A stretch of DNA of 64,000 nucleotides, from NCBI RefSeq assembly GCF_013284245.2, contig NZ_CP085876.1, positions 5,358,001 to 5,422,000 on the forward strand, in the 5' to 3' direction. This DNA comes from Brevibacillus sp. DP1.3A (GTDB lineage Bacteria > Bacillota > Bacilli > Brevibacillales > Brevibacillaceae). A program made the translations under genes and the position numbers. Position 1 is the first letter of the stretch; the number at the start of each line of letters is the position of its first letter. The notes beneath the pieces were generated by a model. The model was not told where the DNA came from, searched no databases, and saw nothing but the letters and a program-made list of their open reading frames with translations. Shown in pieces: positions 1 to 64,000 of the stretch.

Positions 1-2338
1 TTTCGTCCAAAGCGTAAAAAGCTCTTACAAGCATCGCCGTGAACTCTGCACGGGTAAGCGGTGAATCGGGCTCAAAGTTGCCATCTTCTTTCCCGGTTAC
101 GATTCCTTTCGATCCCAGAAACTGTACGGCTTGCTGTAACTCAGGATCCCGATTGTCAACATCAGGGAACGTTTTGGTATTATTATCCACGAAATACGTT
201 CCAGAACGGTTTATTTCGGCTTCCATGCCGTTATTGTACGGATTGAACTTTCCTCCGATAGGCTGCGTTACTTTCCCATTCGTATAGAACACGCTATTAT
301 GTGTCGCGTCCGCCTGATGTGCAGGCAGAATGAGCCCGATGTTGCTAGATACGTTAGAAAGCTCCTGCCCTTGTTCATCTAAAAATTGTACATGGTATCC
401 GCCGTTATTGTTTTCGACCAAGCGAATAACAATAACCGGGAGCGAATGGAACAGGCGATTTACGGTCGCAAGGTTAAACGTCAGTTTCGCATCCCCCGCA
501 TGGACGGTAAGATAGTCGATATCCTTACGATTGGTGAAGCTATCCTTATAAAGTTTGACTGTAAAACCTTTTTGTTCAGGCAAAGACAAAATTTCCCCAT
601 TTACGACTAACTCTCTAGCAAGAGCAATGTTGTTTTCCGATAGCGTCTGCTCTACAGCAGTCTTAGCCTTTCGCGCATTGTCAGCTACGCGGTCAACCAA
701 CTCGGGCGTGATGATGAGTTGGCCATTCACAATATCCGACTTTTCGCTACTTGCGGCTGTAATAACTAGCTCTCCTGCTTGGGTCAGTCCCTCCACAATA
801 AACGGACGTTGTCTGTCAGCGACAGGAACCGATTCGACGGCAGTGTAATACGTCTCGGACAGTCTATTACTATCGACGACGTACAACAAAAAGTAAGCGG
901 TCACGTCCGGAGAACCAGCTCTGCTTGCAGTTGCCCGCACAATGGTCTGCCCGGATTTGTTCGCTTTTACGACCTGTGTACCATTCACATTCGATAAGGT
1001 TCCTATGCTCGGATCTTCAATGGTGTACGTCATTTTTGTCCCAGGAAGCAGATTATTTACCGCAATGAACTGTTTGTCGCCAGGTTGCAGCATCGTGACA
1101 TACGGATAGAGACTCATTTCCGGCGTAGTTCGTATCACAGGCTGGGCTGTTGTTTCAGAGCGATTGCCCGTTGGTTTGTCTGCTGTGCTAGGGCGTTCGG
1201 CTGTTGATTTATCTGTTTTCTCTGAACGATTACGAGCTACCGTTTCATCCGTGAAAACAACTAGCTTTGGCAAGGCAATCGAATCTGCCCAAGCCCACAA
1301 TGTCTGATCCTTTTTTACTACATAGTAATACCTATTTTGTAGGGAATAGTCATTTTGGTATATAGAAGCAATGTCCGTAAGCTCTGGGAAAACTTTATCG
1401 TTGTTGTCCACTGACCAAAGCTGATCGTCTTCTCGGAAGGCATACGTTTTATCGATATTCCGATCTCTCAAGGAGTCAAATTGCATGATCGTTCGCGCGT
1501 CTTTTGCTGCATGTAAATACAAAGGATATTTTTTCGTGTCAGCAGTTGGCCAAGACAAGACAGTGCCATCCTTCATATAGGCATAGCTGATAGAAATGCC
1601 CGGCTCTATCTTGACGATATCAGCAAATCCGTTCATCTGCTCTGGACTTGTGTTTTTCGAGCGGTTATTCGGCAGATACGAATTTGCCTTCCATCTCCAA
1701 ACCGTACCGTCCTTTTTCACAGCGAATCCGATGCCGTTAGCCGTTTTTATGGATACGACATCATCTAGTAGCTTTGTTCGGACCGGAACGGGTGTGGCCC
1801 CCTTCGTGGTACCTGTTTCACTTCCCAAACTCCATACGGAACCGTCTGATTTTAGTACGAACAAGACCTTGTAGGCACTGTTATAATGCGTGGCTAGTGA
1901 CGTTACATTTTTCAAATCTTTGATTTGCTTCGGAGCACTAGCCGTACTCGCTTCAAGAGTAGTGCCGGGGGCGGCGTCCCAATACCACACCGTTCCGTCA
2001 TTTTTTAGGGCCACGTAGTTAACAATATAGTTACCCCGGGCCGACTTCCTTTTGACTATCATCTCCTTCACATTCTGCAAGCCCGGAATTTGCATTTTTT
2101 TGGCTTTATAGAATAGATCTGAAGAACTAAGAGGATGTCCATAGATGTACCAAGTCCATACGGTTCCATCTTTTTTCGACAGTAGCACATTATCGTTAAG
2201 GATGTGGTAATCCTCCCCGATACGTGTATAATGTTGTTCGTAATCGACTCTTGTGTCATTCCCATTGGCTTGAACCGTATTAGATTGGGCCGTCAGGATT
2301 AACACAAGGCTTAACAATGCTGCCATCAATCGTTTCAT
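1..2338 (-). CDS. Secreted RCC1-like repeat / SLH-domain surface protein, 3' end beyond window
   Basis: Open from an ATG at 2338 to the left edge with no stop (about 779 codons visible). A clear Shine-Dalgarno (GTGGAGGACAAC) precedes the ATG. The first 25 residues form a signal peptide ending in VQA. Residues about 40-400 hold at least six degenerate repeats with the core KxDGTVWxW (for example KKDGTVWTW, KNDGTVWYW, KSDGSVWSLG), typical of RCC1/BNR-like beta-propeller blades. A Thr/Ser/Arg-rich linker and an Ig-like segment follow. The last visible part (FPDVDNRDPELQQAV then LTRAEFTAMLVRAF) is an S-layer homology domain that would bind secondary cell-wall polymer. Further SLH copies probably lie outside the window. 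The ligand or activity of the propeller part is unknown. Confidence 0.85.
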   Translation of the reverse strand, partial: MKRLMAALLSLVLILTAQSNTVQANGNDTRVDYEQHYTRIGEDYHILNDNVLLSKKDGTVWTWYIYGHPLSSSDLFYKAKKMQIPGLQNVKEMIVKRKSARGNYIVNYVALKNDGTVWYWDAAPGTTLEASTASAPKQIKDLKNVTSLATHYNSAYKVLFVLKSDGSVWSLGSETGTTKGATPVPVRTKLLDDVVSIKTANGIGFAVKKDGTVWRWKANSYLPNNRSKNTSPEQMNGFADIVKIEPGISISYAYMKDGTVLSWPTADTKKYPLYLHAAKDARTIMQFDSLRDRNIDKTYAFREDDQLWSVDNNDKVFPELTDIASIYQNDYSLQNRYYYVVKKDQTLWAWADSIALPKLVVFTDETVARNRSEKTDKSTAERPSTADKPTGNRSETTAQPVIRTTPEMSLYPYVTMLQPGDKQFIAVNNLLPGTKMTYTIEDPSIGTLSNVNGTQVVKANKSGQTIVRATASRAGSPDVTAYFLLYVVDSNRLSETYYTAVESVPVADRQRPFIVEGLTQAGELVITAASSEKSDIVNGQLIITPELVDRVADNARKAKTAVEQTLSENNIALARELVVNGEILSLPEQKGFTVKLYKDSFTNRKDIDYLTVHAGDAKLTFNLATVNRLFHSLPVIVIRLVENNNGGYHVQFLDEQGQELSNVSSNIGLILPAHQADATHNSVFYTNGKVTQPIGGKFNPYNNGMEAEINRSGTYFVDNNTKTFPDVDNRDPELQQAVQFLGSKGIVTGKEDGNFEPDSPLTRAEFTAMLVRAFYALDE

Positions 2339-2414
2339 TGTTGTCCTCCACTAAAAATCTCCTCGATAATCTCTTTGCTCTGTCTCCCAATTCCCATCAT
2401 TTGTACCAAACTTC

Positions 2415-2442
2415 ATATTAACAGAACATGAAATATTTACAA
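2415..2442 (-). promoter_or_regulatory. Candidate sigma-A promoter for the SLH protein
   Basis: On the minus strand TTGTAA (2437-2442) is followed after 16 bp by TAATAT (2415-2420), about 75 bp before the start codon at 2338. This is a hexamer match only. Confidence 0.35.
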
Positions 2443-2501
2443 TAAACTAGCTATTTTTAGCAAAATGCATTGTGCCCTCCAGCTTTCAGGACAGGAAAAG
2501 C

Positions 2502-2535
2502 AAAAAAGCCAGGGCCTACTCTCCCTGGCTGTCGT
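2502..2535 (-). terminator. Rho-independent terminator of the sensor/kinase operon
   Basis: Read on the minus strand, AGCCAGGG and CCCTGGCT form an 8-bp stem around a 7-8 nt loop, followed by TTTTTT. It lies directly after the stop codon at 2539. Confidence 0.85.
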
Positions 2536-2538
2536 ACG

Positions 2539-4347
2539 TTACAGAAGTCCTTCCTTTTTCCCTTTTTGTACCGCGTCATCCCGATTCCGCACTCCGAGCT
2601 TGTCATACAGAGCAGACGCATAGTTACGCACTGTCCCATCTGACAAATACAGCTTGGAAGCGATTGTTTTATAGCGCATGCCTTGGGAGAGCATCTGCAA
2701 AATCTCCAGCTCCCGCTTCGTTAAACCATAAGCATTCTCGTCTTTTTCGCTTATTTTCGGTGCAACGAGTAAATCTTCCTGTTCGTTTACTGGCTGTGCA
2801 TCCAGCATTTTATGAAGTAGGTCTTGTGCAATCATCGTACCGCCGCGATGGACGAGGCGAATCGTTTCCGCTAGCTCGCGTGATTCAATCGATTTCAAGA
2901 GATAGCCGTCTGCACCACTACGCATGATTTCTTTGGCTTTTTCAGTATCCTGAAACGTAGACAGGACAAGAACACGAATACCCGGCCATTTTTCCTTTAT
3001 TCGTTTTGTCGCAGTGATCCCGTCCATATTCGGCATTTCCAAGTCCATCAGCACGAGGTCTGGTTCTAGCTCCTCGCACAGCTCCACAGCCTGCGCCCCA
3101 TCCTCGGCTAACCCGACTACCCGCAGGTCCCGCTGTCCCTCGAGTATGGTGCGCAAGCTTTCCCGAATAAACGAGTGATCATCTACGATAAACAAACGAA
3201 TGATTTCATCCGCGCTCTCTACCAGCCTCGGCACAAAACAAGTAACGATCGTTCCTTCTCCCCGCTCTGAGTATACGGATACTCTTCCTTGCAAATGAGA
3301 TGCCCTCTCTTTCATCGTCGTGATCCCGAAACCATCCTTCCAATTTTCCATCCCGTGACCGTTATCCTGTACTTCCAGCCTCGTCTGTTGCGGCTCAAAA
3401 TAGAGAGAAACGACGATGTCCGTAGCCTGCCCGTGGCGTACCGCATTCGTCAAAGATTCCTGCAAGCAGCGAAAAAAGGTCATTTTCACCTGCTTACCAA
3501 CAGGATACTCTTCTCCGATCGCACGAAACCGCACATTCACCTTGGCATGTGTCTGAAACTCCTCCGCAAGCTGCCTCAGCGAATGGACCAAGGGAAGTGT
3601 CTCTTCCGGTGACCCCATCTGATGCAAGTACCCTCTCACTTCCTTCATGCCTTTTCGCGCAAGCTGCAAGAGGGAGTCGAGCTTTTGCGTCCCTTCCTGC
3701 GACGCTACATCCGGACGTAAGGTTTCCAGCCCCATGATGATCGAGACATAGGAATGCCCCATCGTATCATGCAGGTCCTTGGAAAGGCGGTCCCGCTCCT
3801 CAAGCAGAGTCACTCTCTCGATTTGAGAGAGGTATTGCTCCAGCACACTGTTTTGCTTGCGGATAATTTCATTTTGCCGATGATTGACGATGAGCAAATG
3901 AAAGGCAAACCCTATCACATAAGCAAGCCCGACTTGCGGAAAAATCTCGAACACATCAATTGCACGAGAAAAAAACATTATCAACAGTGGGATAAAAACA
4001 ATCGTAATGGGAGCCGACCAGCGAAACGATTTCTCCGCACTATTGGCGGCAATCAAAAAAGCTGGCATCAAAAAAGTAAGGTACGCCTCCGGAAACATAG
4101 ACGTGAGATAAATCGATAATCCGCCAAACAAGAGCATTTCTGCTATCAGATAGTAACGATAGCTCAGCATTAAACAAATCCACGGGACGGAAAAAACCAT
4201 CATTTCCCAAAGTATAACCATCCATAAGGGCAGAGTGAGATATTCTCCAAAATTTACAGTCGTAACGGTGAGTGAAAAGCAAACGATCAGACGCAAAAAA
4301 AACATCACCCAGTCATACCAGGCCCATTGTTTTACGATATCTAACAA
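2539..4347 (-). CDS. Fused sensor histidine kinase and LuxR/NarL-type response regulator
   Basis: One 602-residue chain carries a complete two-component system. Residues 1-155 form five to six hydrophobic membrane segments. A dimerisation helix with the HisKA_3 H-box follows (ERDRLSKDLHDTMGH, phosphoacceptor His193), then a HATPase with N-box (QESLTNAVRHG) and G-boxes (DNGHGM, GFGITTMKERA). From about residue 383 there is a receiver domain (IVDDHS; acceptor Asp435 in LVLMDLEMP) and a LuxR helix-turn-helix at 541-602. In this family (DesK/LiaS type) kinase and regulator are normally separate overlapping genes. The start is a TTG at 4347 behind AGGGG, 4 bp after the upstream gene stop, so the two genes are co-transcribed. 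Likely targets are the three hydrolase genes upstream, which share a palindrome. Confidence 0.88.
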   Translation of the reverse strand: MLDIVKQWAWYDWVMFFLRLIVCFSLTVTTVNFGEYLTLPLWMVILWEMMVFSVPWICLMLSYRYYLIAEMLLFGGLSIYLTSMFPEAYLTFLMPAFLIAANSAEKSFRWSAPITIVFIPLLIMFFSRAIDVFEIFPQVGLAYVIGFAFHLLIVNHRQNEIIRKQNSVLEQYLSQIERVTLLEERDRLSKDLHDTMGHSYVSIIMGLETLRPDVASQEGTQKLDSLLQLARKGMKEVRGYLHQMGSPEETLPLVHSLRQLAEEFQTHAKVNVRFRAIGEEYPVGKQVKMTFFRCLQESLTNAVRHGQATDIVVSLYFEPQQTRLEVQDNGHGMENWKDGFGITTMKERASHLQGRVSVYSERGEGTIVTCFVPRLVESADEIIRLFIVDDHSFIRESLRTILEGQRDLRVVGLAEDGAQAVELCEELEPDLVLMDLEMPNMDGITATKRIKEKWPGIRVLVLSTFQDTEKAKEIMRSGADGYLLKSIESRELAETIRLVHRGGTMIAQDLLHKMLDAQPVNEQEDLLVAPKISEKDENAYGLTKRELEILQMLSQGMRYKTIASKLYLSDGTVRNYASALYDKLGVRNRDDAVQKGKKEGLL

Positions 4348-4351
4348 ACTA

Positions 4352-4939
4352 TCATCCCCTAATTGCTTTGAACATCAAGCGCGTGTACCCACCAATTAAA
4401 TGTACGAGTCCGTTCCCGAGCTTGGAGCACCCGATCATGAGTATGAATCCTAAACTCATTATTTGCAATGCCTTCAGTTCTGAATCCACTACGCTCCCGA
4501 AAAAATGTAGCTCAACGAAAGGATAGAGCAACGGTATGAACGCAAAACATACGGGTGCAATGTAGATGAGCACTCCGATAATCAGGCAAATGCACCCTAG
4601 GACGAATTTTTGCATCAGCCAATAAACGGATATCCAGTTTCTTACATTCATTAATTCCGCCTTTGCCTGCATCCATTGGTTTCCCACTGCTCTTTGTCTC
4701 ATTGCCAACGGTTCTATGGAAATATCGGTATAAATCTTCGTCTGAATACGTTCATGCTGGACAAAGGTTTGGCTTGTACGCAACACATTGGTGAGCAATG
4801 GAATTCCCACTACGGTAAATGACAAGGCCAAGCCAAGCACGATACTGACCAAGTAAAAACATAAATAAAATACCCCCGAGACAAATGTAAACAGCAAAAA
4901 GATAACATTTTGAACGTTACGCATAATCGCTCTTTTCAT
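4352..4939 (-). CDS. Membrane 'putative sensor' domain protein
   Basis: A 195-aa integral membrane protein with about four hydrophobic segments (residues 10-45, 108-125, 130-150 and 160-175). Its layout (FLLFTFVSGVFYL near the N-terminus, VVGIPLL, then a second hydrophobic half) resembles the 'putative sensor' domain usually fused to the N-terminus of NarL-family kinases. Here it is a separate gene 4 bp upstream of the kinase-regulator fusion, so it probably provides signal input. ATG 4939 follows an in-frame TAG; the nearest Shine-Dalgarno (AGGAG) is about 13 nt upstream, which is long. The gene diverges from the first hydrolase gene. Confidence 0.7.
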   Translation of the reverse strand: MKRAIMRNVQNVIFLLFTFVSGVFYLCFYLVSIVLGLALSFTVVGIPLLTNVLRTSQTFVQHERIQTKIYTDISIEPLAMRQRAVGNQWMQAKAELMNVRNWISVYWLMQKFVLGCICLIIGVLIYIAPVCFAFIPLLYPFVELHFFGSVVDSELKALQIMSLGFILMIGCSKLGNGLVHLIGGYTRLMFKAIRG

Positions 4940-5036
4940 CTAAGCTAACTCGCTCCTATCTATACCTTTTCCGACACGATGATGACGGTCTGCCCTTACC
5001 GTAATCCACTGCGCGTCACATGAGCCAGTATCAAAA

Positions 5037-5048
5037 TGTCATATGACA
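5037..5048. promoter_or_regulatory. Palindromic operator candidate TGTCATATGACA
   Basis: A perfect 12-bp palindrome in the divergent region between the sensor-kinase operon and the first hydrolase gene. An identical copy lies at 9737-9748 and a degenerate one at 7229-7240, each upstream of a paralog. Binding by the adjacent LuxR-type regulator is an inference. Confidence 0.55.
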
Positions 5049-5097
5049 GGCTAAGTCATGTCATTTCATCAAAAGAATTTTGTAAGTCGGAAAAGTG

Positions 5098-5125
5098 ATG
5101 ACAGGAAGTAACTACCGAGTATGAC
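5098..5125 (+). promoter_or_regulatory. Conserved promoter of hydrolase paralog 1
   Basis: ATGACA (5 of 6 to the -35 consensus), 16 bp, then TATGAC (4 of 6 to the -10 consensus). The same pair with the same spacing precedes paralogs 2 and 3. Confidence 0.5.
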
Positions 5126-5204
5126 ACTAGCTTTGCCATACTGTGCTCAAGCGCTCACTCTCGGAGTCGCTGCGGTGTTACCAACACAAAAAGGAGAATC
5201 GCAC

Positions 5205-7199
5205 ATGAAAAAAGTGATACAAAAAATGAGTCTCGCCGTTTTTCTTCTCTCCACCACCTTGATTACCGCATGCACACAGCCGCTCGGTGCCATGGAATCA
5301 AATCAGACTGCTTCCAGCATAAACGGACCAGTGGATGCCAAAGAAGTAGAAGCATTTGCCGATCCACTGTTTGCAGAGAAAATGAAACAATACAATGTGA
5401 ATGGTTCGAGCTTTGTGGTCGTCCGTGATGGCAAGGTCATCGTGAACAAAGGCTACGGCTTCGCTAACAAGGAAAAGAAAATCCCTGTTGATAAAGATAC
5501 GGTGTTCCAAATTGCCTCTGTATCGAAAACCTTTACCGCTTTGGCTGCCATGCAGCAAGTCGATGCGGGTAATATTGACCTGCATGGCAATGTAGAGGAA
5601 TATCTCGGTGGGCTAAAGATTCCTAATAAGACAGGAAAACCGGTCACCATGTACGACTTGCTTACCTACACAAGTGGCATCGATTTGCCTGATGGCATTG
5701 CCATTACCGGTGCCCAATACATTGATCAGGACATCTCGATGGATGAATACCTTCCAAAGCATATGCCGACCGTCATCCGACCACCTGGCGAGGCCTATAC
5801 GTATGATAATTCTGGATTCTTACTTGCTGGTTACGCCGTGGAAAATGCAAGTGGAATCCCCTTTGCCCAGTATATGGATGAAAAAGTGTTCAAGCCTCTC
5901 GGAATGACCTCAAGCAGTGTACGCTTTAAGCCTGAGCTCATGAAGCGAATGGCTGCCAATTACGTCGGTCGTAAAGGAGAGCTTCGTCCTCCAGAAGGGC
6001 GCACTCCAACTGATGGTCCACAGGGAAGCATTCTATCAACAGGCGAAGACATGGCCAAGTATATGATCATGCAGCTGCAAAACGGAAAATTTGACGGCAA
6101 GGAAATCGTCAGCGAAAAAAGCATGGACTTGATGCATACGTACCAGATTTTCGCGAATAAGGACATCCCGATCACAACCGTAGGCTTTGAAGGCTATTTT
6201 CCAGAGCTGGCAAATGGTCAACACGTTGTTTTGAAGGGTGGAAACATGCCTGGCCATTCTTCCCTGATGGTATTGGTCCCAGAACAAAAAACCGGCTTTT
6301 TCATGTCCTACAACAATGATTCATTATTAAGCTCCGAAATTTACAAAGAATTCATGGATCATTACTTCCCAGCGACAAAAGAACAAGCAGAGCCTGCTTA
6401 CTTACCTTTGAGTGAAAAGGATGCGCAAAAATATTTCGGGCTGTATCAAAATACGCGTGTCTATTTTGCCCGTACTTCTATTACCTACGAGAATGGCTCA
6501 CTCGTGCTTGAGAATGAGATAACCGGAAAACAAAAGCTGCGAATGATTCATCCATTGCTGTTTGTAGATGAGGAAGGCAATAAAGTCGCGTTCAAGGAAG
6601 ACAAAAACGGTAACATCAAATACTTCTATTATGCAACGCCAAAAGGTGCTTTACTGGTTGCCGATTCACAAAAAATGGAAATGAAACAGACCTACTCAGA
6701 CGTCTCTAACACTAGTAGCTATAAGACCTATATCAACAACCTCAGCGCTCTTTCCATTATGGGAGCAAAAACAGGAAATAAATTTGATCCTACAGGAACC
6801 ATGACACAAGGCGAATTTACTGACGCTCTGATCAAAGCACAAGGCATGTACGTATTTGCCGGGAGTGAAGACGGGATTAGACAGCAATTGGCCGCGGGCA
6901 TCCCTAATTTGAATCCATCTGCACCAATCACCAGACAAGTCGCTGCTGTCATGATCCAAAATTTGAAGCAGCTTGAACCAGTGGCAAACACCAAAACGAA
7001 GCTACAAGATACCGCCGATGCATGGGCAAAAGATGCGATCACTGCTCTTGTTTCACAAGGCATCGTTGATCCGGATACGAAAGTAAGCGCAAATGGCTCT
7101 TTCACATTCCGCGCAAAAGATTTACTGAAGCGTCAAGAAGCAAGTGCCTTGCTTGATTTAGCGTTTGGCTACTATTCGCTGCCGATTAAACGAAACTAA
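5205..7199 (+). CDS. Serine beta-lactamase-like hydrolase, lipoprotein with SLH-like C-terminus (paralog 1)
   Basis: 664 aa from ATG 5205 behind AAAAAGGAGAATCGCAC; the frame is open further upstream but without a ribosome site. The signal peptide ends in a lipobox (I-T-A-C, Cys23), predicting lipid anchoring. The catalytic domain spans about 45-390 with the class C/PBP-like SxxK at Ser105-Lys108 (SVSK), YDN at 200-202, and GGNMPGHSS in the place of the third motif. A small beta domain follows. The last 160 residues contain degenerate SLH units (FDPTGTMTQGEF, APITRQVAAVMIQ, DAITALVSQGIVDP, LLKRQEASALLDLAFG). Family members hydrolyse D-Ala peptides, beta-lactams or esters; the substrate cannot be assigned. 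It is one of three tandem copies with duplicated promoters. Confidence 0.88.
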   Translation: MKKVIQKMSLAVFLLSTTLITACTQPLGAMESNQTASSINGPVDAKEVEAFADPLFAEKMKQYNVNGSSFVVVRDGKVIVNKGYGFANKEKKIPVDKDTVFQIASVSKTFTALAAMQQVDAGNIDLHGNVEEYLGGLKIPNKTGKPVTMYDLLTYTSGIDLPDGIAITGAQYIDQDISMDEYLPKHMPTVIRPPGEAYTYDNSGFLLAGYAVENASGIPFAQYMDEKVFKPLGMTSSSVRFKPELMKRMAANYVGRKGELRPPEGRTPTDGPQGSILSTGEDMAKYMIMQLQNGKFDGKEIVSEKSMDLMHTYQIFANKDIPITTVGFEGYFPELANGQHVVLKGGNMPGHSSLMVLVPEQKTGFFMSYNNDSLLSSEIYKEFMDHYFPATKEQAEPAYLPLSEKDAQKYFGLYQNTRVYFARTSITYENGSLVLENEITGKQKLRMIHPLLFVDEEGNKVAFKEDKNGNIKYFYYATPKGALLVADSQKMEMKQTYSDVSNTSSYKTYINNLSALSIMGAKTGNKFDPTGTMTQGEFTDALIKAQGMYVFAGSEDGIRQQLAAGIPNLNPSAPITRQVAAVMIQNLKQLEPVANTKTKLQDTADAWAKDAITALVSQGIVDPDTKVSANGSFTFRAKDLLKRQEASALLDLAFGYYSLPIKRN

Positions 7200-7228
7200 C
7201 TCCTCTCCTCTCTGAGCCAGTGCCAAAA

Positions 7229-7326
7229 CGTCATATGGCATGTCAAGTCATGTCATTTCATCACAGAGACAGCAACTATTTTGTATATCGGAAAAATGAT
7301 GACAAGAAGTAACTACCGAGTATGAC
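7229..7326 (+). promoter_or_regulatory. Duplicated control region of hydrolase paralog 2
   Basis: Degenerate operator CGTCATATGGCA at 7229-7240 (symmetry lost at two positions), then ATGACA (7299-7304), 16 bp, TATGAC (7321-7326). The block from about 7214 to 7412 is a near copy of 5024-5204, showing that promoter and gene were duplicated together. Confidence 0.55.
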
Positions 7327-7412
7327 GCGAGCTTTGCCATACTGTGCTCAAGCGCTCATTCTCAGAGTCGGTGCGTCAAAACGTGTTGCCAAAACAAAAA
7401 GGAGAATCGCAC

Positions 7413-9413
7413 ATGAAAAAAGTGATACAAAAAATGAGTCTCGTCGTTTTTCTTCTCTCCACGACCTTGATTGCCGCATGCACGCAACCGCTCGGTGCTG
7501 TGGAATCCACTCAGACTGCTTCCATTGCTGCCCAAGGACCGTTGGATGCCAAAGAAATAGAAGCGTTTGCCGATCCACTGTTTGCAGATAAAATGAAAGA
7601 ATTTAATGTGACTGGTTCCAGCTTTGTTGTTGTCCGTGATGGCAAGGTCATCGTGAACAAAGGCTACGGCTTTGCTGACAAGGAAAAGAAAACCCCTGTT
7701 GATAAAGACACGGTGTTCCAAATTGCCTCAGTATCGAAAACCTTTACCGCCTTGGCTGCCATGCAGCAAGTCGATGCGGGTAAAATTGACCTGCATGGCA
7801 ATATAGAGGAATATCTCGGTGGGCTAAAAATTCCTAATAAGACAGGAAAACCGGTCTCCATGTACGACTTGCTCACCTACTCAACTGGCTTCGAATTGCC
7901 TGACGAAACTACCTTTACCGGTCCACAATACATCGGGCAGGACATCTCTATGGATGAATTCCTTCCAAAGCACATGCCGACCGTCATCCGACCACCTGGC
8001 GAAGCCTATACGTATGATAATACAGGATTCTTACTCGCTGGCTACGCCGTGGAAAAAGCAAGTGGAATCCCCTATGCCCAGTATATGGATGAAAAAGTGT
8101 TCAAGCCTCTCGGAATGACCTCGACCAGTGTACGCTTCAAGCCTGAGCTCATGAAGCGAATGGCTGCCCATTACGATCTTAATGGCGAGCCACGTCCGGC
8201 AGAAGGACACGCTCCAACTGATGGTCCGCAGGGAAGCATTCTATCAACAGCAGAAGACATGGCAAAGTACGTGATCATGCAGCTGCAAAACGGAAAATTT
8301 GACGGCAAGGAAATCGTCAGCGAGAAAAGCATGGACTTGATGCATTCTTTTCAGATTTTCGCAGAAAAGGACATCCCAATCACTACCGTAGGCTTTGAAA
8401 ACTATTTTCCAGAGTTTGCAAATGGTCAGCACGTTGTTTTGAAGGGCGGAAACATGCCAGGCCATTCTTCCCTAATGGTATTGATCCCGGAACAAAAAAC
8501 CGGCTTTTTCATGTCCTACAACAATGACACAATGTTTAGCGCTGATATTTACAAAGAATTCATGGATCATTATTTCCCGGAAAAAGTAAAAGCAAAAGCA
8601 GATCCAGAGTCTGATTACTTGCCCTTGAGTGAAGGGGATGCGCAAAAATATTTCGGGCTGTATCAAAATACGCGTTTCTATTGGACACGCACTTCTATTA
8701 CCTATGAGAATGGATCACTCGTGCTTGAGGGTGAGGCAACCGGAAAACAAAAGCTGCGAATGATTCACCCATTGCTATTTGTAGATGAGGAAGGCGAAAA
8801 AATCGCGTTCAAGAAAGACCAAAACGGTAACATCAAATACTTCTATTATACAACGGAAAAAGGCGCTAGCCTTGCTGCCGATTCACAAAAAATGGAAATG
8901 AAAAACACCTACTCAGACGTCCCTAACACCAGCAGCTATAAGACCCATATCAACAACCTCAGCGCCTTTTCCATTATGGGAGCGAAAACAGGAAGTAAAT
9001 TTGATCCTACAGGGACCATGACACAAGGCGAATTTGCTGACGCCCTGATCAAAGCACAAGGCATGTACGTAATGGCCGGGAGTGAAGACGGGATTAGACA
9101 GCAAATGGTTGCTGGCATCCCTAATTTGAACCCATCGGCACCAATCACAAGACAAGTCGCTGCTGCCATGATCCAAAATTTGAAGCAACTTGAACCTGTG
9201 GCAACCAGCAAAGTGACGCTGCAAGACAACGCCGACACATGGGCAGCAGATGCGATCACTGCACTTGTTTCACAAGGCGTCGTGGATCCTGATACGAAGG
9301 TAAGCGCAGATGGCTCTTTCACATTCCGCGGAAAAGATTTACTGAAGCGTCAAGAAGCCAGTGCCTTGCTTGATTTAGCGTTTGGCTACTATTCATTGCC
9401 GATTAAACAGTAA
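7413..9413 (+). CDS. Serine beta-lactamase-like hydrolase, lipoprotein with SLH-like C-terminus (paralog 2)
   Basis: 666 aa from ATG 7413 behind AAAAAGGAGAATCGCAC. It is nearly identical in plan to the first copy: lipobox I-A-A-C at Cys23, SVSK nucleophile motif, YDN, GGNMPGHSS, then degenerate SLH units ending in LALGYYSLPIK-type sequence (here FGYYSLPIKQ). Differences cluster in surface regions (for example VKAKADPESDY near residue 395) while the catalytic core is conserved, as expected of a recent tandem duplication under selection. An exported cell-envelope hydrolase of unknown substrate. Confidence 0.88.
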   Translation: MKKVIQKMSLVVFLLSTTLIAACTQPLGAVESTQTASIAAQGPLDAKEIEAFADPLFADKMKEFNVTGSSFVVVRDGKVIVNKGYGFADKEKKTPVDKDTVFQIASVSKTFTALAAMQQVDAGKIDLHGNIEEYLGGLKIPNKTGKPVSMYDLLTYSTGFELPDETTFTGPQYIGQDISMDEFLPKHMPTVIRPPGEAYTYDNTGFLLAGYAVEKASGIPYAQYMDEKVFKPLGMTSTSVRFKPELMKRMAAHYDLNGEPRPAEGHAPTDGPQGSILSTAEDMAKYVIMQLQNGKFDGKEIVSEKSMDLMHSFQIFAEKDIPITTVGFENYFPEFANGQHVVLKGGNMPGHSSLMVLIPEQKTGFFMSYNNDTMFSADIYKEFMDHYFPEKVKAKADPESDYLPLSEGDAQKYFGLYQNTRFYWTRTSITYENGSLVLEGEATGKQKLRMIHPLLFVDEEGEKIAFKKDQNGNIKYFYYTTEKGASLAADSQKMEMKNTYSDVPNTSSYKTHINNLSAFSIMGAKTGSKFDPTGTMTQGEFADALIKAQGMYVMAGSEDGIRQQMVAGIPNLNPSAPITRQVAAAMIQNLKQLEPVATSKVTLQDNADTWAADAITALVSQGVVDPDTKVSADGSFTFRGKDLLKRQEASALLDLAFGYYSLPIKQ

Positions 9414-9487
9414 GCATCTGTTTCCTCTTTTTGGGATAAAGTAGGGACTTGTTGTATACCCTACTCCTTTGAGGGAGGTGACTGGTC

Positions 9488-9640
9488 GTGGAAAATAGCG
9501 ATAAAAACAGGGGACAAGCTGAGCAAAAAGTTTCAAGTGACTTGAATGAGAAGGAAATCGAGCTTCAGCATCAATATCAAATGTTCCCTACCCCGGATGA
9601 AAAACGTGCTTCAAAAGTAATTACTGAGCTGAAAGATTAA
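9488..9640 (+). CDS. Small charged hypothetical protein (50 aa)
   Basis: GTG at 9488 lies 7 nt after a near-perfect ribosome site (GAGGGAGGTG) and reads 50 codons to TAA at 9638. The product is hydrophilic and rich in Lys, Glu, Gln and Asp, with no signal peptide or membrane segment, ending TPDEKRASKVITELKD. It is followed directly by a terminator. The last codons (CTGAAAGATTAA) and the terminator recur after the third hydrolase at 11906-11993, so this ORF was once duplicated along with its neighbours. Function unknown. Confidence 0.6.
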   Translation: MENSDKNRGQAEQKVSSDLNEKEIELQHQYQMFPTPDEKRASKVITELKD

Positions 9641-9660
9641 TAGCTACTCTCCCCCACTTT

Positions 9661-9691
9661 AAGGCTGTCGAGAAACTCGGCAGCCTTTTTC
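9661..9691 (+). terminator. Rho-independent terminator
   Basis: AAGGCTGTCGAG and CTCGGCAGCCTT pair around AAA and run into TTTTT. It ends transcription of the second hydrolase gene and the 50-aa ORF. Confidence 0.85.
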
Positions 9692-9736
9692 ATTTGCTCC
9701 GTAATCCGCTGAGCATGACATGAGCGAGTGCCAAAA

Positions 9737-9795
9737 TGTCATATGACACAAAGTAACTACCGAGCATATGACAGAAAATAACTACCGAGTATGAC
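9737..9795 (+). promoter_or_regulatory. Duplicated control region of hydrolase paralog 3
   Basis: Perfect TGTCATATGACA at 9737-9748, then ATGACA (9768-9773), 16 bp, TATGAC (9790-9795). The segment TAACTACCGAG occurs twice in tandem here (once before each ATGAC motif), a local duplication absent from the other two promoters. Confidence 0.55.
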
Positions 9796-9890
9796 ACGAG
9801 CTTTGCCATACTGTGCTCAAGCGCTCACTCTCGGAGTCGGTGCCCCAAAACGTGTTAGCATAAAAGCATAAATCAAAAGGGGAATCTCGC

Positions 9891-11894
9891 ATGAAAAAGG
9901 TTTTTCAAAAAATGAGTCTCACGGTTTTTCTTCTCTCCACGACCTTGATTGCCGTATGCACGCAGCCACTTGGTGCAATGGAAATAAATCAGACTGCTTC
10001 CATTGCTGCCACCAACATAAAAGGACCGCTGGATGCCAAAGAAGTAGAAGCGTTTGCCGATCAACTGTTTGCAGAGAAAATGAAAAAATTTAATGTGAAT
10101 GGTTCCAACTTTGTTGTCGTCCACGATGGCAAGGTTATCGTGAACAAAGGATACGGTTTCGCTGACAAGGAAAAGAAAATCCCTGTTGATAAAGACACGG
10201 TGTTCCAAATTGGCTCTGTAACGAAAACCTTTACCGCCATGGCCGTCTTGCAGCAAGTCGATGCGGGCAAAATAGACCTGCATCATAATGTAGAGGAATA
10301 TCTCGGCGGGGTAAAGATTCCCAATACGACCGGAAAACCGCTCACCATGTACGACATGCTTACCTACTCAAGCGGCTTCGATATGCCTGACATCACTACC
10401 TTTCTCGGTCCACAATACACCGAGCAGGACATCTCGATGGATGAATTCCTTTCCAAGAATAATATGCCGACTGTCATCCGACCACCTGGCGAGGTCTATT
10501 CGTATGATAATACTGGATTCTTACTCGCTGGCTACGCCGTGGAAAAAGCAAGTGGAGTCCCTTATAACGAGTATATGGATGAAAAAGTGTTCAAGCCTCT
10601 CGGAATGACCTCTAGTAGCGTACGCTTCAAGCCTGAGCTCTTGAAGAGAATGGCTGCCCATTACCGCCCTAATGGCGAGCCACATCCGGCAGATGGATTC
10701 CTTCCAACTGATGCTCCGCAGGGAAGCATTCTATCAACGGGAGAAGACATGGCCAAGTACATGATCATGCACCTGCAAAACGGAAAATTTGATGGCAAGG
10801 AAATCGTAAGCCAAAAAAGCATGGACTTAATGCATTCTTACCAGATTTTTGCGGAAAAGGACATCCCGGTCACAACAGTAGGCTTTGAAAACCTTTATAG
10901 AGACCTGACAAATGGTCAGCACGTTGTTTTCAAGGGTGGAAACATTACTGGACATGCTTCCCTGATCGTATTGATCCCTGAACAAAAAACTGCCTTTTAT
11001 ATGTCCTACAACAATGATTCGGACATGAGAGCAGAAATTTTCAAAGAGTTCATGGATCATTATTTCCCGGAAAAAGAAAAAGCGGAGCCTGTGTATTTGC
11101 CCTTGAGTGAAAAGGACGCGCAAAAATATATCGGGCTGTACCAAAATACGCGTGGCTTTTGGAACCGCACTTCTATTGCCTACGAGAATGGCTCACTTAT
11201 GGTGGAAGATGCAACAATCGGAAAACAAAAGCTGCGCATGATTCATCCACTACTGTTTGTAGATGAGGAAGGCAGTAAAATCGCATTCAAAGAAGAGAAA
11301 GACGGTAACATTACATACTTCTATTATCCCACGCCAAAAAACGTCTCACTTGCCGTTGCCCATTCACAAAAAATGGATAAGAAAGAGACATACTCAGACG
11401 TATCTAATAGCAGTAGCTATAAGACCTATATCAACAATCTCAGCGCTCTTTCCATTATGGGAGCAAAAACAGGCAGTAAATTTGATCCTACTGGGACCAT
11501 GACACAAGGCGAATTTATTGATGCTCTGATCAAAGCACATGGCTGGTACGGATTTCCCGGGGATGAAGCCATCAATAGACAGCAATTGGCCGCGCGTGTC
11601 CCTGATTTGAACCCTTCGGCACCTATCACAAGACAAGCCGCTGCTGTCATGATCCAAACTTTGAAGCAGCTTGAACCGGAGGCAACCAACAAAGTGAAGC
11701 TGCAAGACACAGCCGATGCATGGGCAACAGATGCGATCACTACTCTTGCTTCACAAGGCATCGTCGATCCGGATACGAAGATAAGCGCAGATGGCTCTTT
11801 CACATTCCGCGCAAAAGATTTACTGAAGCGTCAAGAAGCAAGTGCCTTGATTGATTTAGCGTTTGGTTACTATTCTTTACCGATTAAGCGGTAG
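9891..11894 (+). CDS. Serine beta-lactamase-like hydrolase with SLH-like C-terminus (paralog 3)
   Basis: 667 aa from ATG 9891 behind AAAAGGGGAATCTCGC. Same architecture as the two preceding copies, with nucleophile motif SVTK, YDN, GGNITGHAS at the third site and the degenerate SLH tail. It is the most divergent of the three. The signal peptide ends LIAVC, so the residue before the candidate lipobox Cys is Val instead of Ala/Gly/Ser; lipid modification is therefore doubtful. The third-motif region also differs (NITGHAS versus NMPGHSS), which may change substrate range. Exported cell-envelope hydrolase of unknown substrate. Confidence 0.85.
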   Translation: MKKVFQKMSLTVFLLSTTLIAVCTQPLGAMEINQTASIAATNIKGPLDAKEVEAFADQLFAEKMKKFNVNGSNFVVVHDGKVIVNKGYGFADKEKKIPVDKDTVFQIGSVTKTFTAMAVLQQVDAGKIDLHHNVEEYLGGVKIPNTTGKPLTMYDMLTYSSGFDMPDITTFLGPQYTEQDISMDEFLSKNNMPTVIRPPGEVYSYDNTGFLLAGYAVEKASGVPYNEYMDEKVFKPLGMTSSSVRFKPELLKRMAAHYRPNGEPHPADGFLPTDAPQGSILSTGEDMAKYMIMHLQNGKFDGKEIVSQKSMDLMHSYQIFAEKDIPVTTVGFENLYRDLTNGQHVVFKGGNITGHASLIVLIPEQKTAFYMSYNNDSDMRAEIFKEFMDHYFPEKEKAEPVYLPLSEKDAQKYIGLYQNTRGFWNRTSIAYENGSLMVEDATIGKQKLRMIHPLLFVDEEGSKIAFKEEKDGNITYFYYPTPKNVSLAVAHSQKMDKKETYSDVSNSSSYKTYINNLSALSIMGAKTGSKFDPTGTMTQGEFIDALIKAHGWYGFPGDEAINRQQLAARVPDLNPSAPITRQAAAVMIQTLKQLEPEATNKVKLQDTADAWATDAITTLASQGIVDPDTKISADGSFTFRAKDLLKRQEASALIDLAFGYYSLPIKR

Positions 11895-11905
11895 GCTATT
11901 ACCGG

Positions 11906-11993
11906 GCTGAAAGATTAATAGCTGTGAAGAAATATGAATTGAGAAATCCCCTCCCCATTTTAAGGCTGTCAAGAAACTCGGCAGCCTTTCTTC
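11906..11993 (+). terminator. Relic of the 50-aa ORF tail plus terminator
   Basis: GCTGAAAGATTAATAGCT at 11906-11923 repeats the end of the ORF at 9488-9640. It is followed by AAGGCTGTCAAG / CTCGGCAGCCTT hairpin with TTCTTC (about 11962-11993). The body of the small ORF is missing. Confidence 0.65.
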
Positions 11994-12171
11994 GTTCAGA
12001 AAAAAGAATCCGCTTAAAGGAGATCGATTCTCGCCAGAACCTTCATCCTGCGTAACTCTTGTGCTTTCTGACAGTAGCCTCTCACTCTGTTTGTGCCTGT
12101 GCAATTCATCCTACCTTTTCCTGTATCTGCTTGCCATTTTTCTTTCCTCCATTCATTTTTGGCATGCTTAA

Positions 12172-12283
12172 TAGGCTCATTCCTCCTCGTCATTCGAGTT
12201 GGAATAAGCCTTTGAAAGTTTATCAAGTGTGTTTGTTAAGTTGTTTAGTGTTTGGTTTCTTGTGTATTCTACGACCTTACTAT
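12172..12283 (-). repeat. Immunity-cassette 3' element, copy R1
   Basis: The left-most of eight related elements, downstream of the tandem immunity gene. On the minus strand it carries the AAACTTTCAAAGGCTTATTCC block and its partner GGAATGAGCC, which form a hairpin; the U-tract is weak in this copy. The rest of 11994-12451 holds no convincing gene. Confidence 0.7.
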
Positions 12284-12451
12284 TAAGATGTAAACCCGGT
12301 CTACATATGTGTTAAATGATAGGTTTATTCAGCACTCGGTAACCCTACAAATTATTCCCTTTCCCAAAATGATAAATTATAGAGCTTCAATATCAGCTTG
12401 CTCAGTGAATCCCGAATCTACCCAAATTATATCAAGATTTATTTAGTTACT

Positions 12452-13507
12452 TCATTCAACTAAAGTTGAGTCAAGTAAATTTAAATTTCTATCACTTATA
12501 TCTTCTGGTGAGTTCGTTATGGCGTCTACATACCAATCTGCAAGCGGAATCATCTCTGATCCAGCAATAATATTCTTATCCATAAGGATGATTTTCCCAC
12601 CCCTTTCAAAATATTTAATAATAGGCTCATAAAGATTATAATACTTTCGAGCTTTTAGTACTTTCTGATCTACTAACGCTGATAGTTCTAAGTAATTTAT
12701 ACAAACTGACTTGATTAATTCACTTTCAATTGATTGAATAGCTGGACATACTTCTTCTATCTCTAATGTATATGAATACCCCAGCGCTTCTACAGCATTA
12801 ACAAACGGACTATCGATACTTAAATATAAAAATCGTTCAAAATATGCCGCCCTTCTTAAAAATTCATTTATTAAGATTAAATGGGATTTCTTTTCTGGTT
12901 GTTCAAGCATAAAATTGATAGACGCAATTCTAGTTTGAGCATACTCTAAGTAGCTTGTAATAATCAGTCCGTCCTCATTTTCCCACTTTATTTCCATGTC
13001 TTGTTCTAAATCCAATCGATCTAAATGTTGGTCACTAATGTCATTGGGTTCCTTAATTACCTTGTCACGATAAGTAGGAAGATGGAAGGTAGCCTCACCA
13101 ACAATCATTGAATTTTGACGAATATCAAAACTCCCTCCTCTTTCTAATAATTGTATCAACGGTTCATACAAATCCTTATGTTCTAACGCAACTGGTATCC
13201 CTTTATCTATTAAAACTGACCATTGAAGATAGTATCGACACATATATTTAATAGTACCATTATGAATTTCTTCAAGTTTCGGGCACCATTGAAGGACATC
13301 TATGTCTAACTCTCTATCCATTACATCAAATGCAGAAATAAACGGATACCTTAAAGTCTTTAAAGTAATTGAATATTCATGAATAACACGTGTAGCCCTT
13401 CTTAGGAATTCTTGCACTAGTAAATGATGTGATTTGTAATCCTGGTTACGAATATTATCAAAATCAATCAATGAAATTCTTTCTGCGGCACTTATTAAAT
13501 TTTTCAT
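12452..13507 (-). CDS. Tandem-duplicated immunity-type protein
   Basis: 351 aa from ATG 13507 (a GTG at 13525 is also possible, but the paralog at 21108-21611 aligns from the ATG). The protein is two copies of one domain. The first (about 1-180) has ISLIDFDN, LLVQEFLRRATRV, DLYEPLIQLLERGG and DISDQHLDRLD. The second (about 185-350) has RIASINF, LINEFLRRAAYFE, NLYEPIIKYFERGG and DISDRNLNLLD. The single-domain gene at 21108-21611 shows the same marks (YLCREYLRRATKF, DLFEPAIKLYERGG, DISDETLAALD) and directly follows the full-length toxin. This is therefore probably an orphan immunity protein with a doubled domain. No signal peptide; expected to act in the cytosol. The biochemical function is inferred from context only. 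Confidence 0.7.
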   Translation of the reverse strand: MKNLISAAERISLIDFDNIRNQDYKSHHLLVQEFLRRATRVIHEYSITLKTLRYPFISAFDVMDRELDIDVLQWCPKLEEIHNGTIKYMCRYYLQWSVLIDKGIPVALEHKDLYEPLIQLLERGGSFDIRQNSMIVGEATFHLPTYRDKVIKEPNDISDQHLDRLDLEQDMEIKWENEDGLIITSYLEYAQTRIASINFMLEQPEKKSHLILINEFLRRAAYFERFLYLSIDSPFVNAVEALGYSYTLEIEEVCPAIQSIESELIKSVCINYLELSALVDQKVLKARKYYNLYEPIIKYFERGGKIILMDKNIIAGSEMIPLADWYVDAITNSPEDISDRNLNLLDSTLVE

Positions 13508-13654
13508 TTTGCTATATACTCCCACCGTGGAATATAAACTTACTATTTCTTATTCTGTTTGATTTGAAGCGCTGTAACTTCGCGAGCTTCGGGGCTTAAT
13601 TACGTCATACGTCTATTCCTCAATTACAATTTACACTTTTAAATTCGGGCGAAC

Positions 13655-13745
13655 AAAAAAGCTCACTCCTCCTCATGGTTCAAGTTGGAATACGCCTTGG
13701 GAAGAGTTTCAAGTGTATTTGTCAGGTTTTTGGTTAACTGTTTAA
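13655..13745 (-). repeat. Immunity-cassette 3' element, copy R2
   Basis: Downstream of the 100-aa immunity gene. Minus-strand hairpin of AAGGCGTATTCC with GGAGTGAGC followed by TTTTTT, a usable intrinsic terminator. The distal part diverges from the other copies. Confidence 0.7.
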
Positions 13746-13777
13746 ACTCACAAAATTTCTTGACAGACACTTTTACT

Positions 13778-14080
13778 TCATTCGATATAACTCTCAGCAA
13801 TCTGAATATGTCTTTTCAATTCCAAGTCAGGATACCTATTATCTAGTAAATATAATAATTGGATATACTTCTTACTTTGTAACTTGTACGCCACATCTTC
13901 AAACACTTCACTTAAATAACTAAGCTCTGTCTTTGTACAATCCTTCAAAAAATTTAATGTTAAATCTTCATTCTCACTAAGCACATCGGTCAATTCCATC
14001 CACTTTTGTTCTATTCTCGGATCATTCTCATCTAGTAGTGCTCTTGCACCTAATATTGCTTTTACTTTATCATTGAACAT
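13778..14080 (-). CDS. Orphan immunity candidate (100 aa)
   Basis: 100 aa from ATG 14080 behind TTTGGAGGTATAGAAGA. An acidic, all-helical-looking, soluble protein (LSENEDLTLNFLKDC, LSYLSEVFEDVAYKLQ, DLELKRHIQIAESYIE) of the size and style of small immunity proteins. Directly upstream in the same orientation are 30 codons of a toxin-like C-terminus ending at 14101, themselves next to a fragment of the VgrG linker, so the context is that of a decayed toxin with its surviving immunity gene. No family is named with confidence. Confidence 0.65.
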   Translation of the reverse strand: MFNDKVKAILGARALLDENDPRIEQKWMELTDVLSENEDLTLNFLKDCTKTELSYLSEVFEDVAYKLQSKKYIQLLYLLDNRYPDLELKRHIQIAESYIE

Positions 14081-14100
14081 TCTTCTATACCTCCAAATAA

Positions 14101-14270
14101 TTAGGATTGTATCGAATTATCCGGGAAAACAGTTCCTATTTCACCATTTGTCTTAATTATTCCTACCCGAACTCCATTATAATTACCGAACATACCAACC
14201 AAAGGCATCTAACTTCCCTTTCACCTCAGCCACTTGGTTGTTGACGGCTCTACACGACATGATGGCAGCC
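14101..14270 (-). pseudogene. Collapsed VgrG-toxin gene: linker fragment joined to toxin tail
   Basis: About 14197-14270 (minus) matches the spike-toxin gene at 23151-23222 and encodes AVNNQVAEVKGKLDAFG (intact gene: AFNNQVAEVKGKLDAFG). Immediately after, in a different frame, 14101-14193 reads 30 codons ending VGIIKTNGEIGTVFPD-NSIQS, a plausible nuclease-toxin end, stopping 20 bp before the immunity start. The simplest reading is a large internal deletion that removed the rest of a full-length spike-toxin. Confidence 0.65.
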
Positions 14271-14363
14271 TTTCGGTTTCCTACAATTCCTTTTCAACAG
14301 AACTTCAGTAGTCAATTTCTCTCTTTCATTAAGCTACAAAATCTACTTTCCTTCGGCTGCACA

Positions 14364-14409
14364 TAAAAACAGGTCAATCATGGTGGTATCTGACCATAAA
14401 CGACCTGTT
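14364..14409 (-). terminator. Strong minus-strand terminator hairpin
   Basis: AACAGGTC (14368-14375) pairs with GACCTGTT (14402-14409), with a second inner pair ATGGT/ACCAT. On the minus strand the hairpin is followed by TTTTT. Apart from this hairpin, 14271-14620 shows no gene; around 14515-14565 there is weak similarity to the cloverleaf repeat near 52.7 kb. Confidence 0.65.
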
Positions 14410-14625
14410 CAACGTGACGTTATTAAGTTAAATAGGGTATAAAATTCAAGCATTAATGTGCGTACATCTTAATTCGTGAAAACTTTCTACTGAGAGAACA
14501 AAGATAAACTAAGTAATGATGAAATGAAGTGATTCATTCGACACTGGATGGGACTTTTTGAACAGCCGCGGCTCATACTCTTTCATTCAGTGATTATTTG
14601 AGTTATTGTGGTATAGCAACGGACG

Positions 14626-14722
14626 AAAAAAGAAACCGCCAACGTGGGCGGGTAACTAGCATTGCGGCATTGTTAGTTGTATTGTACGATCTTGTTGTTG
14701 TGCTTATAAACGGGTTTACACG
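14626..14722 (-). repeat. Immunity-cassette 3' element, partial copy R3 with its own terminator
   Basis: 14670-14722 matches the distal part of the element (AACAAGATCGTACAATACAA on the minus strand). The usual hairpin is replaced at 14626-14652 by CCGCC-CACGTT-GGCGG followed by a T-rich run on the minus strand. Confidence 0.6.
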
Positions 14723-14749
14723 AAATTCTAAACAGACCCGGTTAGAAGC

Positions 14750-15202
14750 TCACTTGTTTCCAGTCAGTCTCATATTTTTTTCGTATGTTATAAAACCTTC
14801 AGCCGAAAACCTTTTTTCAAGCATCCTCCTAGCGTCGTATTTACTACAATCCTTTTCTACATAAATTTCATCTTGTAAAAATAAGATAAATATAGAACTA
14901 GATGCATCGTTATTCGCCAAATATAAACCAAATAATTCGTTGTATTGAGTGCTAAAACACAAAGCTAAATACTCTATTTTGAGTTTAAAATTCTCCTTAC
15001 ATTCAATTAATCCCTCATAACTAGCAAATATATTAAAATCATCCAAATCATTAATTCTATTCATTGAGATAAGTGGATTCATACCTCTTATATACAAGCC
15101 TATGACATCACCATCATCTTTCTCAAGGAAAAGTACATGGTCTAATCTCTCATCATCATCCTCATCATGTAAAAAAATAATATTTGAGATTTCTTTTTGC
15201 AC
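14750..15202 (-). CDS. Orphan immunity candidate (150 aa), start uncertain, possible frameshift
   Basis: 150 codons from GTG 15202, encoding an acidic soluble protein (IIFLHDEDDDERLDHVLFLE, SIFILFLQDEIYVEKD, RRMLEKRFSAEGFITYEK). No family recognised. It lies in the immunity array between two cassette elements, which is the basis for the call. The GTG has no ribosome site. An excellent one (TTGAGGAGACGTATAT) precedes an ATG at 15249 in another frame that runs MNNYILSFTKKINHFLCKK into the start of this ORF. A single-base indel in the A-rich stretch near 15190-15200 may have broken the gene. Confidence 0.5.
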   Translation of the reverse strand: MQKEISNIIFLHDEDDDERLDHVLFLEKDDGDVIGLYIRGMNPLISMNRINDLDDFNIFASYEGLIECKENFKLKIEYLALCFSTQYNELFGLYLANNDASSSIFILFLQDEIYVEKDCSKYDARRMLEKRFSAEGFITYEKNMRLTGNK

Positions 15203-15310
15203 AAAAAATGATTAATCTTTTTTGTAAAAGATAAAATGTAATTATTCATATATACGTCTCCTCAACAAACTCATTTAGCTTAGGTATTTTTCCACTTTCA
15301 CTTCATTACG

Positions 15311-15441
15311 AAAAAGGCTTACTCCTCCTCGTTGATGTTGGAATAAGCCTTTGAAAGTTTATCAAGTGTTTGTAAGTTATTTAGTGTTTGGCTTGTTGAT
15401 TGTATTGAACGATCTTATTGTTGGGATTGTAAATGTATTTA
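15311..15441 (-). repeat. Immunity-cassette 3' element, copy R4
   Basis: Follows the pentapeptide-repeat immunity gene. Minus-strand stem AAGGCTTATTCC with GGAGTAAGCC then TTTTT, preceded by the conserved ACTTGATAAACTTTCAAAGG block and the CAATACAA-type distal part. Confidence 0.75.
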
Positions 15442-15478
15442 CAAAAAATATCTTAGTAAACCATTATTAAATAACAAC

Positions 15479-16078
15479 TCACATGCAATTCTCAAAAATC
15501 CACCTTTTTGCTTGTTCTTTATCTAAGGTAATTGGTTCTTCTGGAGTTCCAATATTTATACTAATAATTTTAGCCTTCTCAATTCCCTTAACATTTTTGA
15601 AACTTGCACCCTTTACTAAGACATCTTCAAAAAAAGAATCTTCAATGTTTGCATTATCCAGTTTTGAATTTCTAAAGTCTACACTACTAAAATAACAAAC
15701 ATTTAACTCAGCATTCGAAAGATCAGCCCCCAAAAAAATGGTCTCTGCACTCTCACAATCTGTAAATTTTGAGTTTCTGAGATTAGAGTAACTAAAATCC
15801 GCATATGAAACATAACCTTTATAGAAGTTAGCCCCGTGTAAATAAGTATTTCTAAACGTTGAAGAATATAGCCAAGTTAAAATAAAATTTCCTTTTTCTA
15901 AGTTCATACTATCAAACGAACATTCAATTAACCTAGCTTCTTTAAAGGAAAAATTGGACAAGTCGAGACCTTCCAGATTTATTTCGTCAAGTACCAATTT
16001 CTCCCCCTCCCTCCCCACTGAGTCTAACCATACTTGATGTAATTCAAATTTTTTAATTATACTTTTTTCATCTACCAT
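15479..16078 (-). CDS. Pentapeptide-repeat immunity protein A
   Basis: 199 aa from ATG 16078 (GGGTGATTAGA upstream), 14 bp after the toxin stop at 16093; an upstream in-frame start would overlap the toxin. Residues about 35-165 are successive A(D/N)LXX-type pentapeptides (LEGLDLSNFSFKEA, YLHGANFYKGYVSYADFSYS, ETIFLGADLSNAELNVCYFS), predicting a right-handed quadrilateral beta-helix. Such proteins can mimic nucleic acid and block nucleic-acid enzymes. Its position directly after a PD-(D/E)XK-type toxin makes it the likely cognate immunity protein. A paralog follows the degenerate relative of that toxin at 18445-19068. Confidence 0.75.
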   Translation of the reverse strand: MVDEKSIIKKFELHQVWLDSVGREGEKLVLDEINLEGLDLSNFSFKEARLIECSFDSMNLEKGNFILTWLYSSTFRNTYLHGANFYKGYVSYADFSYSNLRNSKFTDCESAETIFLGADLSNAELNVCYFSSVDFRNSKLDNANIEDSFFEDVLVKGASFKNVKGIEKAKIISINIGTPEEPITLDKEQAKRWIFENCM

Positions 16079-16092
16079 TCTAATCACCCTTT

Positions 16093-17334
16093 TTATGGAT
16101 ACCAAATAATCCTATCTGCAATACCTTCCTTACTCACTGCATCTTTTAGTTGAGCAACATGTTCCGGGATTAGCCCTCTAGTGTCAATTATTATATTGAT
16201 ATCTTTATTTAATTTTTTGTACATATTTTCCAGTGTTCTTTTCACACTAAATGCTCCCTTTTTAGGGTTTGTGTGACCATTAGGATAAGATTCATAACTC
16301 TTAACATCCCAACGTTGCTTAGTAGGTGATGATTCATCATAGAATTCAGCGCCACCAGAATCCCTTTTAATTTTGCCTAGTTCCCCTCTTTCTTCTACAG
16401 CTAAACCTACTTCTCTTTCCTTTTCGCCTTGTTCATCTAAAACATAGCCTCTATCTGGGTCTGTAGCCAAATCATCCAATTCCTTTTGGCTTCTACCCCC
16501 AGTATAATTTCCATCCTTATCATACAGGTTAGGCTTATTAGCTTCACCCGTCCCCTCATCACCATTATCACTACGACGATGATTACCACCACCACCGCCA
16601 TTACCACCAGACAAATCATCATGCCGAACAAAATAAAACCTATATTCACCCGAATAAGCGTCTCTAAAAACAGCAACTCCACCAAGCATGTTCCCCATCT
16701 GCTTGAGAAGCTTTTCAACCTCTTTTTGTAATTCCTCGATCGATTTTGGAAAACTCTTAGCCTGCGTCTTTAGCTTTCCACCCTTTAGTGATGAGCTACT
16801 GTTCCGGTTGTTATCTGCGCCATCGAGAAGTAATCCCGTTCCATTTCCACCGTCTCGTTTGCCACGTTGGGAATCCCCATCTGGACCTATGTCAATTGTC
16901 TGTTTAGCTGCCTGCTTATAGGCAGAAAAAGCCCCACGGCTTACCACTAGCTCGGCGATAACCAAATCTTGCTTGCCTCTATTTCGGCCTTTTTCGTAGC
17001 TTTCTTCGCTAGACCTGGTCCACCTGCCGCCTTGTGTGTCTTCCAACATGTATTGCCCATCTTTTACAAAGGGTTCTATGACATCGCTGTAGACTCCTTT
17101 TGCACCCGACCAAGCCGTTTCTAATACATCTGTTCCTATTTCTCTCGCCGATTTATTCCCCGTGAGCACATCTCCCGCGTAATTCAAGGCACTGGTAGCA
17201 CGATCCGCGACTCCCTTTGCCATGATATTTCGCTCGGTAAGTGATCCTACCTCTTTACCACTTACCCATTCATAAATTTCTTCTGAGCCACCAAACGTTA
17301 CTGTGGTAAACGCAATATCTGCCGTATCAACCAC
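16093..17334 (-). CDS. 5'-truncated polymorphic toxin, PD-(D/E)XK-like C-terminus
   Basis: 413 codons from GTG 17334, without a ribosome site and with a stop just upstream, so expression as it stands is doubtful. The first 300 residues align with the spike-toxin at 21608-24718 from its IYEFVSGEEVGTL segment onward (here IYEWVSGKEVGSL), through the WTRS-ESYxKGxN block and Gly-rich GGNGGGGGNHRR hinge; the whole VgrG spike is missing. The C-terminus carries AEFYDES...QRWDVKSY (about 335-353), the pattern of a PD-(D/E)XK nuclease, ending in IIIDTRGL and IIWYP. It looks like an orphan toxin module that would be active only after recombination onto a spike gene. Cognate immunity: the next gene. Confidence 0.65.
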   Translation of the reverse strand: MVDTADIAFTTVTFGGSEEIYEWVSGKEVGSLTERNIMAKGVADRATSALNYAGDVLTGNKSAREIGTDVLETAWSGAKGVYSDVIEPFVKDGQYMLEDTQGGRWTRSSEESYEKGRNRGKQDLVIAELVVSRGAFSAYKQAAKQTIDIGPDGDSQRGKRDGGNGTGLLLDGADNNRNSSSSLKGGKLKTQAKSFPKSIEELQKEVEKLLKQMGNMLGGVAVFRDAYSGEYRFYFVRHDDLSGGNGGGGGNHRRSDNGDEGTGEANKPNLYDKDGNYTGGRSQKELDDLATDPDRGYVLDEQGEKEREVGLAVEERGELGKIKRDSGGAEFYDESSPTKQRWDVKSYESYPNGHTNPKKGAFSVKRTLENMYKKLNKDINIIIDTRGLIPEHVAQLKDAVSKEGIADRIIWYP

Positions 17335-17446
17335 AGCACTTTACAATGCAATTCCATTTTTTTGACGATGGCACATGGCGTGTACAACCATGTCATCTCC
17401 CTATTCACAGCTCGGGAAATACATATAGTTACTTCCTCTGCATACA

Positions 17447-17590
17447 CAAAAGGCTCATTCCTCCCCTCATTCAAGTTGGAATAAGCCTTTAAAAGTTTAT
17501 CGAGTTTGGTAGTCAAGTTTTTAGTTTTTAGTGTTTAGTTTGTTGATTGTATTGTACAATCTTGTTGTTTGCTTGTACTCTTATTTACAC
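17447..17590 (-). repeat. Immunity-cassette 3' element, copy R5
   Basis: Downstream of the CdiI-like gene. Minus-strand hairpin AAGGCTTATTCC / GGAATGAGCC followed by TTTT. The rest of 17335-17656 holds no gene. Confidence 0.75.
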
Positions 17591-17656
17591 AACATACTTG
17601 GCACACCTGTTCATCACTCTATGTACCAATCATATTTTTACAGATTTAGATTATCT

Positions 17657-18001
17657 CTAATTTGCGCCAAATATCTCTTGTCGAGTCAATAAGTCGTTAC
17701 AAGCAATCTCTAAATACATCACATATGAATGATTGTCAATTATTGTTTGATTAGTCTTACCTCCCAGTCCATAAATAATAAAGAACTCAACCCCCTCTTC
17801 AAAATATCTATCTTCTTCGCGATGATACGAATCAGGAAAATTAAAGCCTCTATAATTTGCAGAGAAACCGTATCCTTCTGCCATGAATTCTAAAGCTTCC
17901 ATAAAATCGTAATCAGAAAGCAAAAAGAAATATTCAATCACCATACTAAAATTCCCTTCTTTATTTGGGAACATTTGCGCATACTCTTCAAAACTTCGCA
18001 T
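17657..18001 (-). CDS. CdiI-type ribonuclease-toxin immunity protein
   Basis: 114 aa from ATG 18001 behind TTGAAGGAGTGTAATAAAT. The pattern EEYAQMFPNKEGNFSMVIEY, DYDFMEALEFMAEGYGF, a Tyr/Phe-rich EGVEFFIIYG strand and YLEIACNDLL resembles the CdiI immunity family for contact-dependent ribonuclease toxins, recalled from family knowledge. It lies 21 bp after a 40-codon remnant of a toxin C-terminus (18023-18145), so it is an orphan whose toxin has been lost. Soluble and acidic. Confidence 0.7.
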   Translation of the reverse strand: MRSFEEYAQMFPNKEGNFSMVIEYFFLLSDYDFMEALEFMAEGYGFSANYRGFNFPDSYHREEDRYFEEGVEFFIIYGLGGKTNQTIIDNHSYVMYLEIACNDLLTRQEIFGAN

Positions 18002-18022
18002 ATTTATTACACTCCTTCAAAT

Positions 18023-18145
18023 TTATAAACTTCTATATTGATTCCAATTTACAACTGGGTAAAAATTATTAATCACCGTTTCGCTTGGATATACCCATCC
18101 ATCAAATGTCAATCCGCGTGCTTCACCTTGTAATATTCTTTGCAT
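18023..18145 (-). pseudogene. Toxin C-terminal remnant in front of the CdiI-like gene
   Basis: 40 codons plus TAA, reading QGEARGLTFDGWVYP then SETVINNFYPVVNWNQYRSL. It stops just before the ribosome site of the immunity gene, exactly where a toxin C-terminus is expected. Upstream the frame is closed by stops. No ribosome site. Probably what is left of the cognate toxin. Confidence 0.55.
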
Positions 18146-18238
18146 TTTTCTTTATTAGTTGTCATCCCTTCTGAATATAGTCTTAACTCCTATCCCTCTA
18201 TCCTTTTGTCTCCTTTATCAATTCATTTGAGGGTATGT

Positions 18239-18372
18239 AAAAAAGCTCATTCCTCCTCATTGTTCAAGTGGAATAAGCCTTTGAAAGTTTATCAAGTGTT
18301 TGAATTGTTTAGGGTTTGGTTTGTTGGTTGTATTGTACGATCTTGTTGTGGGGCTGTAAATGGTTTGCAAAA
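18239..18372 (-). repeat. Immunity-cassette 3' element, copy R6
   Basis: One of the best-preserved copies. Minus strand: CAAGATCGTACAATACAACC, a CAATTCAAACACTTGATAAA block, CTTTCAAAGGCTTATTCC, then GGAATGAGC followed by TTTTTT, a good intrinsic terminator for pentapeptide immunity gene B. The remainder of 18146-18444 holds no gene. Confidence 0.8.
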
Positions 18373-18444
18373 AAATTCTTGACAGCTCCTTCTTCTACGC
18401 TGGGTATCTCATGAGGCTCTTCATGTTTACTTATTAATTGATTC

Positions 18445-19068
18445 TTATTGAGAGATGCTAAAATTTATTAGATTCTTCATCTCATGACTTGATAAACCAA
18501 TTTTCAACTCTCCATTTATTTTAATACTTGAATTTACAAAATGCACCTCATCAAAACCAGTGATATTTAGAAATTTCGTATTTTCAAAGCAACAATTGAT
18601 AAATTTCACATTTTTAAAAGTAGAATTATTAAATGTTGATGATAAAAACTCTGTGTTTTCAAATTCTACTTCTGAAAATGTTGAGTCATCCATATAAGTT
18701 AGTTCAAGTTTAGAATTAGAAACTTTCACATCGAAAAGTTGAGATTCATTAAAAGTAGTTCTAAATGAATCCAAGTTATTGAGAACTGTTGAATTAAAGC
18801 TCGAATAGTCAGCATTACCTTTCCTGAATATATTCCCCGAAAATTCGCACCCATTAAAGGTACTACCACACAGTGATGCTCCACTTAAATATACATTTGA
18901 AAAGTCACATCTGTTGAATACTACTTCTAAAAAACTGCTATTGTTTAAATCATACCCCGTAAACACTATTCCCTCAAAAGAAGTATCTTGATAAATAAGT
19001 TCGCACACTTCTTTTGATAGACCCATTGAAAACTCAGTATATTTTTTAAACTTTGTAAATAAATCCAT
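18445..19068 (-). CDS. Pentapeptide-repeat immunity protein B
   Basis: 207 aa from ATG 19068, with GGGGGTGATAATGA upstream and 13 bp after the toxin pseudogene stop. Pentapeptide repeats fill residues about 30-180 (YDLNNSSFLEVVFNRCDFS, ASLCGSTFNGCEFSG, TYMDDSTFSEVEFENTEFL, SSTFNNSTFKNVKFINCC). It is intact although the upstream toxin carries two frameshifts and a nonsense codon, so it may be kept as protection against other cells' toxin. Paralogous in position and fold to immunity protein A at 15479-16078. Confidence 0.72.
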   Translation of the reverse strand: MDLFTKFKKYTEFSMGLSKEVCELIYQDTSFEGIVFTGYDLNNSSFLEVVFNRCDFSNVYLSGASLCGSTFNGCEFSGNIFRKGNADYSSFNSTVLNNLDSFRTTFNESQLFDVKVSNSKLELTYMDDSTFSEVEFENTEFLSSTFNNSTFKNVKFINCCFENTKFLNITGFDEVHFVNSSIKINGELKIGLSSHEMKNLINFSISQ

Positions 19069-19081
19069 TCATTATCACCCC

Positions 19082-20029
19082 CTAAGGCCATATAACGATT
19101 TTATTCATTAAGCTTTGATTTGTAATTTCTTGCAAAAGTTCTGCTTTGTTTTCGATACTTAAGTTAGAGACATCAAGTATCACATTTTAACCTTCACTTA
19201 GAGATTTATTAATTGACCTCATGGCGCTTGAAAGTTTATAACCACCCTTTTTAGGCGGATAATTTGAATTAAAGGACTTAACATCCCATGCTTGCCCTTT
19301 GGCATCTATGAACTCTGCCTTTCCGGATTGGATCTCTAGTTATCGGTCCATCTAGCTTTCTTGCCTCCTCTAATTCTAACCCAACCCTTGCCTCATGTTT
19401 TCCTTTATCAATATCAATCTGCCTTGTCGAACCTGCATGAGCTGGATCGTGTGCCAAATCGTCCAACTCTGCTTGTGTTCTTCCTCCAGTATAATTTCCA
19501 GCTTCATCATACAGATAAGCCTTACGGTCATTCGAACTACCTTTCCCGTCCCCTTAGTATCTGGCTTATTATTTCCTTGAGGATCATTTTTCTTTGTAGT
19601 ATCAGGCTTACCCTTAGGAGGTATAGAATTATTCGAATTCCCAGAATCTCCGTTCACTACCTTTGGTAAATCCTTCTTATTAGAAGTGTCGAGAGGTTTT
19701 TCAGCATGACCAGTCCCACCATTCCCCGCATCACTATGCCGATAATTACCTCCACGACCGCCTCCATTACCAGGCAAATCGTCATGCCGCATCCAATAAA
19801 CCATAGGTTGACCCGTAACAGCATCTCTGAGAACAACAATTCTTCCATTAAACACTCCAGTCATCTGTTTGAGGAACTTATCAACTTTTTCTTGTAATTC
19901 AATCATCGACTCTGCAAAACTCTTACCATGCGTCTTTAGCTTTCCATCCTTAAGCATGGCGCTCATTACGTCATCGATACTGGAATTAGGCAAAAGGACA
20001 CCTTTCCCTTCCTCTCTAAATCTGAGCAT
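19082..20029 (-). pseudogene. Decayed polymorphic toxin, PD-(D/E)XK-like C-terminus
   Basis: Begins abruptly at about 20018, right beside element R7, at the same GKGVLLPNSSIDD point found inside the spike-toxin gene. It continues through FAESMIELQEKV and WMRHDDLPGNGGGRGG. A frameshift near 19548 leads into YLYDEAGNYTGGRTQAELDD, and a second near 19335 leads into SGKAEFIDAKGQAWDVKSF. An in-frame TAA follows SINKSLSEG, after which NVILDVSNLS...IVIWP runs to the stop at 19082. The E...WDVKSF signature and IWP end match the truncated toxin at 16093-17334, so the two are allelic variants of one nuclease family. Confidence 0.8.
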
Positions 20030-20034
20030 GCATA

Positions 20035-20125
20035 ATAGGCTTATTCTCCTCGTCGTTCAGGTGGAATAAGCCTTTGAAAGTTTATCAAGTGTTCTTGTTA
20101 AGTTTTTTAGTGTTAGGTTTGTTGA
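20035..20125 (-). repeat. Immunity-cassette 3' element, copy R7
   Basis: Downstream of the 225-aa immunity gene and directly abutting the toxin pseudogene. Minus-strand stem AGGCTTATTCC / GGAGAATAAGCC; the U-tract is interrupted (TATT). Confidence 0.72.
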
Positions 20126-20194
20126 ATAATTCTCTTAATACAAGCTCCAAATAAGCAGTAAATAGCATATGGGGCCTAATCAGGCTGTATTCTA

Positions 20195-20872
20195 TTATTT
20201 ACTCAATACTTCCTTAATTCGAATAGACAGATCTGCCTTTTCATCTTCTGTTAATTGTTCACCTACGTCATTTATATCAAACTGTTCCAACTCACTTCTG
20301 ATTTTTACAAACTGTTCATTTTCCTTAATACCATGTCTAATTAGTAATTCTGCAATTGTAGTTTTAACAACAATATTTTCACTAGACGTATTCGTACATT
20401 CCCTTTCGAAACGCTCCATAATATTATCTACAAGCTCACTTACATTTTTTATGTCATTAATAATTACCCCAAAATAATTCCTTACTTCTTTCTCCATTTC
20501 ATAGTAATACCATCTTGTGTATGGACTATAATCAATTGGTATATTATCAATTCCATCTAGTACCATATCTATGCGCTCTAATATGTCCTGATACTCATCT
20601 GGAGATGTTTCAAGTTGAAGCTTTTTTAAATCTATAGAATTTAATGCCTCAACTATTATCTCTTTTGCCTTAATGAATATTTTTGAATGTGTTAAATATA
20701 TTCTTCCTTCTGCAATGTTTACTACAGCCTTCTCCATCTCACCTCTTCTTTGCACACCAAAATATGCATCAGATGTGCGGACAAGCGCTTCAACATCACT
20801 CATCTTTTCGCTTTTAAAATCAAAATATCTTTCATAAAATGCACCAAATAAAGCTTCGTAATTTCGTCTCAT
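20195..20872 (-). CDS. Immunity-type protein, Imm3-like (225 aa)
   Basis: 225 aa from ATG 20872 behind TTAAGGAGATAGATAT. Soluble, helical and acidic, with YEALFGAFYERYFDF, EMEKAVVNIAEGRIYLTHSK and LTEDEKADLSIRIKEVL, reminiscent of the Imm3 family of polymorphic-toxin immunity proteins (family recalled, moderate certainty). It sits between two cassette elements with no toxin remnant directly upstream: element R8 ends within about 25 bp of the start. Orphan immunity gene by context. Confidence 0.6.
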   Translation of the reverse strand: MRRNYEALFGAFYERYFDFKSEKMSDVEALVRTSDAYFGVQRRGEMEKAVVNIAEGRIYLTHSKIFIKAKEIIVEALNSIDLKKLQLETSPDEYQDILERIDMVLDGIDNIPIDYSPYTRWYYYEMEKEVRNYFGVIINDIKNVSELVDNIMERFERECTNTSSENIVVKTTIAELLIRHGIKENEQFVKIRSELEQFDINDVGEQLTEDEKADLSIRIKEVLSK

Positions 20873-20895
20873 ATATCTATCTCCTTAATAGCATG

Positions 20896-21020
20896 TAAAA
20901 CAAGCTCATTCCTACTCATCGTTCAAGTGGGAAAGAGCTTTGAAAGTTTATCAAGTGTTTGAATTGTTTAGTGTTTGGTTTGTTGTATTGTACGATCTTG
21001 TTGCCACATTGTAAACCCAG
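20896..21020 (-). repeat. Immunity-cassette 3' element, copy R8
   Basis: Right-most copy, downstream of the cognate immunity gene of the full-length toxin. Minus strand: CAAGATCGTACAATACAACA, CAAACACTTGATAAACTTTC, AAAGCTCTTTCCC hairpinning with GGAATGAGCTTG. The U-tract is weak (TTGTTTT). Confidence 0.75.
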
Positions 21021-21107
21021 TCTATATTTTTGCATGGGTTACAGGTTGAATGATTGTTTTAATCGTCACTAAGTAGTTCAATCAATATTGAAAAATGTAA
21101 CAATAGT

Positions 21108-21611
21108 TTACTCGGCACAACCATTATCTAGCGCAGCCAAGGTTTCATCACTAATATCTAGTGGTTCCTGTTCATCCCAAGCAACATCTGCAATTATAAT
21201 AGAACTACCATTTATATATATATATCCTTCCCTTCTATAGAAAAAGCCACCTCTTTCATATAGCTTTATTGCTGGCTCAAACAAATCCTTGTTATCCATA
21301 GCAATTGGATTTTTTTCATCAATAAGAGCGCATAATTCAAGATAACTCGTAACGAGAGCTCTATGGTAAGAATTATTTATTTCATTCAGTATTTCAATCA
21401 TCTCAATGTTTTCTTGTGGCTCAGTGATCGAATTTGAAATCATAATAAAAGGAGGTACACAAGTACCTGGATAATCTCTTAAAAATTTGGTTGCTCTTCT
21501 TAAGTACTCTCGACACAAATAACTTTGTGACATGGTTTCCTTTTCTCCAAGACTGCCCCAATCTATTACGGAAATACGTTTAATCGCCTGATTTAAATAT
21601 CCCACATTCAT
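21108..21611 (-). CDS. Cognate immunity protein of the VgrG-linked toxin
   Basis: 167 aa from ATG 21611, overlapping the toxin stop in ATGA with AAGGAG just upstream, so it is translationally coupled. Soluble. Marks are IKRISVIDW, YLCREYLRRATKFLR, NSYHRALVTSYLELCALID, DLFEPAIKLYERGG and DISDETLAALD. The same domain occurs twice in the protein at 12452-13507. A tightly coupled small gene immediately 3' of a polymorphic toxin is the standard position of the specific immunity gene. No biochemical family assigned. Confidence 0.75.
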   Translation of the reverse strand: MNVGYLNQAIKRISVIDWGSLGEKETMSQSYLCREYLRRATKFLRDYPGTCVPPFIMISNSITEPQENIEMIEILNEINNSYHRALVTSYLELCALIDEKNPIAMDNKDLFEPAIKLYERGGFFYRREGYIYINGSSIIIADVAWDEQEPLDISDETLAALDNGCAE

Positions 21612-24600
21612 TCTCCTTTTTCTTTTTCTAGTTGTTTTTCTATCTTACCTTGTTCTTTAAGATTATAGCTAAACGCCCCATCAAACTCACCTTTAGGTTG
21701 AGGATCAGCTGCGTCGTGTGCTCCTGGAGGTTTAGAACCAAAGGAATTCGAGTCAGGATTGAATGCACCAGGATTTTTATATGGATATCCTTGCTTCATA
21801 AGTTTAATTTCCGTAAGCTCATGTTTAATCATTTGTTGTAACCACTCTTTTTGTGATTGTGTTAATTCTTTCTCTTTTTGTGCTTGCTTCCATGCGTAAC
21901 CAAAATCAGCATCTGGAGTAAATTGCCCTACTCTATAGCTTTTATCATTCAATGGTATTTTATGTGAATCAAAAAAGATGTGTTGCTTCACTGCGCTTAT
22001 TTCTTCTACTGATAAACCAGTATTTTTTGCAACCTGTTCAATATCTTCCATACCCACACTTCTAATCTCATCATAGTGCTTTGATGCAAGCCTGTAATTT
22101 GCTTCATCAAATATAGTTTCAAAGGTCGGTTTATAATTATCTACACGGTTATATTTACTCCAATCAATCTTTTCAATTTTAACCGGACCTTTAACCGTCC
22201 CCTCAGTATCCTCTATCTCTCGTTCCCTTTCTTCTTTTTCCTTTCTTTCTCTTTCTTCTTTCTCTTTTTCTTCACGTTCCTTCCTTTCACGCTCTTGTCT
22301 TTCACGCTCTTGTCTTTCCCTCTCTTCCCTTTCTCGCTCTTCCTCCTCTTTTCTACGACGATGATTTCCCCCACCGCCGCCTCCATTATCAGGCAAATCA
22401 TTATTCCGAACCCAATAAACATGAAGTTGACCCGTAGCAGCGTTTCTGAAGACAACAACTCTTCCATCAAACAACTTACCCATCTGCTTGAGGAACTCTT
22501 CAATTTTATCTTTTAATTTAATCATCGACTCTGCAAAACTCTTACCATGCGTCTTTAGCTTTCCATCCTTAAGCATGGCGCTCATTGCGTCGTCGATACT
22601 GGAATTAGGCAAAAGGACACCTTTCCCATTTCCCTCTTGATCACCAGACTTTTTCTTGCCATCCGGCCCATTCAGCTTATCGGCAGTTTTCACCGTCCTC
22701 ATGACGGCTGTACCTGTTCCGGCACTAAGAACGGTTACCGCTACCTCAGCTACCACCATGTCTTTCTTGAACTCATTCTGGCCCTTCGCATAGCTCTCGT
22801 CTTCCGATCTGGTCCACAGACCGCCTTTAATCAAGTTATCTTGATCGTATTGGGCGTCCTTCGCAAATGGATCGAGATACTCGTCGTAAAGCCCTTCTCC
22901 CAGCTTCCCTAAATCTGAAAGGATTTCTTCCGGTGCCTTCTTGCCCGTAAACGTATCTCCCACATAATTGAGCGTGTTGTTTACGCCTTGCTCGATGCCT
23001 TTCACGATGCCATTGCGTTCTCTCAGTGTGCCTACTTCTTCGCCGCTTACAAATTCATATATATCTTGCGTATTCTCTTCTCCCGCAAGTCCTGTCAGCA
23101 GCATGTCCCCGGCATCTACTGCGGTATTCCACAACCCCGCCAATGTATCTCCAAAGGCATCTAACTTCCCTTTTACCTCAGCAACCTGGTTGTTGAAGGC
23201 TCTGCGGGCCATGATGGCAGCCTGACCGTTTTCCTTCAAATCCTGTTCAAACGCACTTAATATCATCGGAAACGCCTGACGAACGGTCGCATCCAGCTTA
23301 ATTTCCTCACTACTGGATTTGTTTTCCTCCAATAGTTCTATCGTATCCGACGCCGTTTTCACGTTCAAGCTCTCAGTCCCGGACAAATATACAGCCGCCC
23401 CACTCAGACTCAGCGCACCACTCGCACTGATATTCACATTCGAGGTACTGTTCAGACTGACGCCTACATCCTTGTTCATCGAGATGTAGAGCATCCCTTC
23501 CTGAGCAGTCATCGTCAGCTCTTTATCCCCAAGCGAGAACTCTTTCCCCTGCGGATTCCCGAACGTCTTCACACCGGGGTCCTGCATTTGCCGATCTTGC
23601 TTCTCGGCGGCCGCTCCTTTGGGCGCATGACGCACGGAGTTCATGACCATACCGTCGTCTTCATCGGCGCTCGGGAAGTACAGCTTTACCTTCGAACCGA
23701 GCTCGGGCATGAGGTACAAGATTTGGTTGCCTTCCGCCGCATACGGGAACCACTGGGCCTTGCTTGGCTCTTGCTTTTTGTCCATGTTTAGATGGAGCTT
23801 GACCTGATTGCGACCAATTTGAATCACTTTTCCGTCGATCGCCGCACCGATGATGGCCTTGTTGTACAGCTTCGATTGCTTGACGGCTTCAGGCACGGCG
23901 CAGACGTAGCTCCACCTCAGGAGTCCCTGCTCCAGCTTTCCACTCACTTTTGTAATGACAAACGTTTGCCCTTCCCGCTGCACCTCATCCCCGATTTGCA
24001 GCAGGTCGTCGTAATCGAAGGTGTACGTCGTGTACTGGTACTCGCTGACGGACGAGGAGCCGTTTGCGGCTTTTTTCATGTACGGTGCGATGGCCCGGTT
24101 GACCTCGTATGGCGATTCTTCTTCCAGCTTGATTTGCTTGCGTCCCTCGGGCATGCCGATCCACAAGCGTACCTTATGCGCACTCAAATCCGGTACGAGG
24201 ACGGCTCCGACATGGGACGCGATTCGTTTTAAAAAAGTCCAGTCTGTCTCCTCGTACTGCATGATGAAGTTACCCTGCTGACGTTCGTCGAAGGCTTGAT
24301 CGATGACATCTCCACCGTGATAGACGGACATGATTTCGTCTACGACATCCCGGTACAACCGATTCACTTCTTGAAACGAACGTATTTTTACGCTCATGTC
24401 CAGCGCATATGTATGAGACACGGCTTTTATCGTGACGTAGTGAATGTCACGTACGACCTTGATCTCCACATGATCCAGCCGCCCCATGAAAATCGGCTGT
24501 TTTTGCCCGCCTTCCACCTTGTACAGCTCGATGGGATCGTGGGTGCCGGCTCGATTGATGATCTCGTCCTCTTTGTCTTCCGGGACAATTCCTGTGATTG

Positions 24601-24718
24601 TGAGCTTGGCATGCGTGCCTGTCTGATGGACGAACTCCAGCTGATCTAGCCGGATCGGTCCATATGGCCAAACGAATTTTATATCCTGGTAGGTCATGAC
24701 GCCGCTTGTACGCTGCAT
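21608..24718 (-). CDS. VgrG/phage gpD-like spike protein with C-terminal toxin
   Basis: 1036 aa from ATG 24718 behind AAGGAGGGGAGAGAAC. Residues 1-285 resemble the gp27-like base of VgrG/late-control-D proteins (YQDIKFVWPYGP, DWTFLKRIASHVGA). About 285-365 is the gp5-type OB fold (GKVIQIGRNQVKLHL, MPELGSKVKLYFPS), and 376-456 a beta-helical needle of repeated short strands. A helical pretoxin region follows (456-780), then a Gly-rich hinge, an uninterrupted Glu/Arg/Lys coiled region (about 786-838) and a separate C-terminal domain (about 856-1036) with VAKNTGLSVEEISAVKQHIF and HELTEIKLMKQG. That domain resembles ones attached to other polymorphic toxins and phage head proteins; its activity is not known to me. 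The protein would form the tip of a contractile injection particle. No tube, sheath or baseplate gene is in the window. Confidence 0.82.
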   Translation of the reverse strand: MQRTSGVMTYQDIKFVWPYGPIRLDQLEFVHQTGTHAKLTITGIVPEDKEDEIINRAGTHDPIELYKVEGGQKQPIFMGRLDHVEIKVVRDIHYVTIKAVSHTYALDMSVKIRSFQEVNRLYRDVVDEIMSVYHGGDVIDQAFDERQQGNFIMQYEETDWTFLKRIASHVGAVLVPDLSAHKVRLWIGMPEGRKQIKLEEESPYEVNRAIAPYMKKAANGSSSVSEYQYTTYTFDYDDLLQIGDEVQREGQTFVITKVSGKLEQGLLRWSYVCAVPEAVKQSKLYNKAIIGAAIDGKVIQIGRNQVKLHLNMDKKQEPSKAQWFPYAAEGNQILYLMPELGSKVKLYFPSADEDDGMVMNSVRHAPKGAAAEKQDRQMQDPGVKTFGNPQGKEFSLGDKELTMTAQEGMLYISMNKDVGVSLNSTSNVNISASGALSLSGAAVYLSGTESLNVKTASDTIELLEENKSSSEEIKLDATVRQAFPMILSAFEQDLKENGQAAIMARRAFNNQVAEVKGKLDAFGDTLAGLWNTAVDAGDMLLTGLAGEENTQDIYEFVSGEEVGTLRERNGIVKGIEQGVNNTLNYVGDTFTGKKAPEEILSDLGKLGEGLYDEYLDPFAKDAQYDQDNLIKGGLWTRSEDESYAKGQNEFKKDMVVAEVAVTVLSAGTGTAVMRTVKTADKLNGPDGKKKSGDQEGNGKGVLLPNSSIDDAMSAMLKDGKLKTHGKSFAESMIKLKDKIEEFLKQMGKLFDGRVVVFRNAATGQLHVYWVRNNDLPDNGGGGGGNHRRRKEEEEREREERERQERERQERERKEREEKEKEERERKEKEEREREIEDTEGTVKGPVKIEKIDWSKYNRVDNYKPTFETIFDEANYRLASKHYDEIRSVGMEDIEQVAKNTGLSVEEISAVKQHIFFDSHKIPLNDKSYRVGQFTPDADFGYAWKQAQKEKELTQSQKEWLQQMIKHELTEIKLMKQGYPYKNPGAFNPDSNSFGSKPPGAHDAADPQPKGEFDGAFSYNLKEQGKIEKQLEKEKGE

Positions 24719-24755
24719 GTTCTCTCCCCTCCTTCTCTAGCAAGCGCGGGAAGCG

Positions 24756-25127
24756 TCAATCCTGACCGTCTTTTTCAATCGTGATGATGCCTGACAGATT
24801 GCAGACTAGCTGCGACTTGCTCAGTAAGGCATGCTCGTTGTCGATGAGCACATCGTGCTTTCCATCTGTCCATTTCGAGGTCGTCTGTGGCACACACAGT
24901 CCTCCTCCTGCCGCTGTGCAAAATCCAAAGCATCCGATATTCACTCCGGGGACGTGATCGGCAACATTCATGACAGGCTTGTCTAGGCTATAAACGCCAT
25001 GGCACAAGGGCAAATTCAATATGCCGGGGTCGGTTCCCTTGCTGCACTTGAGGGTCGCTCCCCGCACGACATATGAGTACTCGGGGCTAAACAACCCCAT
25101 TGCAAGTGCTTGAAGTAACGCTAGCAT
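24756..25127 (-). CDS. PAAR-like (DUF4280-type) spike-tip protein
   Basis: 123 aa from ATG 25127; the frame extends 25 codons upstream but GGGGGATAGGTCTAAAG favours this ATG. YVVRGATLKCSKGTDPG, NVADHVPGVNIGCFGFC and the C-terminal strands are typical of DUF4280 PAAR-like proteins, small conical caps that sharpen VgrG spikes. Several Cys (CSKG, LCHG, GCFGFC) could bind a metal. It lies 37 bp upstream of the spike-toxin and is clearly in the same transcript, as expected of a tip/spike pair. Confidence 0.82.
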   Translation of the reverse strand: MLALLQALAMGLFSPEYSYVVRGATLKCSKGTDPGILNLPLCHGVYSLDKPVMNVADHVPGVNIGCFGFCTAAGGGLCVPQTTSKWTDGKHDVLIDNEHALLSKSQLVCNLSGIITIEKDGQD

Positions 25128-25273
25128 CTTTAGACCTATCCCCCTTTCCAAAAAAATCCTCTGCAAGCAACTTCCATAATTCGTCTTATTTTTACATTCC
25201 ATCTAATAATCGGGATAAACTGGAAAGTAATTTATGGGTCAAACGTCCCGTTTCCTTATTTTTCTAAATAACC

Positions 25274-25315
25274 CAAAAAGGCCTCCACCAACTCTGCAAT
25301 GGTTGGGGAAGCCTT
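25274..25315 (-). terminator. Rho-independent terminator of the LD-carboxypeptidase gene
   Basis: Minus strand: AAGGCTTCCCCAACC pairs with GGTTGGTGGAGGCCTT around TTGCAGA-type loop, followed by TTTT. Confidence 0.8.
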
Positions 25316-25337
25316 CTTGAATGAAAAAGCATTCTTG

Positions 25338-26267
25338 TTAAATGGTTACACTCTCTTCGATCACCAGTTCACCGTTTGTCCCATCGAGACTGGCCTCTAC
25401 GCCCAGAGGGAGAGCGATGTTGCACGCGCCATGCCCAATCTGAATGTTCCAGATGGTCGGCTTTCCGTACGGTACGACGATATTTTGAAACACATCCCAG
25501 ACAGAGAAGCCTTCGCGCTTTTTCGGCTCACAATCGGTCCATGTCCCGATGACGACGCCCGCACAATCATCAAACAAGCCGCCTTGAGCAAGCTGTGTCA
25601 GCATGCGGTCAATCCGGTATGGCTCTTCGTCGATATCCTCCAGGAACAACAGCTTGCCTCTCGTATCGAGCTGGTAAGGCGTCCCCATCAACGCGGAGAC
25701 GAGGGCGAGATTCCCGCCGACTACGGGACCAGCTGCCTGACCTTCGACGAGACAGACGATTTCTTCCCCAGGTGGATTAATGATCGCTCCCAATGGCTCG
25801 GGGCGAGTCATGGCGCGCAGCAAATATTGTTTGGACCAGTCATCCAGTCCATGTGCGATGTCTGAGGTTGCCATCGGTCCGTGAAGGGTAGCCAGATTCG
25901 CTCGCTGTCCGAAAACGGTATGCAGCGCCGTAATGTCGCTGTAGCCGATAAACAGCTTCGGGTTTTGGGCGATGAGGTCATAATCGAGCAAGGACAGAAT
26001 TTGCGGGGAACCGTATCCGCCCCGCATGCACATGATTCCGTCCACTTCCTCGTCGACGAACATGGCATTCAGCTCAGCCGCCCGGTGCTCAGGAGTTCCC
26101 GCCAAATACCCACCGTACGATTCTCGGCACGTATCCGATATTTTCACCTTGTATCCCAAACCTTGCAGCTCTGCCATTGCTTTGTTCAGCACTTCTTCTG
26201 TAGCAGGACTAGAGGTTGCCACTACTCCGATTGTATCTCCCGCTCGCAATGCTTTCCCTTTGTTCAT
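25338..26267 (-). CDS. LD-carboxypeptidase / MccF-like serine peptidase (family S66)
   Basis: 309 aa, full family length, from ATG 26267 behind CCGGAGGAGGAGACTGGACAG. The S66 features are present: GDTIGVVATSSPA at the N-terminus, RGGYGS, the nucleophile Ser in FIGYSDITALH, the catalytic Glu in LLFLEDIDEEPYRIDRML, and the His in QIGHGACN. Members cleave the L,D bond of muropeptide tetrapeptides during wall recycling, or self-immunity substrates such as microcin C. No signal peptide, so cytosolic. It has its own terminator and lies 49 bp after the sigma-54 activator gene. Confidence 0.9.
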   Translation of the reverse strand: MNKGKALRAGDTIGVVATSSPATEEVLNKAMAELQGLGYKVKISDTCRESYGGYLAGTPEHRAAELNAMFVDEEVDGIMCMRGGYGSPQILSLLDYDLIAQNPKLFIGYSDITALHTVFGQRANLATLHGPMATSDIAHGLDDWSKQYLLRAMTRPEPLGAIINPPGEEIVCLVEGQAAGPVVGGNLALVSALMGTPYQLDTRGKLLFLEDIDEEPYRIDRMLTQLAQGGLFDDCAGVVIGTWTDCEPKKREGFSVWDVFQNIVVPYGKPTIWNIQIGHGACNIALPLGVEASLDGTNGELVIEESVTI

Positions 26268-26316
26268 CTGTCCAGTCTCCTCCTCCGGGTTCTCTCCCCA
26301 TTATCGTACATCTGTG

Positions 26317-27684
26317 TCACATGGTGCATAGCCATTTTCGCAGCTTGCGACTTGCAGAAGGCTGGCTGATTCCGAGCGCTTCCGCTACCTTTGTCGTCGT
26401 CTTATGCTGCTCATACGCCCGGTGCACGAGCTGGCGCTCCACCTCGTCCATTGCTTCTTGCATCGCCATCACACGATCTACCTTGATCCCTTTGTGCTCA
26501 CTGTACTCTTGGTTATGAATATAACGAGGAATTTGCGCGGGCGTAATGAGGACATCGTGAGACGTGACGACGAGCCGTTCCACCACATTTTCCAACTCCC
26601 GGACATTGCCAGGCCAATCGTATTCACTGAGGATGCGATAGCAGGTATCTGCGAGCTGTCTTTCCAAACAGTACTTTTGCGAAAAGACATTGAGAAAGTA
26701 ATGAACGAGCACAGGTATCTCTTCCTGCCGTTCGCGCAGCGGTGGAATTTCCAACGGGACGACGTGAATACGATAGTACAAATCCTCGCGAAACTTGCCA
26801 TCCTTGACCATTTGTCGCAGGTTTTTATTCGTTGCCGTGATTAGCTTTACATCTACTTTTCGCGAAACAGAGCTACCTACGGGCGTAATCGTTTTTTCTT
26901 GCAACACATTCAACAGCTTCACTTGCAAGGAGAGTGACATCTCCCCGATCTCGTCCAAAAACAGCGTTCCTCCGTTTGCCTTTTCAATCAAACCTGCCTT
27001 ACCATCTTTGAATGCTCCTGTAAAAGCACCCTTTTCATAGCCAAACAACTCTGACTCCAGCAATGTCTCGGGGATGGCTCCGCAGTTGATGTGCACGAAT
27101 GGCTTGTCTACCCGCGGACTGCACTCGTGGATGTATTTTGCCAGCACGCCTTTTCCGACACCTGATTCTCCTAACAGGATCATGGATGATTCTACCTGCG
27201 ACAGTTTTTTGGCCATCATGGCGACCTGCTCCATGGACTGACTGCGGTAGATCAAGCTCGTCTCACCTTTTTGTCTGTTGTTCTCCTTGGTCATTTCACT
27301 CTGCAAGACCGTGCCGACGTACTTGACTTCATGTAATTCCTGCTGGAGTTGCTCCTGGCTAGTGATATCAATGAACGTATGGATCACTCCGCTAAAATTC
27401 CCGTCCTGATCCCAAATCGGTGTGCCTTCCACAAAAAGCTTGCGATTTTTGCGAGTGGTTTGAATCGTGTGTATCTTTTTCTTGTCACGAATGACCCGCC
27501 TCGTGATCGTTGGCGCAAAATAACCGAGGTGATAAAACTCCTCGATTGGCTTGCCCACCATCTCCCTGGGATCGATTCCGAAAAATTCCTCATATCTTCC
27601 CGAGCCATACAAGGTTCTGCCTTCTGCGTCTGTTACGTGCACGATATCAAACAGCGAGCCTATTAACGCTTCATAATCGATCAT
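26317..27684 (-). CDS. PAS-domain sigma-54-dependent transcriptional activator
   Basis: 455 aa from ATG 27684, with GGAGGTAGAGAACGCC upstream inside the end of dctR (14-bp overlap). Order: PAS domain at about 5-120 (FDIVHVTDAEGRTLY, GVIHTFIDITSQEQL), AAA+ domain at about 150-385 with Walker A GESGVGKG, GAFTGA loop (the sigma-54 contact), Walker B GGTLFLDEIGEM and the R-finger region, then a Fis-type helix-turn-helix at 420-455 (TTKVAEALGISQPSASRKLRKW). It activates RNA polymerase carrying sigma-54 in response to a PAS ligand. The target is unknown: I found no clear -24/-12 promoter nearby. Co-transcription with dctSR suggests a role in organic-acid use. Confidence 0.88.
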   Translation of the reverse strand: MIDYEALIGSLFDIVHVTDAEGRTLYGSGRYEEFFGIDPREMVGKPIEEFYHLGYFAPTITRRVIRDKKKIHTIQTTRKNRKLFVEGTPIWDQDGNFSGVIHTFIDITSQEQLQQELHEVKYVGTVLQSEMTKENNRQKGETSLIYRSQSMEQVAMMAKKLSQVESSMILLGESGVGKGVLAKYIHECSPRVDKPFVHINCGAIPETLLESELFGYEKGAFTGAFKDGKAGLIEKANGGTLFLDEIGEMSLSLQVKLLNVLQEKTITPVGSSVSRKVDVKLITATNKNLRQMVKDGKFREDLYYRIHVVPLEIPPLRERQEEIPVLVHYFLNVFSQKYCLERQLADTCYRILSEYDWPGNVRELENVVERLVVTSHDVLITPAQIPRYIHNQEYSEHKGIKVDRVMAMQEAMDEVERQLVHRAYEQHKTTTKVAEALGISQPSASRKLRKWLCTM

Positions 27685-28432
27685 GGCGTTCTCTACCTCC
27701 GGTGCCCCCCGCCACTTGTGGAGTGACACGTACATAGCGATTCGTTGGTCTGCCTACCCCACCATAGCTGACGTCCATTCTGACACTCCCGCTCTTCTCC
27801 AGATAGTCTAAATAGCGTCTGGCCGTCACTCTCGCAATCCCTACGCGTTCGGCCACGTCATCTGCCGATAGTGGCTGACTCTCTTTCTCGATCTGTCGCA
27901 TGATTTGCTCCATGGTGACAGCGTGCAGTCCCTTCGGCAGCACTGCCCTGCCTGTAGTGGCATCGGCTAGTTCTTTTTCTGGACTTTTGCGGAATAACAG
28001 CTGGTCAACCTCATCCTGGGATGCGGTGCCCTCCCAATCAATCCGCCGGCGAAACTCCCGATAGTTTTCCAACGACTGCTTGATCCGTTCGAATTGAAAC
28101 GGCTTGATAATATAGTCCATCGCCCCATTGCGCAGCATCGATTGGATCGTAGTTTTGTCCTTTGCAGCTGTTACGACGATGACGTCAACCGCATGTTTGG
28201 CGGCACGTAACTCTATCAGCGCCTTCACCCCGTCCTGGATTGGCATGAAAATATCAATGATCACCAAGTCAGGAGTGAGTTCATTCACTAGCTTGAGTCC
28301 ATCTGCCCCATTGGCTGCAATTCCTACGACGACAAAGCCCGGGACGCGCTCAATGAACTGCTTGTTGATTTCCTGTACCATCGGATCGTCTTCCATAATC
28401 AGTACGCGAATGTTATCGTTATCCTTCTCCAT
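27671..28432 (-). CDS. dctR: DctR-type response regulator (CitB/DcuR family)
   Basis: 253 aa. N-terminal receiver domain with acidic pocket (IMEDDP), phosphoacceptor Asp in LVIIDIFMP and Lys in IIKPFQFERI. The C-terminal DNA-binding part has the helix-turn-helix of this family (LSADDVAERVGIARVTARRYLDYL, then a wing GGVGRPTNRYVRV). It overlaps the end of the dctS frame by 14 bp, so kinase and regulator are translated together. In Bacillus this pair senses C4-dicarboxylates and activates the dicarboxylate transporter gene, here probably dctA at 34463. The C-terminus is slightly extended by a Gly/Arg-rich tail. Confidence 0.85.
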   Translation of the reverse strand: MEKDNDNIRVLIMEDDPMVQEINKQFIERVPGFVVVGIAANGADGLKLVNELTPDLVIIDIFMPIQDGVKALIELRAAKHAVDVIVVTAAKDKTTIQSMLRNGAMDYIIKPFQFERIKQSLENYREFRRRIDWEGTASQDEVDQLLFRKSPEKELADATTGRAVLPKGLHAVTMEQIMRQIEKESQPLSADDVAERVGIARVTARRYLDYLEKSGSVRMDVSYGGVGRPTNRYVRVTPQVAGGTGGRERHDRL

Positions 28433-30065
28433 GACTGTCCACCTCCCCCATCGGAAACGTTATGAGAAAGCTGGCCCCTTCTCCGCGTGCCGAATGGCAA
28501 ACCAGCTCGCCTCCCCCTTTATTGACCAACTGATGCACCAGATGCAGACCAAGTCCACGGTGCGCTCGTTCTTTCGTAGAAAATCCCCGTTCCAGCATGT
28601 GTCGGCGCGTCTCTTCGTCCATGCCGCTTCCATTGTCCTCCACCAGGATGGAGCAAATCTCTTCGTCCTGCTCGATACTGATCATGATCTCCTTATCCTC
28701 GCGTTCGATGCGCTCCAGTGAATCAAAGGCATTCTCGATCAGATTGCCCAAAATAAGCACGAAATTATGATGATCCATGTACGGCGGAAAGCATTCCAAA
28801 TGACTCCTGCGATCAATGACAACACGGATGCCCAGCTCTCTTCCGCGACTTACTTTGCCAATCAAGAGCCCAGATAAATTCTCATCCATGATTCGCGTTG
28901 TTAAAAAGGAAGTGAGCTCCTCCTGCTGCTCGTTGACCTCGAACAAATACGCGAGTGCCTTTTCATGCTGATGGAGCTGGAGCAAGCCTGCGATGGTATG
29001 CAAATGATTCATGTGCTCGTGATTTTGTACCCGCAGCGCACCGACGAATTCTTTTACGCCCGTCAGCTCCTCCGCCATTCTCGCCACTTCTGTTCTGTCC
29101 TGAAAAATCGCAATCGCGCCGACGACCTTTTCCTCAACCTTGATCAGAAATCGGTTCGACCATAGCAGCGTATTGCCGACGTGAATTTCTGTGTTGGTAA
29201 AATTCTGGCGAAGCTCCAGCACTTCTGGTAATCTTGTGTCGTGCAGGACAGACCGAATGTGCTTGCCCAGCACCTCTCCTTCGATGCCAAAAATTTGCTT
29301 CGCCCGGTCGTTAAAAATCGTGATTCGCTCCCGATTGTCGATGGCGATGACCCCCTCATGCATGGCATGGAAGGTTGCGGTTCTCTCTACCAGGATTCGT
29401 GCGATTTCGTCCGGCTCCAGGTCGAGCATCTGCTTTTTCATGTGACGGGCCAACTGATAAGAGCCCCACACCCCGAACAATAAGGAGAAGAAAAAGGTCA
29501 GCGCGATATTGTTTCGCTCGGTGTACAAGATCCCCCAGACATCAGGCATGACACGTCCGACCAAGACAACACCCACTTGCTGATGCTGGTCATCCATGAT
29601 CGGCACGTAGGCCCGCAGAGCCGTTCCCATCTCTCCTTTGACTTTTTGAAAATAGGAGTGCTCGGCATAGGCCTCATCAACCGCGGGGTCCATAAATACC
29701 GTACCGATTCGCTCATCTAATGGGTCTGAATAACGAACACGCTCCTTATTCAGCACGACAATATACGTCACATCGTTGACGACGCGCAGGTTGTTTGCTG
29801 TCTGTTGGATCACCTTCCACCCATCTGGTTCCTGAATGCTTTTTTGTACATTGGGAATCGTCGCAACCGTGCGCGCTGTGGTCATCAGCCGTTGTCCCAG
29901 TTGGGTCTCCGTAATCCGAATAATCCCTCCGGCCATGATCAAGTTTCCGATGATCAAGGAAAAAAGAACGATTCCGACGGAGAGCAGCATAATCTTCCAT
30001 TTGATTGTTAAGCGTTCAAACAGGTTCGTTCTTTCCTTTCCATTGGGTTTGCAACTCAAATTCAT
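28419..30065 (-). CDS. dctS: DctS-type sensor histidine kinase (CitA/DcuS family)
   Basis: 548 codons. Two membrane helices (about 25-47 and 180-205) flank an extracytoplasmic PAS-like sensor domain. A cytoplasmic PAS (about 225-330, HEGVIAIDNRERITIFND), the family H-box (RVQNHEHMNHLHTIAGLLQL, His about 350) and an ATPase with N-box (LGNLIENAFDSLE), DNGSGM and RGLGLHLVHQL follow. The ATG at 30065 has no ribosome site, and only 23 bp separate it from the divergent dctB, so translation may start a little further in. Expected ligand: succinate, fumarate or malate, by family analogy and by the dctB/dctA neighbours. Confidence 0.85.
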   Translation of the reverse strand: MNLSCKPNGKERTNLFERLTIKWKIMLLSVGIVLFSLIIGNLIMAGGIIRITETQLGQRLMTTARTVATIPNVQKSIQEPDGWKVIQQTANNLRVVNDVTYIVVLNKERVRYSDPLDERIGTVFMDPAVDEAYAEHSYFQKVKGEMGTALRAYVPIMDDQHQQVGVVLVGRVMPDVWGILYTERNNIALTFFFSLLFGVWGSYQLARHMKKQMLDLEPDEIARILVERTATFHAMHEGVIAIDNRERITIFNDRAKQIFGIEGEVLGKHIRSVLHDTRLPEVLELRQNFTNTEIHVGNTLLWSNRFLIKVEEKVVGAIAIFQDRTEVARMAEELTGVKEFVGALRVQNHEHMNHLHTIAGLLQLHQHEKALAYLFEVNEQQEELTSFLTTRIMDENLSGLLIGKVSRGRELGIRVVIDRRSHLECFPPYMDHHNFVLILGNLIENAFDSLERIEREDKEIMISIEQDEEICSILVEDNGSGMDEETRRHMLERGFSTKERAHRGLGLHLVHQLVNKGGGELVCHSARGEGASFLITFPMGEVDSHGEG

Positions 30066-30088
30066 TCAACATAAGCAGGTGTTAGAAA

Positions 30089-31138
30089 ATGAAATCGTTG
30101 GTAACCAGTACATTCATTGTCATACTCGGACTTGTGAGCGCTGTCATTATAGGCTTCGGGCCAGATTTCCTGATGGAAACCAGAGGATACGACGAAGAAC
30201 AGGTAGGGCTGTCCAATCAAATTATTATCAAGTTCAGCCACGTGATCGCGGAAAACACGCCGAAGGGTCTGACTATCGAACGCTTTTCCCAGCTAGTGAA
30301 GGAAAAGACAAACGGACGTGTCGAGGTACAAGTCTTTCCCAACAGTATCCTTCATACCGAGAAAACCGAGATGACTGCTTTGCAAAACGGCGAGATCCAG
30401 ATGATCGCACCTGCATTCTCCTATCTGTCTAACACCATTCCCGAGTGGGCTGTGCTTGATCTGCCTTATCTGTTTCGATCCCAGGAGGATGTCGAAACCG
30501 TATTCAATGGGGAAATCGGTCAAATACTATTCGATAAGCTTGAAGATTCCGACATGAAAGGACTCGCCTTTTGGGCAAGCGGCTTTAAGCAAGTCACAGC
30601 CAACCGCCCGTTGATCATGCCTTCCGATTTTGTCGGACAACGCTTGCGCATCATTCCAGGCAACGTGATCGAAGCTCAGTTTCGCACGCTCCAGGCAATC
30701 CCTGTAGGCTCTTCCTTCAATGAATTATACAGCATGCTGGCTGCTGGAAAAGTAGACGGCGAAGAAAATACGATCTCCAATGTGTACACAAAACGGCTCT
30801 ATCAAGTACAAAAGCACATGACGATCAGCAATCACAGCTATCTAGGCTACACCGTCGTGATTAATAAAACGTTTTGGAACAACCTCCCCGCCGATATTCA
30901 GCAGGCCATATCGGAAGCGATGCAGGAAGCGACAGCTTACAATAATCAATTGGCTGTTTCGATGAATGACAAACAGCTGCGCTTGCTCCAAGAAAATGGG
31001 GGAATGCACATCCACATACAGACTGCCGAAGAACGTGCCGCCTGGATCGAAGCATTACAACCAGTCTACGATCAATTCGCTCCGAGTATCGGAGAACCCT
31101 TGATGCAGAAAATCAGAGAGCTCCACCAACGCCGGTGA
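30089..31138 (+). CDS. dctB: DctB/DctP-like C4-dicarboxylate-binding protein
   Basis: 349 aa from ATG 30089 behind AGCAGGTGTTAGAA. An N-terminal hydrophobic segment (5-25) acts as signal or anchor. The rest is a TRAP-type extracytoplasmic binding protein: IIIKFSHVIAENTPKG, RVEVQVFPNSIL, LDLPYLFRS, RIIPGNVIEAQFRTLQAIPV (the Arg that clamps the carboxylate) and DGEENTISNVYTKRLYQVQK. No TRAP membrane subunits are present. In Bacillus subtilis DctB works as a co-sensor with DctS, which fits this divergent position next to dctS. Confidence 0.85.
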   Translation: MKSLVTSTFIVILGLVSAVIIGFGPDFLMETRGYDEEQVGLSNQIIIKFSHVIAENTPKGLTIERFSQLVKEKTNGRVEVQVFPNSILHTEKTEMTALQNGEIQMIAPAFSYLSNTIPEWAVLDLPYLFRSQEDVETVFNGEIGQILFDKLEDSDMKGLAFWASGFKQVTANRPLIMPSDFVGQRLRIIPGNVIEAQFRTLQAIPVGSSFNELYSMLAAGKVDGEENTISNVYTKRLYQVQKHMTISNHSYLGYTVVINKTFWNNLPADIQQAISEAMQEATAYNNQLAVSMNDKQLRLLQENGGMHIHIQTAEERAAWIEALQPVYDQFAPSIGEPLMQKIRELHQRR

Positions 31139-31145
31139 AGCTCTC
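31116..31145. terminator. Hairpin between convergent dctB and the sensor kinase gene
   Basis: GAGAGCT and AGCTCTC flank CACC-AACGCC-GGTG, giving an 11-bp interrupted stem that contains the dctB stop codon. Neither side has a convincing U-tract, so termination here is uncertain. Confidence 0.4.
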
Positions 31146-32598
31146 AAGCAATCTCCTCTTTCTGCTCCTTGCGCATGGGCAAAATCAGCGTAAATACAGA
31201 TCCCTCTGACGTGCTTTTTGCGAGGAGGAGATCTCCGCCAAGAGCCTTCGCCATCATGCGAGAATAGGACAACCCCAAACCGAGTCCACGTACTTTGTCT
31301 TTTTTATTGCTTCCCCGAAAGAAACGCTCGAACACAAGAGGCTGTTCCTTTGCGGGTATTCCTGGCCCATCGTCTTTGACGTCGATTCGTAAATCGGTGT
31401 CCGTTTCGTATAGAGTGAGCGCTATGCTCCCCTTCTCACCGACAGCCTGTTTCGCGTTGTTCAAAAGGTTAATCAAGATTTGCTGCACACGACCCGGATC
31501 GACATAGATCATCGCCTGCTTTTCCAGAACCCAAACGGTAAACGTCACGTGACCGAGGTCGTGGACAATCTGCCATTGTGAGGCGATCTCGCGGATCAGC
31601 TTGTTCACGTTTTGCTCTTCCTGACAAACGGTGATCGCTCCTACGGCAAATGAATTGAAGTCTAGCAAATCCTCTACCATTTTTTGCAAGCGCTTCGTTT
31701 CCTTCAGGCAGATTTCCAAAAACTCCTTCTGTTCCTCACCGGAAACCACCTCGTCGTTAATCGCCTGGATTAATCCGCTAATCGACGTAACGGGGGTTTT
31801 CAGCTCGTGTGTCACTCCAGCCAAAAGCTCTGTGCGCATGCTTTCCAACTGCCGAAGACGGTCGGCCATTTCCGCAAACGTATGCACCAGCTCGTGAATT
31901 TCTTTTTCCTTGATCGTTTTATTGATCAAGACGTCGTAGTTTCCTTCTACGATCTGTCGTGCGGACATCACCACATTTTGAATCGGTTCAGACAGCTTCC
32001 GCGCATGAAAATAAATAACGGCCCAGCCAAGCACACCCAAACTGCCCAGCATGATGACCAAATATTGGATTTCTTCTTTACCTACCTTGATATCTGTTTC
32101 TGGGAAAAGCAAGATTACCTTGCCTATTATTCGATCATTGTATTCCAAATTTTTTCTGATTACATACAGGGTCTCACCTGACGGATGCCTCACTTTATCC
32201 CACGTATCCGCCTGCTCCAACAACTGAGGAGCTGCCTGCTGCAAAGGAGGCGGGAGCTTGGTTGGCCGACTGTAAACGACCTCTCCTTTTACATCCTCAA
32301 TGAACAAAATCAGGTTGCGATCCACACCCATAAACTTGCGCCGATTATCCAATACCTGATGAAGTTTTTCCCCCACCAAAATATTTCCAACATCATCGAC
32401 GACTCGATCAGCCACTTCCTCTGCAAACAGTCGTGTGACCTCGATCTGCTTTTCAATCGCAGCGTACTTGATCCAATAGGCAGAGACAGCCCCAATAATG
32501 AGCAATCCGATCACGAGGGTGAATAGATAGCGTGTGGTCCAATAGCGCAGCAGCGATACGGGCTCATTGTTTTTTATAAACACAGAATTGATACCCAA
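31144..32598 (-). CDS. OmpR-family partner sensor histidine kinase
   Basis: Up to 484 aa. The open frame starts at TTG 32598; a GTG at 32583 is an alternative, and both overlap the regulator's end. Two membrane helices (about 20-45 and 180-200) bracket a sensor domain. A HAMP domain follows (about 200-250), then HisKA with phosphoacceptor His in LAGVTHELKTPVTSISG, and a HATPase with N-box (LINLLNNAKQAV), DDGPGI and RGLGLGLSYSRMMAKALGG. Ligand unknown. It is transcribed with the response regulator just upstream. Confidence 0.88.
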   Translation of the reverse strand: MGINSVFIKNNEPVSLLRYWTTRYLFTLVIGLLIIGAVSAYWIKYAAIEKQIEVTRLFAEEVADRVVDDVGNILVGEKLHQVLDNRRKFMGVDRNLILFIEDVKGEVVYSRPTKLPPPLQQAAPQLLEQADTWDKVRHPSGETLYVIRKNLEYNDRIIGKVILLFPETDIKVGKEEIQYLVIMLGSLGVLGWAVIYFHARKLSEPIQNVVMSARQIVEGNYDVLINKTIKEKEIHELVHTFAEMADRLRQLESMRTELLAGVTHELKTPVTSISGLIQAINDEVVSGEEQKEFLEICLKETKRLQKMVEDLLDFNSFAVGAITVCQEEQNVNKLIREIASQWQIVHDLGHVTFTVWVLEKQAMIYVDPGRVQQILINLLNNAKQAVGEKGSIALTLYETDTDLRIDVKDDGPGIPAKEQPLVFERFFRGSNKKDKVRGLGLGLSYSRMMAKALGGDLLLAKSTSEGSVFTLILPMRKEQKEEIA

Positions 32599-33253
32599 CC
32601 CCTCTTTGCGTCTTGATCTCGCCTTCCTGAACTGGCCAATTCTCCAGTGTCTTTCTGACCCGCTTGATCGCCAGGTCTACAGCACGGTCACTTCCACCAT
32701 AGTCCATTCCCCATACTTGTTCGATCAATTGCTCACGGGTAAAGGTCTGATTCGGATTTTGTGCCAGAAAAAGCAGCAAGGACAAATCACGCGGGTGAAA
32801 CGTCAGTTCGAGACCGTGCAACGTCACGTGGTGGGACTGAAAGTTTATTTTTAAGCTTCCAAATAGTCGGGTTTCCTGATCTTTCACCAAAATAACAGAG
32901 CGGCGCAGCACCGCATTGACTCGTGCAACTACTTCATCCGCGACAAAAGGCTTCGTTATGTAGTCATCTGCCCCTTGATTGAGTCCTTTGAGCTTTTGGT
33001 CTGTCTGACCGAGCGCTGTCATGATAATCACCGGACAGGAGCTCTTTTCGCGAATGTACTGGAGGATCTCCCAGCCGTTGCGTTCAGGGAGCATGACATC
33101 CAACAGAACCAGATCCGGCTTTTTCTCATCAAAAAGCTGCATGGCCTCGATTCCGTCGTTCGCTTGCCAGACCTCATACCCGGCCTTTTGCAAATAAGCC
33201 TTCAGCACGCGCGATATCACCAGTTCATCTTCTACCAACAAAATGCTTTTCAT
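32564..33253 (-). CDS. OmpR/PhoB-type response regulator
   Basis: 229 aa from ATG 33253 (GTAGGGAAGTT upstream). Receiver domain 1-120 with LLVEDE, phosphoacceptor Asp52 in LVLLDVMLP, the TA motif in VIIMTALGQTD and KPF. The winged helix at 130-227 has LTFHPRDLSLLLFLAQNP, REQLIEQVWG and AVDLAIKRVRKTLE. It is the partner of the kinase encoded immediately downstream. Target genes cannot be told from the window. Confidence 0.9.
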   Translation of the reverse strand: MKSILLVEDELVISRVLKAYLQKAGYEVWQANDGIEAMQLFDEKKPDLVLLDVMLPERNGWEILQYIREKSSCPVIIMTALGQTDQKLKGLNQGADDYITKPFVADEVVARVNAVLRRSVILVKDQETRLFGSLKINFQSHHVTLHGLELTFHPRDLSLLLFLAQNPNQTFTREQLIEQVWGMDYGGSDRAVDLAIKRVRKTLENWPVQEGEIKTQRGVGYQFCVYKKQ

Positions 33254-33394
33254 AACTTCCCTACCTGATTTACAGACATATGATCATTCCTATTCGAGAA
33301 TTGTCGCATGGTCTCTCTAATAGTCTACGTACCTCTATTCTATCAGTTTACATCCTCGTATTAAAATTTGGCTTTGATGTTTTTGGAAAATAGG

Positions 33395-33437
33395 AAAAAA
33401 GCCTTGCATCCTGTGAAAAGGAGCAAGGCTTTTTTTG
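33395..33437. terminator. Bidirectional rho-independent terminator
   Basis: GCCTTGC and GCAAGGC form the stem, flanked by A-runs on one side and TTTTTTT on the other, so it can work on both strands. It separates the stalk-domain gene from the two-component operon. Confidence 0.85.
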
Positions 33438-33464
33438 TGAGAAATGTCCCCACTTTAGATCATT

Positions 33465-34214
33465 TTACACGTCAAAGTTGATGTCTTCGTCGCTAGCATC
33501 GCCTTCGAACTCATAAATGGTATCGTCATTGTCGCTGTCGATGACTTCACCTGTAATGTCGGCATCTTCGAAATCCTTGTTGTCCCAGATATCTTTGATA
33601 ATATCTTCAACGAGAGCCTCTACATCGCCATCGTCATCCAGATCATCGAATTCATCTTGGTATTTATCCAGATTGATCTCGATTTCTACGTCGATATCAT
33701 CCTCATCGCCCTTCAGGGAGATACTCCATTTGAGGTCTTTGTAGTCATCGTAATCAGAATTCAGATCATCTTCCAGATCATCCAAGGCATCCTGAATATC
33801 ATCATCGTTGTTGTTATTATTATTGTTTTTCTTGCCGTTTTTCAAATCAGAGATCTCTTTGTTCAGGCTATCGATGGTGTTTTGCAGGCTTCTGATTTGA
33901 GCGTCACGTGCAGCCAACTCGTTTGCGTGCTGGGAGTTAGGCATGTCTTTTACCGTAACGGTGTACTTCGCGCCATCCCATGCTACATCCTTGTTAAATA
34001 CACCAGCCATCATGCGAAGTGGAATGTACGTGGTTCCGTTTACGATGAATGGTTCGATTGTAGTTGGAACAGTTGCACCGTTATAGATAACTTTAATGTT
34101 GTTGTACTTAGCTTGCAGATTCTTCGTTCCAGTAGCTGCTTGAGAGCTCGTCGGAATAAGTGTGGTAGTCAGAATCAACGCTGAGGCAATCGCCAGATAT
34201 TGCTTCTTGAACAT
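33465..34214 (-). CDS. Secreted copper-amine-oxidase-N-like 'stalk' protein with acidic C-terminus
   Basis: 249 aa from ATG 34214 behind GAATGGAGGATTTTCT; the frame extends upstream without a ribosome site. Signal peptide 1-26 (ending SSQA-A). Residues 35-110 form the stalk domain found in many Firmicute surface proteins (IKVIYNGATVPT, PFIVNGTTYIPLRMMAGVF, VAWDGAKYTVTV). A short coiled coil follows (ARDAQIRSLQNTIDSLNKEI), then an Asn run and a strongly acidic C-terminal half with many Asp-Asp pairs (DDDIQDALDDLEDDLNSDYD). The acidic part could bind Ca2+ or interact with the wall; function unknown. Confidence 0.72.
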   Translation of the reverse strand: MFKKQYLAIASALILTTTLIPTSSQAATGTKNLQAKYNNIKVIYNGATVPTTIEPFIVNGTTYIPLRMMAGVFNKDVAWDGAKYTVTVKDMPNSQHANELAARDAQIRSLQNTIDSLNKEISDLKNGKKNNNNNNNDDDIQDALDDLEDDLNSDYDDYKDLKWSISLKGDEDDIDVEIEINLDKYQDEFDDLDDDGDVEALVEDIIKDIWDNKDFEDADITGEVIDSDNDDTIYEFEGDASDEDINFDV

Positions 34215-34343
34215 AGAAAATCCTCCATTCTCCCGGTTGTCTATTTCTTTCGTGTCACTATGTACATCTCTTACTTTACCTATCGTTCGTGTCGAGAGTA
34301 TGTCAACAATTGATTTTTTCCTTTCCAATTTGAGGGGATTTCT

Positions 34344-34378
34344 ATGACCAAAAGGACCAAAACAACCAATATGACCGT
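34344..34378 (+). promoter_or_regulatory. Repeated GACC motif upstream of dctA, candidate DctR site
   Basis: ATGACCAAAAGGACC is followed by AAAACAACCAATATGACC, so four (G)ACC cores recur at near-regular spacing just upstream of the dctA promoter. The position fits an activator site; assignment to DctR is an inference. Confidence 0.4.
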
Positions 34379-34382
34379 ATCA

Positions 34383-34411
34383 TTTTCAATTTTTCACACA
34401 ATTTATACAAT
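34383..34411 (+). promoter_or_regulatory. Candidate sigma-A promoter of dctA
   Basis: TTTTCA (34383-34388), 17 bp, TACAAT (34406-34411). The weak -35 box next to the repeated GACC motifs suggests activator dependence. Confidence 0.5.
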
Positions 34412-34462
34412 GCGAAAGAGAGGAATAAAGCGTTTTCAAAACCTGGAGGAGGAACGAATTTC

Positions 34463-35755
34463 ATGCGGATCAACTTTAAAAATCTGACCGTACAGGTCGT
34501 TATTGCCATCATTCTCGGTATCCTAGTTGGTCATTTTGCACCCAAATTTGGCGCAGAGCTGAAGGTGTTGGCCGATATTTTTGTCAAACTGATCAAAATG
34601 GTCATTCCACCGATTGTCTTCTTCACCGTAGTGCATGGAATCGCCAGTATGGGAGACATGAAAAAGGTCGGTAAGATCGGCGGCAAAGCGCTGCTCTATT
34701 TTGAAATCGTTACTACAATCGCATTGGCGATCGGACTGCTCGTGGTCAACCTGATCAAGCCTGGGGTAGGCTTTGACAAATCGGGCCTGACCAGCGGGGA
34801 CGTCTCCAAATACACAGAGGCTGCTGCCCAGAGTAACAACGGTTTTATTGATTTTATTACGGCGATCATCCCGGAAAATGTCGTCGGTGCTATGGCAAAT
34901 GGCGAGTTGTTGCCCATTCTGTTCTTCGCTGTCCTGTTTGGTCTCTCACTCGCTGCCATGGGGCAAGCGTCCCAGCCTGTCATCAAGCTGTTTGATAAGC
35001 TGGCACACGGATTTTTTGGTGTCGTCAACATGATCATGAAGGTTTCTCCAATAGCTGCATTTGGTGCAATGGCGTACACGATTGGCAAATTCGGCATCGG
35101 TTCGCTGACCAGACTGGGGCTTTTGATGACGGCTGTCTACATCACGATGTTTTTGTTCATTATTCTCATACTGGGTGGGATCGCGCGCTACTACAAATTC
35201 AACATCTTCTCGTTTATCAAATACATTCGGGAGGAAATCCTGCTCGTGCTCGGTACATCCTCCTCAGAGTCCGCTCTTCCGAGAATGATGGATCGGTTGG
35301 AGAAGTACGGTTGCTCCAAATCCGTTGTCGGTCTGGTCGTACCGACGGGCTACTCGTTTAACCTGGATGGTACCTCGATCTATTTATCTATGGCTGCCAT
35401 TTTTATCGCCCAGGCATATGGCATCGAGCTCAGCTTCTGGGAACAGGTCACCCTTTTAGGAATCCTGATGATTACGTCAAAAGGGGCTGCCGGTGTCACA
35501 GGTTCTGGTTTCATTACACTCGCCGCTACCTTGGCAGCCTTCCCTATCATTCCGGTCGAAGGCATTGCCCTCTTGCTCGGTGTTGATCGATTCATGTCAG
35601 AAGCTCGTGCCATCACGAATTTGATCGGAAATGGCGTAGCTACCGTGGTCATAGCCAAGCATGAAAATGAGTTCCATCCGGGACGCGTCCAGCAAGCAGA
35701 TGAAACCGCCATCGAGTCGGACAACGATTCAGAAGCAAAACCGATCATGGCCTAG
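34463..35755 (+). CDS. dctA: C4-dicarboxylate:cation symporter (DAACS family)
   Basis: 430 aa from ATG 34463 behind CCTGGAGGAGGAACGAATTTC. Typical DctA/GltP-type glutamate transporter fold with eight membrane helices and two re-entrant loops. Signature segments are [21 protein letters not shown], the Ser-rich loop [34 protein letters not shown] and [24 protein letters not shown]. It imports succinate, fumarate and malate with cations. The acidic C-terminal tail is cytosolic. With dctB, dctS and dctR nearby it completes a dicarboxylate sensing and uptake module, although other genes lie between. Confidence 0.9.
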
Positions 35756-35762
35756 TCCCTAT

Positions 35763-35800
35763 AAAAAAGAGGTTCTCCTATTGAGAGAGAACCTCTTTTT
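35763..35800. terminator. Bidirectional rho-independent terminator after dctA
   Basis: GAGGTTCTC and GAGAACCTC form a perfect 9-bp stem with A-runs before and TTTTT after. It serves dctA and the convergent small gene. Confidence 0.85.
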
Positions 35801-35803
35801 GCT

Positions 35804-36058
35804 TTAATCATTTGGCCATGTCTTACGAAGCTCCTGCTCAAATTGGCGCAGGTGATTAATTCGCTTCTGTGCTGCCTGATACTCCTCCTGCCAGCCCTCT
35901 TTCTCGCGCTCTCTGATCAGCTCCGCCTTTTTCTCCAGCTCCCTTACCTCATTGCGCAATGCGATCACGATGTCCAATAGCTCATCCATATCCATGGACC
36001 GCATGTCTTGAATAAAGATCCATTCAGCTTCAGTTAATCGATACTGTTTATTCGCCAT
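35804..36058 (-). CDS. Small coiled-coil hypothetical protein (84 aa)
   Basis: 84 aa from ATG 36058. Hydrophilic and mostly helical; residues 30-75 have a heptad-like pattern rich in Glu, Lys, Arg and Gln (ALRNEVRELEKKAELIRERE, EEYQAAQKRINHLRQFEQEL). No signal peptide or membrane segment. The upstream ribosome site is weak (AAGGATGATGAAAC). Convergent with dctA and sharing its terminator. No family recognised. Confidence 0.55.
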   Translation of the reverse strand: MANKQYRLTEAEWIFIQDMRSMDMDELLDIVIALRNEVRELEKKAELIREREKEGWQEEYQAAQKRINHLRQFEQELRKTWPND

Positions 36059-36190
36059 GTTTCATCATCCTTAAAATAACCTCTATCGAAGCCCACTCAT
36101 GGTGGAGCGACCGCGTTTTAGAGGAAGGTTAATATTCCTGTTCGTTTATAAGTGTGTCATTTTTTAATAAAAACGTTTCATTTTGAAGAA

Positions 36191-36384
36191 AAATGACGTC
36201 ATTTCGTGTATAATAGTTGATGTAGGTATGAATGTCGACAATAATCCGCACAACAGGGGGGATTATTACTAAAATATCACCGGAATGGATATAATTCCAA
36301 ATAATTATTGACGACTTGTTGCTCACTGAAAAAAAGAGCCGCTATCTATGCCAATACAGTGTTTTGCGCGAAGGAGGATCTTAC
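36191..36384 (+). promoter_or_regulatory. Promoter, operator and structured leader of khtTU
   Basis: A perfect 14-bp palindrome AAATGACGTCATTT (36191-36204) lies 4 bp before a consensus -10 box TATAAT (36209-36214). No -35 hexamer occurs at normal spacing (TTGAAG is 20 bp away). The roughly 170-nt leader contains an 8-bp perfect hairpin AATAATCC/GGATTATT (36240-36267) and a smaller GGAAT/ATTCC one, suggesting post-initiation control. The upstream part, 36059-36190, shows nothing else. Confidence 0.45.
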
Positions 36385-36882
36385 ATGTTCTCTATTAGAG
36401 AATCCGATTTACCAGGAATCGGTAGGAAGTACCAGGTCGAAACCAGAAGTGGCGACAAGCTGGTTATCGTCATTCACGATGACGGCCGCAGGGAAATGTA
36501 TCACTTTGACCGTGATGATATGGACGAAACGATCTCCATGGTTACCCTTGACGATGATGAGGCGAGACAAATTGCTGCCATCGTAGGCGGCTTGACGTAC
36601 AAACCGTCTGCACTGGAAACAGTCGAGGTTGCGTTAGACAAACTCATGATCGAATGGTACAAGATTGAATCGAACGCTCCTGCCATTGGCAAGACTATTG
36701 GGGAACTCAACATTCGTCAAGAAACAGGCGCTACCATCATCGCTGTTATCGAAAAAGACCATAAACAAACGATTAATCCCGGCCCCGAGTATGTCCTTTG
36801 TACAGGATCTACGTTGGTCGTTGCAGGTGAACGGAAGCAGGTGAAGGCTCTCAAGACTAATCTCAGCAACGGAGGTGAGTGA
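36385..36882 (+). CDS. khtT: KhtT, regulatory RCK_C subunit of a K+/H+ antiporter
   Basis: 165 aa from ATG 36385 behind GAAGGAGGATCTTAC; an upstream in-frame start lacks a ribosome site. The N-terminal half ([40 protein letters not shown]) is the KhtT-specific domain. The C-terminal half is an RCK_C/TrkA-C domain ([49 protein letters not shown]). In Bacillus KhtT gates KhtU and binds c-di-AMP; that property is family knowledge, not visible here. Its TGA overlaps the start region of khtU. Confidence 0.9.
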
Positions 36883-36884
36883 TA

Positions 36885-38117
36885 TTGGAGCACATCGTTT
36901 TTGAAGTCGGTCTCGCCCTCGCACTCATAGCAATTGCGGGGTTCCTCTCTATGAAGTTAAAATTCTCCATTGTACCCTTCTACATTCTTGTCGGGATGAT
37001 CGTGGGTCCACACGCTCCCGACATCGGTTTGTTTGATCTCCGCTTTATTGAAAGCGCCCCGCTCATCGAATTTATGGGCAGACTTGGCGTACTCTTCCTG
37101 TTGTTTTACCTCGGACTGGAATTTTCGGTAGGCCGTTTGATCAAGGCTGGTCGATCCATTGCCGTAGGCGGTACGATCTACATCGTGATTAACTTTACCC
37201 TCGGCCTCGTATTTGGTTGGGCCGCTGGCTTCCCTCTCAAAGAGGTATTGATTATCGCCGGTATTACCACTATTTCCTCCAGCGCCATTGTGGCAAAAGT
37301 ACTGGTGGATCTCAAACGTACAGCAAATCGCGAAACAGAGATGATCTTGGGGATCATCATGTTCGAAGACATATTCTTGGCCGTCTATATTTCGATCGTG
37401 TCCGGCTTGGTGTTAAGCGGTGCAACCTCTCTTGCTGGCGTACTCTCATCCGCATTGATTGCACTCGGCTACATGCTTCTCCTCATTATCGTAGGCCGCA
37501 AGCTCGTACCTTTCCTGAATCGGGCATTGAACATCAAATCAAACGAAGTGTTTATGATTACGGTGTTTGCCGCTCTGTTTCTGATTGCGGGTTTTTCCGA
37601 AACGATCCATGTTGCCGAAGCCATCGGAGCATTGCTCGTAGGTCTCGTCTTGGCAGAAACACAACACATGAAGCGCATCGAGCACCTCATCCTGCCGTTT
37701 CGTGACTTCTTCGGAGCCATGTTCTTCTTCAGCTTCGGCTTGACGATTGATCCGTTGGAGTTGGGTGGAGCCGTATGGTTGTCCATCGCTGCAGTCGCCA
37801 TTACCCTCTTCGGTAACGTCGTGGCCGGACTTTTGGCTGGCCGAAGCGCTGGACTGTCTCCCAAGGCTTCTACCAATATTGGACTGACCATCGTATCTCG
37901 CGGTGAGTTCTCCATTATCATGGCTAATCTCGGAAAAGCGGGCGCACTCATGGAAATTCTGCAACCATTTGCGGCTCTTTACGTTTTGATTCTCGCCATT
38001 TTAGGTCCATTGTTGACCAAGGAATCCAAGCATATTTACAAGTTGCTCAATGCTGTGTTTCGTCTGGATCGAAAGACACCACACAAAGAACCAGAAAACA
38101 AAGCAGACGCTGGATAA
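36885..38117 (+). CDS. khtU: KhtU, CPA2-type K+/H+ antiporter
   Basis: 410 aa from TTG 36885, nine bases after GGAGG; a GTG at 36879 overlaps khtT but sits too close to that ribosome site. About 12 hydrophobic helices of the CPA2 monovalent cation:proton antiporter family, with LLFYLGLEFSVGRLIKAG, GITTISSSAIVAKVLVDL (family S/T-rich discontinuous helix), FFSFGLTIDPLELG and SRGEFSIIMANLGKAGAL. It exports K+ in exchange for H+ under KhtT control, limiting cytoplasmic K+ at high pH or high c-di-AMP. It lacks the cytosolic TrkA-N domain of KefB/C, as KhtU does. Confidence 0.9.
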   Translation: MEHIVFEVGLALALIAIAGFLSMKLKFSIVPFYILVGMIVGPHAPDIGLFDLRFIESAPLIEFMGRLGVLFLLFYLGLEFSVGRLIKAGRSIAVGGTIYIVINFTLGLVFGWAAGFPLKEVLIIAGITTISSSAIVAKVLVDLKRTANRETEMILGIIMFEDIFLAVYISIVSGLVLSGATSLAGVLSSALIALGYMLLLIIVGRKLVPFLNRALNIKSNEVFMITVFAALFLIAGFSETIHVAEAIGALLVGLVLAETQHMKRIEHLILPFRDFFGAMFFFSFGLTIDPLELGGAVWLSIAAVAITLFGNVVAGLLAGRSAGLSPKASTNIGLTIVSRGEFSIIMANLGKAGALMEILQPFAALYVLILAILGPLLTKESKHIYKLLNAVFRLDRKTPHKEPENKADAG

Positions 38118-38134
38118 TAGGAGAGACATCACTA

Positions 38135-38166
38135 CCGACAGCAGATATGCCTGCTGTCGGTTTTTC
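38135..38166. terminator. Rho-independent terminator after khtU
   Basis: CCGACAGCAG and CTGCTGTCGG form a perfect 10-bp stem with loop ATATGC and TTTTT. It touches the end of the convergent thioredoxin-like gene. Confidence 0.85.
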
Positions 38167-38714
38167 TATTTGATCGCAGACAACATGTTCTCCATGATTT
38201 CTTCACTCATCGGGCCGATGTATTTATTCTGGACCACGCCGTTCGAATCAATGATGTAGCTGGTCGGAATCGAAATGGCTTTGTACACATTCGCCACTTC
38301 TTTATCGGGATCGAGCAAGATCGGGAAGGTAATGCCATACAACTTCACAAAATCCGCCACCGCTTCCGGGCTCGTCTCCGTATCGGTCAAATTAACACCG
38401 AGAATAACGACGCCTTTTTCCTTGTTCTCTTCGTAGTAACGCTGCATGTCCGGCATTTCTGCGCGGCAAGGAGGACACCACGTCGCCCACAGATTGAGAA
38501 TGACTTTTTTCCCCCGTAAATCGGACAGCTTGACCGTACCGCCACCTATCTGCTGGAGTTCAAAATCCGGAGCGGTATTCCCTTTTTCAATGCCAATCTG
38601 CCCGTTGCCTGAAGCGATGGGCTCCTGCTTGTTCAAGAATTCCGTATCAAAAATGCCCCATCCCAAAAGCCCCAAGAGTACGACGATCGCCCAAACATTA
38701 TGATGCTTCTTCAT
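38166..38714 (-). CDS. Membrane-anchored thiol-disulfide oxidoreductase (ResA/TlpA-like)
   Basis: 182 aa. One N-terminal membrane helix (7-22) tethers an extracytoplasmic thioredoxin fold: GNTAPDFELQQIGGG, NLWATWCPPCRAEMPDMQ with the redox-active CPPC, GVNLTDTETSPEAVADF and the cis-Pro loop SIPTSYIID. It is the size of ResA and StoA, which reduce apocytochrome c or spore-coat/peptidoglycan-synthesis proteins. It overlaps the upstream membrane-protein gene by 17 bp, so the two probably act together. Confidence 0.85.
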   Translation of the reverse strand: MKKHHNVWAIVVLLGLLGWGIFDTEFLNKQEPIASGNGQIGIEKGNTAPDFELQQIGGGTVKLSDLRGKKVILNLWATWCPPCRAEMPDMQRYYEENKEKGVVILGVNLTDTETSPEAVADFVKLYGITFPILLDPDKEVANVYKAISIPTSYIIDSNGVVQNKYIGPMSEEIMENMLSAIK

Positions 38715-39393
38715 CGGTCGTTCCCCCTATCGGCTTCACTCGTCTGGACAAAAAGAGCAGCAAGAGAGCGAATGCATAGTACATGAGCTGATCGCCGGAA
38801 AGTCCTGCAAACATAGCTTCTCGATTCGGAACAAAAAAGTGCACATAGACTTGGCTAATGGCAAACCACATCACGGGTGCAAGCCAAGCCACTAGATGAA
38901 TGAGTCCTTCCTTTGCCCGATGCAGCCACCAAAGAAAGAAGACACATATGGCGACCTGCTGTACGTGATACCACATGCTGCTCTGTTCTAACACGACCGT
39001 GAGCAGCTGATAAACGCCTATTGCAGCAAGAGATCCTGTCGCCATTCCCAAGACGACGAAATGAACAGGAATCGCTTTTTTGCGTACCGTCTTGGTGAGG
39101 TAGACGACAACTGCCACGACTGCCAGCATGGCTCCGTTTTCTCCTCCAGAAAAATAAAGAATGGATGAGGGATTCTCCACCGCTTTCGAAAAATAAAACA
39201 GGACGTAGCTGAATTTCCAAATGAGAAATGCCAGCACCAGCGCATTGCTCAACAGCTCAATAACGGCTGATTTCATTTCTCTGTTATTTTTAAGCTGAGC
39301 GGAAATGGCCACATAACCGAGCGAAAGCGAAACAATGACCGCCAGCATGCTCATTTTCAACAAAAAAGGGCCCATTTGAAAAGCGTCCGACAT
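38698..39393 (-). CDS. Polytopic membrane protein paired with the thioredoxin-like gene
   Basis: 231 aa from ATG 39393 behind TAAAGGAGGAAACGAAA. Seven hydrophobic segments. The stretch LAFLIWKFSYVLF followed by PSSILYFSGGENGAML recalls, weakly, Lgt-like membrane proteins found next to TlpA-type genes in relatives, but the catalytic signature is not clear. It might supply reductant or a specific substrate to the downstream thioredoxin. Function not assigned. Confidence 0.55.
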   Translation of the reverse strand: MSDAFQMGPFLLKMSMLAVIVSLSLGYVAISAQLKNNREMKSAVIELLSNALVLAFLIWKFSYVLFYFSKAVENPSSILYFSGGENGAMLAVVAVVVYLTKTVRKKAIPVHFVVLGMATGSLAAIGVYQLLTVVLEQSSMWYHVQQVAICVFFLWWLHRAKEGLIHLVAWLAPVMWFAISQVYVHFFVPNREAMFAGLSGDQLMYYAFALLLLFLSRRVKPIGGTTDEEAS

Positions 39394-39483
39394 TTTCGTT
39401 TCCTCCTTTAGGAAAATGTCTTACTCTAGGGAAGACAAGTATCCAAACAACTATCACCATATCAGGAAATGGGGAATAAAGGA

Positions 39484-40263
39484 ATGCTCACGAATATTTT
39501 TACTTTGCAGGAGCGCTATGCCCTTGCTTTTTCTACGCGAACGGAGCATCCACAAGTGCGTGTATATCGCGATGAATCGGTCCCGGACATGTATAGCCAT
39601 AATTATATAGAAATTATGTCAGTTCCCACTCAAGACTGGGTGCAAGCTTACATCGAGCAAGAGCTTCGACATGCCAAAGAGCAACAGCTTGGCCACTTGA
39701 AGCTGGAGCTGCACCCGTCGCTACCTTATTCAGAAGAGGTAGTGTCTTTTGCGACCCAGCTTGGGTTTGAAGTAAATACGATGCTGTACATGCTTGCTCC
39801 GCTGGATGTTGCCGATAAACTAGCGCCGAATCCACACTGCTCCGTTTTACGAGGGGATTCAACTGACGTCATGGAAGCAGGCATACGCTGTCTTACCGCT
39901 AGTGATTCCGTCATGATCAATCCTGATTTTGCTGTACGTAAAGCGAACCGGAAAAGAGAAATTTATGAAAGAGGTGAGATCATTCCGTATGTGTGCTTTG
40001 TCGATCAGGAGCCAGTCGGTGCATGTGAATGGCATCTTTACAAGGAGCTCGTTCGTATGGAGGAATTTTTTATACTGGATGCCTGGCAGCGTAGAGGATT
40101 CGGCACGGAAATCATTCGGGTCATGATGCAGGACGCCAAAAAACTCGGTGCCACCCATATGTACTTGACGACCTATGCAGATGATACTCCACAGGAAATG
40201 TACAGCAAGCTCGGCTTTCAAGAGGTCCAAAGGCATTTGGAAATGATCTGGCTAAAGAGCTAG
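39484..40263 (+). CDS. GNAT-family N-acetyltransferase
   Basis: 259 aa from ATG 39484 (TGGGGAATAAAGGA upstream); an ATG at 39469 lacks a properly spaced ribosome site. Two GNAT-like halves. The C-terminal one carries the acetyl-CoA loop RRGFGTEIIRVMMQDAKKLG and the family end YLTTYADDTPQEMYSKLGF. The N-terminal half (about 1-120) keeps the fold pattern but no clear CoA loop. Acceptor substrate unknown. Single gene, convergent with the cobalamin operon. Confidence 0.8.
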   Translation: MLTNIFTLQERYALAFSTRTEHPQVRVYRDESVPDMYSHNYIEIMSVPTQDWVQAYIEQELRHAKEQQLGHLKLELHPSLPYSEEVVSFATQLGFEVNTMLYMLAPLDVADKLAPNPHCSVLRGDSTDVMEAGIRCLTASDSVMINPDFAVRKANRKREIYERGEIIPYVCFVDQEPVGACEWHLYKELVRMEEFFILDAWQRRGFGTEIIRVMMQDAKKLGATHMYLTTYADDTPQEMYSKLGFQEVQRHLEMIWLKS

Positions 40264-40296
40264 AAAAAAGCTCCCACCAAGTAGCTTAGTGAGAGC
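40264..40296 (-). terminator. Rho-independent terminator of the cobalamin operon
   Basis: Minus strand: GCTCTCACTAAG pairs with CTTGGTGGGAGC (12 bp with G-U pairs) and runs into TTTTTT. It lies 20 bp after the last operon stop codon. Confidence 0.85.
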
Positions 40297-40316
40297 CATC
40301 CTATTTTTGCGTTGAT

Positions 40317-40952
40317 CTACTCTTTTGTGATGTTAAGCAGCGCTTCTGCCTCCCGATCCCTTCGGTCGGTTTCGCCACTTTTGGTCCACTGTAAAAATCG
40401 GTCGTCCAAAAGCTCTGCCAAGATTGCCCGTTTGTCCGCTTCGCTCACCGCCAGCGCGAGTACTTGTCTTCTCATGCTGCCGAGAAAAAGCGTGTAGTCC
40501 TCGTATTCCGGTCCCACCCATTCTTCGAGCTGGCGGCGCATTTTCTTCGCCAGACCCGGGTTGTTCCCACCCGTAGAGATAGCAATCTGCAAGTCTCCAC
40601 GTGCAACGACGGATGGAACGGTAAAAGAACAGAGATCGGGGCGATCAACGATATTGATCCATTGATGCGGACGGCACGCTTCGTATACAGTCAGATTGAC
40701 GGCGGGATCACTCGTCGCCGCGATGATGAGCACTGCCTCCTCTACGTCCTGCGGGATAAAGGGGCGCAGTGCTACCATCAGCTTCTTAGCGTGTGCCCAT
40801 TCAAGGATGATTGCCGTACAGGAGGGACTCACAACGGTGACATCCGCACCAGCAGCAAGCAGACTACCGATTTTCCGCTCGGCTACCTGCCCGCCACCGA
40901 CCACCAAGCAACGCTTGTTTTGTAGATTGACCATCATGGCATAGTGCGTCAC
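40317..40952 (-). CDS. sirC: Precorrin-2 dehydrogenase (SirC/YlnF-type)
   Basis: 211 aa from GTG 40952 behind GGGGAGGGAACGCTG. N-terminal Rossmann fold (NKRCLVVGGGQVAERKIGSLLAAGADVTVVSP), then VLIIAATSDPAVN, INIVDRPDLCSFTVPSVVARG and ISTGGNNPGLAKKMRRQLE, as in the CysG N-terminal module. It oxidises precorrin-2 to sirohydrochlorin with NAD+, making the substrate for CbiX (cobalt) or for siroheme. Last gene of the cobalamin operon, 23 bp after cobA. Confidence 0.9.
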   Translation of the reverse strand: MTHYAMMVNLQNKRCLVVGGGQVAERKIGSLLAAGADVTVVSPSCTAIILEWAHAKKLMVALRPFIPQDVEEAVLIIAATSDPAVNLTVYEACRPHQWINIVDRPDLCSFTVPSVVARGDLQIAISTGGNNPGLAKKMRRQLEEWVGPEYEDYTLFLGSMRRQVLALAVSEADKRAILAELLDDRFLQWTKSGETDRRDREAEALLNITKE

Positions 40953-40975
40953 CAGCGTTCCCTCCCCTCAGCTTC

Positions 40976-41761
40976 CTATTGTTGCACTTGCTCGATTCCA
41001 AGCGTAGCTTCAAACCAGTTGATTTTCTCACGCATCTTAACCACATCACCGACCAGAATGATAGCTGGATTCGTGATGTGACTGTTTTCAGCCAAACGTT
41101 CCTCAATATCAGCCAAAGTACCCGTTACCACCGCTTGCTGTGGGAGTGTTCCCCAAGAGATGACGGCTACTGGCGTATGCGGATCGCGTCCATGCTTGAT
41201 TAATTGGGTGCGGATCAACGGCAGATTGGCTACTCCCATGTAAAAGGCAACGGTGTCGATGCCATTCGCGAGAGCACGCCATTTTTCTACAGCTAACTCC
41301 GGCTTGTCTTCGCGCAAATGTCCCGTCACGACAGCAAATGACGAGCCGTGATCGCGGTGTGTCACCGGAATACCCGCGTACGCCGAGGCTGCAATCCCAG
41401 CTGTTACTCCCGGGACAATTTCGAAGGCAATTCCTCGCTCAGCCAAATGCTGCGCTTCTTCTCCCGCACGGCCAAATACACAGGGATCGCCACCTTTTAG
41501 CCGAACGACGACTTTTCCTTCCAGCGCTTTATCCGCTAACAGCTCGTTAATGGATTCCTGTCTCATCGTGTGATGATCTGGCAGCTTGCCGCAGTAGATG
41601 CGTTCCGCCGTCTGTGGCGCGTACTCCAGCAGAGCTGGATTTGCCAGACGATCATACACAACCACCTCTGCCTTTTGCAGGCATTCCATTCCTTTTACGG
41701 TAATCAGCTTTGGATCGCCAGGGCCGGCTCCTACGAGATAGACTTTACCCGCGCCGCTCAT
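40976..41761 (-). CDS. cobA: Uroporphyrinogen-III C-methyltransferase (SUMT)
   Basis: 261 aa. SAM-dependent tetrapyrrole methylase: VGAGPGDPKLITVKG at the N-terminus, VVYDRLANPALLEYAP, VRLKGGDPCVFGRAGEEAQ, VPGVTAGIAASAYAGIPVTHRDH and TVAFYMGVANL. It adds methyl groups at C2 and C7 of uroporphyrinogen III to give precorrin-2, the branch point to siroheme and cobalamin. Its start overlaps the cobT stop by 4 bp. A single-function enzyme without the CysG fusion; the dehydrogenase is encoded next. Confidence 0.93.
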   Translation of the reverse strand: MSGAGKVYLVGAGPGDPKLITVKGMECLQKAEVVVYDRLANPALLEYAPQTAERIYCGKLPDHHTMRQESINELLADKALEGKVVVRLKGGDPCVFGRAGEEAQHLAERGIAFEIVPGVTAGIAASAYAGIPVTHRDHGSSFAVVTGHLREDKPELAVEKWRALANGIDTVAFYMGVANLPLIRTQLIKHGRDPHTPVAVISWGTLPQQAVVTGTLADIEERLAENSHITNPAIILVGDVVKMREKINWFEATLGIEQVQQ

Positions 41762-42798
41762 CGGTCACTTACTCCTGCTGATGCAAATGTCGCCATCTCA
41801 CGAACCATCCGTGTCGCTGCTTCCACGATTGGAAACGCCAATGTTGCTCCGCTTCCTTCGCCCAGTCGCAATTTCAGGCTGAGCAATGGCTCCTTGCCTA
41901 ATGCTTGCAGGACAAAATCATGCCCCGGCTCCTCAGAACGGTGACCCGCGATCAAGTAATCAGCAACGAGTGGCTCCATTCGAACAGCAAGCAAAGCCGC
42001 TACCGTAGCGATAAAGCCGTCCAGCAGCACAGGGACGCGGCGAGAAGCTGCTCCCATGATCGCCCCTGCCATTGCTCCGATTTCCAGTCCGCCGACTTTT
42101 GCCAAAACGTCCAACGGATTGGTTGCATCCGGGCGATGCAGCGCAAGCACGTCACGAACAACTGCCTTTTTACGCTGCCAGCCTGCGTCATCCAGCCCTG
42201 TTCCTCGTCCGACGATTTGCTCAGGATCAGCTCCAGTTAAGGCTGACAGAATCGCACTACTGGCTGTCGTGTTGCCAATCCCTACTTCACCGACGATCAG
42301 GACTTTTGCACCTTCCCCGATAATCGCTTCTGCCATCTCGAGGCCAACTGCAATGGAGCGCTGCGCTTCGTCTGCGGTCATCGCTGCTTCTTTCAGCATA
42401 TTGCCCGAGCCTGCTCTGATTCGCTTGCTGTAAACGCCCGGAGCTTCGACCTCGACCGCTACACCGACATCTACGATTTTTTGGATGGCTCCGATTTGTC
42501 TGGCGAAGACGTTGACTCCCGCTCCGCCATGAACCATATTCAGCACCATTTGCGCTGTCACTTCCTGCGGATAGGCAGAGACACCTTCCCGTGCCACACC
42601 GTGATCGGCCGCAAAAACAAGCACGCCCGGCGGTGTCACAACAGGCATCGTCTCACCTGTCATCCCTGCCAGCTCAATAGCCAATTGCTCCAAGCGACCA
42701 AGGCTGCCAAGCGGCTTGGTCAACTGATCCACATGCTGTCTCGTTTGCTCACTTGCTTCCTGATTTCGTGGCTCAATCGCCGGATAAATGACTGACAT
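41758..42798 (-). CDS. cobT: Nicotinate-nucleotide:dimethylbenzimidazole phosphoribosyltransferase
   Basis: 346 aa from ATG 42798, the normal family start (YPAIEPRNQEASEQTRQHVDQL); the frame stays open upstream toward the insertion sequence. Signatures: LTKPLGSLGRLEQLAIELAG, VFAADHGVAREGVSAYPQEV, GAGVNVFARQIGA, GEVGIGNTTASSAILSALTG and the catalytic-Glu region EGSGATLAFPIVEAA. It makes alpha-ribazole-5'-phosphate for the lower loop. Unusually for this operon it has a poor ribosome site and lies just 3' of the insertion sequence. Confidence 0.93.
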   Translation of the reverse strand: MSVIYPAIEPRNQEASEQTRQHVDQLTKPLGSLGRLEQLAIELAGMTGETMPVVTPPGVLVFAADHGVAREGVSAYPQEVTAQMVLNMVHGGAGVNVFARQIGAIQKIVDVGVAVEVEAPGVYSKRIRAGSGNMLKEAAMTADEAQRSIAVGLEMAEAIIGEGAKVLIVGEVGIGNTTASSAILSALTGADPEQIVGRGTGLDDAGWQRKKAVVRDVLALHRPDATNPLDVLAKVGGLEIGAMAGAIMGAASRRVPVLLDGFIATVAALLAVRMEPLVADYLIAGHRSEEPGHDFVLQALGKEPLLSLKLRLGEGSGATLAFPIVEAATRMVREMATFASAGVSDR

Positions 42799-42869
42799 TA
42801 TATTTGCACCGTTGCCAAAAGATAATAAAAGTCTATGCATCTTTTGTTTGCTTCCTGCTTCTTCGTGTC

Positions 42870-43010
42870 TGCTTTTGCCGTAGCTACTTACATTTTGTAA
42901 CACTCCACAGGCGTAAATTCGGATACAACGAATCCTACACATTAGCCATAACTTATCAAAGTTAGTTTGCTAATTTCGCTAGATTGATAGAAGCATTGAG
43001 GTCTCTATCT
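42870..43010 (-). ncRNA. Putative TnpB guide RNA (omega RNA) and insertion-sequence right end
   Basis: In this element family the end of tnpB and the following non-coding end produce the guide RNA. Here the minus strand after the tnpB stop reads TAACTTTGATAAGTTATGG, then GGATTCG-TTGTAT-CCGAA (a small hairpin) and CGCCTGTGGAGTGTTACAAA. The exact element end, and so the guide, cannot be fixed from one copy. Confidence 0.4.
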
Positions 43011-44074
43011 AGTTCTAGACCGCAACCACACTTAAATACCCGATCGGATAGTTTCAAGTCCCTCTTGATTTCTCCGCAATCAGAGCAGGTTTTAGATGAT
43101 GGATACCATTGCTCAGCTTCCAGGAAGCCAATACCGTATTTCTCGCACTTGTATTGTAACTGTCTTTTGAACGCATACAACTTCTGTTGTGCGAGAGCTT
43201 TTGATAAATAGTGATTCCTCATCATACCTCTGATATTCAAGTTCTCCATCACTACTTTGCTAGGCTTGGTTTTCACGATAGCATTAGTAGCCTGATGGAT
43301 ATGGTTTGTACGGATATTCGTTAGTCTTCGATAAAGCAAACGAACCGATTTCTCGACTTTCACAATGTTACATGTTTTGACGAAACGGTTTCCCTCCTTG
43401 TTCGATTCATATTGACGAGAAACTCTACGCTGTAACCGACGCAAATGCTTCTCAGCTTTCTTTACTTCTCTCGTTTTATTGATGTTTTTGAATACCATTC
43501 CATTCGAGCAGACAGCAAGTTCTTTGATACCTACGTCAATTCCAAGAGCTTGACCTGTTCGTTCTGGCTTTTTTATCTCATGTTCAAAACCAACAGATAG
43601 ATACCAATATTTCCCGTCAAAGGAGATGCGTGGATTGTTATATTTCACATCCATGGGAACTTGCTCCGATGTAGATACCCACCCGACCTTCTCGATGAGA
43701 ACGAGACCAGACTTTGCTTTTAACTTCACAGGGTCGTTGTAAAACGATGGATTAGAGTGCCTACGTCTCTTGAATCTCGGCTGATCTGCCAGTCCTTTGA
43801 AGAATCTCTTATATGCATCACATGCGTCTTTGACAGCCTGTTTGGTGATATTGTTGGAGACGTCATATAACCAAACATATTCTTCTGACTGTTTGAGTTG
43901 TGTAAGTTCTTTTCTTAAACCTCCGTCTAACAAAAACGCGCCACCGTTATGATAGTTTACTTCTTGTCTTGCTAGTGTCCAGTTGTAAACCCAACGAGCA
44001 GTTCCTGCCGATCTCCAAAGTTGTTGTTCTTGCTCAGGGGTTGGCTTTAGCCTAATTTTCTTCGCCAGTATCAC
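42962..44074 (-). CDS. tnpB: TnpB, RNA-guided nuclease of an IS605/IS607-type element
   Basis: 370 aa, full length, from GTG 44074 behind AAAGGAGCTGGCTGAG. N-terminal helix-turn-helix (KKIRLKPTPEQEQQLWRSAG), then a RuvC-like nuclease with Asp180 (GIDVGIKEL), Glu277 (VVMENLNIRG) and the Asp pair 356/358 (LELDRDLNASIN), plus a zinc ribbon (Cys330, Cys333, Cys349, Cys351). All catalytic residues are present. TnpB proteins cut DNA guided by an RNA from the element end and help the element persist. The start lies within the end of a tnpA remnant. The element interrupts the cobalamin operon in the same orientation as the operon. Confidence 0.9.
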   Translation of the reverse strand: MILAKKIRLKPTPEQEQQLWRSAGTARWVYNWTLARQEVNYHNGGAFLLDGGLRKELTQLKQSEEYVWLYDVSNNITKQAVKDACDAYKRFFKGLADQPRFKRRRHSNPSFYNDPVKLKAKSGLVLIEKVGWVSTSEQVPMDVKYNNPRISFDGKYWYLSVGFEHEIKKPERTGQALGIDVGIKELAVCSNGMVFKNINKTREVKKAEKHLRRLQRRVSRQYESNKEGNRFVKTCNIVKVEKSVRLLYRRLTNIRTNHIHQATNAIVKTKPSKVVMENLNIRGMMRNHYLSKALAQQKLYAFKRQLQYKCEKYGIGFLEAEQWYPSSKTCSDCGEIKRDLKLSDRVFKCGCGLELDRDLNASINLAKLAN

Positions 44075-44160
44075 CCTCAGCCAGCTCCTTTGTCATTTTC
44101 TTAGATTTATTCGCTCTTGATCCTTGGACCATGAACATCAGCCAGCAAGATTGTAAGAAA
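44052..44160 (-). pseudogene. tnpA remnant (IS607-type serine recombinase C-terminus)
   Basis: About 30 codons in one frame, QGSRANKSKKMTKELAEGD then TGEEN, ending at TAG 44052 and overlapping the tnpB start. The basic, helical tail resembles the end of IS607-type TnpA. The catalytic part is gone, so the element is not self-mobile. The insertion junction lies between here and the cbiP stop at 44179. Confidence 0.5.
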
Positions 44161-44178
44161 GGTAGAAACCTGAAGGGT

Positions 44179-45711
44179 TTATTGAATAATTTTACTCTGT
44201 AGCATCTCTTTTTCTTGAAAAGCCTTCATGTACTCTTCGATCGTATCCAACTTCACATGGCGACGAACGGTTTCCGCCAACAGATCGTACCCCTGCTCTC
44301 TCAGAGCGACAAAGGATGGGCGATCCTCGATGGGTGGAAGACCTTTTTTCTCACGGATGGTATTCAGCAACAGCGTGCGGAAGTGGTCATTGTGGAACAG
44401 GCCATGAAAATACGTGCCGATCAACTGCCGCTCCTCCTGACAATAGCCCTCCGTACGCCCCTCCATCTGGATAAAAGGAAAATCATTGCTCGGATAAGCA
44501 GATTGCCCCATGTGAATCTCGTAGCCTTCCACCGTCAGCCTTTCCTTCGCAAATACTGCTTCTCCGCGGGACAAAACTGTCGTTTTCTTCTGCTCCATCG
44601 TCGTGATCATCGGGATGAGGCCTAGCCCATCAAGCTGCTGCAACGGAGACTCGACCCCAGCTGGATCGTGAATGGATTCTCCCAGCATTTGATAGCCGCC
44701 ACACAAGCCGACGATATACGTCTTCCCTTTATGATGAAGGTCTTTGACCGCCGCGGCAAGACCTGTCTCTCGCAGAAATTGCAAATCTTCAAGTGTATTC
44801 TTGCTGCCCGGCAAGACAATCAGATCTGGTTCACCCAACTCTTCCAAACGTGTCACAAAGCGCATCCGGCAATCCGGCTCTACAAAAAACGGGTCCACGT
44901 CTGTAAAGTTGGAAATTCGCGGGTAACGCAAAACAGCAATGTCAATCTCTCGCGGTGTCTCACGCTGACCTTGATAACGGTGCAAAATCAGCGAATCCTC
45001 CGCATCGATCCACAAGTCTGGAATAAAAGGCACGACACCAAGGACAGGCTTGCCCGTATATTCTTCGAACCAGTCCAGCCCCGGCTGCAAAAGTGTCAAA
45101 TCACCGCGAAAACGATTGATGATGACTCCGATCACACGGTCCCGATCTTCGGGTTCAAGCAGCTGAAGGGTACCGACCAAGCTGGCAAACACACCCCCAC
45201 GCTCGATGTCTGCCACCAAAATGACGGGCGCGTTCGTAAGACGAGCGACTCGCATATTGACGAGCTCGCGGTCATTTAGATTAACCTCTGCCGGACTGCC
45301 AGCCCCTTCGATGACGACCCGCTCGTAGGTGCTAGCGAGTCGTTGATACGCTTCCTCAATGATCCGCAAGCCCTCGTGGTAAAATTCTGTACGATAGGCC
45401 ATCGCTTTCATGTTGCCGTATGGCTCGCCGTTGACGACAATTTGCGATTCAGAATCTCTAGTAGGTTTGATCAAAATGGGGTTCATATCGGTCGTCGCCA
45501 GAATTCCTGCTGCTTCCGCCTGAACGCCCTGTGCCCGGCCGATTTCTTTTCCATCAAGCGTAACGTAGGAGTTCAACGCCATATTTTGTGATTTGAACGG
45601 AGCTGTCTTGTAGCCATCCTGGGCAAAAATCCGGCACAGCGCTGTAGCAATCGCACTTTTTCCTGCATCCGAGCTGGTACCTTGCACCATCAACGGGAGG
45701 GCTTTAGGCAC
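44179..45711 (-). CDS. cbiP: Cobyric acid synthase
   Basis: 510 aa. N-terminal P-loop amidoligase part (LMVQGTSSDAGKSAIATALCR, SQNMALNSYVTLDGKEIGRAQ, IEGAGSPAEVNL) and a C-terminal class I glutaminase domain with Cys in IVGLCGGYQMLGESI and the His pair region GTYFHGLFHND. It amidates positions b, d, e and g of adenosyl-cobyrinic acid a,c-diamide. The start overlaps the cbiA stop by 8 bp. It is the last gene before the insertion sequence; its C-terminus (KEMLQSKIIQ) looks natural, so the insertion seems not to have cut it. Confidence 0.95.
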   Translation of the reverse strand: MPKALPLMVQGTSSDAGKSAIATALCRIFAQDGYKTAPFKSQNMALNSYVTLDGKEIGRAQGVQAEAAGILATTDMNPILIKPTRDSESQIVVNGEPYGNMKAMAYRTEFYHEGLRIIEEAYQRLASTYERVVIEGAGSPAEVNLNDRELVNMRVARLTNAPVILVADIERGGVFASLVGTLQLLEPEDRDRVIGVIINRFRGDLTLLQPGLDWFEEYTGKPVLGVVPFIPDLWIDAEDSLILHRYQGQRETPREIDIAVLRYPRISNFTDVDPFFVEPDCRMRFVTRLEELGEPDLIVLPGSKNTLEDLQFLRETGLAAAVKDLHHKGKTYIVGLCGGYQMLGESIHDPAGVESPLQQLDGLGLIPMITTMEQKKTTVLSRGEAVFAKERLTVEGYEIHMGQSAYPSNDFPFIQMEGRTEGYCQEERQLIGTYFHGLFHNDHFRTLLLNTIREKKGLPPIEDRPSFVALREQGYDLLAETVRRHVKLDTIEEYMKAFQEKEMLQSKIIQ

Positions 45712-47080
45712 GAGCGGCCACCTCCGCGCAACGGCTCAGCCAACGTTCGACCAGGTCAGGATTGGAGCCGAAATGCAAGTGAGTATAGCCTGCGACCAGA
45801 TTATCCTGTGCATAGCCCTCCGGTTTCGTACCGCGAAGCCCTTTCGTCTCATATGCTGCTGGCAGCTCTTGATCCGAAGCATAAGTAGAGTAATGGAATT
45901 CATGTCCTTTTGCCTGTTCCTCGGTTCCGAGCAAGAAATTGACTCCCTTGCCGCGCACTTCCCGATAGCCAAGCGCTGCGAGCTTTTTCTGCATGGTCAC
46001 CTTGCCTGGGATGAGCCCCACCATCGGATAGCTGTCGCCCTCTGTCGTCACGATTGCCTCTGTCAAAAACATGTAGCCACCGCACTCAGCCAAGGTAGGC
46101 AAGCCTTTTGTGATCGCAGATCGGATCGATTGCTTCACCGCTTCATTTTGCGATAGCTCTGCTGCAAATTCCTCCGGGAAGCCTCCCCCGATGTACAAGC
46201 CATCCGCGTCCTCAGGCACTCCCTCTCCGGCCAGCGGTGAAAAAAACGCGAGCTTCGCGCCATATGCTTCGAGCAGCTCCAAATTTTCCGGATAGTAAAA
46301 ATGAAAAGCAGGGTCCTTCGCGACAGCAATAGTGACAGTGGCAGATGCTTTTCGCGGAACAAACAGCGTAGGTTTCGCTTGTAGCGGCTCTGCCTTGGCC
46401 AGCTCCCAGATTTGTTCCAAATCTACTGTCTCCGCGATCAAGTCAGCCAGCTTTTCAAACAAAGGAGTCAACTCTCCACGCTCGACAGATGGCACCAATC
46501 CGAGATGACGTTCCGGTATTTCCAGCTCGTTCTCCCGTTTCAGGTAGCCCACGACCGGAATCCCGCACTCCTGCTCGATCGCTGCCTTCACGATTTTGTG
46601 ATGTCCCTCACTGCCGACCTTGTTCGCGATGACACCGACGATTCTCGCCTGTGGGTTGAGCAATTGAAAGCCTTTGACAATCGCTGCCGCACTTCGCGCC
46701 ATGCTCTGACAATTGACAACCAACAGAACCGGAGAGCCAGTCAGGATGCTGATTTCGGCCGTACTGCCTTTATCGCTGGTCGCTTCCTTGCCATCGTACA
46801 TACCCATGACACCCTCGATAATCGAGATGTCTGCACCCTCGCTGCCGCGGACAAAAATCTCCTTCACGATCTCGTGCTCCAGCATGAAGCTGTCCAGATT
46901 GCGCGAAGCTCTGCCCGTCACAGCCGTATGATACGTAGGATCGATGTAGTCAGGTCCGCACTTGAAGCCCTGTACGGTATGCCCTTTTCTTTTCAGAGCA
47001 GCCATCAGTCCGATGGTAACGGTTGTCTTACCCGCTCCGCTGCCTGTTCCGGCAATCACAATACGGCGGCTGTCCGTCAT
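45704..47080 (-). CDS. cbiA: Cobyrinic acid a,c-diamide synthase
   Basis: 458 aa. P-loop at the N-terminus (IAGTGSGAGKTTVTIGLMAAL), FKCGPDYIDPTYH, IEGVMGMYDG; glutaminase domain with Cys in LAECGGYMFLTEAI and a C-terminal YTHLHFGSNP. It uses glutamine and ATP to amidate the a and c side chains of cobyrinic acid. The start overlaps cbiG by 4 bp. Confidence 0.95.
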   Translation of the reverse strand: MTDSRRIVIAGTGSGAGKTTVTIGLMAALKRKGHTVQGFKCGPDYIDPTYHTAVTGRASRNLDSFMLEHEIVKEIFVRGSEGADISIIEGVMGMYDGKEATSDKGSTAEISILTGSPVLLVVNCQSMARSAAAIVKGFQLLNPQARIVGVIANKVGSEGHHKIVKAAIEQECGIPVVGYLKRENELEIPERHLGLVPSVERGELTPLFEKLADLIAETVDLEQIWELAKAEPLQAKPTLFVPRKASATVTIAVAKDPAFHFYYPENLELLEAYGAKLAFFSPLAGEGVPEDADGLYIGGGFPEEFAAELSQNEAVKQSIRSAITKGLPTLAECGGYMFLTEAIVTTEGDSYPMVGLIPGKVTMQKKLAALGYREVRGKGVNFLLGTEEQAKGHEFHYSTYASDQELPAAYETKGLRGTKPEGYAQDNLVAGYTHLHFGSNPDLVERWLSRCAEVAARA

Positions 47081-48222
47081 GCGCGCTCCTCCTCATGATA
47101 GGGCATCAATCCGACCGAAATGGTGGTGTTGCCCGACTTCTTCTTGGTCAAAACGAGTTCGCCCGCGCCAGCATACAGCTTCGCGGCAGGCTCGCTCACT
47201 CCGTACGCGCCAGTGAACTTGAAGACGGTATCAGACGGATCGCTGATTTCTACCTGATTCAACTCTTCAGGCGAATACCAGACGAATGACCAGCCGTATT
47301 TTTCGCAAACGGCGATCAGACCTGCTTCATCCTTTTTCAGCTCGATGGTCGCCAGTGCTTTTACACTTTTGATTGAAAATTGCAGTTCATCCAGCGTTTC
47401 CTTGATGACTGCCTCGATCTCCTCTGCGGAGGTTCCACGGTTGCAGCCCATCCCGAGCACGATTACCTTCGGACGATAAAGGACGCCGTTGTCCAAAATC
47501 GATTGTTCCTCCGGTGTGAGCAAGCGATGAGAAACGACTAGAGCACCTTGCGGCTGATCGGCTTTTGCCTCAGCGATTGTCGCGTATTCCTTGATGGACG
47601 GTGGCATCGGCGTGTCATGCATCCACCAGTCACGTTCACCGGATTCATTGATGACGGCTACGCGCTCCTCATTTACGACAGAAGCACTGACAGGGGTCAG
47701 CTTTTCAGCGGAATCCCACTCCCAGCCAAAACGTCTACCAAATAGATCGACCGGGATCGTCTTTTGTACGTCAGATGCTGTCGTGATAATCGGACGAGCA
47801 CCCATGACTGCCGCTACCTCGCGAGCCAGCTCATTGGCACCGCCCAAATGACCGGACAGCACACTGATGACATTCTCCCCACGGTCATCGACGACGACGA
47901 CACCCGGGTCTTTCTTTTTATCTTCGAGCAAAGGTGCGATCATCCGAATAACCGCACCCAGTGAAATAATGATGATTAACCCTTTATAAGCAGGCCAGAG
48001 AGCGGGAAACAGCATCCGTACACTGTTCGAAAACAGCTGGATGCCGCGCGCTTCCTCATCTCCACGCTCGAACTTGCTCATGTAGTACAGGTCCGTCCCA
48101 GGGAATTTCTGTGCCAGATCGCGCGCCATCTCTACTCCGTGCTTCGTGATGGCGACGATCGCATAGTCTCCGCGCTGCTCGATAACAGGGATTTCTCCCT
48201 CGATCAGTTCGATGATCTTCAT
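47077..48222 (-). CDS. cbiG: Cobalt-precorrin-5A hydrolase
   Basis: 381 aa. N-, mid- and C-terminal CbiG domains are all present: YAIVAITKHGVEMARDLAQKF, GLIIIISLGAVIRMIAPLL, VISVLSGHLGGANELAREVA, ITTASDV, and the C-terminal VLGMGCNRGTSAEEIEAVI plus GVSEPAAKLYAGAGELVL. It opens the delta-lactone of cobalt-precorrin-5A and releases acetaldehyde, a step specific to the anaerobic pathway. Joined to cbiF by a TAATG overlap. Confidence 0.95.
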   Translation of the reverse strand: MKIIELIEGEIPVIEQRGDYAIVAITKHGVEMARDLAQKFPGTDLYYMSKFERGDEEARGIQLFSNSVRMLFPALWPAYKGLIIIISLGAVIRMIAPLLEDKKKDPGVVVVDDRGENVISVLSGHLGGANELAREVAAVMGARPIITTASDVQKTIPVDLFGRRFGWEWDSAEKLTPVSASVVNEERVAVINESGERDWWMHDTPMPPSIKEYATIAEAKADQPQGALVVSHRLLTPEEQSILDNGVLYRPKVIVLGMGCNRGTSAEEIEAVIKETLDELQFSIKSVKALATIELKKDEAGLIAVCEKYGWSFVWYSPEELNQVEISDPSDTVFKFTGAYGVSEPAAKLYAGAGELVLTKKKSGNTTISVGLMPYHEEERA

Positions 48223-49001
48223 TATTCCTTCACACCTTTTCTGAACCCGTGTGTAAAGGTTTTATCGTACAGCTTGGAACGGTATTGCTCGCTCTTGTCG
48301 TGGATGTTCGGGTCCAATGCCCAGCCAGCCAAAATCATCGCGTGCTTGCGGATGCCGTTTTTGCCCATGTCTTCGTCCAAATTTTTCAGTGTGGTGCGAA
48401 TGATCAATTGATCCGGCCAGCTTGCACGTTGTACAACTGCGACAGGCGTATCCTCGCTCCAGCCTGCCTCGACCAGTTCGCGGACTACTTTTTTCGTCAA
48501 AGTCGCGCTAAGGTACAGAGCCAACGTGCAATGATGCTCAGCGAGTGCACGCAGCTTTTCTCTTTCAGGCACAGGTGTGCGACCTTCCGCGCGGGTGAGG
48601 ATGATCGTCTGTGTCAGATCAGGAATCGTCAACTCGGCACCTACTGCTGCCGCTGCCGCAAATACCGAGCTCACACCTGGAACGATTTCTACCTCGATGC
48701 CCTTTTCCTTCAACAATGCGATCTGTTCCATAATCGCGCCATAAATGGAGGGATCACCTGTATGCAGGCGTACGACTGTTTTTCCGCTACTAATCCGGTC
48801 TACCAACAGCTCTACCATTTCTTCCAATGCCATACCCGAGCTTTGCAGTACCTCTGCATCGGGATTGCTCATTGCTACCAATTCCTCGTTCACGAGAGAG
48901 TCGGTATACATAATGACATCTGCCTTTTGCAGCAGCTTCAAGCCTTTTACTGTAATCAAATCAGGGTCGCCGGGACCCGCTCCCACTATGTACAGTTTCA
49001 T
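48222..49001 (-). CDS. cbiF: Cobalt-precorrin-4 C11-methyltransferase
   Basis: 259 aa. SAM-dependent methylase: IVGAGPGDPDLITVKGLKLL, VIMYTDSLVNEEL, VVRLHTGDPSIYGAIMEQI, VPGVSSVFAAAAAVGAELTIP and the CbiF-type QTIILTRAEGRTPVPERE. It methylates C11 of cobalt-precorrin-4. Joined to cbiL by TAATG. Confidence 0.95.
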   Translation of the reverse strand: MKLYIVGAGPGDPDLITVKGLKLLQKADVIMYTDSLVNEELVAMSNPDAEVLQSSGMALEEMVELLVDRISSGKTVVRLHTGDPSIYGAIMEQIALLKEKGIEVEIVPGVSSVFAAAAAVGAELTIPDLTQTIILTRAEGRTPVPEREKLRALAEHHCTLALYLSATLTKKVVRELVEAGWSEDTPVAVVQRASWPDQLIIRTTLKNLDEDMGKNGIRKHAMILAGWALDPNIHDKSEQYRSKLYDKTFTHGFRKGVKE

Positions 49002-49711
49002 TACTTTTTCACCACCATCAGTGTAAGATAGCTAAGCTCTGCCCGCTCTAGTTCACGCATATCGGTCCAAACCATTTCCTCGGAGGAAGTGACCTTGGTC
49101 GCTACCGATGCCTTTTCAGCCAGCCCCATTTCTTTCAGCAAGCCAATGATCATTGGCAGTACTTTTGCTACCTTCAGGAACACGACGGTATCGTGGTTTT
49201 CAAGCGCTTTGCGCATGGCTTCCTTGTCTTCTGTTGCCGGGATGATGCCGATCTGCTCGTCGCCATCCGCCAGTGGCAGATTGAATCGCGATGCTGCTCC
49301 CAAAAACGAAGAGACACCTGGTACAGTCACGATTGGCACTTCTGGGTGCTCCTCATGCATGACGCGCATCATGTGGATAAACGTGCTGTAAAACATTGGA
49401 TCGCCTTCCGTTACAAAAGCGACGTCCTTGCCTTCAGACAGACGTTCCCAGACGACCTCTACCGTGTTGTTCCACTCGCGCTCCAAAATTTCTTTGTCCC
49501 GCGTCATCGGGAAAACGAGTCCGAGCATTTCCTTGTCTGAGGATTGCACATACAGCTCCGCGATTTGATGTGCGTAGCTTTTGCTGCCCATCCGTTTTTT
49601 CGGGTAGGCAATCACTGGCGATTGCTGCAATAGACGAAATGCCTTTACGGTAATCAATTCAGGGTCGCCGGGACCTACGCCCAGTCCGTACAATGTTCCG
49701 ATCTTAGTCAC
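49001..49711 (-). CDS. cbiL: Cobalt-precorrin-2 C20-methyltransferase
   Basis: 236 aa. [81 protein letters not shown] and [16 protein letters not shown] mark the CbiL/CobI branch of tetrapyrrole methylases. First methyl transfer after cobalt insertion. Its start overlaps cbiET by 4 bp. Confidence 0.94.
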
Positions 49712-50937
49712 TTGCTGTCTCCTCCTTGGTCTTCTGCCTGCTTGGCCCAGGCCGTAATGATGTAGATCGGATTCAATGCTTCAAAGCGCGTTAGGGACAA
49801 AATCGGCTTGCTGCGCGATAGCTGTGCCAGTGTCACCGATGTCTCGAATCCTTCCTGCGCGAATGCTTGTGTCGCTTCGTACAATGTCTCAATGGTCGCT
49901 GCGTTCACCACAATCCGGCCATTCGGGCGCAGTCGTGTGCAGCAGATGTTCAACAGCTCGCGCAATTCTCCGCCACTGCCGCCAATAAATACGGCATCCG
50001 GGTCTGGGAACTGATCCAAGCCATGTGGGGCACGTGCGTTGATCACTGTCAAATCCGTGCGAAACTTCGCCATGTTCTGGCGGCAGTTTTCCAGATCGTC
50101 CGCGTTCTTCTCTACGCCGTACACTTCACCCTCACGCGCAATTCGTGCCGCTTCAATGGCGACAGAGCCTGTGCAGGTGCCGATGTCCCAAACGATGCTT
50201 TTAGCATGCAATTGCAGCTGTGCAATGCTTAAAATGCGAACTTCTTTTTTCGTAATGAGTCCCTTGTCTGGCTTGCGCTGGGAAAACTCCTCGTCTGCGA
50301 TTCCAAACGGCCATACCGGGCTTGGACGGCGTTTTTTCAAAATCACGACATTCAGATCAGAGAAGATACCATCTGCCATTTCCTCAAGGGAATACCAGCC
50401 TGTCCGCTCTTCCGCACTGCCCAGATTCTCCGCCACGAACGCATCGTACTCGGTCATGTGGAACGAAAGGAGATAGCGGGCGATCGCTGCTGGTGAGTTT
50501 TCCCGATCCGTCAACAGTGCGACCTTATCCTTCCCGTCGATCCGCTGTGCCAGACCTTTGATACTGCGTCCGTGCACGCTAGCAAGTGTCGCATCCTGCC
50601 ATGCTTCTCCCATTTTGGCAAAAGCGAGCTGGATGGAGCTTAGGTGCGGGTAAATCTCCACGTTCAGTTTTTTTGCAAGCAAGCTGCCGATCCCGTAAAA
50701 GAGCGGGTCGCCTGACGCCAGAATGACAGTCTTGCGCGTCTCTGTACGCAGCTCCTCCACCATGGCAGTCAGACCGCCCTTCAGTACACGCTTTTCCCCT
50801 GTATACTCCGGGAAAAAACTGAGGTGTCGCTCTCCTCCAACCAACAGTTCACTTTCTTCTATCCAAGTCCGGTACAACGGCAGCAGACTCTGCTGTCCAT
50901 CATCCCCGATTCCAATTACTTTCATCGCCTGTGTCAT
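49708..50937 (-). CDS. cbiET: Fused C5-methyltransferase and C15-methyltransferase/decarboxylase
   Basis: 409 aa. The N-terminal half is CbiE ([48 protein letters not shown]). The C-terminal half from about residue 225 is CbiT ([49 protein letters not shown]). The fused form, like CobL, methylates C5 and C15 and decarboxylates the ring C acetate of cobalt-precorrin-7/8 intermediates. The start (ATG 50937 or 50925) overlaps the cbiD end. Confidence 0.94.
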
Positions 50938-52036
50938 TGATCGTCACCCTTCCCAACAGGGACCCTTTCATTGTGATGATGATGGTTTCGACCTCGATGC
51001 CGCCGCCCACTTCCTTAAGTGCAGCGCGACAACAGTTTTCGCACATGATCTCGAAAAAGGCGGGCGTGTCCACCATCATATCGCCTACCTGCGAAGCGGT
51101 GTTGGCTCCCAAAATTTCGTCAATACGCTCCTGCGAAGCTCCCGCATCTGCCGCCATTTGAGCGAGGAAGCCGAAGTCAACCGGTGCGCTTTTGGAGTGA
51201 ACCATCATGACGCCTTGCGCTACCTTGGAAAACTTGCCCATCATCCCGACCAAGGTCACTTTGCGCATCTTCTTGTTCTTGCACTGCTTGAGAGAAAAGC
51301 CGACGAAATCGCCCATTTCCACGAATGCTTCTTCCGACAGCTCTGGATAAGTAGCGACCCCGTAAGATTCACTCTTTCCACCCGTCGACAGCACAATATG
51401 ATCGCAGCCAGCTTCCTTGGCGACGTTGACCGCTTGCGCCACGCTTGCCTTGTAAGCAGAAGTGGAAAACGGCACCACGATTCCACGCGTCCCCAAAATG
51501 GAGATGCCGCCGAGTATGCCGAGTCGTCCATTCAATGTTTTTTTGGCGATTTCCTCGCCCGCAGGCACGGAGATGACGATTTTGATCCCGCGCTGGGTCC
51601 CGTAACCATCCAGAACAGCCTGCGCGGTTTCCCTGATCATTTTGCGCGGGACGGGATTGATCGCTGCCTCGCCAATCGGAACGGGCAAACCTGGCTTGGT
51701 CACCCGTCCCACACCGAGTCCGCCATCCAAAATAATGCCGGGCTCATCCGACCATTCTACGGTTGAGAGGATAAGGGCACCGTGTGTCGCGTCAGGGTCG
51801 TCTCCCCCATCCTTGATCGTGCTAACTGTCGCCCTCGCCAATGAAAATTCGCAGCTCTCCATCTGAAAGGTGACGTCCTCGCCGATTGGCAGGCGAATTG
51901 TCGCTTGGCTTTGCTCTTCCTGAGTAATCAGCGCGATCAAAGCAGCCTTGGTCGTCGCCGTTGCACATGATCCAGTCGTATATCCGTGGCGGAGGGGCTT
52001 TGCCTCTTTTTCGTCCGTTGCTGCTTTGGCTACCAT
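50900..52036 (-). CDS. cbiD: Cobalt-precorrin-5B C1-methyltransferase
   Basis: 378 aa from ATG 52036, just after the cbiC stop (52041); a longer frame upstream lies inside cbiC. Signatures: [95 protein letters not shown] and [14 protein letters not shown]. It carries out the C1 methylation specific to the anaerobic route, which the aerobic pathway does with CobF. Confidence 0.95.
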
Positions 52037-52040
52037 CTGC

Positions 52041-52691
52041 TTAGCCCAACCGTTCCGCCATGATCGAAATGGCATTCAATGCTGCTACGGTTACTGGGCT
52101 TCCGCCTTTACGTCCCATGTTCGTGATGAATGGGATATCGAGCTTCGCCAGCTCTTCCTTGGATTCTGCCGCAGAAACGAAGCCAACTGGCATACCGATC
52201 ACCAGACCTGGCTTTGCTTCGCCTTCCTTCACCATGCGGATCAGCTCCAGAAGTGCCGTAGGTGCGTTTCCGATGCAAAAGATACCGCCATCCGCTTCCT
52301 TGATCGCTTTGCGCATGGAAATGATCGCACGGGTCGTATTCAGGCGCTTCGCCTCTTCCATCACATCGCGGTCAGAGATGTACACCTTCACTTCTCCGCC
52401 GAATTTCTCAATGCGGTTTTTGCTGATACCGACTTGCACCATCTGTACATCTGCTACAACGATTTTGCCGCTGCGGATCACTTCGATTCCCGATTTTACT
52501 GCGTCCGGGTGGAAAACAAGACTGCGTCCGAGGTCAAAGTCTGCGGATGCGTGGATGACACGTTGTACTACCGGATATTGTTCTTCTGTAAAAGAATGCT
52601 CGCCCAGCTCATCCGTAATGATTTGAAAGCTCAATTCCTCAATCTCTTGCGGTTGTACGGTCATTGGTTTAAATTCCGTTTTGAAATCCAT
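52041..52691 (-). CDS. cbiC: Cobalt-precorrin-8 methylmutase
   Basis: 216 aa from ATG 52691 behind TGGAGGAAACTAACC. VQPQEIEELSFQIITDELGE, VIHASADFDLGRSLVFHPDA, the His43-type motif (RVIHASADF), GNAPTALLELIRM, GMPVGFVSAAESKEEL and NMGRKGGSPVTVAALNAI are diagnostic. It moves the C11 methyl to C12, giving cobyrinic acid. A cloverleaf repeat separates it from the preceding gene cbiJ. Confidence 0.95.
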   Translation of the reverse strand: MDFKTEFKPMTVQPQEIEELSFQIITDELGEHSFTEEQYPVVQRVIHASADFDLGRSLVFHPDAVKSGIEVIRSGKIVVADVQMVQVGISKNRIEKFGGEVKVYISDRDVMEEAKRLNTTRAIISMRKAIKEADGGIFCIGNAPTALLELIRMVKEGEAKPGLVIGMPVGFVSAAESKEELAKLDIPFITNMGRKGGSPVTVAALNAISIMAERLG

Positions 52692-52724
52692 GGTTAGTTT
52701 CCTCCAGTCACAATTTAAATGCGC

Positions 52725-52830
52725 GTTCAAAAAGTCGGCTTTTCAGCACCGGACTTTGACGGTGAACGCCATATTCGATGTCGAATATGCTTCACGAACC
52801 ACTTCGTGATCAAAAGACGACTTATTGAAC
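52725..52830. repeat. 106-bp cloverleaf palindrome between cbiJ and cbiC
   Basis: The ends GTTCAA...TTGAAC, AAGTCG...CGACTT and CTTTT...AAAAG pair to form an outer stem. Inside are three complete hairpins: CACCG/CGGTG, CATATTCGA/TCGAATATG and CACGAA/TTCGTG. The right arm contains the cbiJ stop codon (52822-52824). It resembles dispersed intergenic palindromic repeats. Confidence 0.75.
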
Positions 52831-53589
52831 AACCTCTTTGAGTTGTTCTAAAACACTGGTAAAGTCGGAAAACTTCGTTCCGTAATCGATCTTCGGACGA
52901 CCGATGACGATTGTTTCGATGCCCATTTCCAGTGCCGCTTCCACCTTTTCATCAAAAGCGCCTACCTTGCCGCTCTCCTTGGTAATCATCAGCGTGACAC
53001 CATAATGGTCGTAGAGCGCTTTGTTCAGCTCCTTGGAAAAAGGACCTTGCATCGCGACGATGTTTTTTTGCTCGACACCGAGCTCTTCGCATTTCTGCAT
53101 ATTGTCAAGACGCGGCAGCATGCGTGCTACCAGCGTCGTGTCCGGCAGGCCCAACAGCCGATCCGTGAACGTTTTCAGCGTCTTGCTTCCTGTCGTCAGC
53201 ATGATGACGCCGCGCTTTTCAGCCGCCAGCTCTGCCGCCTGAACATAATCTTCTACCACAATCAGCTTCTCGCTGCCCGGTGAGGAGAGGCTTTCCCGCT
53301 CGTAGCGAATGTAGGGGACTCCCGCGCCCTGTGCTCCTGCCATGGCGTTTTTGGAGGCTTCCTCTGCGAAGGGATGACTCGCGTCGACCACGCATTGCAC
53401 GGCTCTCTCTTGGATCAGCTGCTGAATATCTTCGGCGGTCAGGCGTCCGACCTGAACAGGCACGCCCGCCTCCTCCATGCTTTTCGCAGCATTGTCAGTG
53501 ACGACCGTCGTCAACAGCTCGTAGCCCTTGTCCTTGATTTGCAAAGCCAACTCGCGCGCGTCGCTCGTTCCAGCCAGTACCAGAATCAT
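52822..53589 (-). CDS. cbiJ: Cobalt-precorrin-6A reductase
   Basis: 255 aa from ATG 53589. ILVLAGTSDARELALQIKDKG, VVDASHPFAEEASKNAM, YIRYERESL, IMLTTGSKTLKTF, VARMLPRLDNMQKCEELGV, VAMQGPFSKELNKALYDHYG and MITKESGKVGAFDEKVEAAL match CbiJ/CobK. It reduces the macrocycle with NAD(P)H. Its last codons lie inside the cloverleaf repeat. The gap to cbiX is 12 bp. Confidence 0.94.
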   Translation of the reverse strand: MILVLAGTSDARELALQIKDKGYELLTTVVTDNAAKSMEEAGVPVQVGRLTAEDIQQLIQERAVQCVVDASHPFAEEASKNAMAGAQGAGVPYIRYERESLSSPGSEKLIVVEDYVQAAELAAEKRGVIMLTTGSKTLKTFTDRLLGLPDTTLVARMLPRLDNMQKCEELGVEQKNIVAMQGPFSKELNKALYDHYGVTLMITKESGKVGAFDEKVEAALEMGIETIVIGRPKIDYGTKFSDFTSVLEQLKEVVQ

Positions 53590-53601
53590 GCTGTCTCCCT
53601 C

Positions 53602-54567
53602 CTACTTGGTAACGTGATCGTGATCGTGCTTGTGATCATGCTTATGATCATGGTCATGATCGTGATCGTGGTCATGGTCATGGTCGTGATCGTGATGATG
53701 ATGGTGGTGACCATGGTGGTGGTGATGTCCATGCTCGTCATCATGGTGGTGATGGTGATGGTCGATGTGCTCCATCGCTGCCAGCCTGTACTGACAGGTA
53801 TCACAGTTCAGCTTCACTTCACCGTGCAACGCTTCCACCACACGATCCTTGAGCACTTCTTTCAACAAAGGATGGAAGCCAAAATACTCGGCCATTTCGA
53901 ACTGAGCTTCTGGGTATTGCTCACGGAACTTCTCCAGCTGATCGCTCATCCGTTTGATCAACACACCCGTGAACAGGAAGTACGGCAAGAGAACGATGCG
54001 CTTCGCCCCCAGCTTCAGGCAACGCTCAACACCCTCGTCGTACAATGGATACGTCACGCCCATGAAGGCAGTCTCTACCCACTTGGCTTTGTATCGCTCC
54101 CAGAACAGTCGGGACATTTTGTAAATATCGCTATTGGCATCTGCATCGCTGCTGCCGCGTCCGATTACGAGTACAGCCAGGTCATCGTTGTCTTCCCCGG
54201 AGGCAAAGCCTGCCTCTTCCATACGTGCGGTCAAAATATTGATGACCTCGTCGTGAATGCCGATCGGGCGTCCGTAGATGAACTGAACGTGTGGGTGCAG
54301 CTCCTTCGCCTCGTCGATAGCAGCTGGAATGTGAATTTTCGCATGTCCGGCAGAGAACAGGATGATTGGAATCACCGCCACGCGGGTTGCACCTCGTGCC
54401 ACGCATGTATTCAAGCCTTGCAGCATGTCAGGACGGGCAAACTCCAGAAAGCACGTCTCGATAATCGGTACATCCAAGTCCGGAGTAAGCGTCGCTACAA
54501 ACTGGCGAATCTCTTCATTGCCTTCCGGGTCCTTGCTTCCATGACCTACAAATAATACTGCGTCCAT
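53602..54567 (-). CDS. cbiX: Sirohydrochlorin cobaltochelatase with His-rich tail
   Basis: 321 aa. Two chelatase halves: VLFVGHGSKDPEGNEEIRQF and IILFSAGHAKIHIPAAIDEA carry the metal-site His residues, then VLVIGRGSSDADANSDIYKM and YFLFTGVLIKRMSDQLEKF. A CxxC motif (NCDTCQYRL, about 252) fits the Fe-S site known in long CbiX proteins. Residues about 266-320 are almost only His and Asp with a few Lys and Gly, a metal-binding tail. It inserts Co2+ into sirohydrochlorin, the first committed step of the anaerobic pathway. The tail is encoded by a simple tandem hexamer-like repeat, prone to length change. Confidence 0.93.
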   Translation of the reverse strand: MDAVLFVGHGSKDPEGNEEIRQFVATLTPDLDVPIIETCFLEFARPDMLQGLNTCVARGATRVAVIPIILFSAGHAKIHIPAAIDEAKELHPHVQFIYGRPIGIHDEVINILTARMEEAGFASGEDNDDLAVLVIGRGSSDADANSDIYKMSRLFWERYKAKWVETAFMGVTYPLYDEGVERCLKLGAKRIVLLPYFLFTGVLIKRMSDQLEKFREQYPEAQFEMAEYFGFHPLLKEVLKDRVVEALHGEVKLNCDTCQYRLAAMEHIDHHHHHHDDEHGHHHHHGHHHHHHDHDHDHDHDHDHDHDHKHDHKHDHDHVTK

Positions 54568-54603
54568 TTTATGTCCCCCTCGTTTTTATTCGGTGTTCTT
54601 GCA

Positions 54604-56364
54604 TTAATCTCCGCATGCAGCGTTCTCGATTTCAGCTTTTGCTGGCTCGTACCATGCGTAGCCCTCCAGCTCACCTACACGTTGGAAAAACTTGTGGAAC
54701 CGCTCGTTCGGAAACGCGTCTTTTTTGAATCGGTTCACGATTCGCTCCACGAGTGGAACAATCTCTTCTTTTTCGATGCCTTCCGCTACCGGAATACCAG
54801 AGTGTGCATTGCGTCCCACCGTTTTTGCTCCCAGGAATAAATCGAACTTTCCTTTGCGGAATACGATCCCGATATCCTCTTGAACCGCGCCATAGCACGC
54901 CATCCCGCAGCCGTTGAAGCCGATCTTCAGTTCCTTCGGCATTTCTTTTCCTCCCAGCTTTTGGTGCAGCTCGTCGGCATAAGGAATGCTGTCTTTTTTC
55001 TCGCCGTCGCAGAAATCACACGCTTTTACCTGCAAAACGTCTCCGATCGGGCTGAGAATCAATCCAAGCTCTCGCAAGCGGCTAGTGATGCTCTCAGGGT
55101 TGGCAGTCGGTACGCGCAAAATCATTTGGTGGTGTGGAGTGTATTCGATCTCGCCTTTTTCGCCGGCCACTTCGGCAATCGTCATCATTTGCAGCGGCGT
55201 GATTTTTTTATTGGCGACCCCCGGACTTACCGCACATTCGAAAATCATCTCTGGCGTAAAGGTAGATACCGGACGATGGACCTGCCCGGAAGCGGGCTTG
55301 GTTTCAATGCCTTTCGCCGCATTGATAGCCGTCAACGCCTCCATGGCCCATGTGAAAGGAGCTTTTGGTGCTGCTTCTTCTGTTACAGGCGGCGCTTCCA
55401 GAACTGCTGTGCTTGTTGCTGCACGATTTGCTGGTTCTGTAACAGTTTCTCTGTCCTCGGTAACGGCGATTGGCCTTTCTGCCTTCGGTGTTGCTGGTGC
55501 TGCCGGAGCTGACGCAAGGCTGCTCTCCTCGGAGGCCTCGAGCGACCATGGCTCATTTTCTACACGCAGACGCTGATGTAGCTTCAGTGGCTGCTCATCG
55601 GCAGACAGTGTGTATTTGCGCTGGTAGCCACGCGGCGTAATCATTTTGCCGTCGTATACAAACGTCGATGTATTTCCGATAATCACCGTGGTCAACATGC
55701 CGATATCATGCTCTAGCATTTGCGCCAGGGTCGTCACGACAACCGTTTCGCGTTCGCGATAAGCACTTTTCACGATACCGACTGGCGTATCTGGTGAGCG
55801 GTACTGCAAAAGAATGCGTTGCGCTTCCACAATCTGACGTGTGCGTCGTCCGCTGCGCGGGTTGTACAACGCGATAACAAAGTCAGCCATCCCTGCTGCG
55901 TCAATCCGTTTGGCAATCAGTTCCCACGGCGTCAAGTGATCGCTCAGACTGATCGTGCATGCGTCGTGCATGATAGGCGCACCGAGGATTGCCCCACAGG
56001 AATTGATCGCCGAGATGCCCGGTACGATTTCGATTGGTACGCCAGTAGCTTCTGTCCAGCCTTTTTCCACCAACACCTCGTATACGAGACCTGCCATCCC
56101 GTAAACACCTGAGTCTCCACTGGAAATGACCGCTACCTTTTTGCCTTCCTCTTCCGCCTGACGTACAGCTTCCCGTGCACGCGTTACTTCTTCTGTCATC
56201 CCTGTGCTGACGATTTGCTGATTCGTCAAAAGTCCGCGGATCAAATCTACGTAGGTGGAATAGCCGATAATGACATCGGCCTCCTGCAGGGCTTCCCGCG
56301 CCCGCTTGGTGATATGCTCAAAACTTCCTGGACCAAACCCGATCACAAACAACTTGCCGCTCAT
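54604..56364 (-). CDS. cbiH: CbiH60-type precorrin-3 C17-methyltransferase fused to a sulfite-reductase-like domain
   Basis: 586 aa. Residues 1-245 are the ring-contracting C17-methyltransferase (VIGFGPGSFEHITKRAREAL, VISSGDSGVYGMAGLVYEVL, VPGISAINSCGAILGAPIMHD, VIALYNPRSGRRTRQI, TSTFVYDGKMITPRGYQRKY). A Pro/Ala/Glu-rich linker (about 270-360) leads to a nitrite/sulfite-reductase-like domain (PSGQVHRPVSTFTPEM on) with Cys at KACDFCDG (about 451) and NGCGMACYG (about 486), probable Fe-S ligands. The same fusion is known from Bacillus megaterium CbiH60, which contracts the ring of cobalt-factor III. It lies 36 bp before cbiX. Confidence 0.93.
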   Translation of the reverse strand: MSGKLFVIGFGPGSFEHITKRAREALQEADVIIGYSTYVDLIRGLLTNQQIVSTGMTEEVTRAREAVRQAEEEGKKVAVISSGDSGVYGMAGLVYEVLVEKGWTEATGVPIEIVPGISAINSCGAILGAPIMHDACTISLSDHLTPWELIAKRIDAAGMADFVIALYNPRSGRRTRQIVEAQRILLQYRSPDTPVGIVKSAYRERETVVVTTLAQMLEHDIGMLTTVIIGNTSTFVYDGKMITPRGYQRKYTLSADEQPLKLHQRLRVENEPWSLEASEESSLASAPAAPATPKAERPIAVTEDRETVTEPANRAATSTAVLEAPPVTEEAAPKAPFTWAMEALTAINAAKGIETKPASGQVHRPVSTFTPEMIFECAVSPGVANKKITPLQMMTIAEVAGEKGEIEYTPHHQMILRVPTANPESITSRLRELGLILSPIGDVLQVKACDFCDGEKKDSIPYADELHQKLGGKEMPKELKIGFNGCGMACYGAVQEDIGIVFRKGKFDLFLGAKTVGRNAHSGIPVAEGIEKEEIVPLVERIVNRFKKDAFPNERFHKFFQRVGELEGYAWYEPAKAEIENAACGD

Positions 56365-56391
56365 AAGGCCCCTCCCCTTTTCGCTTCCTGT

Positions 56392-57342
56392 TTATAATAA
56401 AATCGATATCATCACGCTAACGAACAGACATAAGAGCGAAACGAGATACATCAAACGAATCGTCGCGACAATATCACTAGCCTGCAATGGTCGCTTCGCA
56501 TCTCCCATTTTTGCCCGATTCGATGCAACACCTTGGTAATAATTCAGTCCCCCGAGCTGCACGCCTAATGCGCCAGCGACTCCGGCTTCCGGCAAACCGC
56601 TGTTTGGACTCGGATGCAAATGCGCATCTCTTCTGATCATTGCCCAGCACTGCTTCCCATCCAATCGCTGCAGCCAGCTTGCGGCAACGAGCAACAACGC
56701 TGTCAAACGGGCGGGTATGTAGTTCAGTACATCGTCAAAGCGGGCAGATGCCCAGCCGAGATTCATATACTGCTCGTTTTTATAGCCAACCATGGAGTCG
56801 AGGGTGTTGGCGGCACGGTACGCCATTGCCAACGGTGCTCCCCCAATCGCTGCGTAAATCAGCGGAGAGACGATCGCATCGACGATGTTTTCCGCCACGG
56901 TTTCCACCGCTCCCCGACATACTTCCGGTTCATCTAGCCGCTCTGTATCGCGTCCGACTACCATGGACAAGGAACGTCTCGCCGCTTCCATATCCCCAGC
57001 CACAAGATGACGGGCAATTTCCATCCCGGCATCGGCCAAGCCTTTTGTTGCAATCGTCGTGGAAATCAACCAGGCACCCAATATCCAGGCAAGCACCGGA
57101 TGGATGAACGTGACTCCCCACAAAAGTAGCCAAACGACAGCGTAGCTGCCGCCAACGATCACGAGCGGGAACAGGACTCCTGCTAGCTTCAAATGCGACT
57201 CCTTTTTGACGAGAGAACGTATGACCCGCTCCAATCGTGTAATCCACCAGCCCATGATGATCACTGGATGTGGCAGGCTCCTGGGGTCTCCTACCACCCG
57301 ATCAATCAAGTAGGCCGCGCATAATATCCATACTTCTGTCAT
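56392..57342 (-). CDS. cbiB: Adenosylcobinamide-phosphate synthase
   Basis: 316 aa, with five or so hydrophobic helices. AAYLIDRVVGDPRSLPHPVIIMG, ATKGLADAGMEIARHLVAGD, GRDTERLDEPEVCRGAVETVAENIVDAIVSPLIYA, RAANTLDSMVGYKNEQYMNLGWASARFDDVLNYIPARL and NSGLPEAGVAGALGVQLGG mark CbiB/CobD. It attaches aminopropanol phosphate to cobyric acid at the membrane. The start overlaps cobC by 4 bp. Confidence 0.95.
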   Translation of the reverse strand: MTEVWILCAAYLIDRVVGDPRSLPHPVIIMGWWITRLERVIRSLVKKESHLKLAGVLFPLVIVGGSYAVVWLLLWGVTFIHPVLAWILGAWLISTTIATKGLADAGMEIARHLVAGDMEAARRSLSMVVGRDTERLDEPEVCRGAVETVAENIVDAIVSPLIYAAIGGAPLAMAYRAANTLDSMVGYKNEQYMNLGWASARFDDVLNYIPARLTALLLVAASWLQRLDGKQCWAMIRRDAHLHPSPNSGLPEAGVAGALGVQLGGLNYYQGVASNRAKMGDAKRPLQASDIVATIRLMYLVSLLCLFVSVMISILL

Positions 57343-57971
57343 GTTGTCCCTCTCTTACTCTTCAGGGGTTGTCGCATCCAACTCTGCCCTTGTGCATCCA
57401 AGCATTCCGCTACCAGAGCCTCCCCATGCTTAACGCCATCGACCTGCCAATATCGGTCAGGATTGTTTTCGAGCCACGCGGCCTGGAACCAGCGGATCAC
57501 GCCGCCATGTGTGACGATGACGACTGGATCGGATGCCTCCTCCTTGTCCGCTCTCTCCAACAAGGAACGTAGCCAACGATCCACGCGCATCCCCAGCTCT
57601 TCCAGACTCTCCCCTTGTGGAGGTCGATTTCGAAAAGGATCGTCGTACCACCTCGTGGCCCGCACAGGGTCCGACACCATCAGCTCGTCGTAGGTCATCA
57701 GCTCCCACTCACCAAAAGACAGCTCTCGGAGTGCTGGCTCCGGAATAACCGATAGCCCCAAAGCAGCTGTGAGTGGTTCGGCAGTCTGCATGCATCTGAG
57801 CAGGTCGCTTGAGTAAATCGCAGCAGGTCCCCCAATGAGCACTGGTAATTCCTTGGCCAAATCACTCGCGTGCAGATGCCCGCTCTCATTCAAAGGAACG
57901 TCGCTATGCCCCAAATATCGATGCTCACGATTGCTGTCTGTCTCCCCGTGACGTATCCAAACTAGCTTCAT
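57339..57971 (-). CDS. cobC: Alpha-ribazole-5'-phosphate phosphatase (histidine phosphatase family)
   Basis: 210 aa from ATG 57971, overlapping the cobS stop in ATGA. Histidine phosphatase signature LVWIRHGETDSNREHRYLGHSD (catalytic His in RHG), then YSSDLLRCMQTAEPL, ELSFGEWELMTYDEL and the second His in VVIVTHGGVIRWFQAA. Operon position between cobS and cbiB supports CobC, which removes the 5'-phosphate of alpha-ribazole or cobalamin phosphate. Confidence 0.88.
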   Translation of the reverse strand: MKLVWIRHGETDSNREHRYLGHSDVPLNESGHLHASDLAKELPVLIGGPAAIYSSDLLRCMQTAEPLTAALGLSVIPEPALRELSFGEWELMTYDELMVSDPVRATRWYDDPFRNRPPQGESLEELGMRVDRWLRSLLERADKEEASDPVVIVTHGGVIRWFQAAWLENNPDRYWQVDGVKHGEALVAECLDAQGQSWMRQPLKSKRGTT

Positions 57972-58708
57972 AACCACCAGCTCCCCACTAACACCAGCAG
58001 AACGACCGCTTCACTGCTTTCGATAACAGCCCCGTAGCAGTCTCCATTTAAACCGCCTAGTTTTTTTGCAACCGAGCGTGAAAACAATAGAGCGAACAAT
58101 AGCGACAGAAAAATGGCTATGATGACCTGCAAGCCCCCAAGATACCAACCTGCGGCAAACACGAGGATGTAGCTCACGATGATAGAGGAAACGGAAAGCC
58201 CAGCACTGATGCCTTTTCCGATCCCTTTGTCTGCCGAAAGATACGGCCAGAGCTTGATCGACAAAAGCACATGTGTCCGCGCTACCACTGGTGCTACGAT
58301 TAAAAAGCTGCCCCATCCCGGATGTACGAGTTCTGCGACTGCACCAGCCTTGATCAGCAACAGCATAATCGCAGCAAGAACGCCCATCGCACCTACGCGG
58401 CTGTCCTTCATAATCGCAAGTATTTGCTCTCTCGGTCTGCTGCTGCCAAGACCGTCCGCGAGGTCCATCCACCCATCCATATGAAGACCACCAGTCACGT
58501 AGACCCATGCGACCAACGTCAAAATAGCCGCGATCCAAGGACTAAACAACAGCAGGCCTGCCTGATGTACAACCCATAGCAATAAACCGATGACCAAACC
58601 AACTGCGGGATACCAGTTGACGCTTTTTCTCCATGCCTCCTCTGAAGGACGAAGCCACGGAACCGGAATACGCGTAAAAAACGAGATCGCGTGTAAAAAT
58701 GCATTCAT
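57968..58708 (-). CDS. cobS: Adenosylcobinamide-GDP ribazoletransferase (cobalamin synthase)
   Basis: 246 aa from ATG 58708, overlapping the cobU stop by 4 bp; a longer frame into cobU is not the start. Six or seven membrane helices. ISFFTRIPVPWLRPSEEAW near the N-terminus, YVTGGLHMDGWMDLADGLGSSRPREQILAIMKDSRVGAMG with the Asp-rich active site, and LGGLNGDCYGAVIESSEAV at the end are diagnostic. It joins the lower-loop nucleotide to GDP-cobinamide. Confidence 0.94.
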   Translation of the reverse strand: MNAFLHAISFFTRIPVPWLRPSEEAWRKSVNWYPAVGLVIGLLLWVVHQAGLLLFSPWIAAILTLVAWVYVTGGLHMDGWMDLADGLGSSRPREQILAIMKDSRVGAMGVLAAIMLLLIKAGAVAELVHPGWGSFLIVAPVVARTHVLLSIKLWPYLSADKGIGKGISAGLSVSSIIVSYILVFAAGWYLGGLQVIIAIFLSLLFALLFSRSVAKKLGGLNGDCYGAVIESSEAVVLLVLVGSWWL

Positions 58709-59244
58709 CCTTTGATCCTCCACGGTATCCCCGACAAAACCGCGTAGACGGCGTCCGCTTGTCGCGCACTTCTCTGATTGACATCGCCCAGCACATCCGC
58801 GAACCATCTGCCCAAACGACTCAAGGCTACACCGCCCAATCCGACCTCGCTTGTGACAGCAATGACTCTTTGCGGGGAATTCTGAACGAGGGACAGCCAT
58901 GCCTTTGCCTCCTGCAACAGGGCTTGCGTGTGTGAAGGACTTCTCCATTCCGACTCATCCACGCTCATCAATCGATTACTCACCCAGGTGGACAGACAAT
59001 CGATCAACACCACATCATACTGCTCACTAAATGCGTAGTAATCGGTTAAGCGCTCTCCTACCTCCACACAGCCCCAATCCAACGGACGACGTGCCTGATG
59101 CAGCTCGATTCTCTGCTTCATTTCATCATCCCAGGCCTTGCCTGTCGCCACGTACAGGACTCGACTGCTCAACGTCATCGCAAGCTCTTCCGCGTAGCGG
59201 CTTTTTCCTGAACGGACACCGCCTGTTACCAGCACCAAGCTCAT
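58705..59244 (-). CDS. cobU: Adenosylcobinamide kinase/guanylyltransferase
   Basis: 179 aa. P-loop LVTGGVRSGKSRYAEELA, YVATGKAWDDEMKQRIELHQARRPLDWGCVEVG with the GMP-accepting His, VLIDCLSTWVSNRLM and VTSEVGLGGVALSRLGRWFADVLGDVNQ. It phosphorylates and then guanylylates adenosylcobinamide. The start overlaps cobD by 4 bp. Confidence 0.95.
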   Translation of the reverse strand: MSLVLVTGGVRSGKSRYAEELAMTLSSRVLYVATGKAWDDEMKQRIELHQARRPLDWGCVEVGERLTDYYAFSEQYDVVLIDCLSTWVSNRLMSVDESEWRSPSHTQALLQEAKAWLSLVQNSPQRVIAVTSEVGLGGVALSRLGRWFADVLGDVNQRSARQADAVYAVLSGIPWRIKG

Positions 59245-60356
59245 CGCTGTTCACTTCCTTCCGCATGGACCTCGCGAAGCGCTGCCAGAAGTCGTTCATT
59301 TTCCTCTCGTCCACGCACTGCGATTCTCACATCATGTGCCGTCAAACCGGGATACATCGCACAGTTGCGGATCAGAACGCCTTTTTTGCCGAGCCGTGCC
59401 TGCAATTGTTCAGCTGGCAATCCTGCTGGCGATCGCAGCAACAGAAAGTTTGCTTCCCCCGGCCATACCTGCCAGCCCAACTCACTACGGATACAATCAG
59501 TCAAATACGCACGTTCTGCTTTTATGAGCCTGCGCGTCTGTTTCTCGTATGCCTGCTCCTGCAAGCACAGTTCTCCAGCTAAAAGGGCTAGTGCATTCAC
59601 GCTCCAGCTCACTTGCTTCTGGCGCATCTTCGCAATGACATCTGGATGCGCAATCGCATAACCCAGGCGCAATCCCGGGATCGCGTACATTTTCGTCATC
59701 GAACGCATCAAAATCACACGGGGAAAGCGCTCCAGCTGCGTCGCCAATGTATACTGCCGCTCTTCCTCCACAAAATCGAGAAAAGCCTCATCCACGATGA
59801 GCCACGTATTGGTCTCTTTCGTCCATTCCGCCATTTGGCGCAGCTCATCCGGTTGATACAGGATTCCGGTTGGATTGTTTGGCGACCCGACAAATACGAG
59901 ATCAGACTGCGTAAAAAGAGTGTGCAGCTCTTCAGGATCGGGCTTGTACCCGTTCGCTTCCTTCCCGAAACAGCCAATGACGCGAGCACCATACTGCTCG
60001 GAAAGTTGCGCGTATTCCGAAAAGCAAGGATACACTACACCAACCGTTTGCGGCGAAAGACCGAGGATAGCCAATGCCATTGCCTCCGCTGCACCATTGG
60101 CAGGCAGCAACCATTCTTCCGGCACTTGCAGCCGTTTTGCCAATGCATGACGAAACACACGATGTCCAGGGTCTGGGTAATGCGCTACAGCAGCTAGCGA
60201 AGCCAGCAGCATCTCACGAACGCTTGCTGGCATCCCCAGCGGATTAATATTGGCACTGTAATCCAGAAACTGCCCTGGCTCTCGACCAAAGCGCTGCGCT
60301 GCGGTCAGCAAGTCTCCACCATGACCGTATGTTTCTATTACACCTGCGCTTGTCAA
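59241..60356 (-). CDS. cobD: L-threonine-O-3-phosphate decarboxylase (PLP-dependent)
   Basis: 371 aa. Aminotransferase fold type I: YGHGGDLLTAAQRFG, LDYSANINPLGMP, YPDPGHRVFRHALAKR, GSPNNPTGILYQPDEL, VDEAFLDF and the PLP lysine in MRSMTKMYAIPGLRLGYAIA (about 220). Such CobD enzymes make (R)-1-amino-2-propanol phosphate for CbiB. Histidinol-phosphate aminotransferase is related, but the YGHGGD start and operon context favour CobD. Overlaps cobO by 4 bp. Confidence 0.93.
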   Translation of the reverse strand: MTSAGVIETYGHGGDLLTAAQRFGREPGQFLDYSANINPLGMPASVREMLLASLAAVAHYPDPGHRVFRHALAKRLQVPEEWLLPANGAAEAMALAILGLSPQTVGVVYPCFSEYAQLSEQYGARVIGCFGKEANGYKPDPEELHTLFTQSDLVFVGSPNNPTGILYQPDELRQMAEWTKETNTWLIVDEAFLDFVEEERQYTLATQLERFPRVILMRSMTKMYAIPGLRLGYAIAHPDVIAKMRQKQVSWSVNALALLAGELCLQEQAYEKQTRRLIKAERAYLTDCIRSELGWQVWPGEANFLLLRSPAGLPAEQLQARLGKKGVLIRNCAMYPGLTAHDVRIAVRGREENERLLAALREVHAEGSEQR

Positions 60357-60901
60357 AACTCTACCCCCAGCACAGCTGGAATCCCTTCATCGTAGTAATG
60401 CTTGATTGGCTTCATCTCTGTCACCAAATCTGCGATGTCCAAAATCTCCTGCTTTGCTGCCCGTCCCGTAATCACGAGGTGGATATGACTTGGCCTGTTT
60501 TGAATCGCTTCCAAGACATCGGACAATGGCAACACATCGTCAATCGGGAAGCGGTCAATCGCCAATGCATTATTCAGCTCATCCAGAATGACGACATCGT
60601 ACGCTCCGGAAGAGAGCTTTTCGCTCGCAAACGCCCAAGCTTCTTTCAAAGCCTGACGATGCTCCTCCGGTGTCTTCGTCCATGTGAAGCCAACACCCAT
60701 TTGCACAATTTCTATGCCCAATTTATCGAAAATAATCTTTTCTCCGTATGTACGCTCCGGCGACTTGATGAATTGAACCATCAGCACCTTTTTTCCGCGC
60801 CCTGTCGCCCGCACAGCCAATCCGACTGCTGCCGTCGTTTTTCCTTTGCCGTCTCCCGTGTAAACGAGGGTCAAGCCCCGCTTCTTATCGTTTTTCTCCA
60901 T
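60353..60901 (-). CDS. cobO: Cob(I)yrinic acid a,c-diamide adenosyltransferase
   Basis: 182 aa from ATG 60901 behind GAGGTGGTTACG. P-loop LVYTGDGKGKTTAAVGLAVRATG, VLMVQFIKSPERTYGEK, VILDELNNALAIDRFPIDDVL and HLVITGRAAKQEILDIADLVTEM are typical of the CobA/BtuR/CobO family. It transfers the 5'-deoxyadenosyl group from ATP to the cobalt. First structural gene of the operon, directly after the riboswitch terminator. Also called btuR or cobA in other organisms; cobO is used to avoid confusion with the SUMT gene. Confidence 0.94.
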   Translation of the reverse strand: MEKNDKKRGLTLVYTGDGKGKTTAAVGLAVRATGRGKKVLMVQFIKSPERTYGEKIIFDKLGIEIVQMGVGFTWTKTPEEHRQALKEAWAFASEKLSSGAYDVVILDELNNALAIDRFPIDDVLPLSDVLEAIQNRPSHIHLVITGRAAKQEILDIADLVTEMKPIKHYYDEGIPAVLGVEF

Positions 60902-60967
60902 CGTAACCACCTCAAAAAGTGATGTATTTTACTCCGTTGTTTCCTCCAAATACTTTCCGAAGCCAAC

Positions 60968-61013
60968 AAAAAAAGCGCTCTGTTTCCCCAGTACGTAAGG
61001 AAAAACAAAGCGC
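60968..61013 (-). terminator. Riboswitch-controlled intrinsic terminator
   Basis: Minus strand: GCGCTTTGTTTTTCC pairs with GGGGAAACAGAGCGC (15 bp with G-U pairs), followed by TTTTTTT. It lies between the B12 aptamer and cobO, so it is the likely attenuator that stops the operon when B12 is bound. Confidence 0.85.
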
Positions 61014-61078
61014 GGATAGCCGAAAGCAACAATCCTCACCTCTTCCTTTGACCCGAAGGAAATCAGTGTAAACATAAA

Positions 61079-61265
61079 AACAGGCAGGTCTCCTGGCTCG
61101 AGGATCATCGCTCTTCTTCTCCTTCCCGCTCCCGGATGGGCAGTGGATGGCATGGTGCCTTGAAGAACAGCTACTCTCTTACAGTGGCGGGACCGCGTTG
61201 GCTTTTCACCAAACTTCCCTTTTAACCTTGCTCCTGCGAATCGGTTTCGCAAAAACAAGGACCTG
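61079..61265 (-). ncRNA. Cobalamin riboswitch
   Basis: Minus strand contains the aptamer landmarks in order: AAAAGGGAAGTTTGGTGAAA, GCCAACGCGGTCCCGCCACT, and the B12 box GAGCCAGGAGACCTGCCTG at its 3' end. Spacing and order fit the cobalamin class. An intrinsic terminator follows 66 nt further on. Confidence 0.95.
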
Positions 61266-61276
61266 TTTCTCTTCCA

Positions 61277-61305
61277 TATGTAAATGTCATTCGTTTCGTT
61301 GACAA
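61277..61305 (-). promoter_or_regulatory. Candidate promoter of the cobalamin operon
   Basis: Minus strand: TTGTCA (61300-61305), 17 bp, TACATA (61277-61282), which would start the RNA right at the 5' side of the aptamer. The -10 box is weak. Confidence 0.4.
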
Positions 61306-61463
61306 GCACTTGCTTTAATAATAGCAAAAGCTACCGAGGATTCAAGCAAAAGCTGCCGATTCCTCGCAGGTGTCTATTGGCAGAAAATTTAAGATAATCA
61401 CCATTTACTTACCTGAAAATTTTCGTTACCCTATTGGCAAACAATCGAAAGTGGTGTGCAGTC

Positions 61464-62156
61464 ATGCTATTTCCTCCGATTCCAAAAATACCAGACATGG
61501 TCCTGCCCAGCCCACTGCCGATCAAGGAATGCAGCGAACCGATGATCCCCCTCTCTTCCCTCTGTGAACAAATCACAGTCTATCCAGCCTACTACCACGA
61601 GGGCTATGCCGGAACACAGCCAGAAGCCTTTTTGCGAGAAGGGGCAGCACGCAAGCTCGCCATGGCAGCCGCGCAACTGCCTATTGGCTACAAGCTCGTC
61701 GTGTTGGACGGCTGGCGCTCGTTCGAGGTACAGGCATCCTTGTATGAACGTTTCCGTGAAGCCTTGCTTTCACAAGGCTGGCAGGAAGGACCCGCGCTCA
61801 CCGAAGAATTGAGCAAATTCGTCGCTTATCCAACAACAGACCTCTCCAAGCCGTCCCCTCACCTATCCGGTGGCGCAGTCGATCTGACTATCGCAGGACC
61901 TGATGGCTGGCTGGAGATGGGGACAGCCTTCGATGACTTCAGTGAAAGGGCTGCAACTCGGCATTATGAAGAACTCGTACAGCCTACACAAAAGGACATC
62001 GAGATTCGAGACAATCGCCGACTGCTGTATCATTTGATGACGACTGTCGGATTCGTCAACTATCCGAAAGAATGGTGGCATTTCGAGTATGGGACGCGCA
62101 CCTGGGGACAAAAAACGCAGCAAGAGCCGATCTATGGCGGGGTTTTGTCGATGTAA
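61464..62156 (+). CDS. D-alanyl-D-alanine dipeptidase (VanX/DdpX family)
   Basis: 230 aa from ATG 61464; an earlier in-frame ATG at 61434 is possible, and neither has a strong ribosome site. The zinc-site motifs are SPHLSGGAVDLTI (SxHxxGxAxD) and the catalytic Glu-His in PKEWWHFEYG (ExWH). VVLDGWRSFEVQASLYERF contains the conserved Arg. No signal peptide. It hydrolyses D-Ala-D-Ala. No vanH or vanA neighbours, so wall-peptide recycling or D-Ala salvage is more likely than vancomycin resistance. Confidence 0.88.
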   Translation: MLFPPIPKIPDMVLPSPLPIKECSEPMIPLSSLCEQITVYPAYYHEGYAGTQPEAFLREGAARKLAMAAAQLPIGYKLVVLDGWRSFEVQASLYERFREALLSQGWQEGPALTEELSKFVAYPTTDLSKPSPHLSGGAVDLTIAGPDGWLEMGTAFDDFSERAATRHYEELVQPTQKDIEIRDNRRLLYHLMTTVGFVNYPKEWWHFEYGTRTWGQKTQQEPIYGGVLSM

Positions 62157-62262
62157 CCACAAATACTCAAGTATTCAGCCGAAAAAGGCATGAGCCCGGT
62201 CGATACCGTACTCATGCCCAGATGGCCGCCCACTCTTCAAACTCAACAAATTCCTGTACCTC

Positions 62263-63690
62263 TTAGGTCACTGGTATTTCAGAAGATGCTGCTGAAACCA
62301 AAAGGCTTTTGTTGTATTCAGGCGACAATACAATATTTGTATAAGTTCCGCGCCCTGACACATAGTGATAGGAATGCTCGACGCCTGCTGGGATAAAAAT
62401 AGCTGTTGGACTCTCAACAGTCTTCTCTTCTTCACCCAGTTGAACATGACACACCAGACCAGTGCCATCAGGTGCATCTCCCCAAAAGAGGAAGGCACTG
62501 TCACAATGATGCGCATGTCTGTCTACATGTTTTTCAGAAACACCGGACAAATCGCATAATCTAAAGATCCTTTGGATCACATAGAATGAGGCTCGCTCAT
62601 CAACACGCGAATCCATCATAACCCAGCGTATCCCTGGACCGTCACGATGATACCGTAGCTCTGAAGCACCTTTGGGAAACGGCTTTCCTACCTGTAAGGA
62701 AACAGGCAGCTTTGGGCTTCCTAGTGGAGGACGCTTTTCTTCGAGAAGCCGTATTCTTCCAATTGTTTCGGGAGGAAATGGCTCATACGCTTTGGAATTT
62801 CTCTTTACGGCTTGGACATGGTAAGCCGATGTATGCGTAAAGGCATTTTGCCCAGTGATAGGGCGTAGTTCGTCCGGTCTATACCCTGTCGTCAGACGTA
62901 TCGCTTGTACAAGCTCGGGAATTCTATCCAAAGAATAACGATGATCATTTCGCAGCTTTTGCAACGCGACAGTAAGCTGGATCAAGTCAGTAATACCAGC
63001 TCTTTCACCGATTCCTAAAATTGTTGTATCAATGACAGAGGCGCCTGCATCAATAGCCGCCAGCGCATTCGCTTGAGCAAGACCGAAATCATTATGCAGA
63101 TGCACTTCAATCTCGCATCCAAATTCCTCAATGGCATGAGTTACGATTTTTTTGCATGTATCAGGCTCCCATATCCCGACAGTATCTGCCAAACTAATGC
63201 GATCTGCGCCTGCCTGTAAAGCAACATGACCTAAGCTGGATATCCTTTCCCACTCTGTCCGTGAAGCGTCTTCAATCGTGAATCTAACCTGTAAGCCAAG
63301 CTTTTTTGCTTCGATAACAGCTTGTTGGACTTTCTCATGTATATAGCTTTCCTGATGATGACTGAATTTGGTTTGGATAGACACATCATTAATGGAAGCC
63401 CATATCCCCACCCAGTCTGCTTTGGCGCGCTTTGCTGCATGTACTTCTTCAACAGTAGCTCTCGCATGCATTAATATTTGCGCTCGTCTTGCCGATTGAG
63501 CCACTTTTCGGCAGATTTCTTCATCCAGGGCAGAAATTCCAGGGTGGCCCACTTCTATGAGGTTAATATGATAACTTTCCAAGAGATGCAGTATGCGAAT
63601 CTTGTCTTCGCATGTGAAGCGAACGCCTGCTTGCTGTTCTCCTTCTCGCAGTGTTGCATCCAAAATTTGAAACGGCTTCATTTCCAGCAC
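62263..63690 (-). CDS. DRE-TIM metallolyase (homocitrate/isopropylmalate-synthase-like) fused to a cupin
   Basis: 475 aa. Residues 1-270 are an HMGL-like TIM barrel: ILDATLREGEQQAGVRF (the metal-binding Asp-Arg pair), VEVGHPG-type strand (IEVGHPGISALDEE), LADTVGIWEPD and HLHNDFGLAQANALAAIDAG with the metal His pair. A short connector (to about 330) resembles the region after the barrel in homocitrate synthases. From about 340 the chain is a cupin-like beta domain with DRHAHHCDSAFLFWG and PAGVEHSYHYVSGRG, likely metal ligands. The usual LeuA regulatory domain is absent. Probably a condensing enzyme of specialised metabolism. The gene follows an alpha/beta-hydrolase by 16 bp. Confidence 0.75.
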   Translation of the reverse strand: MLEMKPFQILDATLREGEQQAGVRFTCEDKIRILHLLESYHINLIEVGHPGISALDEEICRKVAQSARRAQILMHARATVEEVHAAKRAKADWVGIWASINDVSIQTKFSHHQESYIHEKVQQAVIEAKKLGLQVRFTIEDASRTEWERISSLGHVALQAGADRISLADTVGIWEPDTCKKIVTHAIEEFGCEIEVHLHNDFGLAQANALAAIDAGASVIDTTILGIGERAGITDLIQLTVALQKLRNDHRYSLDRIPELVQAIRLTTGYRPDELRPITGQNAFTHTSAYHVQAVKRNSKAYEPFPPETIGRIRLLEEKRPPLGSPKLPVSLQVGKPFPKGASELRYHRDGPGIRWVMMDSRVDERASFYVIQRIFRLCDLSGVSEKHVDRHAHHCDSAFLFWGDAPDGTGLVCHVQLGEEEKTVESPTAIFIPAGVEHSYHYVSGRGTYTNIVLSPEYNKSLLVSAASSEIPVT

Positions 63691-63706
63691 ATCCTTACGA
63701 GTTTAC

Positions 63707-64000
63707 TTACTTTTTCAGGAATTCGTCTGTTTCACGCAAGAGTTGATCACGATTTTTTTCATACAACACCCAATGTGTTGCATCTTTGATAACCACTTCT
63801 TGTTTTGCAGATGCATTGGTCAGCTTATGGAAGAGGGACTTATCTGCAAAAAAGTCCAGATCTCCTCGAATGATCAACACTGGCGTCGTAATTTTCGCTG
63901 CATCAAAAATTGGTCTGTCCGTCCAGATGTAATACAGATCTACCAAAGGTCCCATTGGACGGCGGATGGACTGTTCAGGTTGCTTGCTGCTGTTAGGATC
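63707..64000 (-). CDS. Alpha/beta hydrolase, C-terminal part (5' end beyond window)
   Basis: 97 codons to the stop at 63707; the frame stays open to the right edge (DPNSSKQPEQSIRRPMGP at the edge). PVLIIRGDLDFFADKSLF carries the acid Asp and KDATHWVLYEKNRDQL the catalytic His of an alpha/beta-hydrolase; the nucleophile lies outside. Same transcript as the metallolyase-cupin gene, so perhaps a thioesterase or esterase of the same pathway. Confidence 0.8.
   Translation of the reverse strand, partial: DPNSSKQPEQSIRRPMGPLVDLYYIWTDRPIFDAAKITTPVLIIRGDLDFFADKSLFHKLTNASAKQEVVIKDATHWVLYEKNRDQLLRETDEFLKK

Follow-up and report, generated by a model that had tools for sequence, protein, structure and literature searches.

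Introduction

Bacteroides hybrid two-component systems (HTCSs) carry a large periplasmic sensor domain. They unite a kinase, a receiver and a DNA-binding domain in a single chain, and phosphorylation is reported to relieve the inhibition of DNA binding (PMC11253607). The membrane-held regulator CadC finds its sites by diffusion and capture, at little kinetic cost (PMC7888679, PMC6320335). Among solved structures, the closest relatives of the protein described here are DesK (3gig/7ssj) for residues about 165-379, and VraR/LiaR (5hev) together with DesR (4ldz) for residues 384-602; a solved chain joining a DesK-type kinase and a LiaR/VraR/DesR-type regulator was not among the matches listed.

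The window, i.e., the whole stretch of 64,000 nucleotides analyzed from the genome of Brevibacillus sp. DP1.3A, encodes such a joined chain. The fused architecture is already known to annotators, because the NCBI pipeline names a relative from a Priestia megaterium plasmid (WP_252285655.1) 'hybrid sensor histidine kinase/response regulator transcription factor'; no study of this exact fused family was found in the literature searched. New here are the neighbors of the gene, namely a Sensor gene, serine hydrolase genes, a palindrome and a promoter element, which point to a target.

Features of the fused protein

Positions 2539-4347 of the window (minus strand) hold a single open reading frame of 602 amino acids, which starts with TTG and is free of stops throughout. 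It encodes a fused membrane histidine kinase/receiver/LuxR-type DNA-binding protein, with the following domains in order, all on the minus strand: six transmembrane (TM) helices predicted by hydropathy and in an AlphaFold model (residues 10-152; 3892-4320), HisKA_3 (PF07730, residues 184-246; 3610-3798), HATPase_c (PF02518, residues 290-374; 3226-3480), a receiver (Response_reg, PF00072, residues 386-496; 2860-3192) and a GerE/LuxR DNA-binding domain (PF00196, residues 542-594; 2566-2724). All Pfam matches lie above the curated cut-offs, which bears out the claim of the sequence-only reading that a kinase and a LuxR-type regulator form one stop-free chain. An extracytoplasmic domain was not matched in Pfam, residues 1-150 being membrane helices.

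The protein has the acceptor histidine and the N, G1 and G2 motifs of HATPase_c that characterize HisKA_3 (DesK/LiaS-type) kinases, as well as the receiver aspartate and lysine, followed by a GerE helix-turn-helix, that characterize NarL/FixJ (LuxR-type) regulators. It differs from a classical two-component system, in which kinase and regulator are separate proteins, in that a single frame encodes both, here and in 79/79 relatives. In the alignment of the fused relatives the phospho-acceptor His193 (codon 3769-3771) is kept in 79/80 sequences and Asn301 of HATPase_c in 77/80, while Asp328 and Gly330 of the same domain, Asp435 (codon 3043-3045) and Lys485 of the receiver, and Arg574, Asn575 and Lys583 of the DNA-contact region are kept in 80/80. 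Because these catalytic and DNA-contact residues are kept, the kinase half and the regulator half both look active.

The AlphaFold model (mean pLDDT 79.7, pTM 0.43), computed from an alignment that left out the plasmid-derived row, shows the six TM helices, the last of which runs on unbroken into the kinase as far as residue 209, the receiver, a disordered linker (residues 514-537) and the helix-turn-helix; given the pTM, the placement of the domains relative to one another is uncertain. No stop interrupts the junction that links the kinase to the receiver (residues 374-385, about 3193-3228 on the minus strand; 374-382, 3202-3228, if delimited more narrowly), and no frameshift has to be assumed there. 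Its length is about 9-10 residues in all relatives, and its sequence varies freely.

With kinase, receiver and DNA-binding domain on a single chain, the DNA-binding part is predicted to remain membrane-held in the absence of cleavage, as the earlier reading had argued. Such a cut, made by a protease after activation, might set free the receiver-LuxR half as a soluble regulator. Membrane-held regulators freed by proteolysis are known in general, and both a low-confidence dip of the model at residues 377-379 of the junction and the disordered residues 514-537 would be compatible with cleavage. Two points, neither of them decisive, speak for an intact chain: a junction of kept length but free sequence is more in keeping with a tether than with a specific site of cleavage, and cutting would forfeit the insulation that tethering provides. 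A sequence-conserved stretch such as would be expected of a cleavage site was not found in the junctions of the fused relatives either, which is weak evidence. Proteolytic release is judged unlikely.

A free response regulator could also arise from an internal translation start in addition to the fused product. Start-type codons (Met, Val or Leu) are present in some junctions, e.g., those of loci L085 and L130, but the ATG that begins the free regulator in the two-gene pair L061 has ATC/ATT as its counterpart here, and in approximately 20 of the 80 relatives the whole junction is devoid of ATG, GTG and TTG. The absence of any conserved start codon from the junction makes this explanation very improbable, far more so than proteolysis.

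Relatives and age of the fusion

Two further full-length fused paralogs, 42% and 41% identical to the protein, are encoded in the same genome. Orthologs were found in 12/26 genomes of the genus Brevibacillus (86-100% identical; 86-94% in the other genomes), and one more occurs within the same family. A scan of named genomes yielded 79 loci in Brevibacillus, Paenibacillus, Peribacillus, Bacillus, Oceanobacillus, Lysinibacillus and others. All of these 79 best relatives across the Bacillota are open through the junction as a single frame; one of them (L089) ends early, at 557 amino acids, well past the junction. In a class-wide sample, 22/398 genomes had a match at an E-value of 1e-65 or better, a few of these being two-gene pairs.

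These homologs bear on two doubts that the sequence-only reading had raised, that a stop had been missed near position 3200 and that the fusion was recent. A sequencing indel or a very recent stop loss joining two genes has next to no probability, with no point found in its favor: the two paralogs show the same fusion, and so do many species whose genomes were assembled independently. Because orthologs and paralogs are fused alike, chance or assembly error is ruled out. A viral or phage origin was likewise rejected, there being no relative among viral contigs.

Orthologs compared with one another give a dN/dS ratio of 0.14-0.21 overall and of 0.05-0.09 for the receiver. In a tree of 65 rows, all 50 fused rows fall on one side of a branch with an SH-aLRT support of 98, and the nearest neighbor of the fused clade is the two-gene pair L061, whose genes overlap by approximately 32 bp. 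The search behind the tree was a quick one, its split branches are long, and the fused rows were picked as best hits, so that a single origin of the fusion is favored rather than proven. By these sequence comparisons the fused family is old and under purifying selection, with one inferred origin, and the idea of a recent fusion can be set aside.

Two relatives stand out by their location. At 92% identity, the fused gene of Paenibacillus farraposensis (NZ_JAFFQR010000043.1) is much closer to the Brevibacillus form than other Paenibacillus copies are, and reflects either a recent transfer or contamination. On a plasmid of Priestia megaterium (NZ_CP085447.1) the whole module of Sensor, fused regulator and serine hydrolases is found near a class A beta-lactamase gene with BlaI/BlaR1; being plasmid-borne, this module can move between species.

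Gene neighborhood

The gene 4 bp upstream of the fused gene (4352-4939, minus strand) encodes a PF13796 'Sensor' membrane protein of 195 amino acids. It is the sole PF13796 gene in the genome, and a PF13796 relative adjoins the fused gene in 41/80 loci. Three genes on the plus strand, the first of them divergent from the Sensor operon, encode serine hydrolases of the PF00144 beta-lactamase fold with SLH, all of them proposed targets: hydrolase 1 (5205-7199), hydrolase 2 (7413-9413) and hydrolase 3 (9891-11891). These tandem genes are 79-86% identical, each has the same unusually conserved 5' leader, and they represent a recent local amplification. In 56/80 loci a relative of these serine hydrolases is encoded no more than 6 kb from the fused gene, mostly in divergent orientation. 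In this genome such genes occur beside all three fused genes, out of a total of only about 20 in 6.66 Mb.

The palindrome as a proposed operator

The intergenic region between the Sensor operon and hydrolase 1 contains a perfect 12-letter palindrome, TGTCATATGACA (5037-5048), which is proposed as the operator. It recurs exactly before hydrolase 3 (9737-9748) and in a degenerate form, CGTCATATGGCA, before hydrolase 2 (7229-7240). Only three exact copies are present in the genome. The third was rejected as a further target; it lies inside the reading frame of a non-ribosomal peptide synthetase and is therefore probably a chance occurrence. Copies with one mismatch are at background level genome-wide (11 versus 7 for the control), and copies with two mismatches are not above chance in the 64 kb window alone, so that the case for the palindrome is a comparative one.

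The palindrome keeps a steady offset from the fused gene, about -702 for Brevibacillus, -740 to -915 for most Paenibacillus and -785 for the L104 group; in loci with the Sensor or hydrolase gene on the downstream side, it is found 91-152 bp downstream. In four subfamilies, 36/36 loci carry the core, GTCAYATGAC or GTCATGTGAC, with 40 sites versus 1.3 expected; this count is descriptive and not an independent test, because the loci are interrelated and were grouped partly by presence of the motif. The 43 other loci had two sites versus 1.7 expected, which is chance level. The count within the genus is cleaner: the exact 12-mer occurs in 12/12 congeners with the ortholog versus 2/14 without it (one site each), corresponding to a Fisher p of about 1e-5 that is not corrected for kinship. 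In the subfamily of the Priestia megaterium plasmid relative, related half-sites (TGTCAT/GTCATGAC) replace the palindrome. Subfamilies B, C, E, F and G yielded no copy of the palindrome, and their operators, if any, must therefore differ.

These patterns also bear on the explanation that the palindrome and the promoter element belong to another regulator and that the fused protein controls genes elsewhere. The association is one of position, and in subfamily B (L115 among others) and subfamily C (L116 among others) a divergent serine hydrolase gene faces the fused gene, yet the palindrome is missing. On the other hand, the palindrome tracks the fused-gene locus across genera, shifts with the Sensor or hydrolase gene when that is downstream, and within the genus tracks the presence of the ortholog. 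We regard ownership by another regulator as doubtful, to the same degree as proteolytic release.

In two species an exact palindrome also precedes another serine hydrolase gene, beside a clade-C fused paralog (L131 1787, G019:C37:128578; and G023:C1:6063993); the promoter element described below precedes the L131 gene as well (the promoter was read in L131 only). These additional sites suggest action of the clade-A regulator at a distance, and either a distant target of that regulator or cross-talk between the paralogs is possible.

A putative second promoter element

About 50-60 bp beyond the palindrome lies a second conserved element of the general form RTGACA - 17 bp - RTGACR - N5-6 - TTTGCNATACT. 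Before hydrolase 1 it reads ATGACA - 17 bp - ATGACA - N5-6 - TTTGCCATACT, the last part being -10-like (5098-5142, plus strand); the copies before hydrolases 2 and 3 are at 7299-7343 and 9768-9812, also on the plus strand. A stricter pattern for the right half of the element has three matches free of mismatches in the 6.66 Mb, those before hydrolases 1-3, and a looser pattern was found in the loci of 20/80 relatives. The element may combine a -10 box (CATACT/AATACT) with half-sites over the -35 region, as expected of an activated promoter; a consensus sigma-70 promoter was not called in the region. Within it, AGTATGACA...TTGCCATACT (5117-5142, 7318-7343 and 9787-9812) could pair as a short RNA hairpin before the ribosome-binding region. 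This stretch may be promoter, operator or leader RNA; the leader matched no Rfam family.

Proposed mechanism

The explanation that we favor, and consider fairly likely as a whole, is that of a fused, DesK/DesR-like, membrane-tethered local regulator acting on the hydrolase genes via the palindrome. A DesK/DesR-type pair (HisKA_3 kinase plus NarL/LuxR regulator) would have become one membrane protein once, long ago, in the Bacillota. Its six membrane helices, with the co-encoded PF13796 protein as a putative co-sensor, would sense a signal that presumably concerns the cell envelope, as is suggested by the surface anchoring of the hydrolases. The kinase dimer would then phosphorylate its attached receivers, which probably relieves the inhibition of DNA binding, by analogy with the mechanism reported for Bacteroides HTCSs, and would free two DNA-binding domains on flexible linkers. 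A side-by-side LuxR pair on a kinase dimer would suit a 12-bp palindrome, and the dimer is expected to bind TGTCATATGACA and the RTGACA half-sites close to it, in the region that separates its own operon from the divergent hydrolase genes. Hydrolase transcription would be changed, most likely raised rather than repressed. The protein would act without cleavage, still anchored in the membrane, and reach its site by diffusion and capture. Taken together, the fused protein probably turns on the adjacent genes for cell-surface enzymes via the palindrome while remaining membrane-anchored throughout.

A wider claim would be that intact two-component proteins anchored in the membrane form a Gram-positive family which, from the membrane, regulates near and distant serine hydrolase genes through a defined palindromic operator, with the kinase dimer setting the DNA-binding dimer; for this claim we see about even grounds for and against. 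The fused one-chain arrangement is stable over several genera, the predicted regulon consists of cell-surface serine hydrolases, and the locus makes it possible to test whether genes are controlled from the membrane. Provided that the operator is assigned correctly, this is a small, non-pathogen system with a defined promoter for asking how a kinase-tethered DNA-binding domain stays silent and how it reaches its site.

Comparison with known systems

By its domains, the fused protein belongs with the DesK/DesR and LiaSR/VraSR systems, with which it shares the domain families and the order of signalling steps. It differs from them in being one chain with six TM helices, in the co-encoded PF13796 protein and in its proposed serine hydrolase targets. 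WP_252285655.1, at 65% identity, is a direct relative whose gene is likewise accompanied by the Sensor gene and has serine hydrolase genes nearby, one difference being that it is plasmid-borne.

Like Bacteroides HTCSs (PMC11253607), the protein unites a membrane kinase, a receiver and a DNA-binding domain in a single polypeptide and is encoded beside presumed target genes. The family is not filed with the HTCSs, because their DNA-binding domain is of the AraC type and no AraC-type domain was matched in the fused protein by Pfam. It has HisKA_3 and GerE/LuxR domains instead, lacks the large periplasmic sensor domain and resides in a Gram-positive host. With CadC/ToxR it shares a DNA-binding domain at the membrane and a local target, for which diffusion and capture are enough (PMC6320335, PMC7888679). 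The 'unusual way to reach promoters' implied by the sequence-only reading was therefore overstated: diffusion and capture suffice for membrane-held CadC to locate its site (PMC7888679, PMC6320335), so that no special route is needed, and the one-chain logic has its counterpart in the HTCSs (PMC11253607). CadC and ToxR have neither kinase nor receiver, whereas signalling in the fused protein would proceed by His-Asp phosphotransfer.

Follow-up and report, generated by a model that had tools for sequence, protein, structure and literature searches.

A VgrG-toxin gene of Brevibacillus sp. DP1.3A is followed by a bank of immunity-type genes that share a promoter- and terminator-like 3' element

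In the window analyzed here, a stretch of 64,000 nucleotides from contig NZ_CP085876.1 of Brevibacillus sp. DP1.3A, a VgrG-toxin gene is followed by a row of immunity-type genes, each of which is trailed by a copy of the same 3' element (here termed T). With a probability of roughly 0.78, we read this region as the locus of an antibacterial VgrG effector that belongs to a contractile-injection-type system (CIS) of a Gram-positive bacterium; the bank of immunity genes would have been built by repeated displacement. Displacement with retained immunity is well supported because orphan immunity genes of the bank are live in other genomes, the divergence of cassettes and vgrG is discordant, and, in seven selected pairs of highly similar modules, the resemblance breaks off after the stop codon and no later than the end of T.

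The open reading frame list of the window placed a PAAR gene, a VgrG-toxin fusion, and eight immunity-type genes on the minus strand (Table 1), where the effector and its cognate immunity gene come first and the orphans trail behind, all in a single orientation. Together with family scans, this bore out the preliminary description, which had proposed eight immunity-type genes of one orientation 3' of a PAAR-VgrG-toxin operon. Its account of the toxin genes or remnants in front of them (one truncated, one broken, two short tails, and one coupled) was likewise confirmed, as were the internal points at which the truncated toxins join the intact gene, at VgrG residues ~529 and ~697. The claim that each immunity gene is followed by the same 3' element held for eight of the eight genes, whereby the hairpin of the copy at 14736-14628 differs and the copy at 13790-13655 is more diverged.

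Table 1. Features of the VgrG-toxin locus and its immunity gene bank, listed in the direction of the minus strand (positions refer to the window).
Position	Strand	Feature	Evidence or remark
24756..25202	-	DUF4280/PAAR-like spike-tip gene, 148 aa	Pfam PF14107, E 1.9e-30
21608..24718	-	VgrG with C-terminal toxin, 1036 aa	GpD and VgrG matches under curated cut-offs; solved spike-chain profile match
21108..21611	-	Coupled immunity gene of the live toxin, 167 aa	Overlaps toxin stop codon
20897..21045	-	T element 1	Promoter-like site 21015-20987 and terminator hairpin
20195..20872	-	Orphan Imm3, 225 aa	Pfam E 1.9e-49; live immunity in B. fortis (G013) and B. parabrevis (G018)
20032..20178	-	T element 2	
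19082..20029	-	Broken VgrG-linker/toxin fragment	Frame broken; joined from VgrG residue ~697; end (~19082) read by eye
18445..19068	-	Orphan pentapeptide-repeat immunity gene, 207 aa	Family scan; 98% DNA identity to gene at another B. fortis VgrG
18239..18386	-	T element 3	Promoter-like site 18360-18332
18023..18145	-	EndoU-type toxin remnant, last 40 codons	EndoU in G019 (PF14436, E 2.5e-7)
17657..18001	-	Orphan CdiI_4, 114 aa	E 2.9e-11; C-terminus altered versus 130-aa live B. porteri copy
17446..17605	-	T element 4	
16093..17334	-	Truncated VgrG-toxin, 413 aa	VgrG part starts at residue ~529
15479..16105	-	Orphan pentapeptide-repeat immunity gene, 208 aa	Family scan
15310..15460	-	T element 5	
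14750..15202	-	Orphan immunity-type gene, 150 aa	No family; no relative in regions searched
14628..14736	-	T element 6, type C	Hairpin differs, body shared
14104..14279	-	VgrG scrap and toxin tail remnant	Scrap 14279-14199; tail 14187-14104
13778..14080	-	Orphan immunity gene, 100 aa	Counterpart in G018:C18 91% identical (aa)
13655..13790	-	T element 7	More diverged
12452..13525	-	Orphan double-domain immunity gene, 357 aa	Contains twice a domain resembling the coupled immunity protein
12168..12323	-	T element 8	Promoter-like site 12294-12266
12046..12137	-	Remnant of coiled-coil gene "MAK"	Gene follows T in mobile unit elsewhere; limits by eye

The VgrG profile matched the solved chains 7aef_q (E 1.8e-6) and 7b5h_AJ (E 2.3e-6), which we take to be CIS spikes, over only ~150 positions, and on this match the protein was assigned to the CIS-type spikes. 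The predicted live toxin domain comprises about the last 170 aa of the VgrG-toxin and contains an H-E-x-x-E motif as well as A-H-D residues, which are conserved in five relatives; no Pfam, solved-sequence, or fold match was obtained for it (four-sequence model, mean pLDDT 79.5). Relatives of the coupled immunity gene share loci with relatives of this tip in four genomes (G023, G005, G007, and G002). In individual scans, the 167-, 150-, 100-, and 357-aa genes yielded no family match (Pfam only for the 100-aa and NCBIfam only for the 357-aa gene). In G018:C18, the toxin tail at 14187-14104 has its counterpart at the end of an open ORF, next to the same immunity gene.

A candidate CIS cluster, which is partly annotated, was found at C1:1797999-1834629, and a 722-aa gene of this cluster occurs in exactly those 11 of the 26 genomes that have any VgrG match. 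No library names its product, a candidate sheath, and there was no match among solved sequences. Since a CIS sheath is thus named by no library, we infer the delivery machine. A check for TssB, TssC, and Hcp gave a weak TssD match (E 0.0012) under the cut-off. A reading of the 722-aa protein as TssC-like, made by eye, was discarded.

The comparison was carried out with 26 genomes of the genus, one per species, and thus runs across species rather than strains. This vgrG is present in 10 of the 26 genomes (11 loci) with about eight different toxin tips, so that the predicted variation, different toxin C-termini on the same VgrG, was indeed encountered from species to species. Moreover, some of the tips match orphans of the window, and one orphan is live at a different VgrG: Imm3 is live in B. 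fortis (69% aa identity) and B. parabrevis (80%), the EndoU tail together with the CdiI_4 orphan corresponds to the live vgrG end of B. porteri, and the 207-aa pentapeptide orphan has its live counterpart at another VgrG of B. fortis. For the orphan at 15202-14750 there was no counterpart in the regions searched. In the case of B. porteri, the stretch from the EndoU tail over CdiI_4 and T up to the start of the next vgrG fragment shows 88.8% identity over 1041 bp, compared to 68.4% for the PAAR-vgrG region; here, the former effector has been cut and its immunity gene kept, and the earlier arrangement is still present in B. porteri.

The same discordance is seen in the synonymous divergence, where values above 1 are near saturation. 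For cassette versus vgrG, dS amounts to 0.066 versus 2.7 for CdiI_4 (B. porteri), 0.046 versus 0.256 for the 207-aa pentapeptide gene (B. fortis), 0.14 versus ~1.2 for the 100-aa gene (B. parabrevis), and 0.48 versus 1.2 for Imm3 (B. parabrevis). The opposite direction was found for Imm3 in B. fortis and G007, with 1.06 and 0.82 against vgrG values of 0.256 and 0.269, which argues that these copies are not recent transfers between these genomes. Since cassette and vgrG disagree in both directions, they appear to have separate histories, as exchange predicts.

Breakpoints had been expected in the linker and in the 3' element. In seven pairs, which were chosen and do not represent a random sample, the immunity genes are 90-99% identical, and identity falls to 77-89% from the stop codon to the end of T (random pairs: mean 80, sd 4.7) and to 61-75% downstream of T (random: 71, sd 5.4), whereas in six contrast pairs homology mostly continues through T. 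In the first of the seven, the drop begins between the stop codon and T and not within T. In these seven pairs, the 3' breakpoint falls after the stop codon and no later than the end of T; the upstream joins vary in position. Taken together, the tips found across species, the matching orphans, and the breakpoints support the suggestion that C-termini are swapped by recombination; in the genomes compared, gene content was not identical everywhere, and the immunity genes did not fall into unrelated families with other known roles.

T was read from its sequence as a sigma-A-like promoter site, an AC-rich leader of ~50 nt, and an intrinsic terminator, and its copies are ~80% alike. The promoter-like site, a feature that goes beyond the preliminary description, points into the next module. 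The promoter pattern occurs in 62 of 84 long T copies (shuffle mean 32.75), and the general promoter consensus score is modestly above shuffles (8.5 versus 7.8 of 12). Hairpins of four out of four folded type A/B copies gave z values of -3.5 to -9.4; the type C hairpin of the window folds no better than shuffles (z -0.94). Over the whole locus, counts were at chance level, with 39 promoter-like sites versus 37.7 and 8 terminator-like sites versus 8.0. The promoter-like site sits in conserved sequence, and conservation alone is no proof of a promoter. Beside the -35 box, an operator-like palindrome with 6 or 7 of 7 matches was seen in 13 of the 62 copies (21%) versus 2.7% of shuffles, which is suggestive. 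The first 23 nt of some T copies resemble the ends of IS256-family elements of the genus, in the best cases with 0-1 mismatch to one pattern. The idea that T begins as an IS256 end was set aside, since it could be linked to no function; the own genome had no match to such a transposase. Rfam gave no convincing match for T. Neither T alone nor T with its next genes was present in the phage collection, T with its next genes was absent from the plasmid collection, and a 29-base exact piece of T was absent from viral contigs.

On these grounds we propose that DNA with a different toxin end, its immunity gene, and T would recombine into the locus. The upstream join would fall at varying places in vgrG or the linker, and the downstream one would lie within T or beside it. 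The incoming toxin would come to lie at the spike tip, and the previous one would be cut off, its immunity gene being kept one step further from the spike, where it may still protect the cell. T would give the modules a common end and hence shared homology between otherwise unrelated cassettes, and judging from its promoter-like site it probably allows transcription of displaced immunity genes without the vgrG promoter.

It might instead be that one immunity gene was copied in tandem and the copies diverged later. The 357-aa gene, a double copy of a coupled-like domain (each half resembles the coupled 167-aa protein at 32-35%), and the distant relationship of the two pentapeptide genes would fit this. 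However, Imm3, CdiI_4, the pentapeptide genes, and the coupled family are mutually unrelated, and homologous members inside the bank are only 24-35% alike and have closer relatives in other genomes. Tandem duplication is therefore very improbable, and as the main route it was rejected in view of the unrelated immunity families. More weight, albeit still little, can be given to the view that the modules left behind are decaying debris and the orphan immunity genes functionless, which we consider rather unlikely. Of the old toxins only truncated or broken copies and tails are left, or nothing at all; the 150-aa orphan lacks a relative in the regions searched, and the CdiI_4 orphan, with its altered C-terminus and a dN/dS of 1.14, looks damaged. 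Against this stand dN/dS values of 0.15-0.41 in the ten other pairs (six with an orphan of the window's bank, one with saturated dS), which argue only weakly, since they span the whole time since divergence and do not separate the orphan phase.

Two further explanations concern T itself and depend on its distribution. T was found in 24 of 39 genomes of the bacterial family and in 13 of 19 genomes of a Paenibacillus genus, and the genes ahead of it often belong to known immunity families; in a phylum sample it occurred in 2 of 398 genomes, one being the own genome, with stricter filters that also missed 4 of the 11 own copies. That T is an ordinary dispersed terminator which lies behind immunity genes by chance is hardly credible. 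A hairpin-only version does occur behind a conserved gene in six genomes (S-layer-like, by eye), for 13 of the 84 long copies in the family no carrier was found upstream, and three genes upstream of T matched non-immunity families. However, the remaining 71 of 84 lie no more than 12 kb downstream of a VgrG, Rhs, or PAAR fragment, and of the 11 copies in the own genome all 10 beyond the hairpin-only one lie directly behind a gene in immunity position. A tentative possibility, still on the doubtful side, is that dedicated units insert at T rather than by homologous exchange. T would then be the shared end of mobile toxin cassettes in the family (taken as Brevibacillaceae) and in a Paenibacillus genus, and T-bounded circles in the order T, coiled-coil, prohead-protease-like, HGGxSTG, serine recombinase, Rep_trans, IS110 (RNA-guided type), toxin end, immunity gene, T would insert behind any polymorphic-toxin gene (VgrG, Rhs, PAAR, or secreted) and bring an immunity gene with its own promoter and terminator, whereby loss of the core would leave a bank of immunity-T repeats. 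Indeed, at some sites T flanks a unit that carries serine recombinase, Rep_trans, and IS110 genes, a candidate vehicle for the cassettes: in a T-to-T unit in G018:C17, T and the next two genes are repeated (98.4% over 1272 bp), a decayed unit and part of one lie in the VgrG-Rhs banks of G005 and G002, respectively, and related pieces occur in other genera. In the window, a remnant of the post-T gene lies at the distal end of the bank. However, this follows only the last of the eight T copies, vgrG sequence directly follows two and a vgrG scrap lies ~350 nt after a third. Of the 400-nt stretches past 104 T copies, 21 resembled vgrG and 22 the first mobile gene, with 2 counted in both groups, and 63 resembled neither. 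The ~80% likeness of T copies also fits a homology region more than a strict attachment site, and the unit boundaries are putative. We favor repeated displacement by homologous exchange.

The preliminary description had called such a bank little described. A search of the open-access PMC literature by title and abstract start found no description of T or of a Brevibacillus VgrG immunity bank; such banks as such are known from T6SS, CDI/Rhs, and T7SS, and the passages of Zhang et al. (2012, PMC3482391) drawn on here count Brevibacillus brevis among the soil bacilli in which immunity proteins are in excess. In Vibrio cholerae T6SS, immunity arrays are ascribed to sequential displacement in which the old immunity gene is retained, and the parts of Kirchberger et al. 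(2017, PMC5361080) used here describe recombination that is not tied to particular integration sites and report no sign of an integrase. The present locus has the same order of an effector with its own immunity gene and then orphans resembling pairs of other strains, but differs from those portrayed there in the conserved promoter-terminator-like end of each module, the 3' breakpoints around T, and the Gram-positive host. As to a fixed site, similarity in the seven chosen pairs breaks off past the stop codon and before T has ended, and the upstream joins vary. Orphan CdiA-CT/CdiI and Rhs-CT/RhsI modules likewise pair a toxin-end fragment with an immunity gene 3' of a full gene and are exchanged among bacteria (Poole et al., 2011, PMC3150448), and a search of that text for terminator, intergenic, and insertion sequence revealed no shared 3' element. 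With CDI, the locus has only the immunity family CdiI_4 in common, and unlike in the CdiA-CT and Rhs-CT modules the carrier here is VgrG. The esaG arrays of the Staphylococcus aureus T7SS are also Gram-positive and, in the sections of PMC9484751 considered, show recombination between homology blocks that include the downstream intergenic region; they comprise paralogues of one family, whereas in the present case the downstream element is common to unrelated families and recurs with different carriers and in different genera. Polyimmunity loci, in the same passages of Zhang et al. (2012, PMC3482391), are tandem unrelated immunity genes, usually without toxin genes or cassettes, whereas the present genes are attached to a live VgrG toxin and each have their own T. 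Antibacterial toxins and some immunity genes have been reported beside extracellular CIS loci, Firmicutes included (Geller et al., 2021, PMC8213781); according to the excerpts of that article used, no adjacent immunity gene was found for most of these toxins, whereas here there is a bank of eight. An integron-like cassette array would have a common 3' element and an integrase acting on it; a common element is present here, and serine recombinase and IS110 genes lie beside some T copies, although none of these genes was found in the window. Displacement, already known in V. cholerae T6SS and CDI/Rhs, is here extended, with its immunity memory, to a VgrG of Gram-positive bacteria. T is less expected: as a DNA element it could account for the movement of unrelated toxin-immunity pairs between carriers and, given its promoter-like site, for a continued expression of displaced immunity genes, and it can serve as a search handle, its 104 matches in one family leading to many unnamed genes in immunity position.

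The preliminary description had seen a row of eight immunity genes behind PAAR and VgrG-toxin genes, each followed by the same 3' element, and this first reading of the locus as an immunity bank attached to a VgrG-toxin holds. All genes lie on one strand, and the element, called T here (copies T1-T8, T1 nearest to the live toxin), stands behind 8 of 8 immunity-type genes. Two bank genes belong to the immunity families Imm3 and CdiI_4, two others encode pentapeptide-repeat proteins, one gene (167 aa) is coupled to the live toxin, and the 357-aa gene is a doubled version of the latter (32-35% identity), while the 150-aa and 100-aa genes had no family match in the scans performed. That the truncated toxins are joined to vgrG at internal points was confirmed as well, with joins at residues ~529 and ~697; a third vgrG scrap corresponds to residues 492-528. 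Two consecutive long paralogous genes, serine-hydrolase-like by eye, adjoin the bank, and similar genes also occur past the bank end in G023 and in B. formosus NRRL NRS-863 (G012).

Features by position (plain numbers, window, which is C1:5358001-5422000; C1, contig of the own genome unless stated) and counterparts of bank genes
Feature	Position	Strand	Counterpart
DUF4280/PAAR-like gene, 1036-aa VgrG-toxin fusion, eight immunity-type genes	25202-12452	minus	
Imm3			live in G013, 69% aa; live in G018b, 80% aa
EndoU tail + CdiI_4			live in G019, 90% and 88%
Pentapeptide 207			second VgrG of G013, 98% DNA
100-aa gene			G018:C18, adjoining open toxin ORF, 91% aa
Pentapeptide 208			more distant: G018c (43%), G004, G026
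Coupled gene and 357-aa gene			as family
Long paralogous genes	7344-9413 + 9891-11894	plus	
T 5' end resembling an IS256 end (example)	14736-14714		
Hairpin-only T	C1:5357554-5357626		
Rhs-like toxin locus (L076)	C1:4789951-4796891		
Main cluster: three further VgrG genes, one fused to Rhs	C1:1797999-1834629		
VgrG-Rhs fusion of main cluster (L009)	C1:1818760-1829518		
Bank between two VgrG copies (L125)	G005:C1:1468276-1482000		

A VgrG match was found in 11 of the 26 genus genomes, and 10 of these 11 carry the window-type vgrG, at 11 loci, whereby three loci (G013, B. fortis NRRL NRS-1210; both of G018, B. parabrevis NRRL NRS 605) reach a contig end and their bank sizes are minimum values. 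In the five genomes nearest in vgrG, windows up to about residue 480 show 85-100% identity to the own protein; linker identity is variable, and tip (toxin C-terminus) identity equals background except where the tip family is shared. Across species, the same VgrG carries different toxin C-termini, as had been expected, with about eight tip families at the 11 loci, a count made by reading sequences and not by clustering. The own, G023 and G005 tips form one family without a name, those of G013 and G018b are deaminases (PF14424, E 1.3e-32; scan on G013 only), that of B. porteri NRRL B-41110 (G019) is an EndoU (PF14436, E 2.5e-7), and the other five appear unrelated on reading (10 of 11 tips scanned). 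On a viral-collection contig (IMG/VR UViG_3300002854_000177, L236), a gene product related to the live toxin tip was found (46% identity).

Live tips or immunity genes of other genomes match orphans of the window, as had been proposed, namely Imm3 (G013, G018b) and the EndoU tail with CdiI_4 (G019); for the 150-aa gene, no counterpart was found in the regions searched. Cassette dS was below vgrG dS in four comparisons (0.066 vs. 2.7, 0.046 vs. 0.256, 0.14 vs. ~1.2, and 0.48 vs. 1.2) and above it in two (Imm3 against G013, 1.06 vs. 0.256, and against G007, 0.82 vs. 0.269). These differences in both directions indicate separate histories of cassette and carrier, and the four low cassette values point to transfer. 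For dN/dS, 10 of 11 pairs lie at 0.15-0.41, and the CdiI_4 pair has 1.14. From the EndoU tail through CdiI_4 and T into the start of the next vgrG fragment, a block of 1041 bp is 88.8% identical to B. porteri, whereas the PAAR-vgrG region reaches 68.4%; this block gives a before/after picture of the window cassette. In B. fortis, the order is vgrG-deaminase-Imm3-T, and the flank to the right of T is similar to the end of the window bank over 376 bp (79.8%), which places the bank between vgrG and a common right end.

The unexpected feature of the locus is T itself, a conserved promoter-terminator-like tail that toxin-immunity modules have in common across many families and carriers, together with its link to a possible mobile unit. 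In T, a body of ~100 nt is joined to a hairpin, which is either an intrinsic terminator (type A or type B) or an alternative form, C. All four folded type A/B hairpins had z values of -3.5 to -9.4; of two folded type C hairpins, one had z -5.4 and the window copy z -0.94. A covariance model built from 19 copies of window-type vgrG loci, which match by construction while the others do not, gave 104 matches in 24 of 39 family genomes and 3 of 7 genera. For the genus to which the Paenibacillus dendritiformis contig belongs, a stricter E gave 43 matches in 13 of 19 genomes; of three genomes to which Paenibacillus loci had led, two also contain T. A phylum-wide search found it in 2 of 398 genomes, of which one is the own genome; its filters were stricter and removed 4 of the 11 own copies as well.

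In 100 of the 104 matches, T is directly preceded by the end of an ORF. Scanning 94 of these (six behind an S-layer-like gene with a hairpin-only T were left out) assigned roughly 1/3 to a known immunity family, and many others had no name. Among the matches listed (25 of 40 families; SUKH counts may overlap), there were Imm3 and pentapeptide (7 each), SMI1_KNR4 (5), CdiI_4 and YezG-like (4 each), SUKH-3 and DUF6985 (3 each), SUKH-4 (2), and Tdi1_C, Imm32, Barstar, ankyrin, DUF7660, FMN_red, ABC_tran, a transposase and a DUF4280 protein (one each). In 71 of the 84 T copies with a length of 105 nt or more, the 12 kb ahead of T contain a same-strand fragment of VgrG, Rhs or PAAR; among the remaining 13, several adjoin a toxin-immunity pair located on a short contig or on another carrier, and a few (G026:C2, G030, G009, G013:C15) have no visible toxin. 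In Paenibacillus, 29 of 30 examined matches (of 43) had an upstream ORF, and some regions match Brevibacillus ones with 88-97% DNA identity over 540-999 bp.

The hairpin-only T of the own genome, 447-375 bases ahead of window base 1, follows a conserved gene that is S-layer-like by eye, as also in G013:C11, G019:C60, G006, G002 and G007. The sequence behind it opens, by eye, with species-variable immunity-type genes, a second, toxin-free immunity site: the own genome has a 137-aa gene together with an Imm3-like one, G013 and G019 likewise have Imm3-like genes, and those of G006 and G002 belong to another type. At L076, a 1714-aa Rhs-like toxin, an immunity-type gene and T are followed by an orphan Rhs end, a small gene and then an IS256-like end. 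In some T copies, the 5'-terminal 23 nt match the terminal repeats of IS256-family elements of the genus, at best with 0-1 mismatch to one IS256-end pattern.

Breakpoints had been anticipated at the 3' element, and in seven pairs with 90-99% identical immunity genes, from different genomes and mostly different loci, identity indeed falls in the stretch from the stop codon to the end of T, the fall starting ahead of T in one. In six other pairs homology mostly continues through T, and one of them breaks inside T only; the pairs were chosen to illustrate both behaviours, and seven and six give no rate. Between unrelated T copies identity averages 80% (sd 4.7), and between their downstream sequences 71% (sd 5.4).

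A promoter scan yielded three minus-strand sites scoring 10/12, in T1, T3 and T8 (TTTACA-17-TACAAT or TAGAAT). The pattern occurs in 62 of the 84 long T copies compared to an average of 32.75 in shuffles (range 26-43), with a spacing of 17-18 in 51 of the 62. Since the Imm3 gene starts ~25 nt past the T1 hairpin, a putative promoter within T would be a natural way to drive it.

Behind some T copies lies a candidate mobile unit of a coiled-coil gene, a prohead-protease-like gene (PF04586), an HGGxSTG gene (NF041373; small-terminase model match under cut-off), a serine recombinase (PF00239/PF07508), a Rep_trans-like gene (PF02486 E 3.4e-6, under cut-off) and an IS110 transposase (NF033542, 208 bits), followed by a toxin end, an immunity gene and T again. 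A repeat of T plus the two genes behind it is seen in G018:C17 (98.4% over 1272 bp). The candidate unit is present, partly decayed, in the VgrG-Rhs bank of G005 and in part in that of G002, and a remnant of its first gene is kept at the distal end of the window bank. Such a unit might insert by itself or be carried by homologous recombination. In L125, a bank with a decayed T-to-T unit is flanked by two main-cluster VgrG copies, the second preceded by a fragment of the VgrG-upstream gene, an arrangement resembling that expected after insertion of a whole block.

The main cluster of the own genome, which may represent a T6SS, an extracellular contractile injection system or another machine, also encodes an Hcp/TssD-like protein (weak match, E 0.0012, under cut-off) and kinase-, FHA- and Hsp70-like genes, named partly by eye; a separate row of small genes, closed by T, lies downstream of its VgrG-Rhs fusion. 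A 722-aa candidate sheath protein occurs in exactly the same 11 of 26 genomes as the VgrG matches. The VgrG profile matches two solved chains, labelled SerB and All3320 in the match table, which we take to be the spikes of an extracellular and a thylakoid-anchored contractile injection system.
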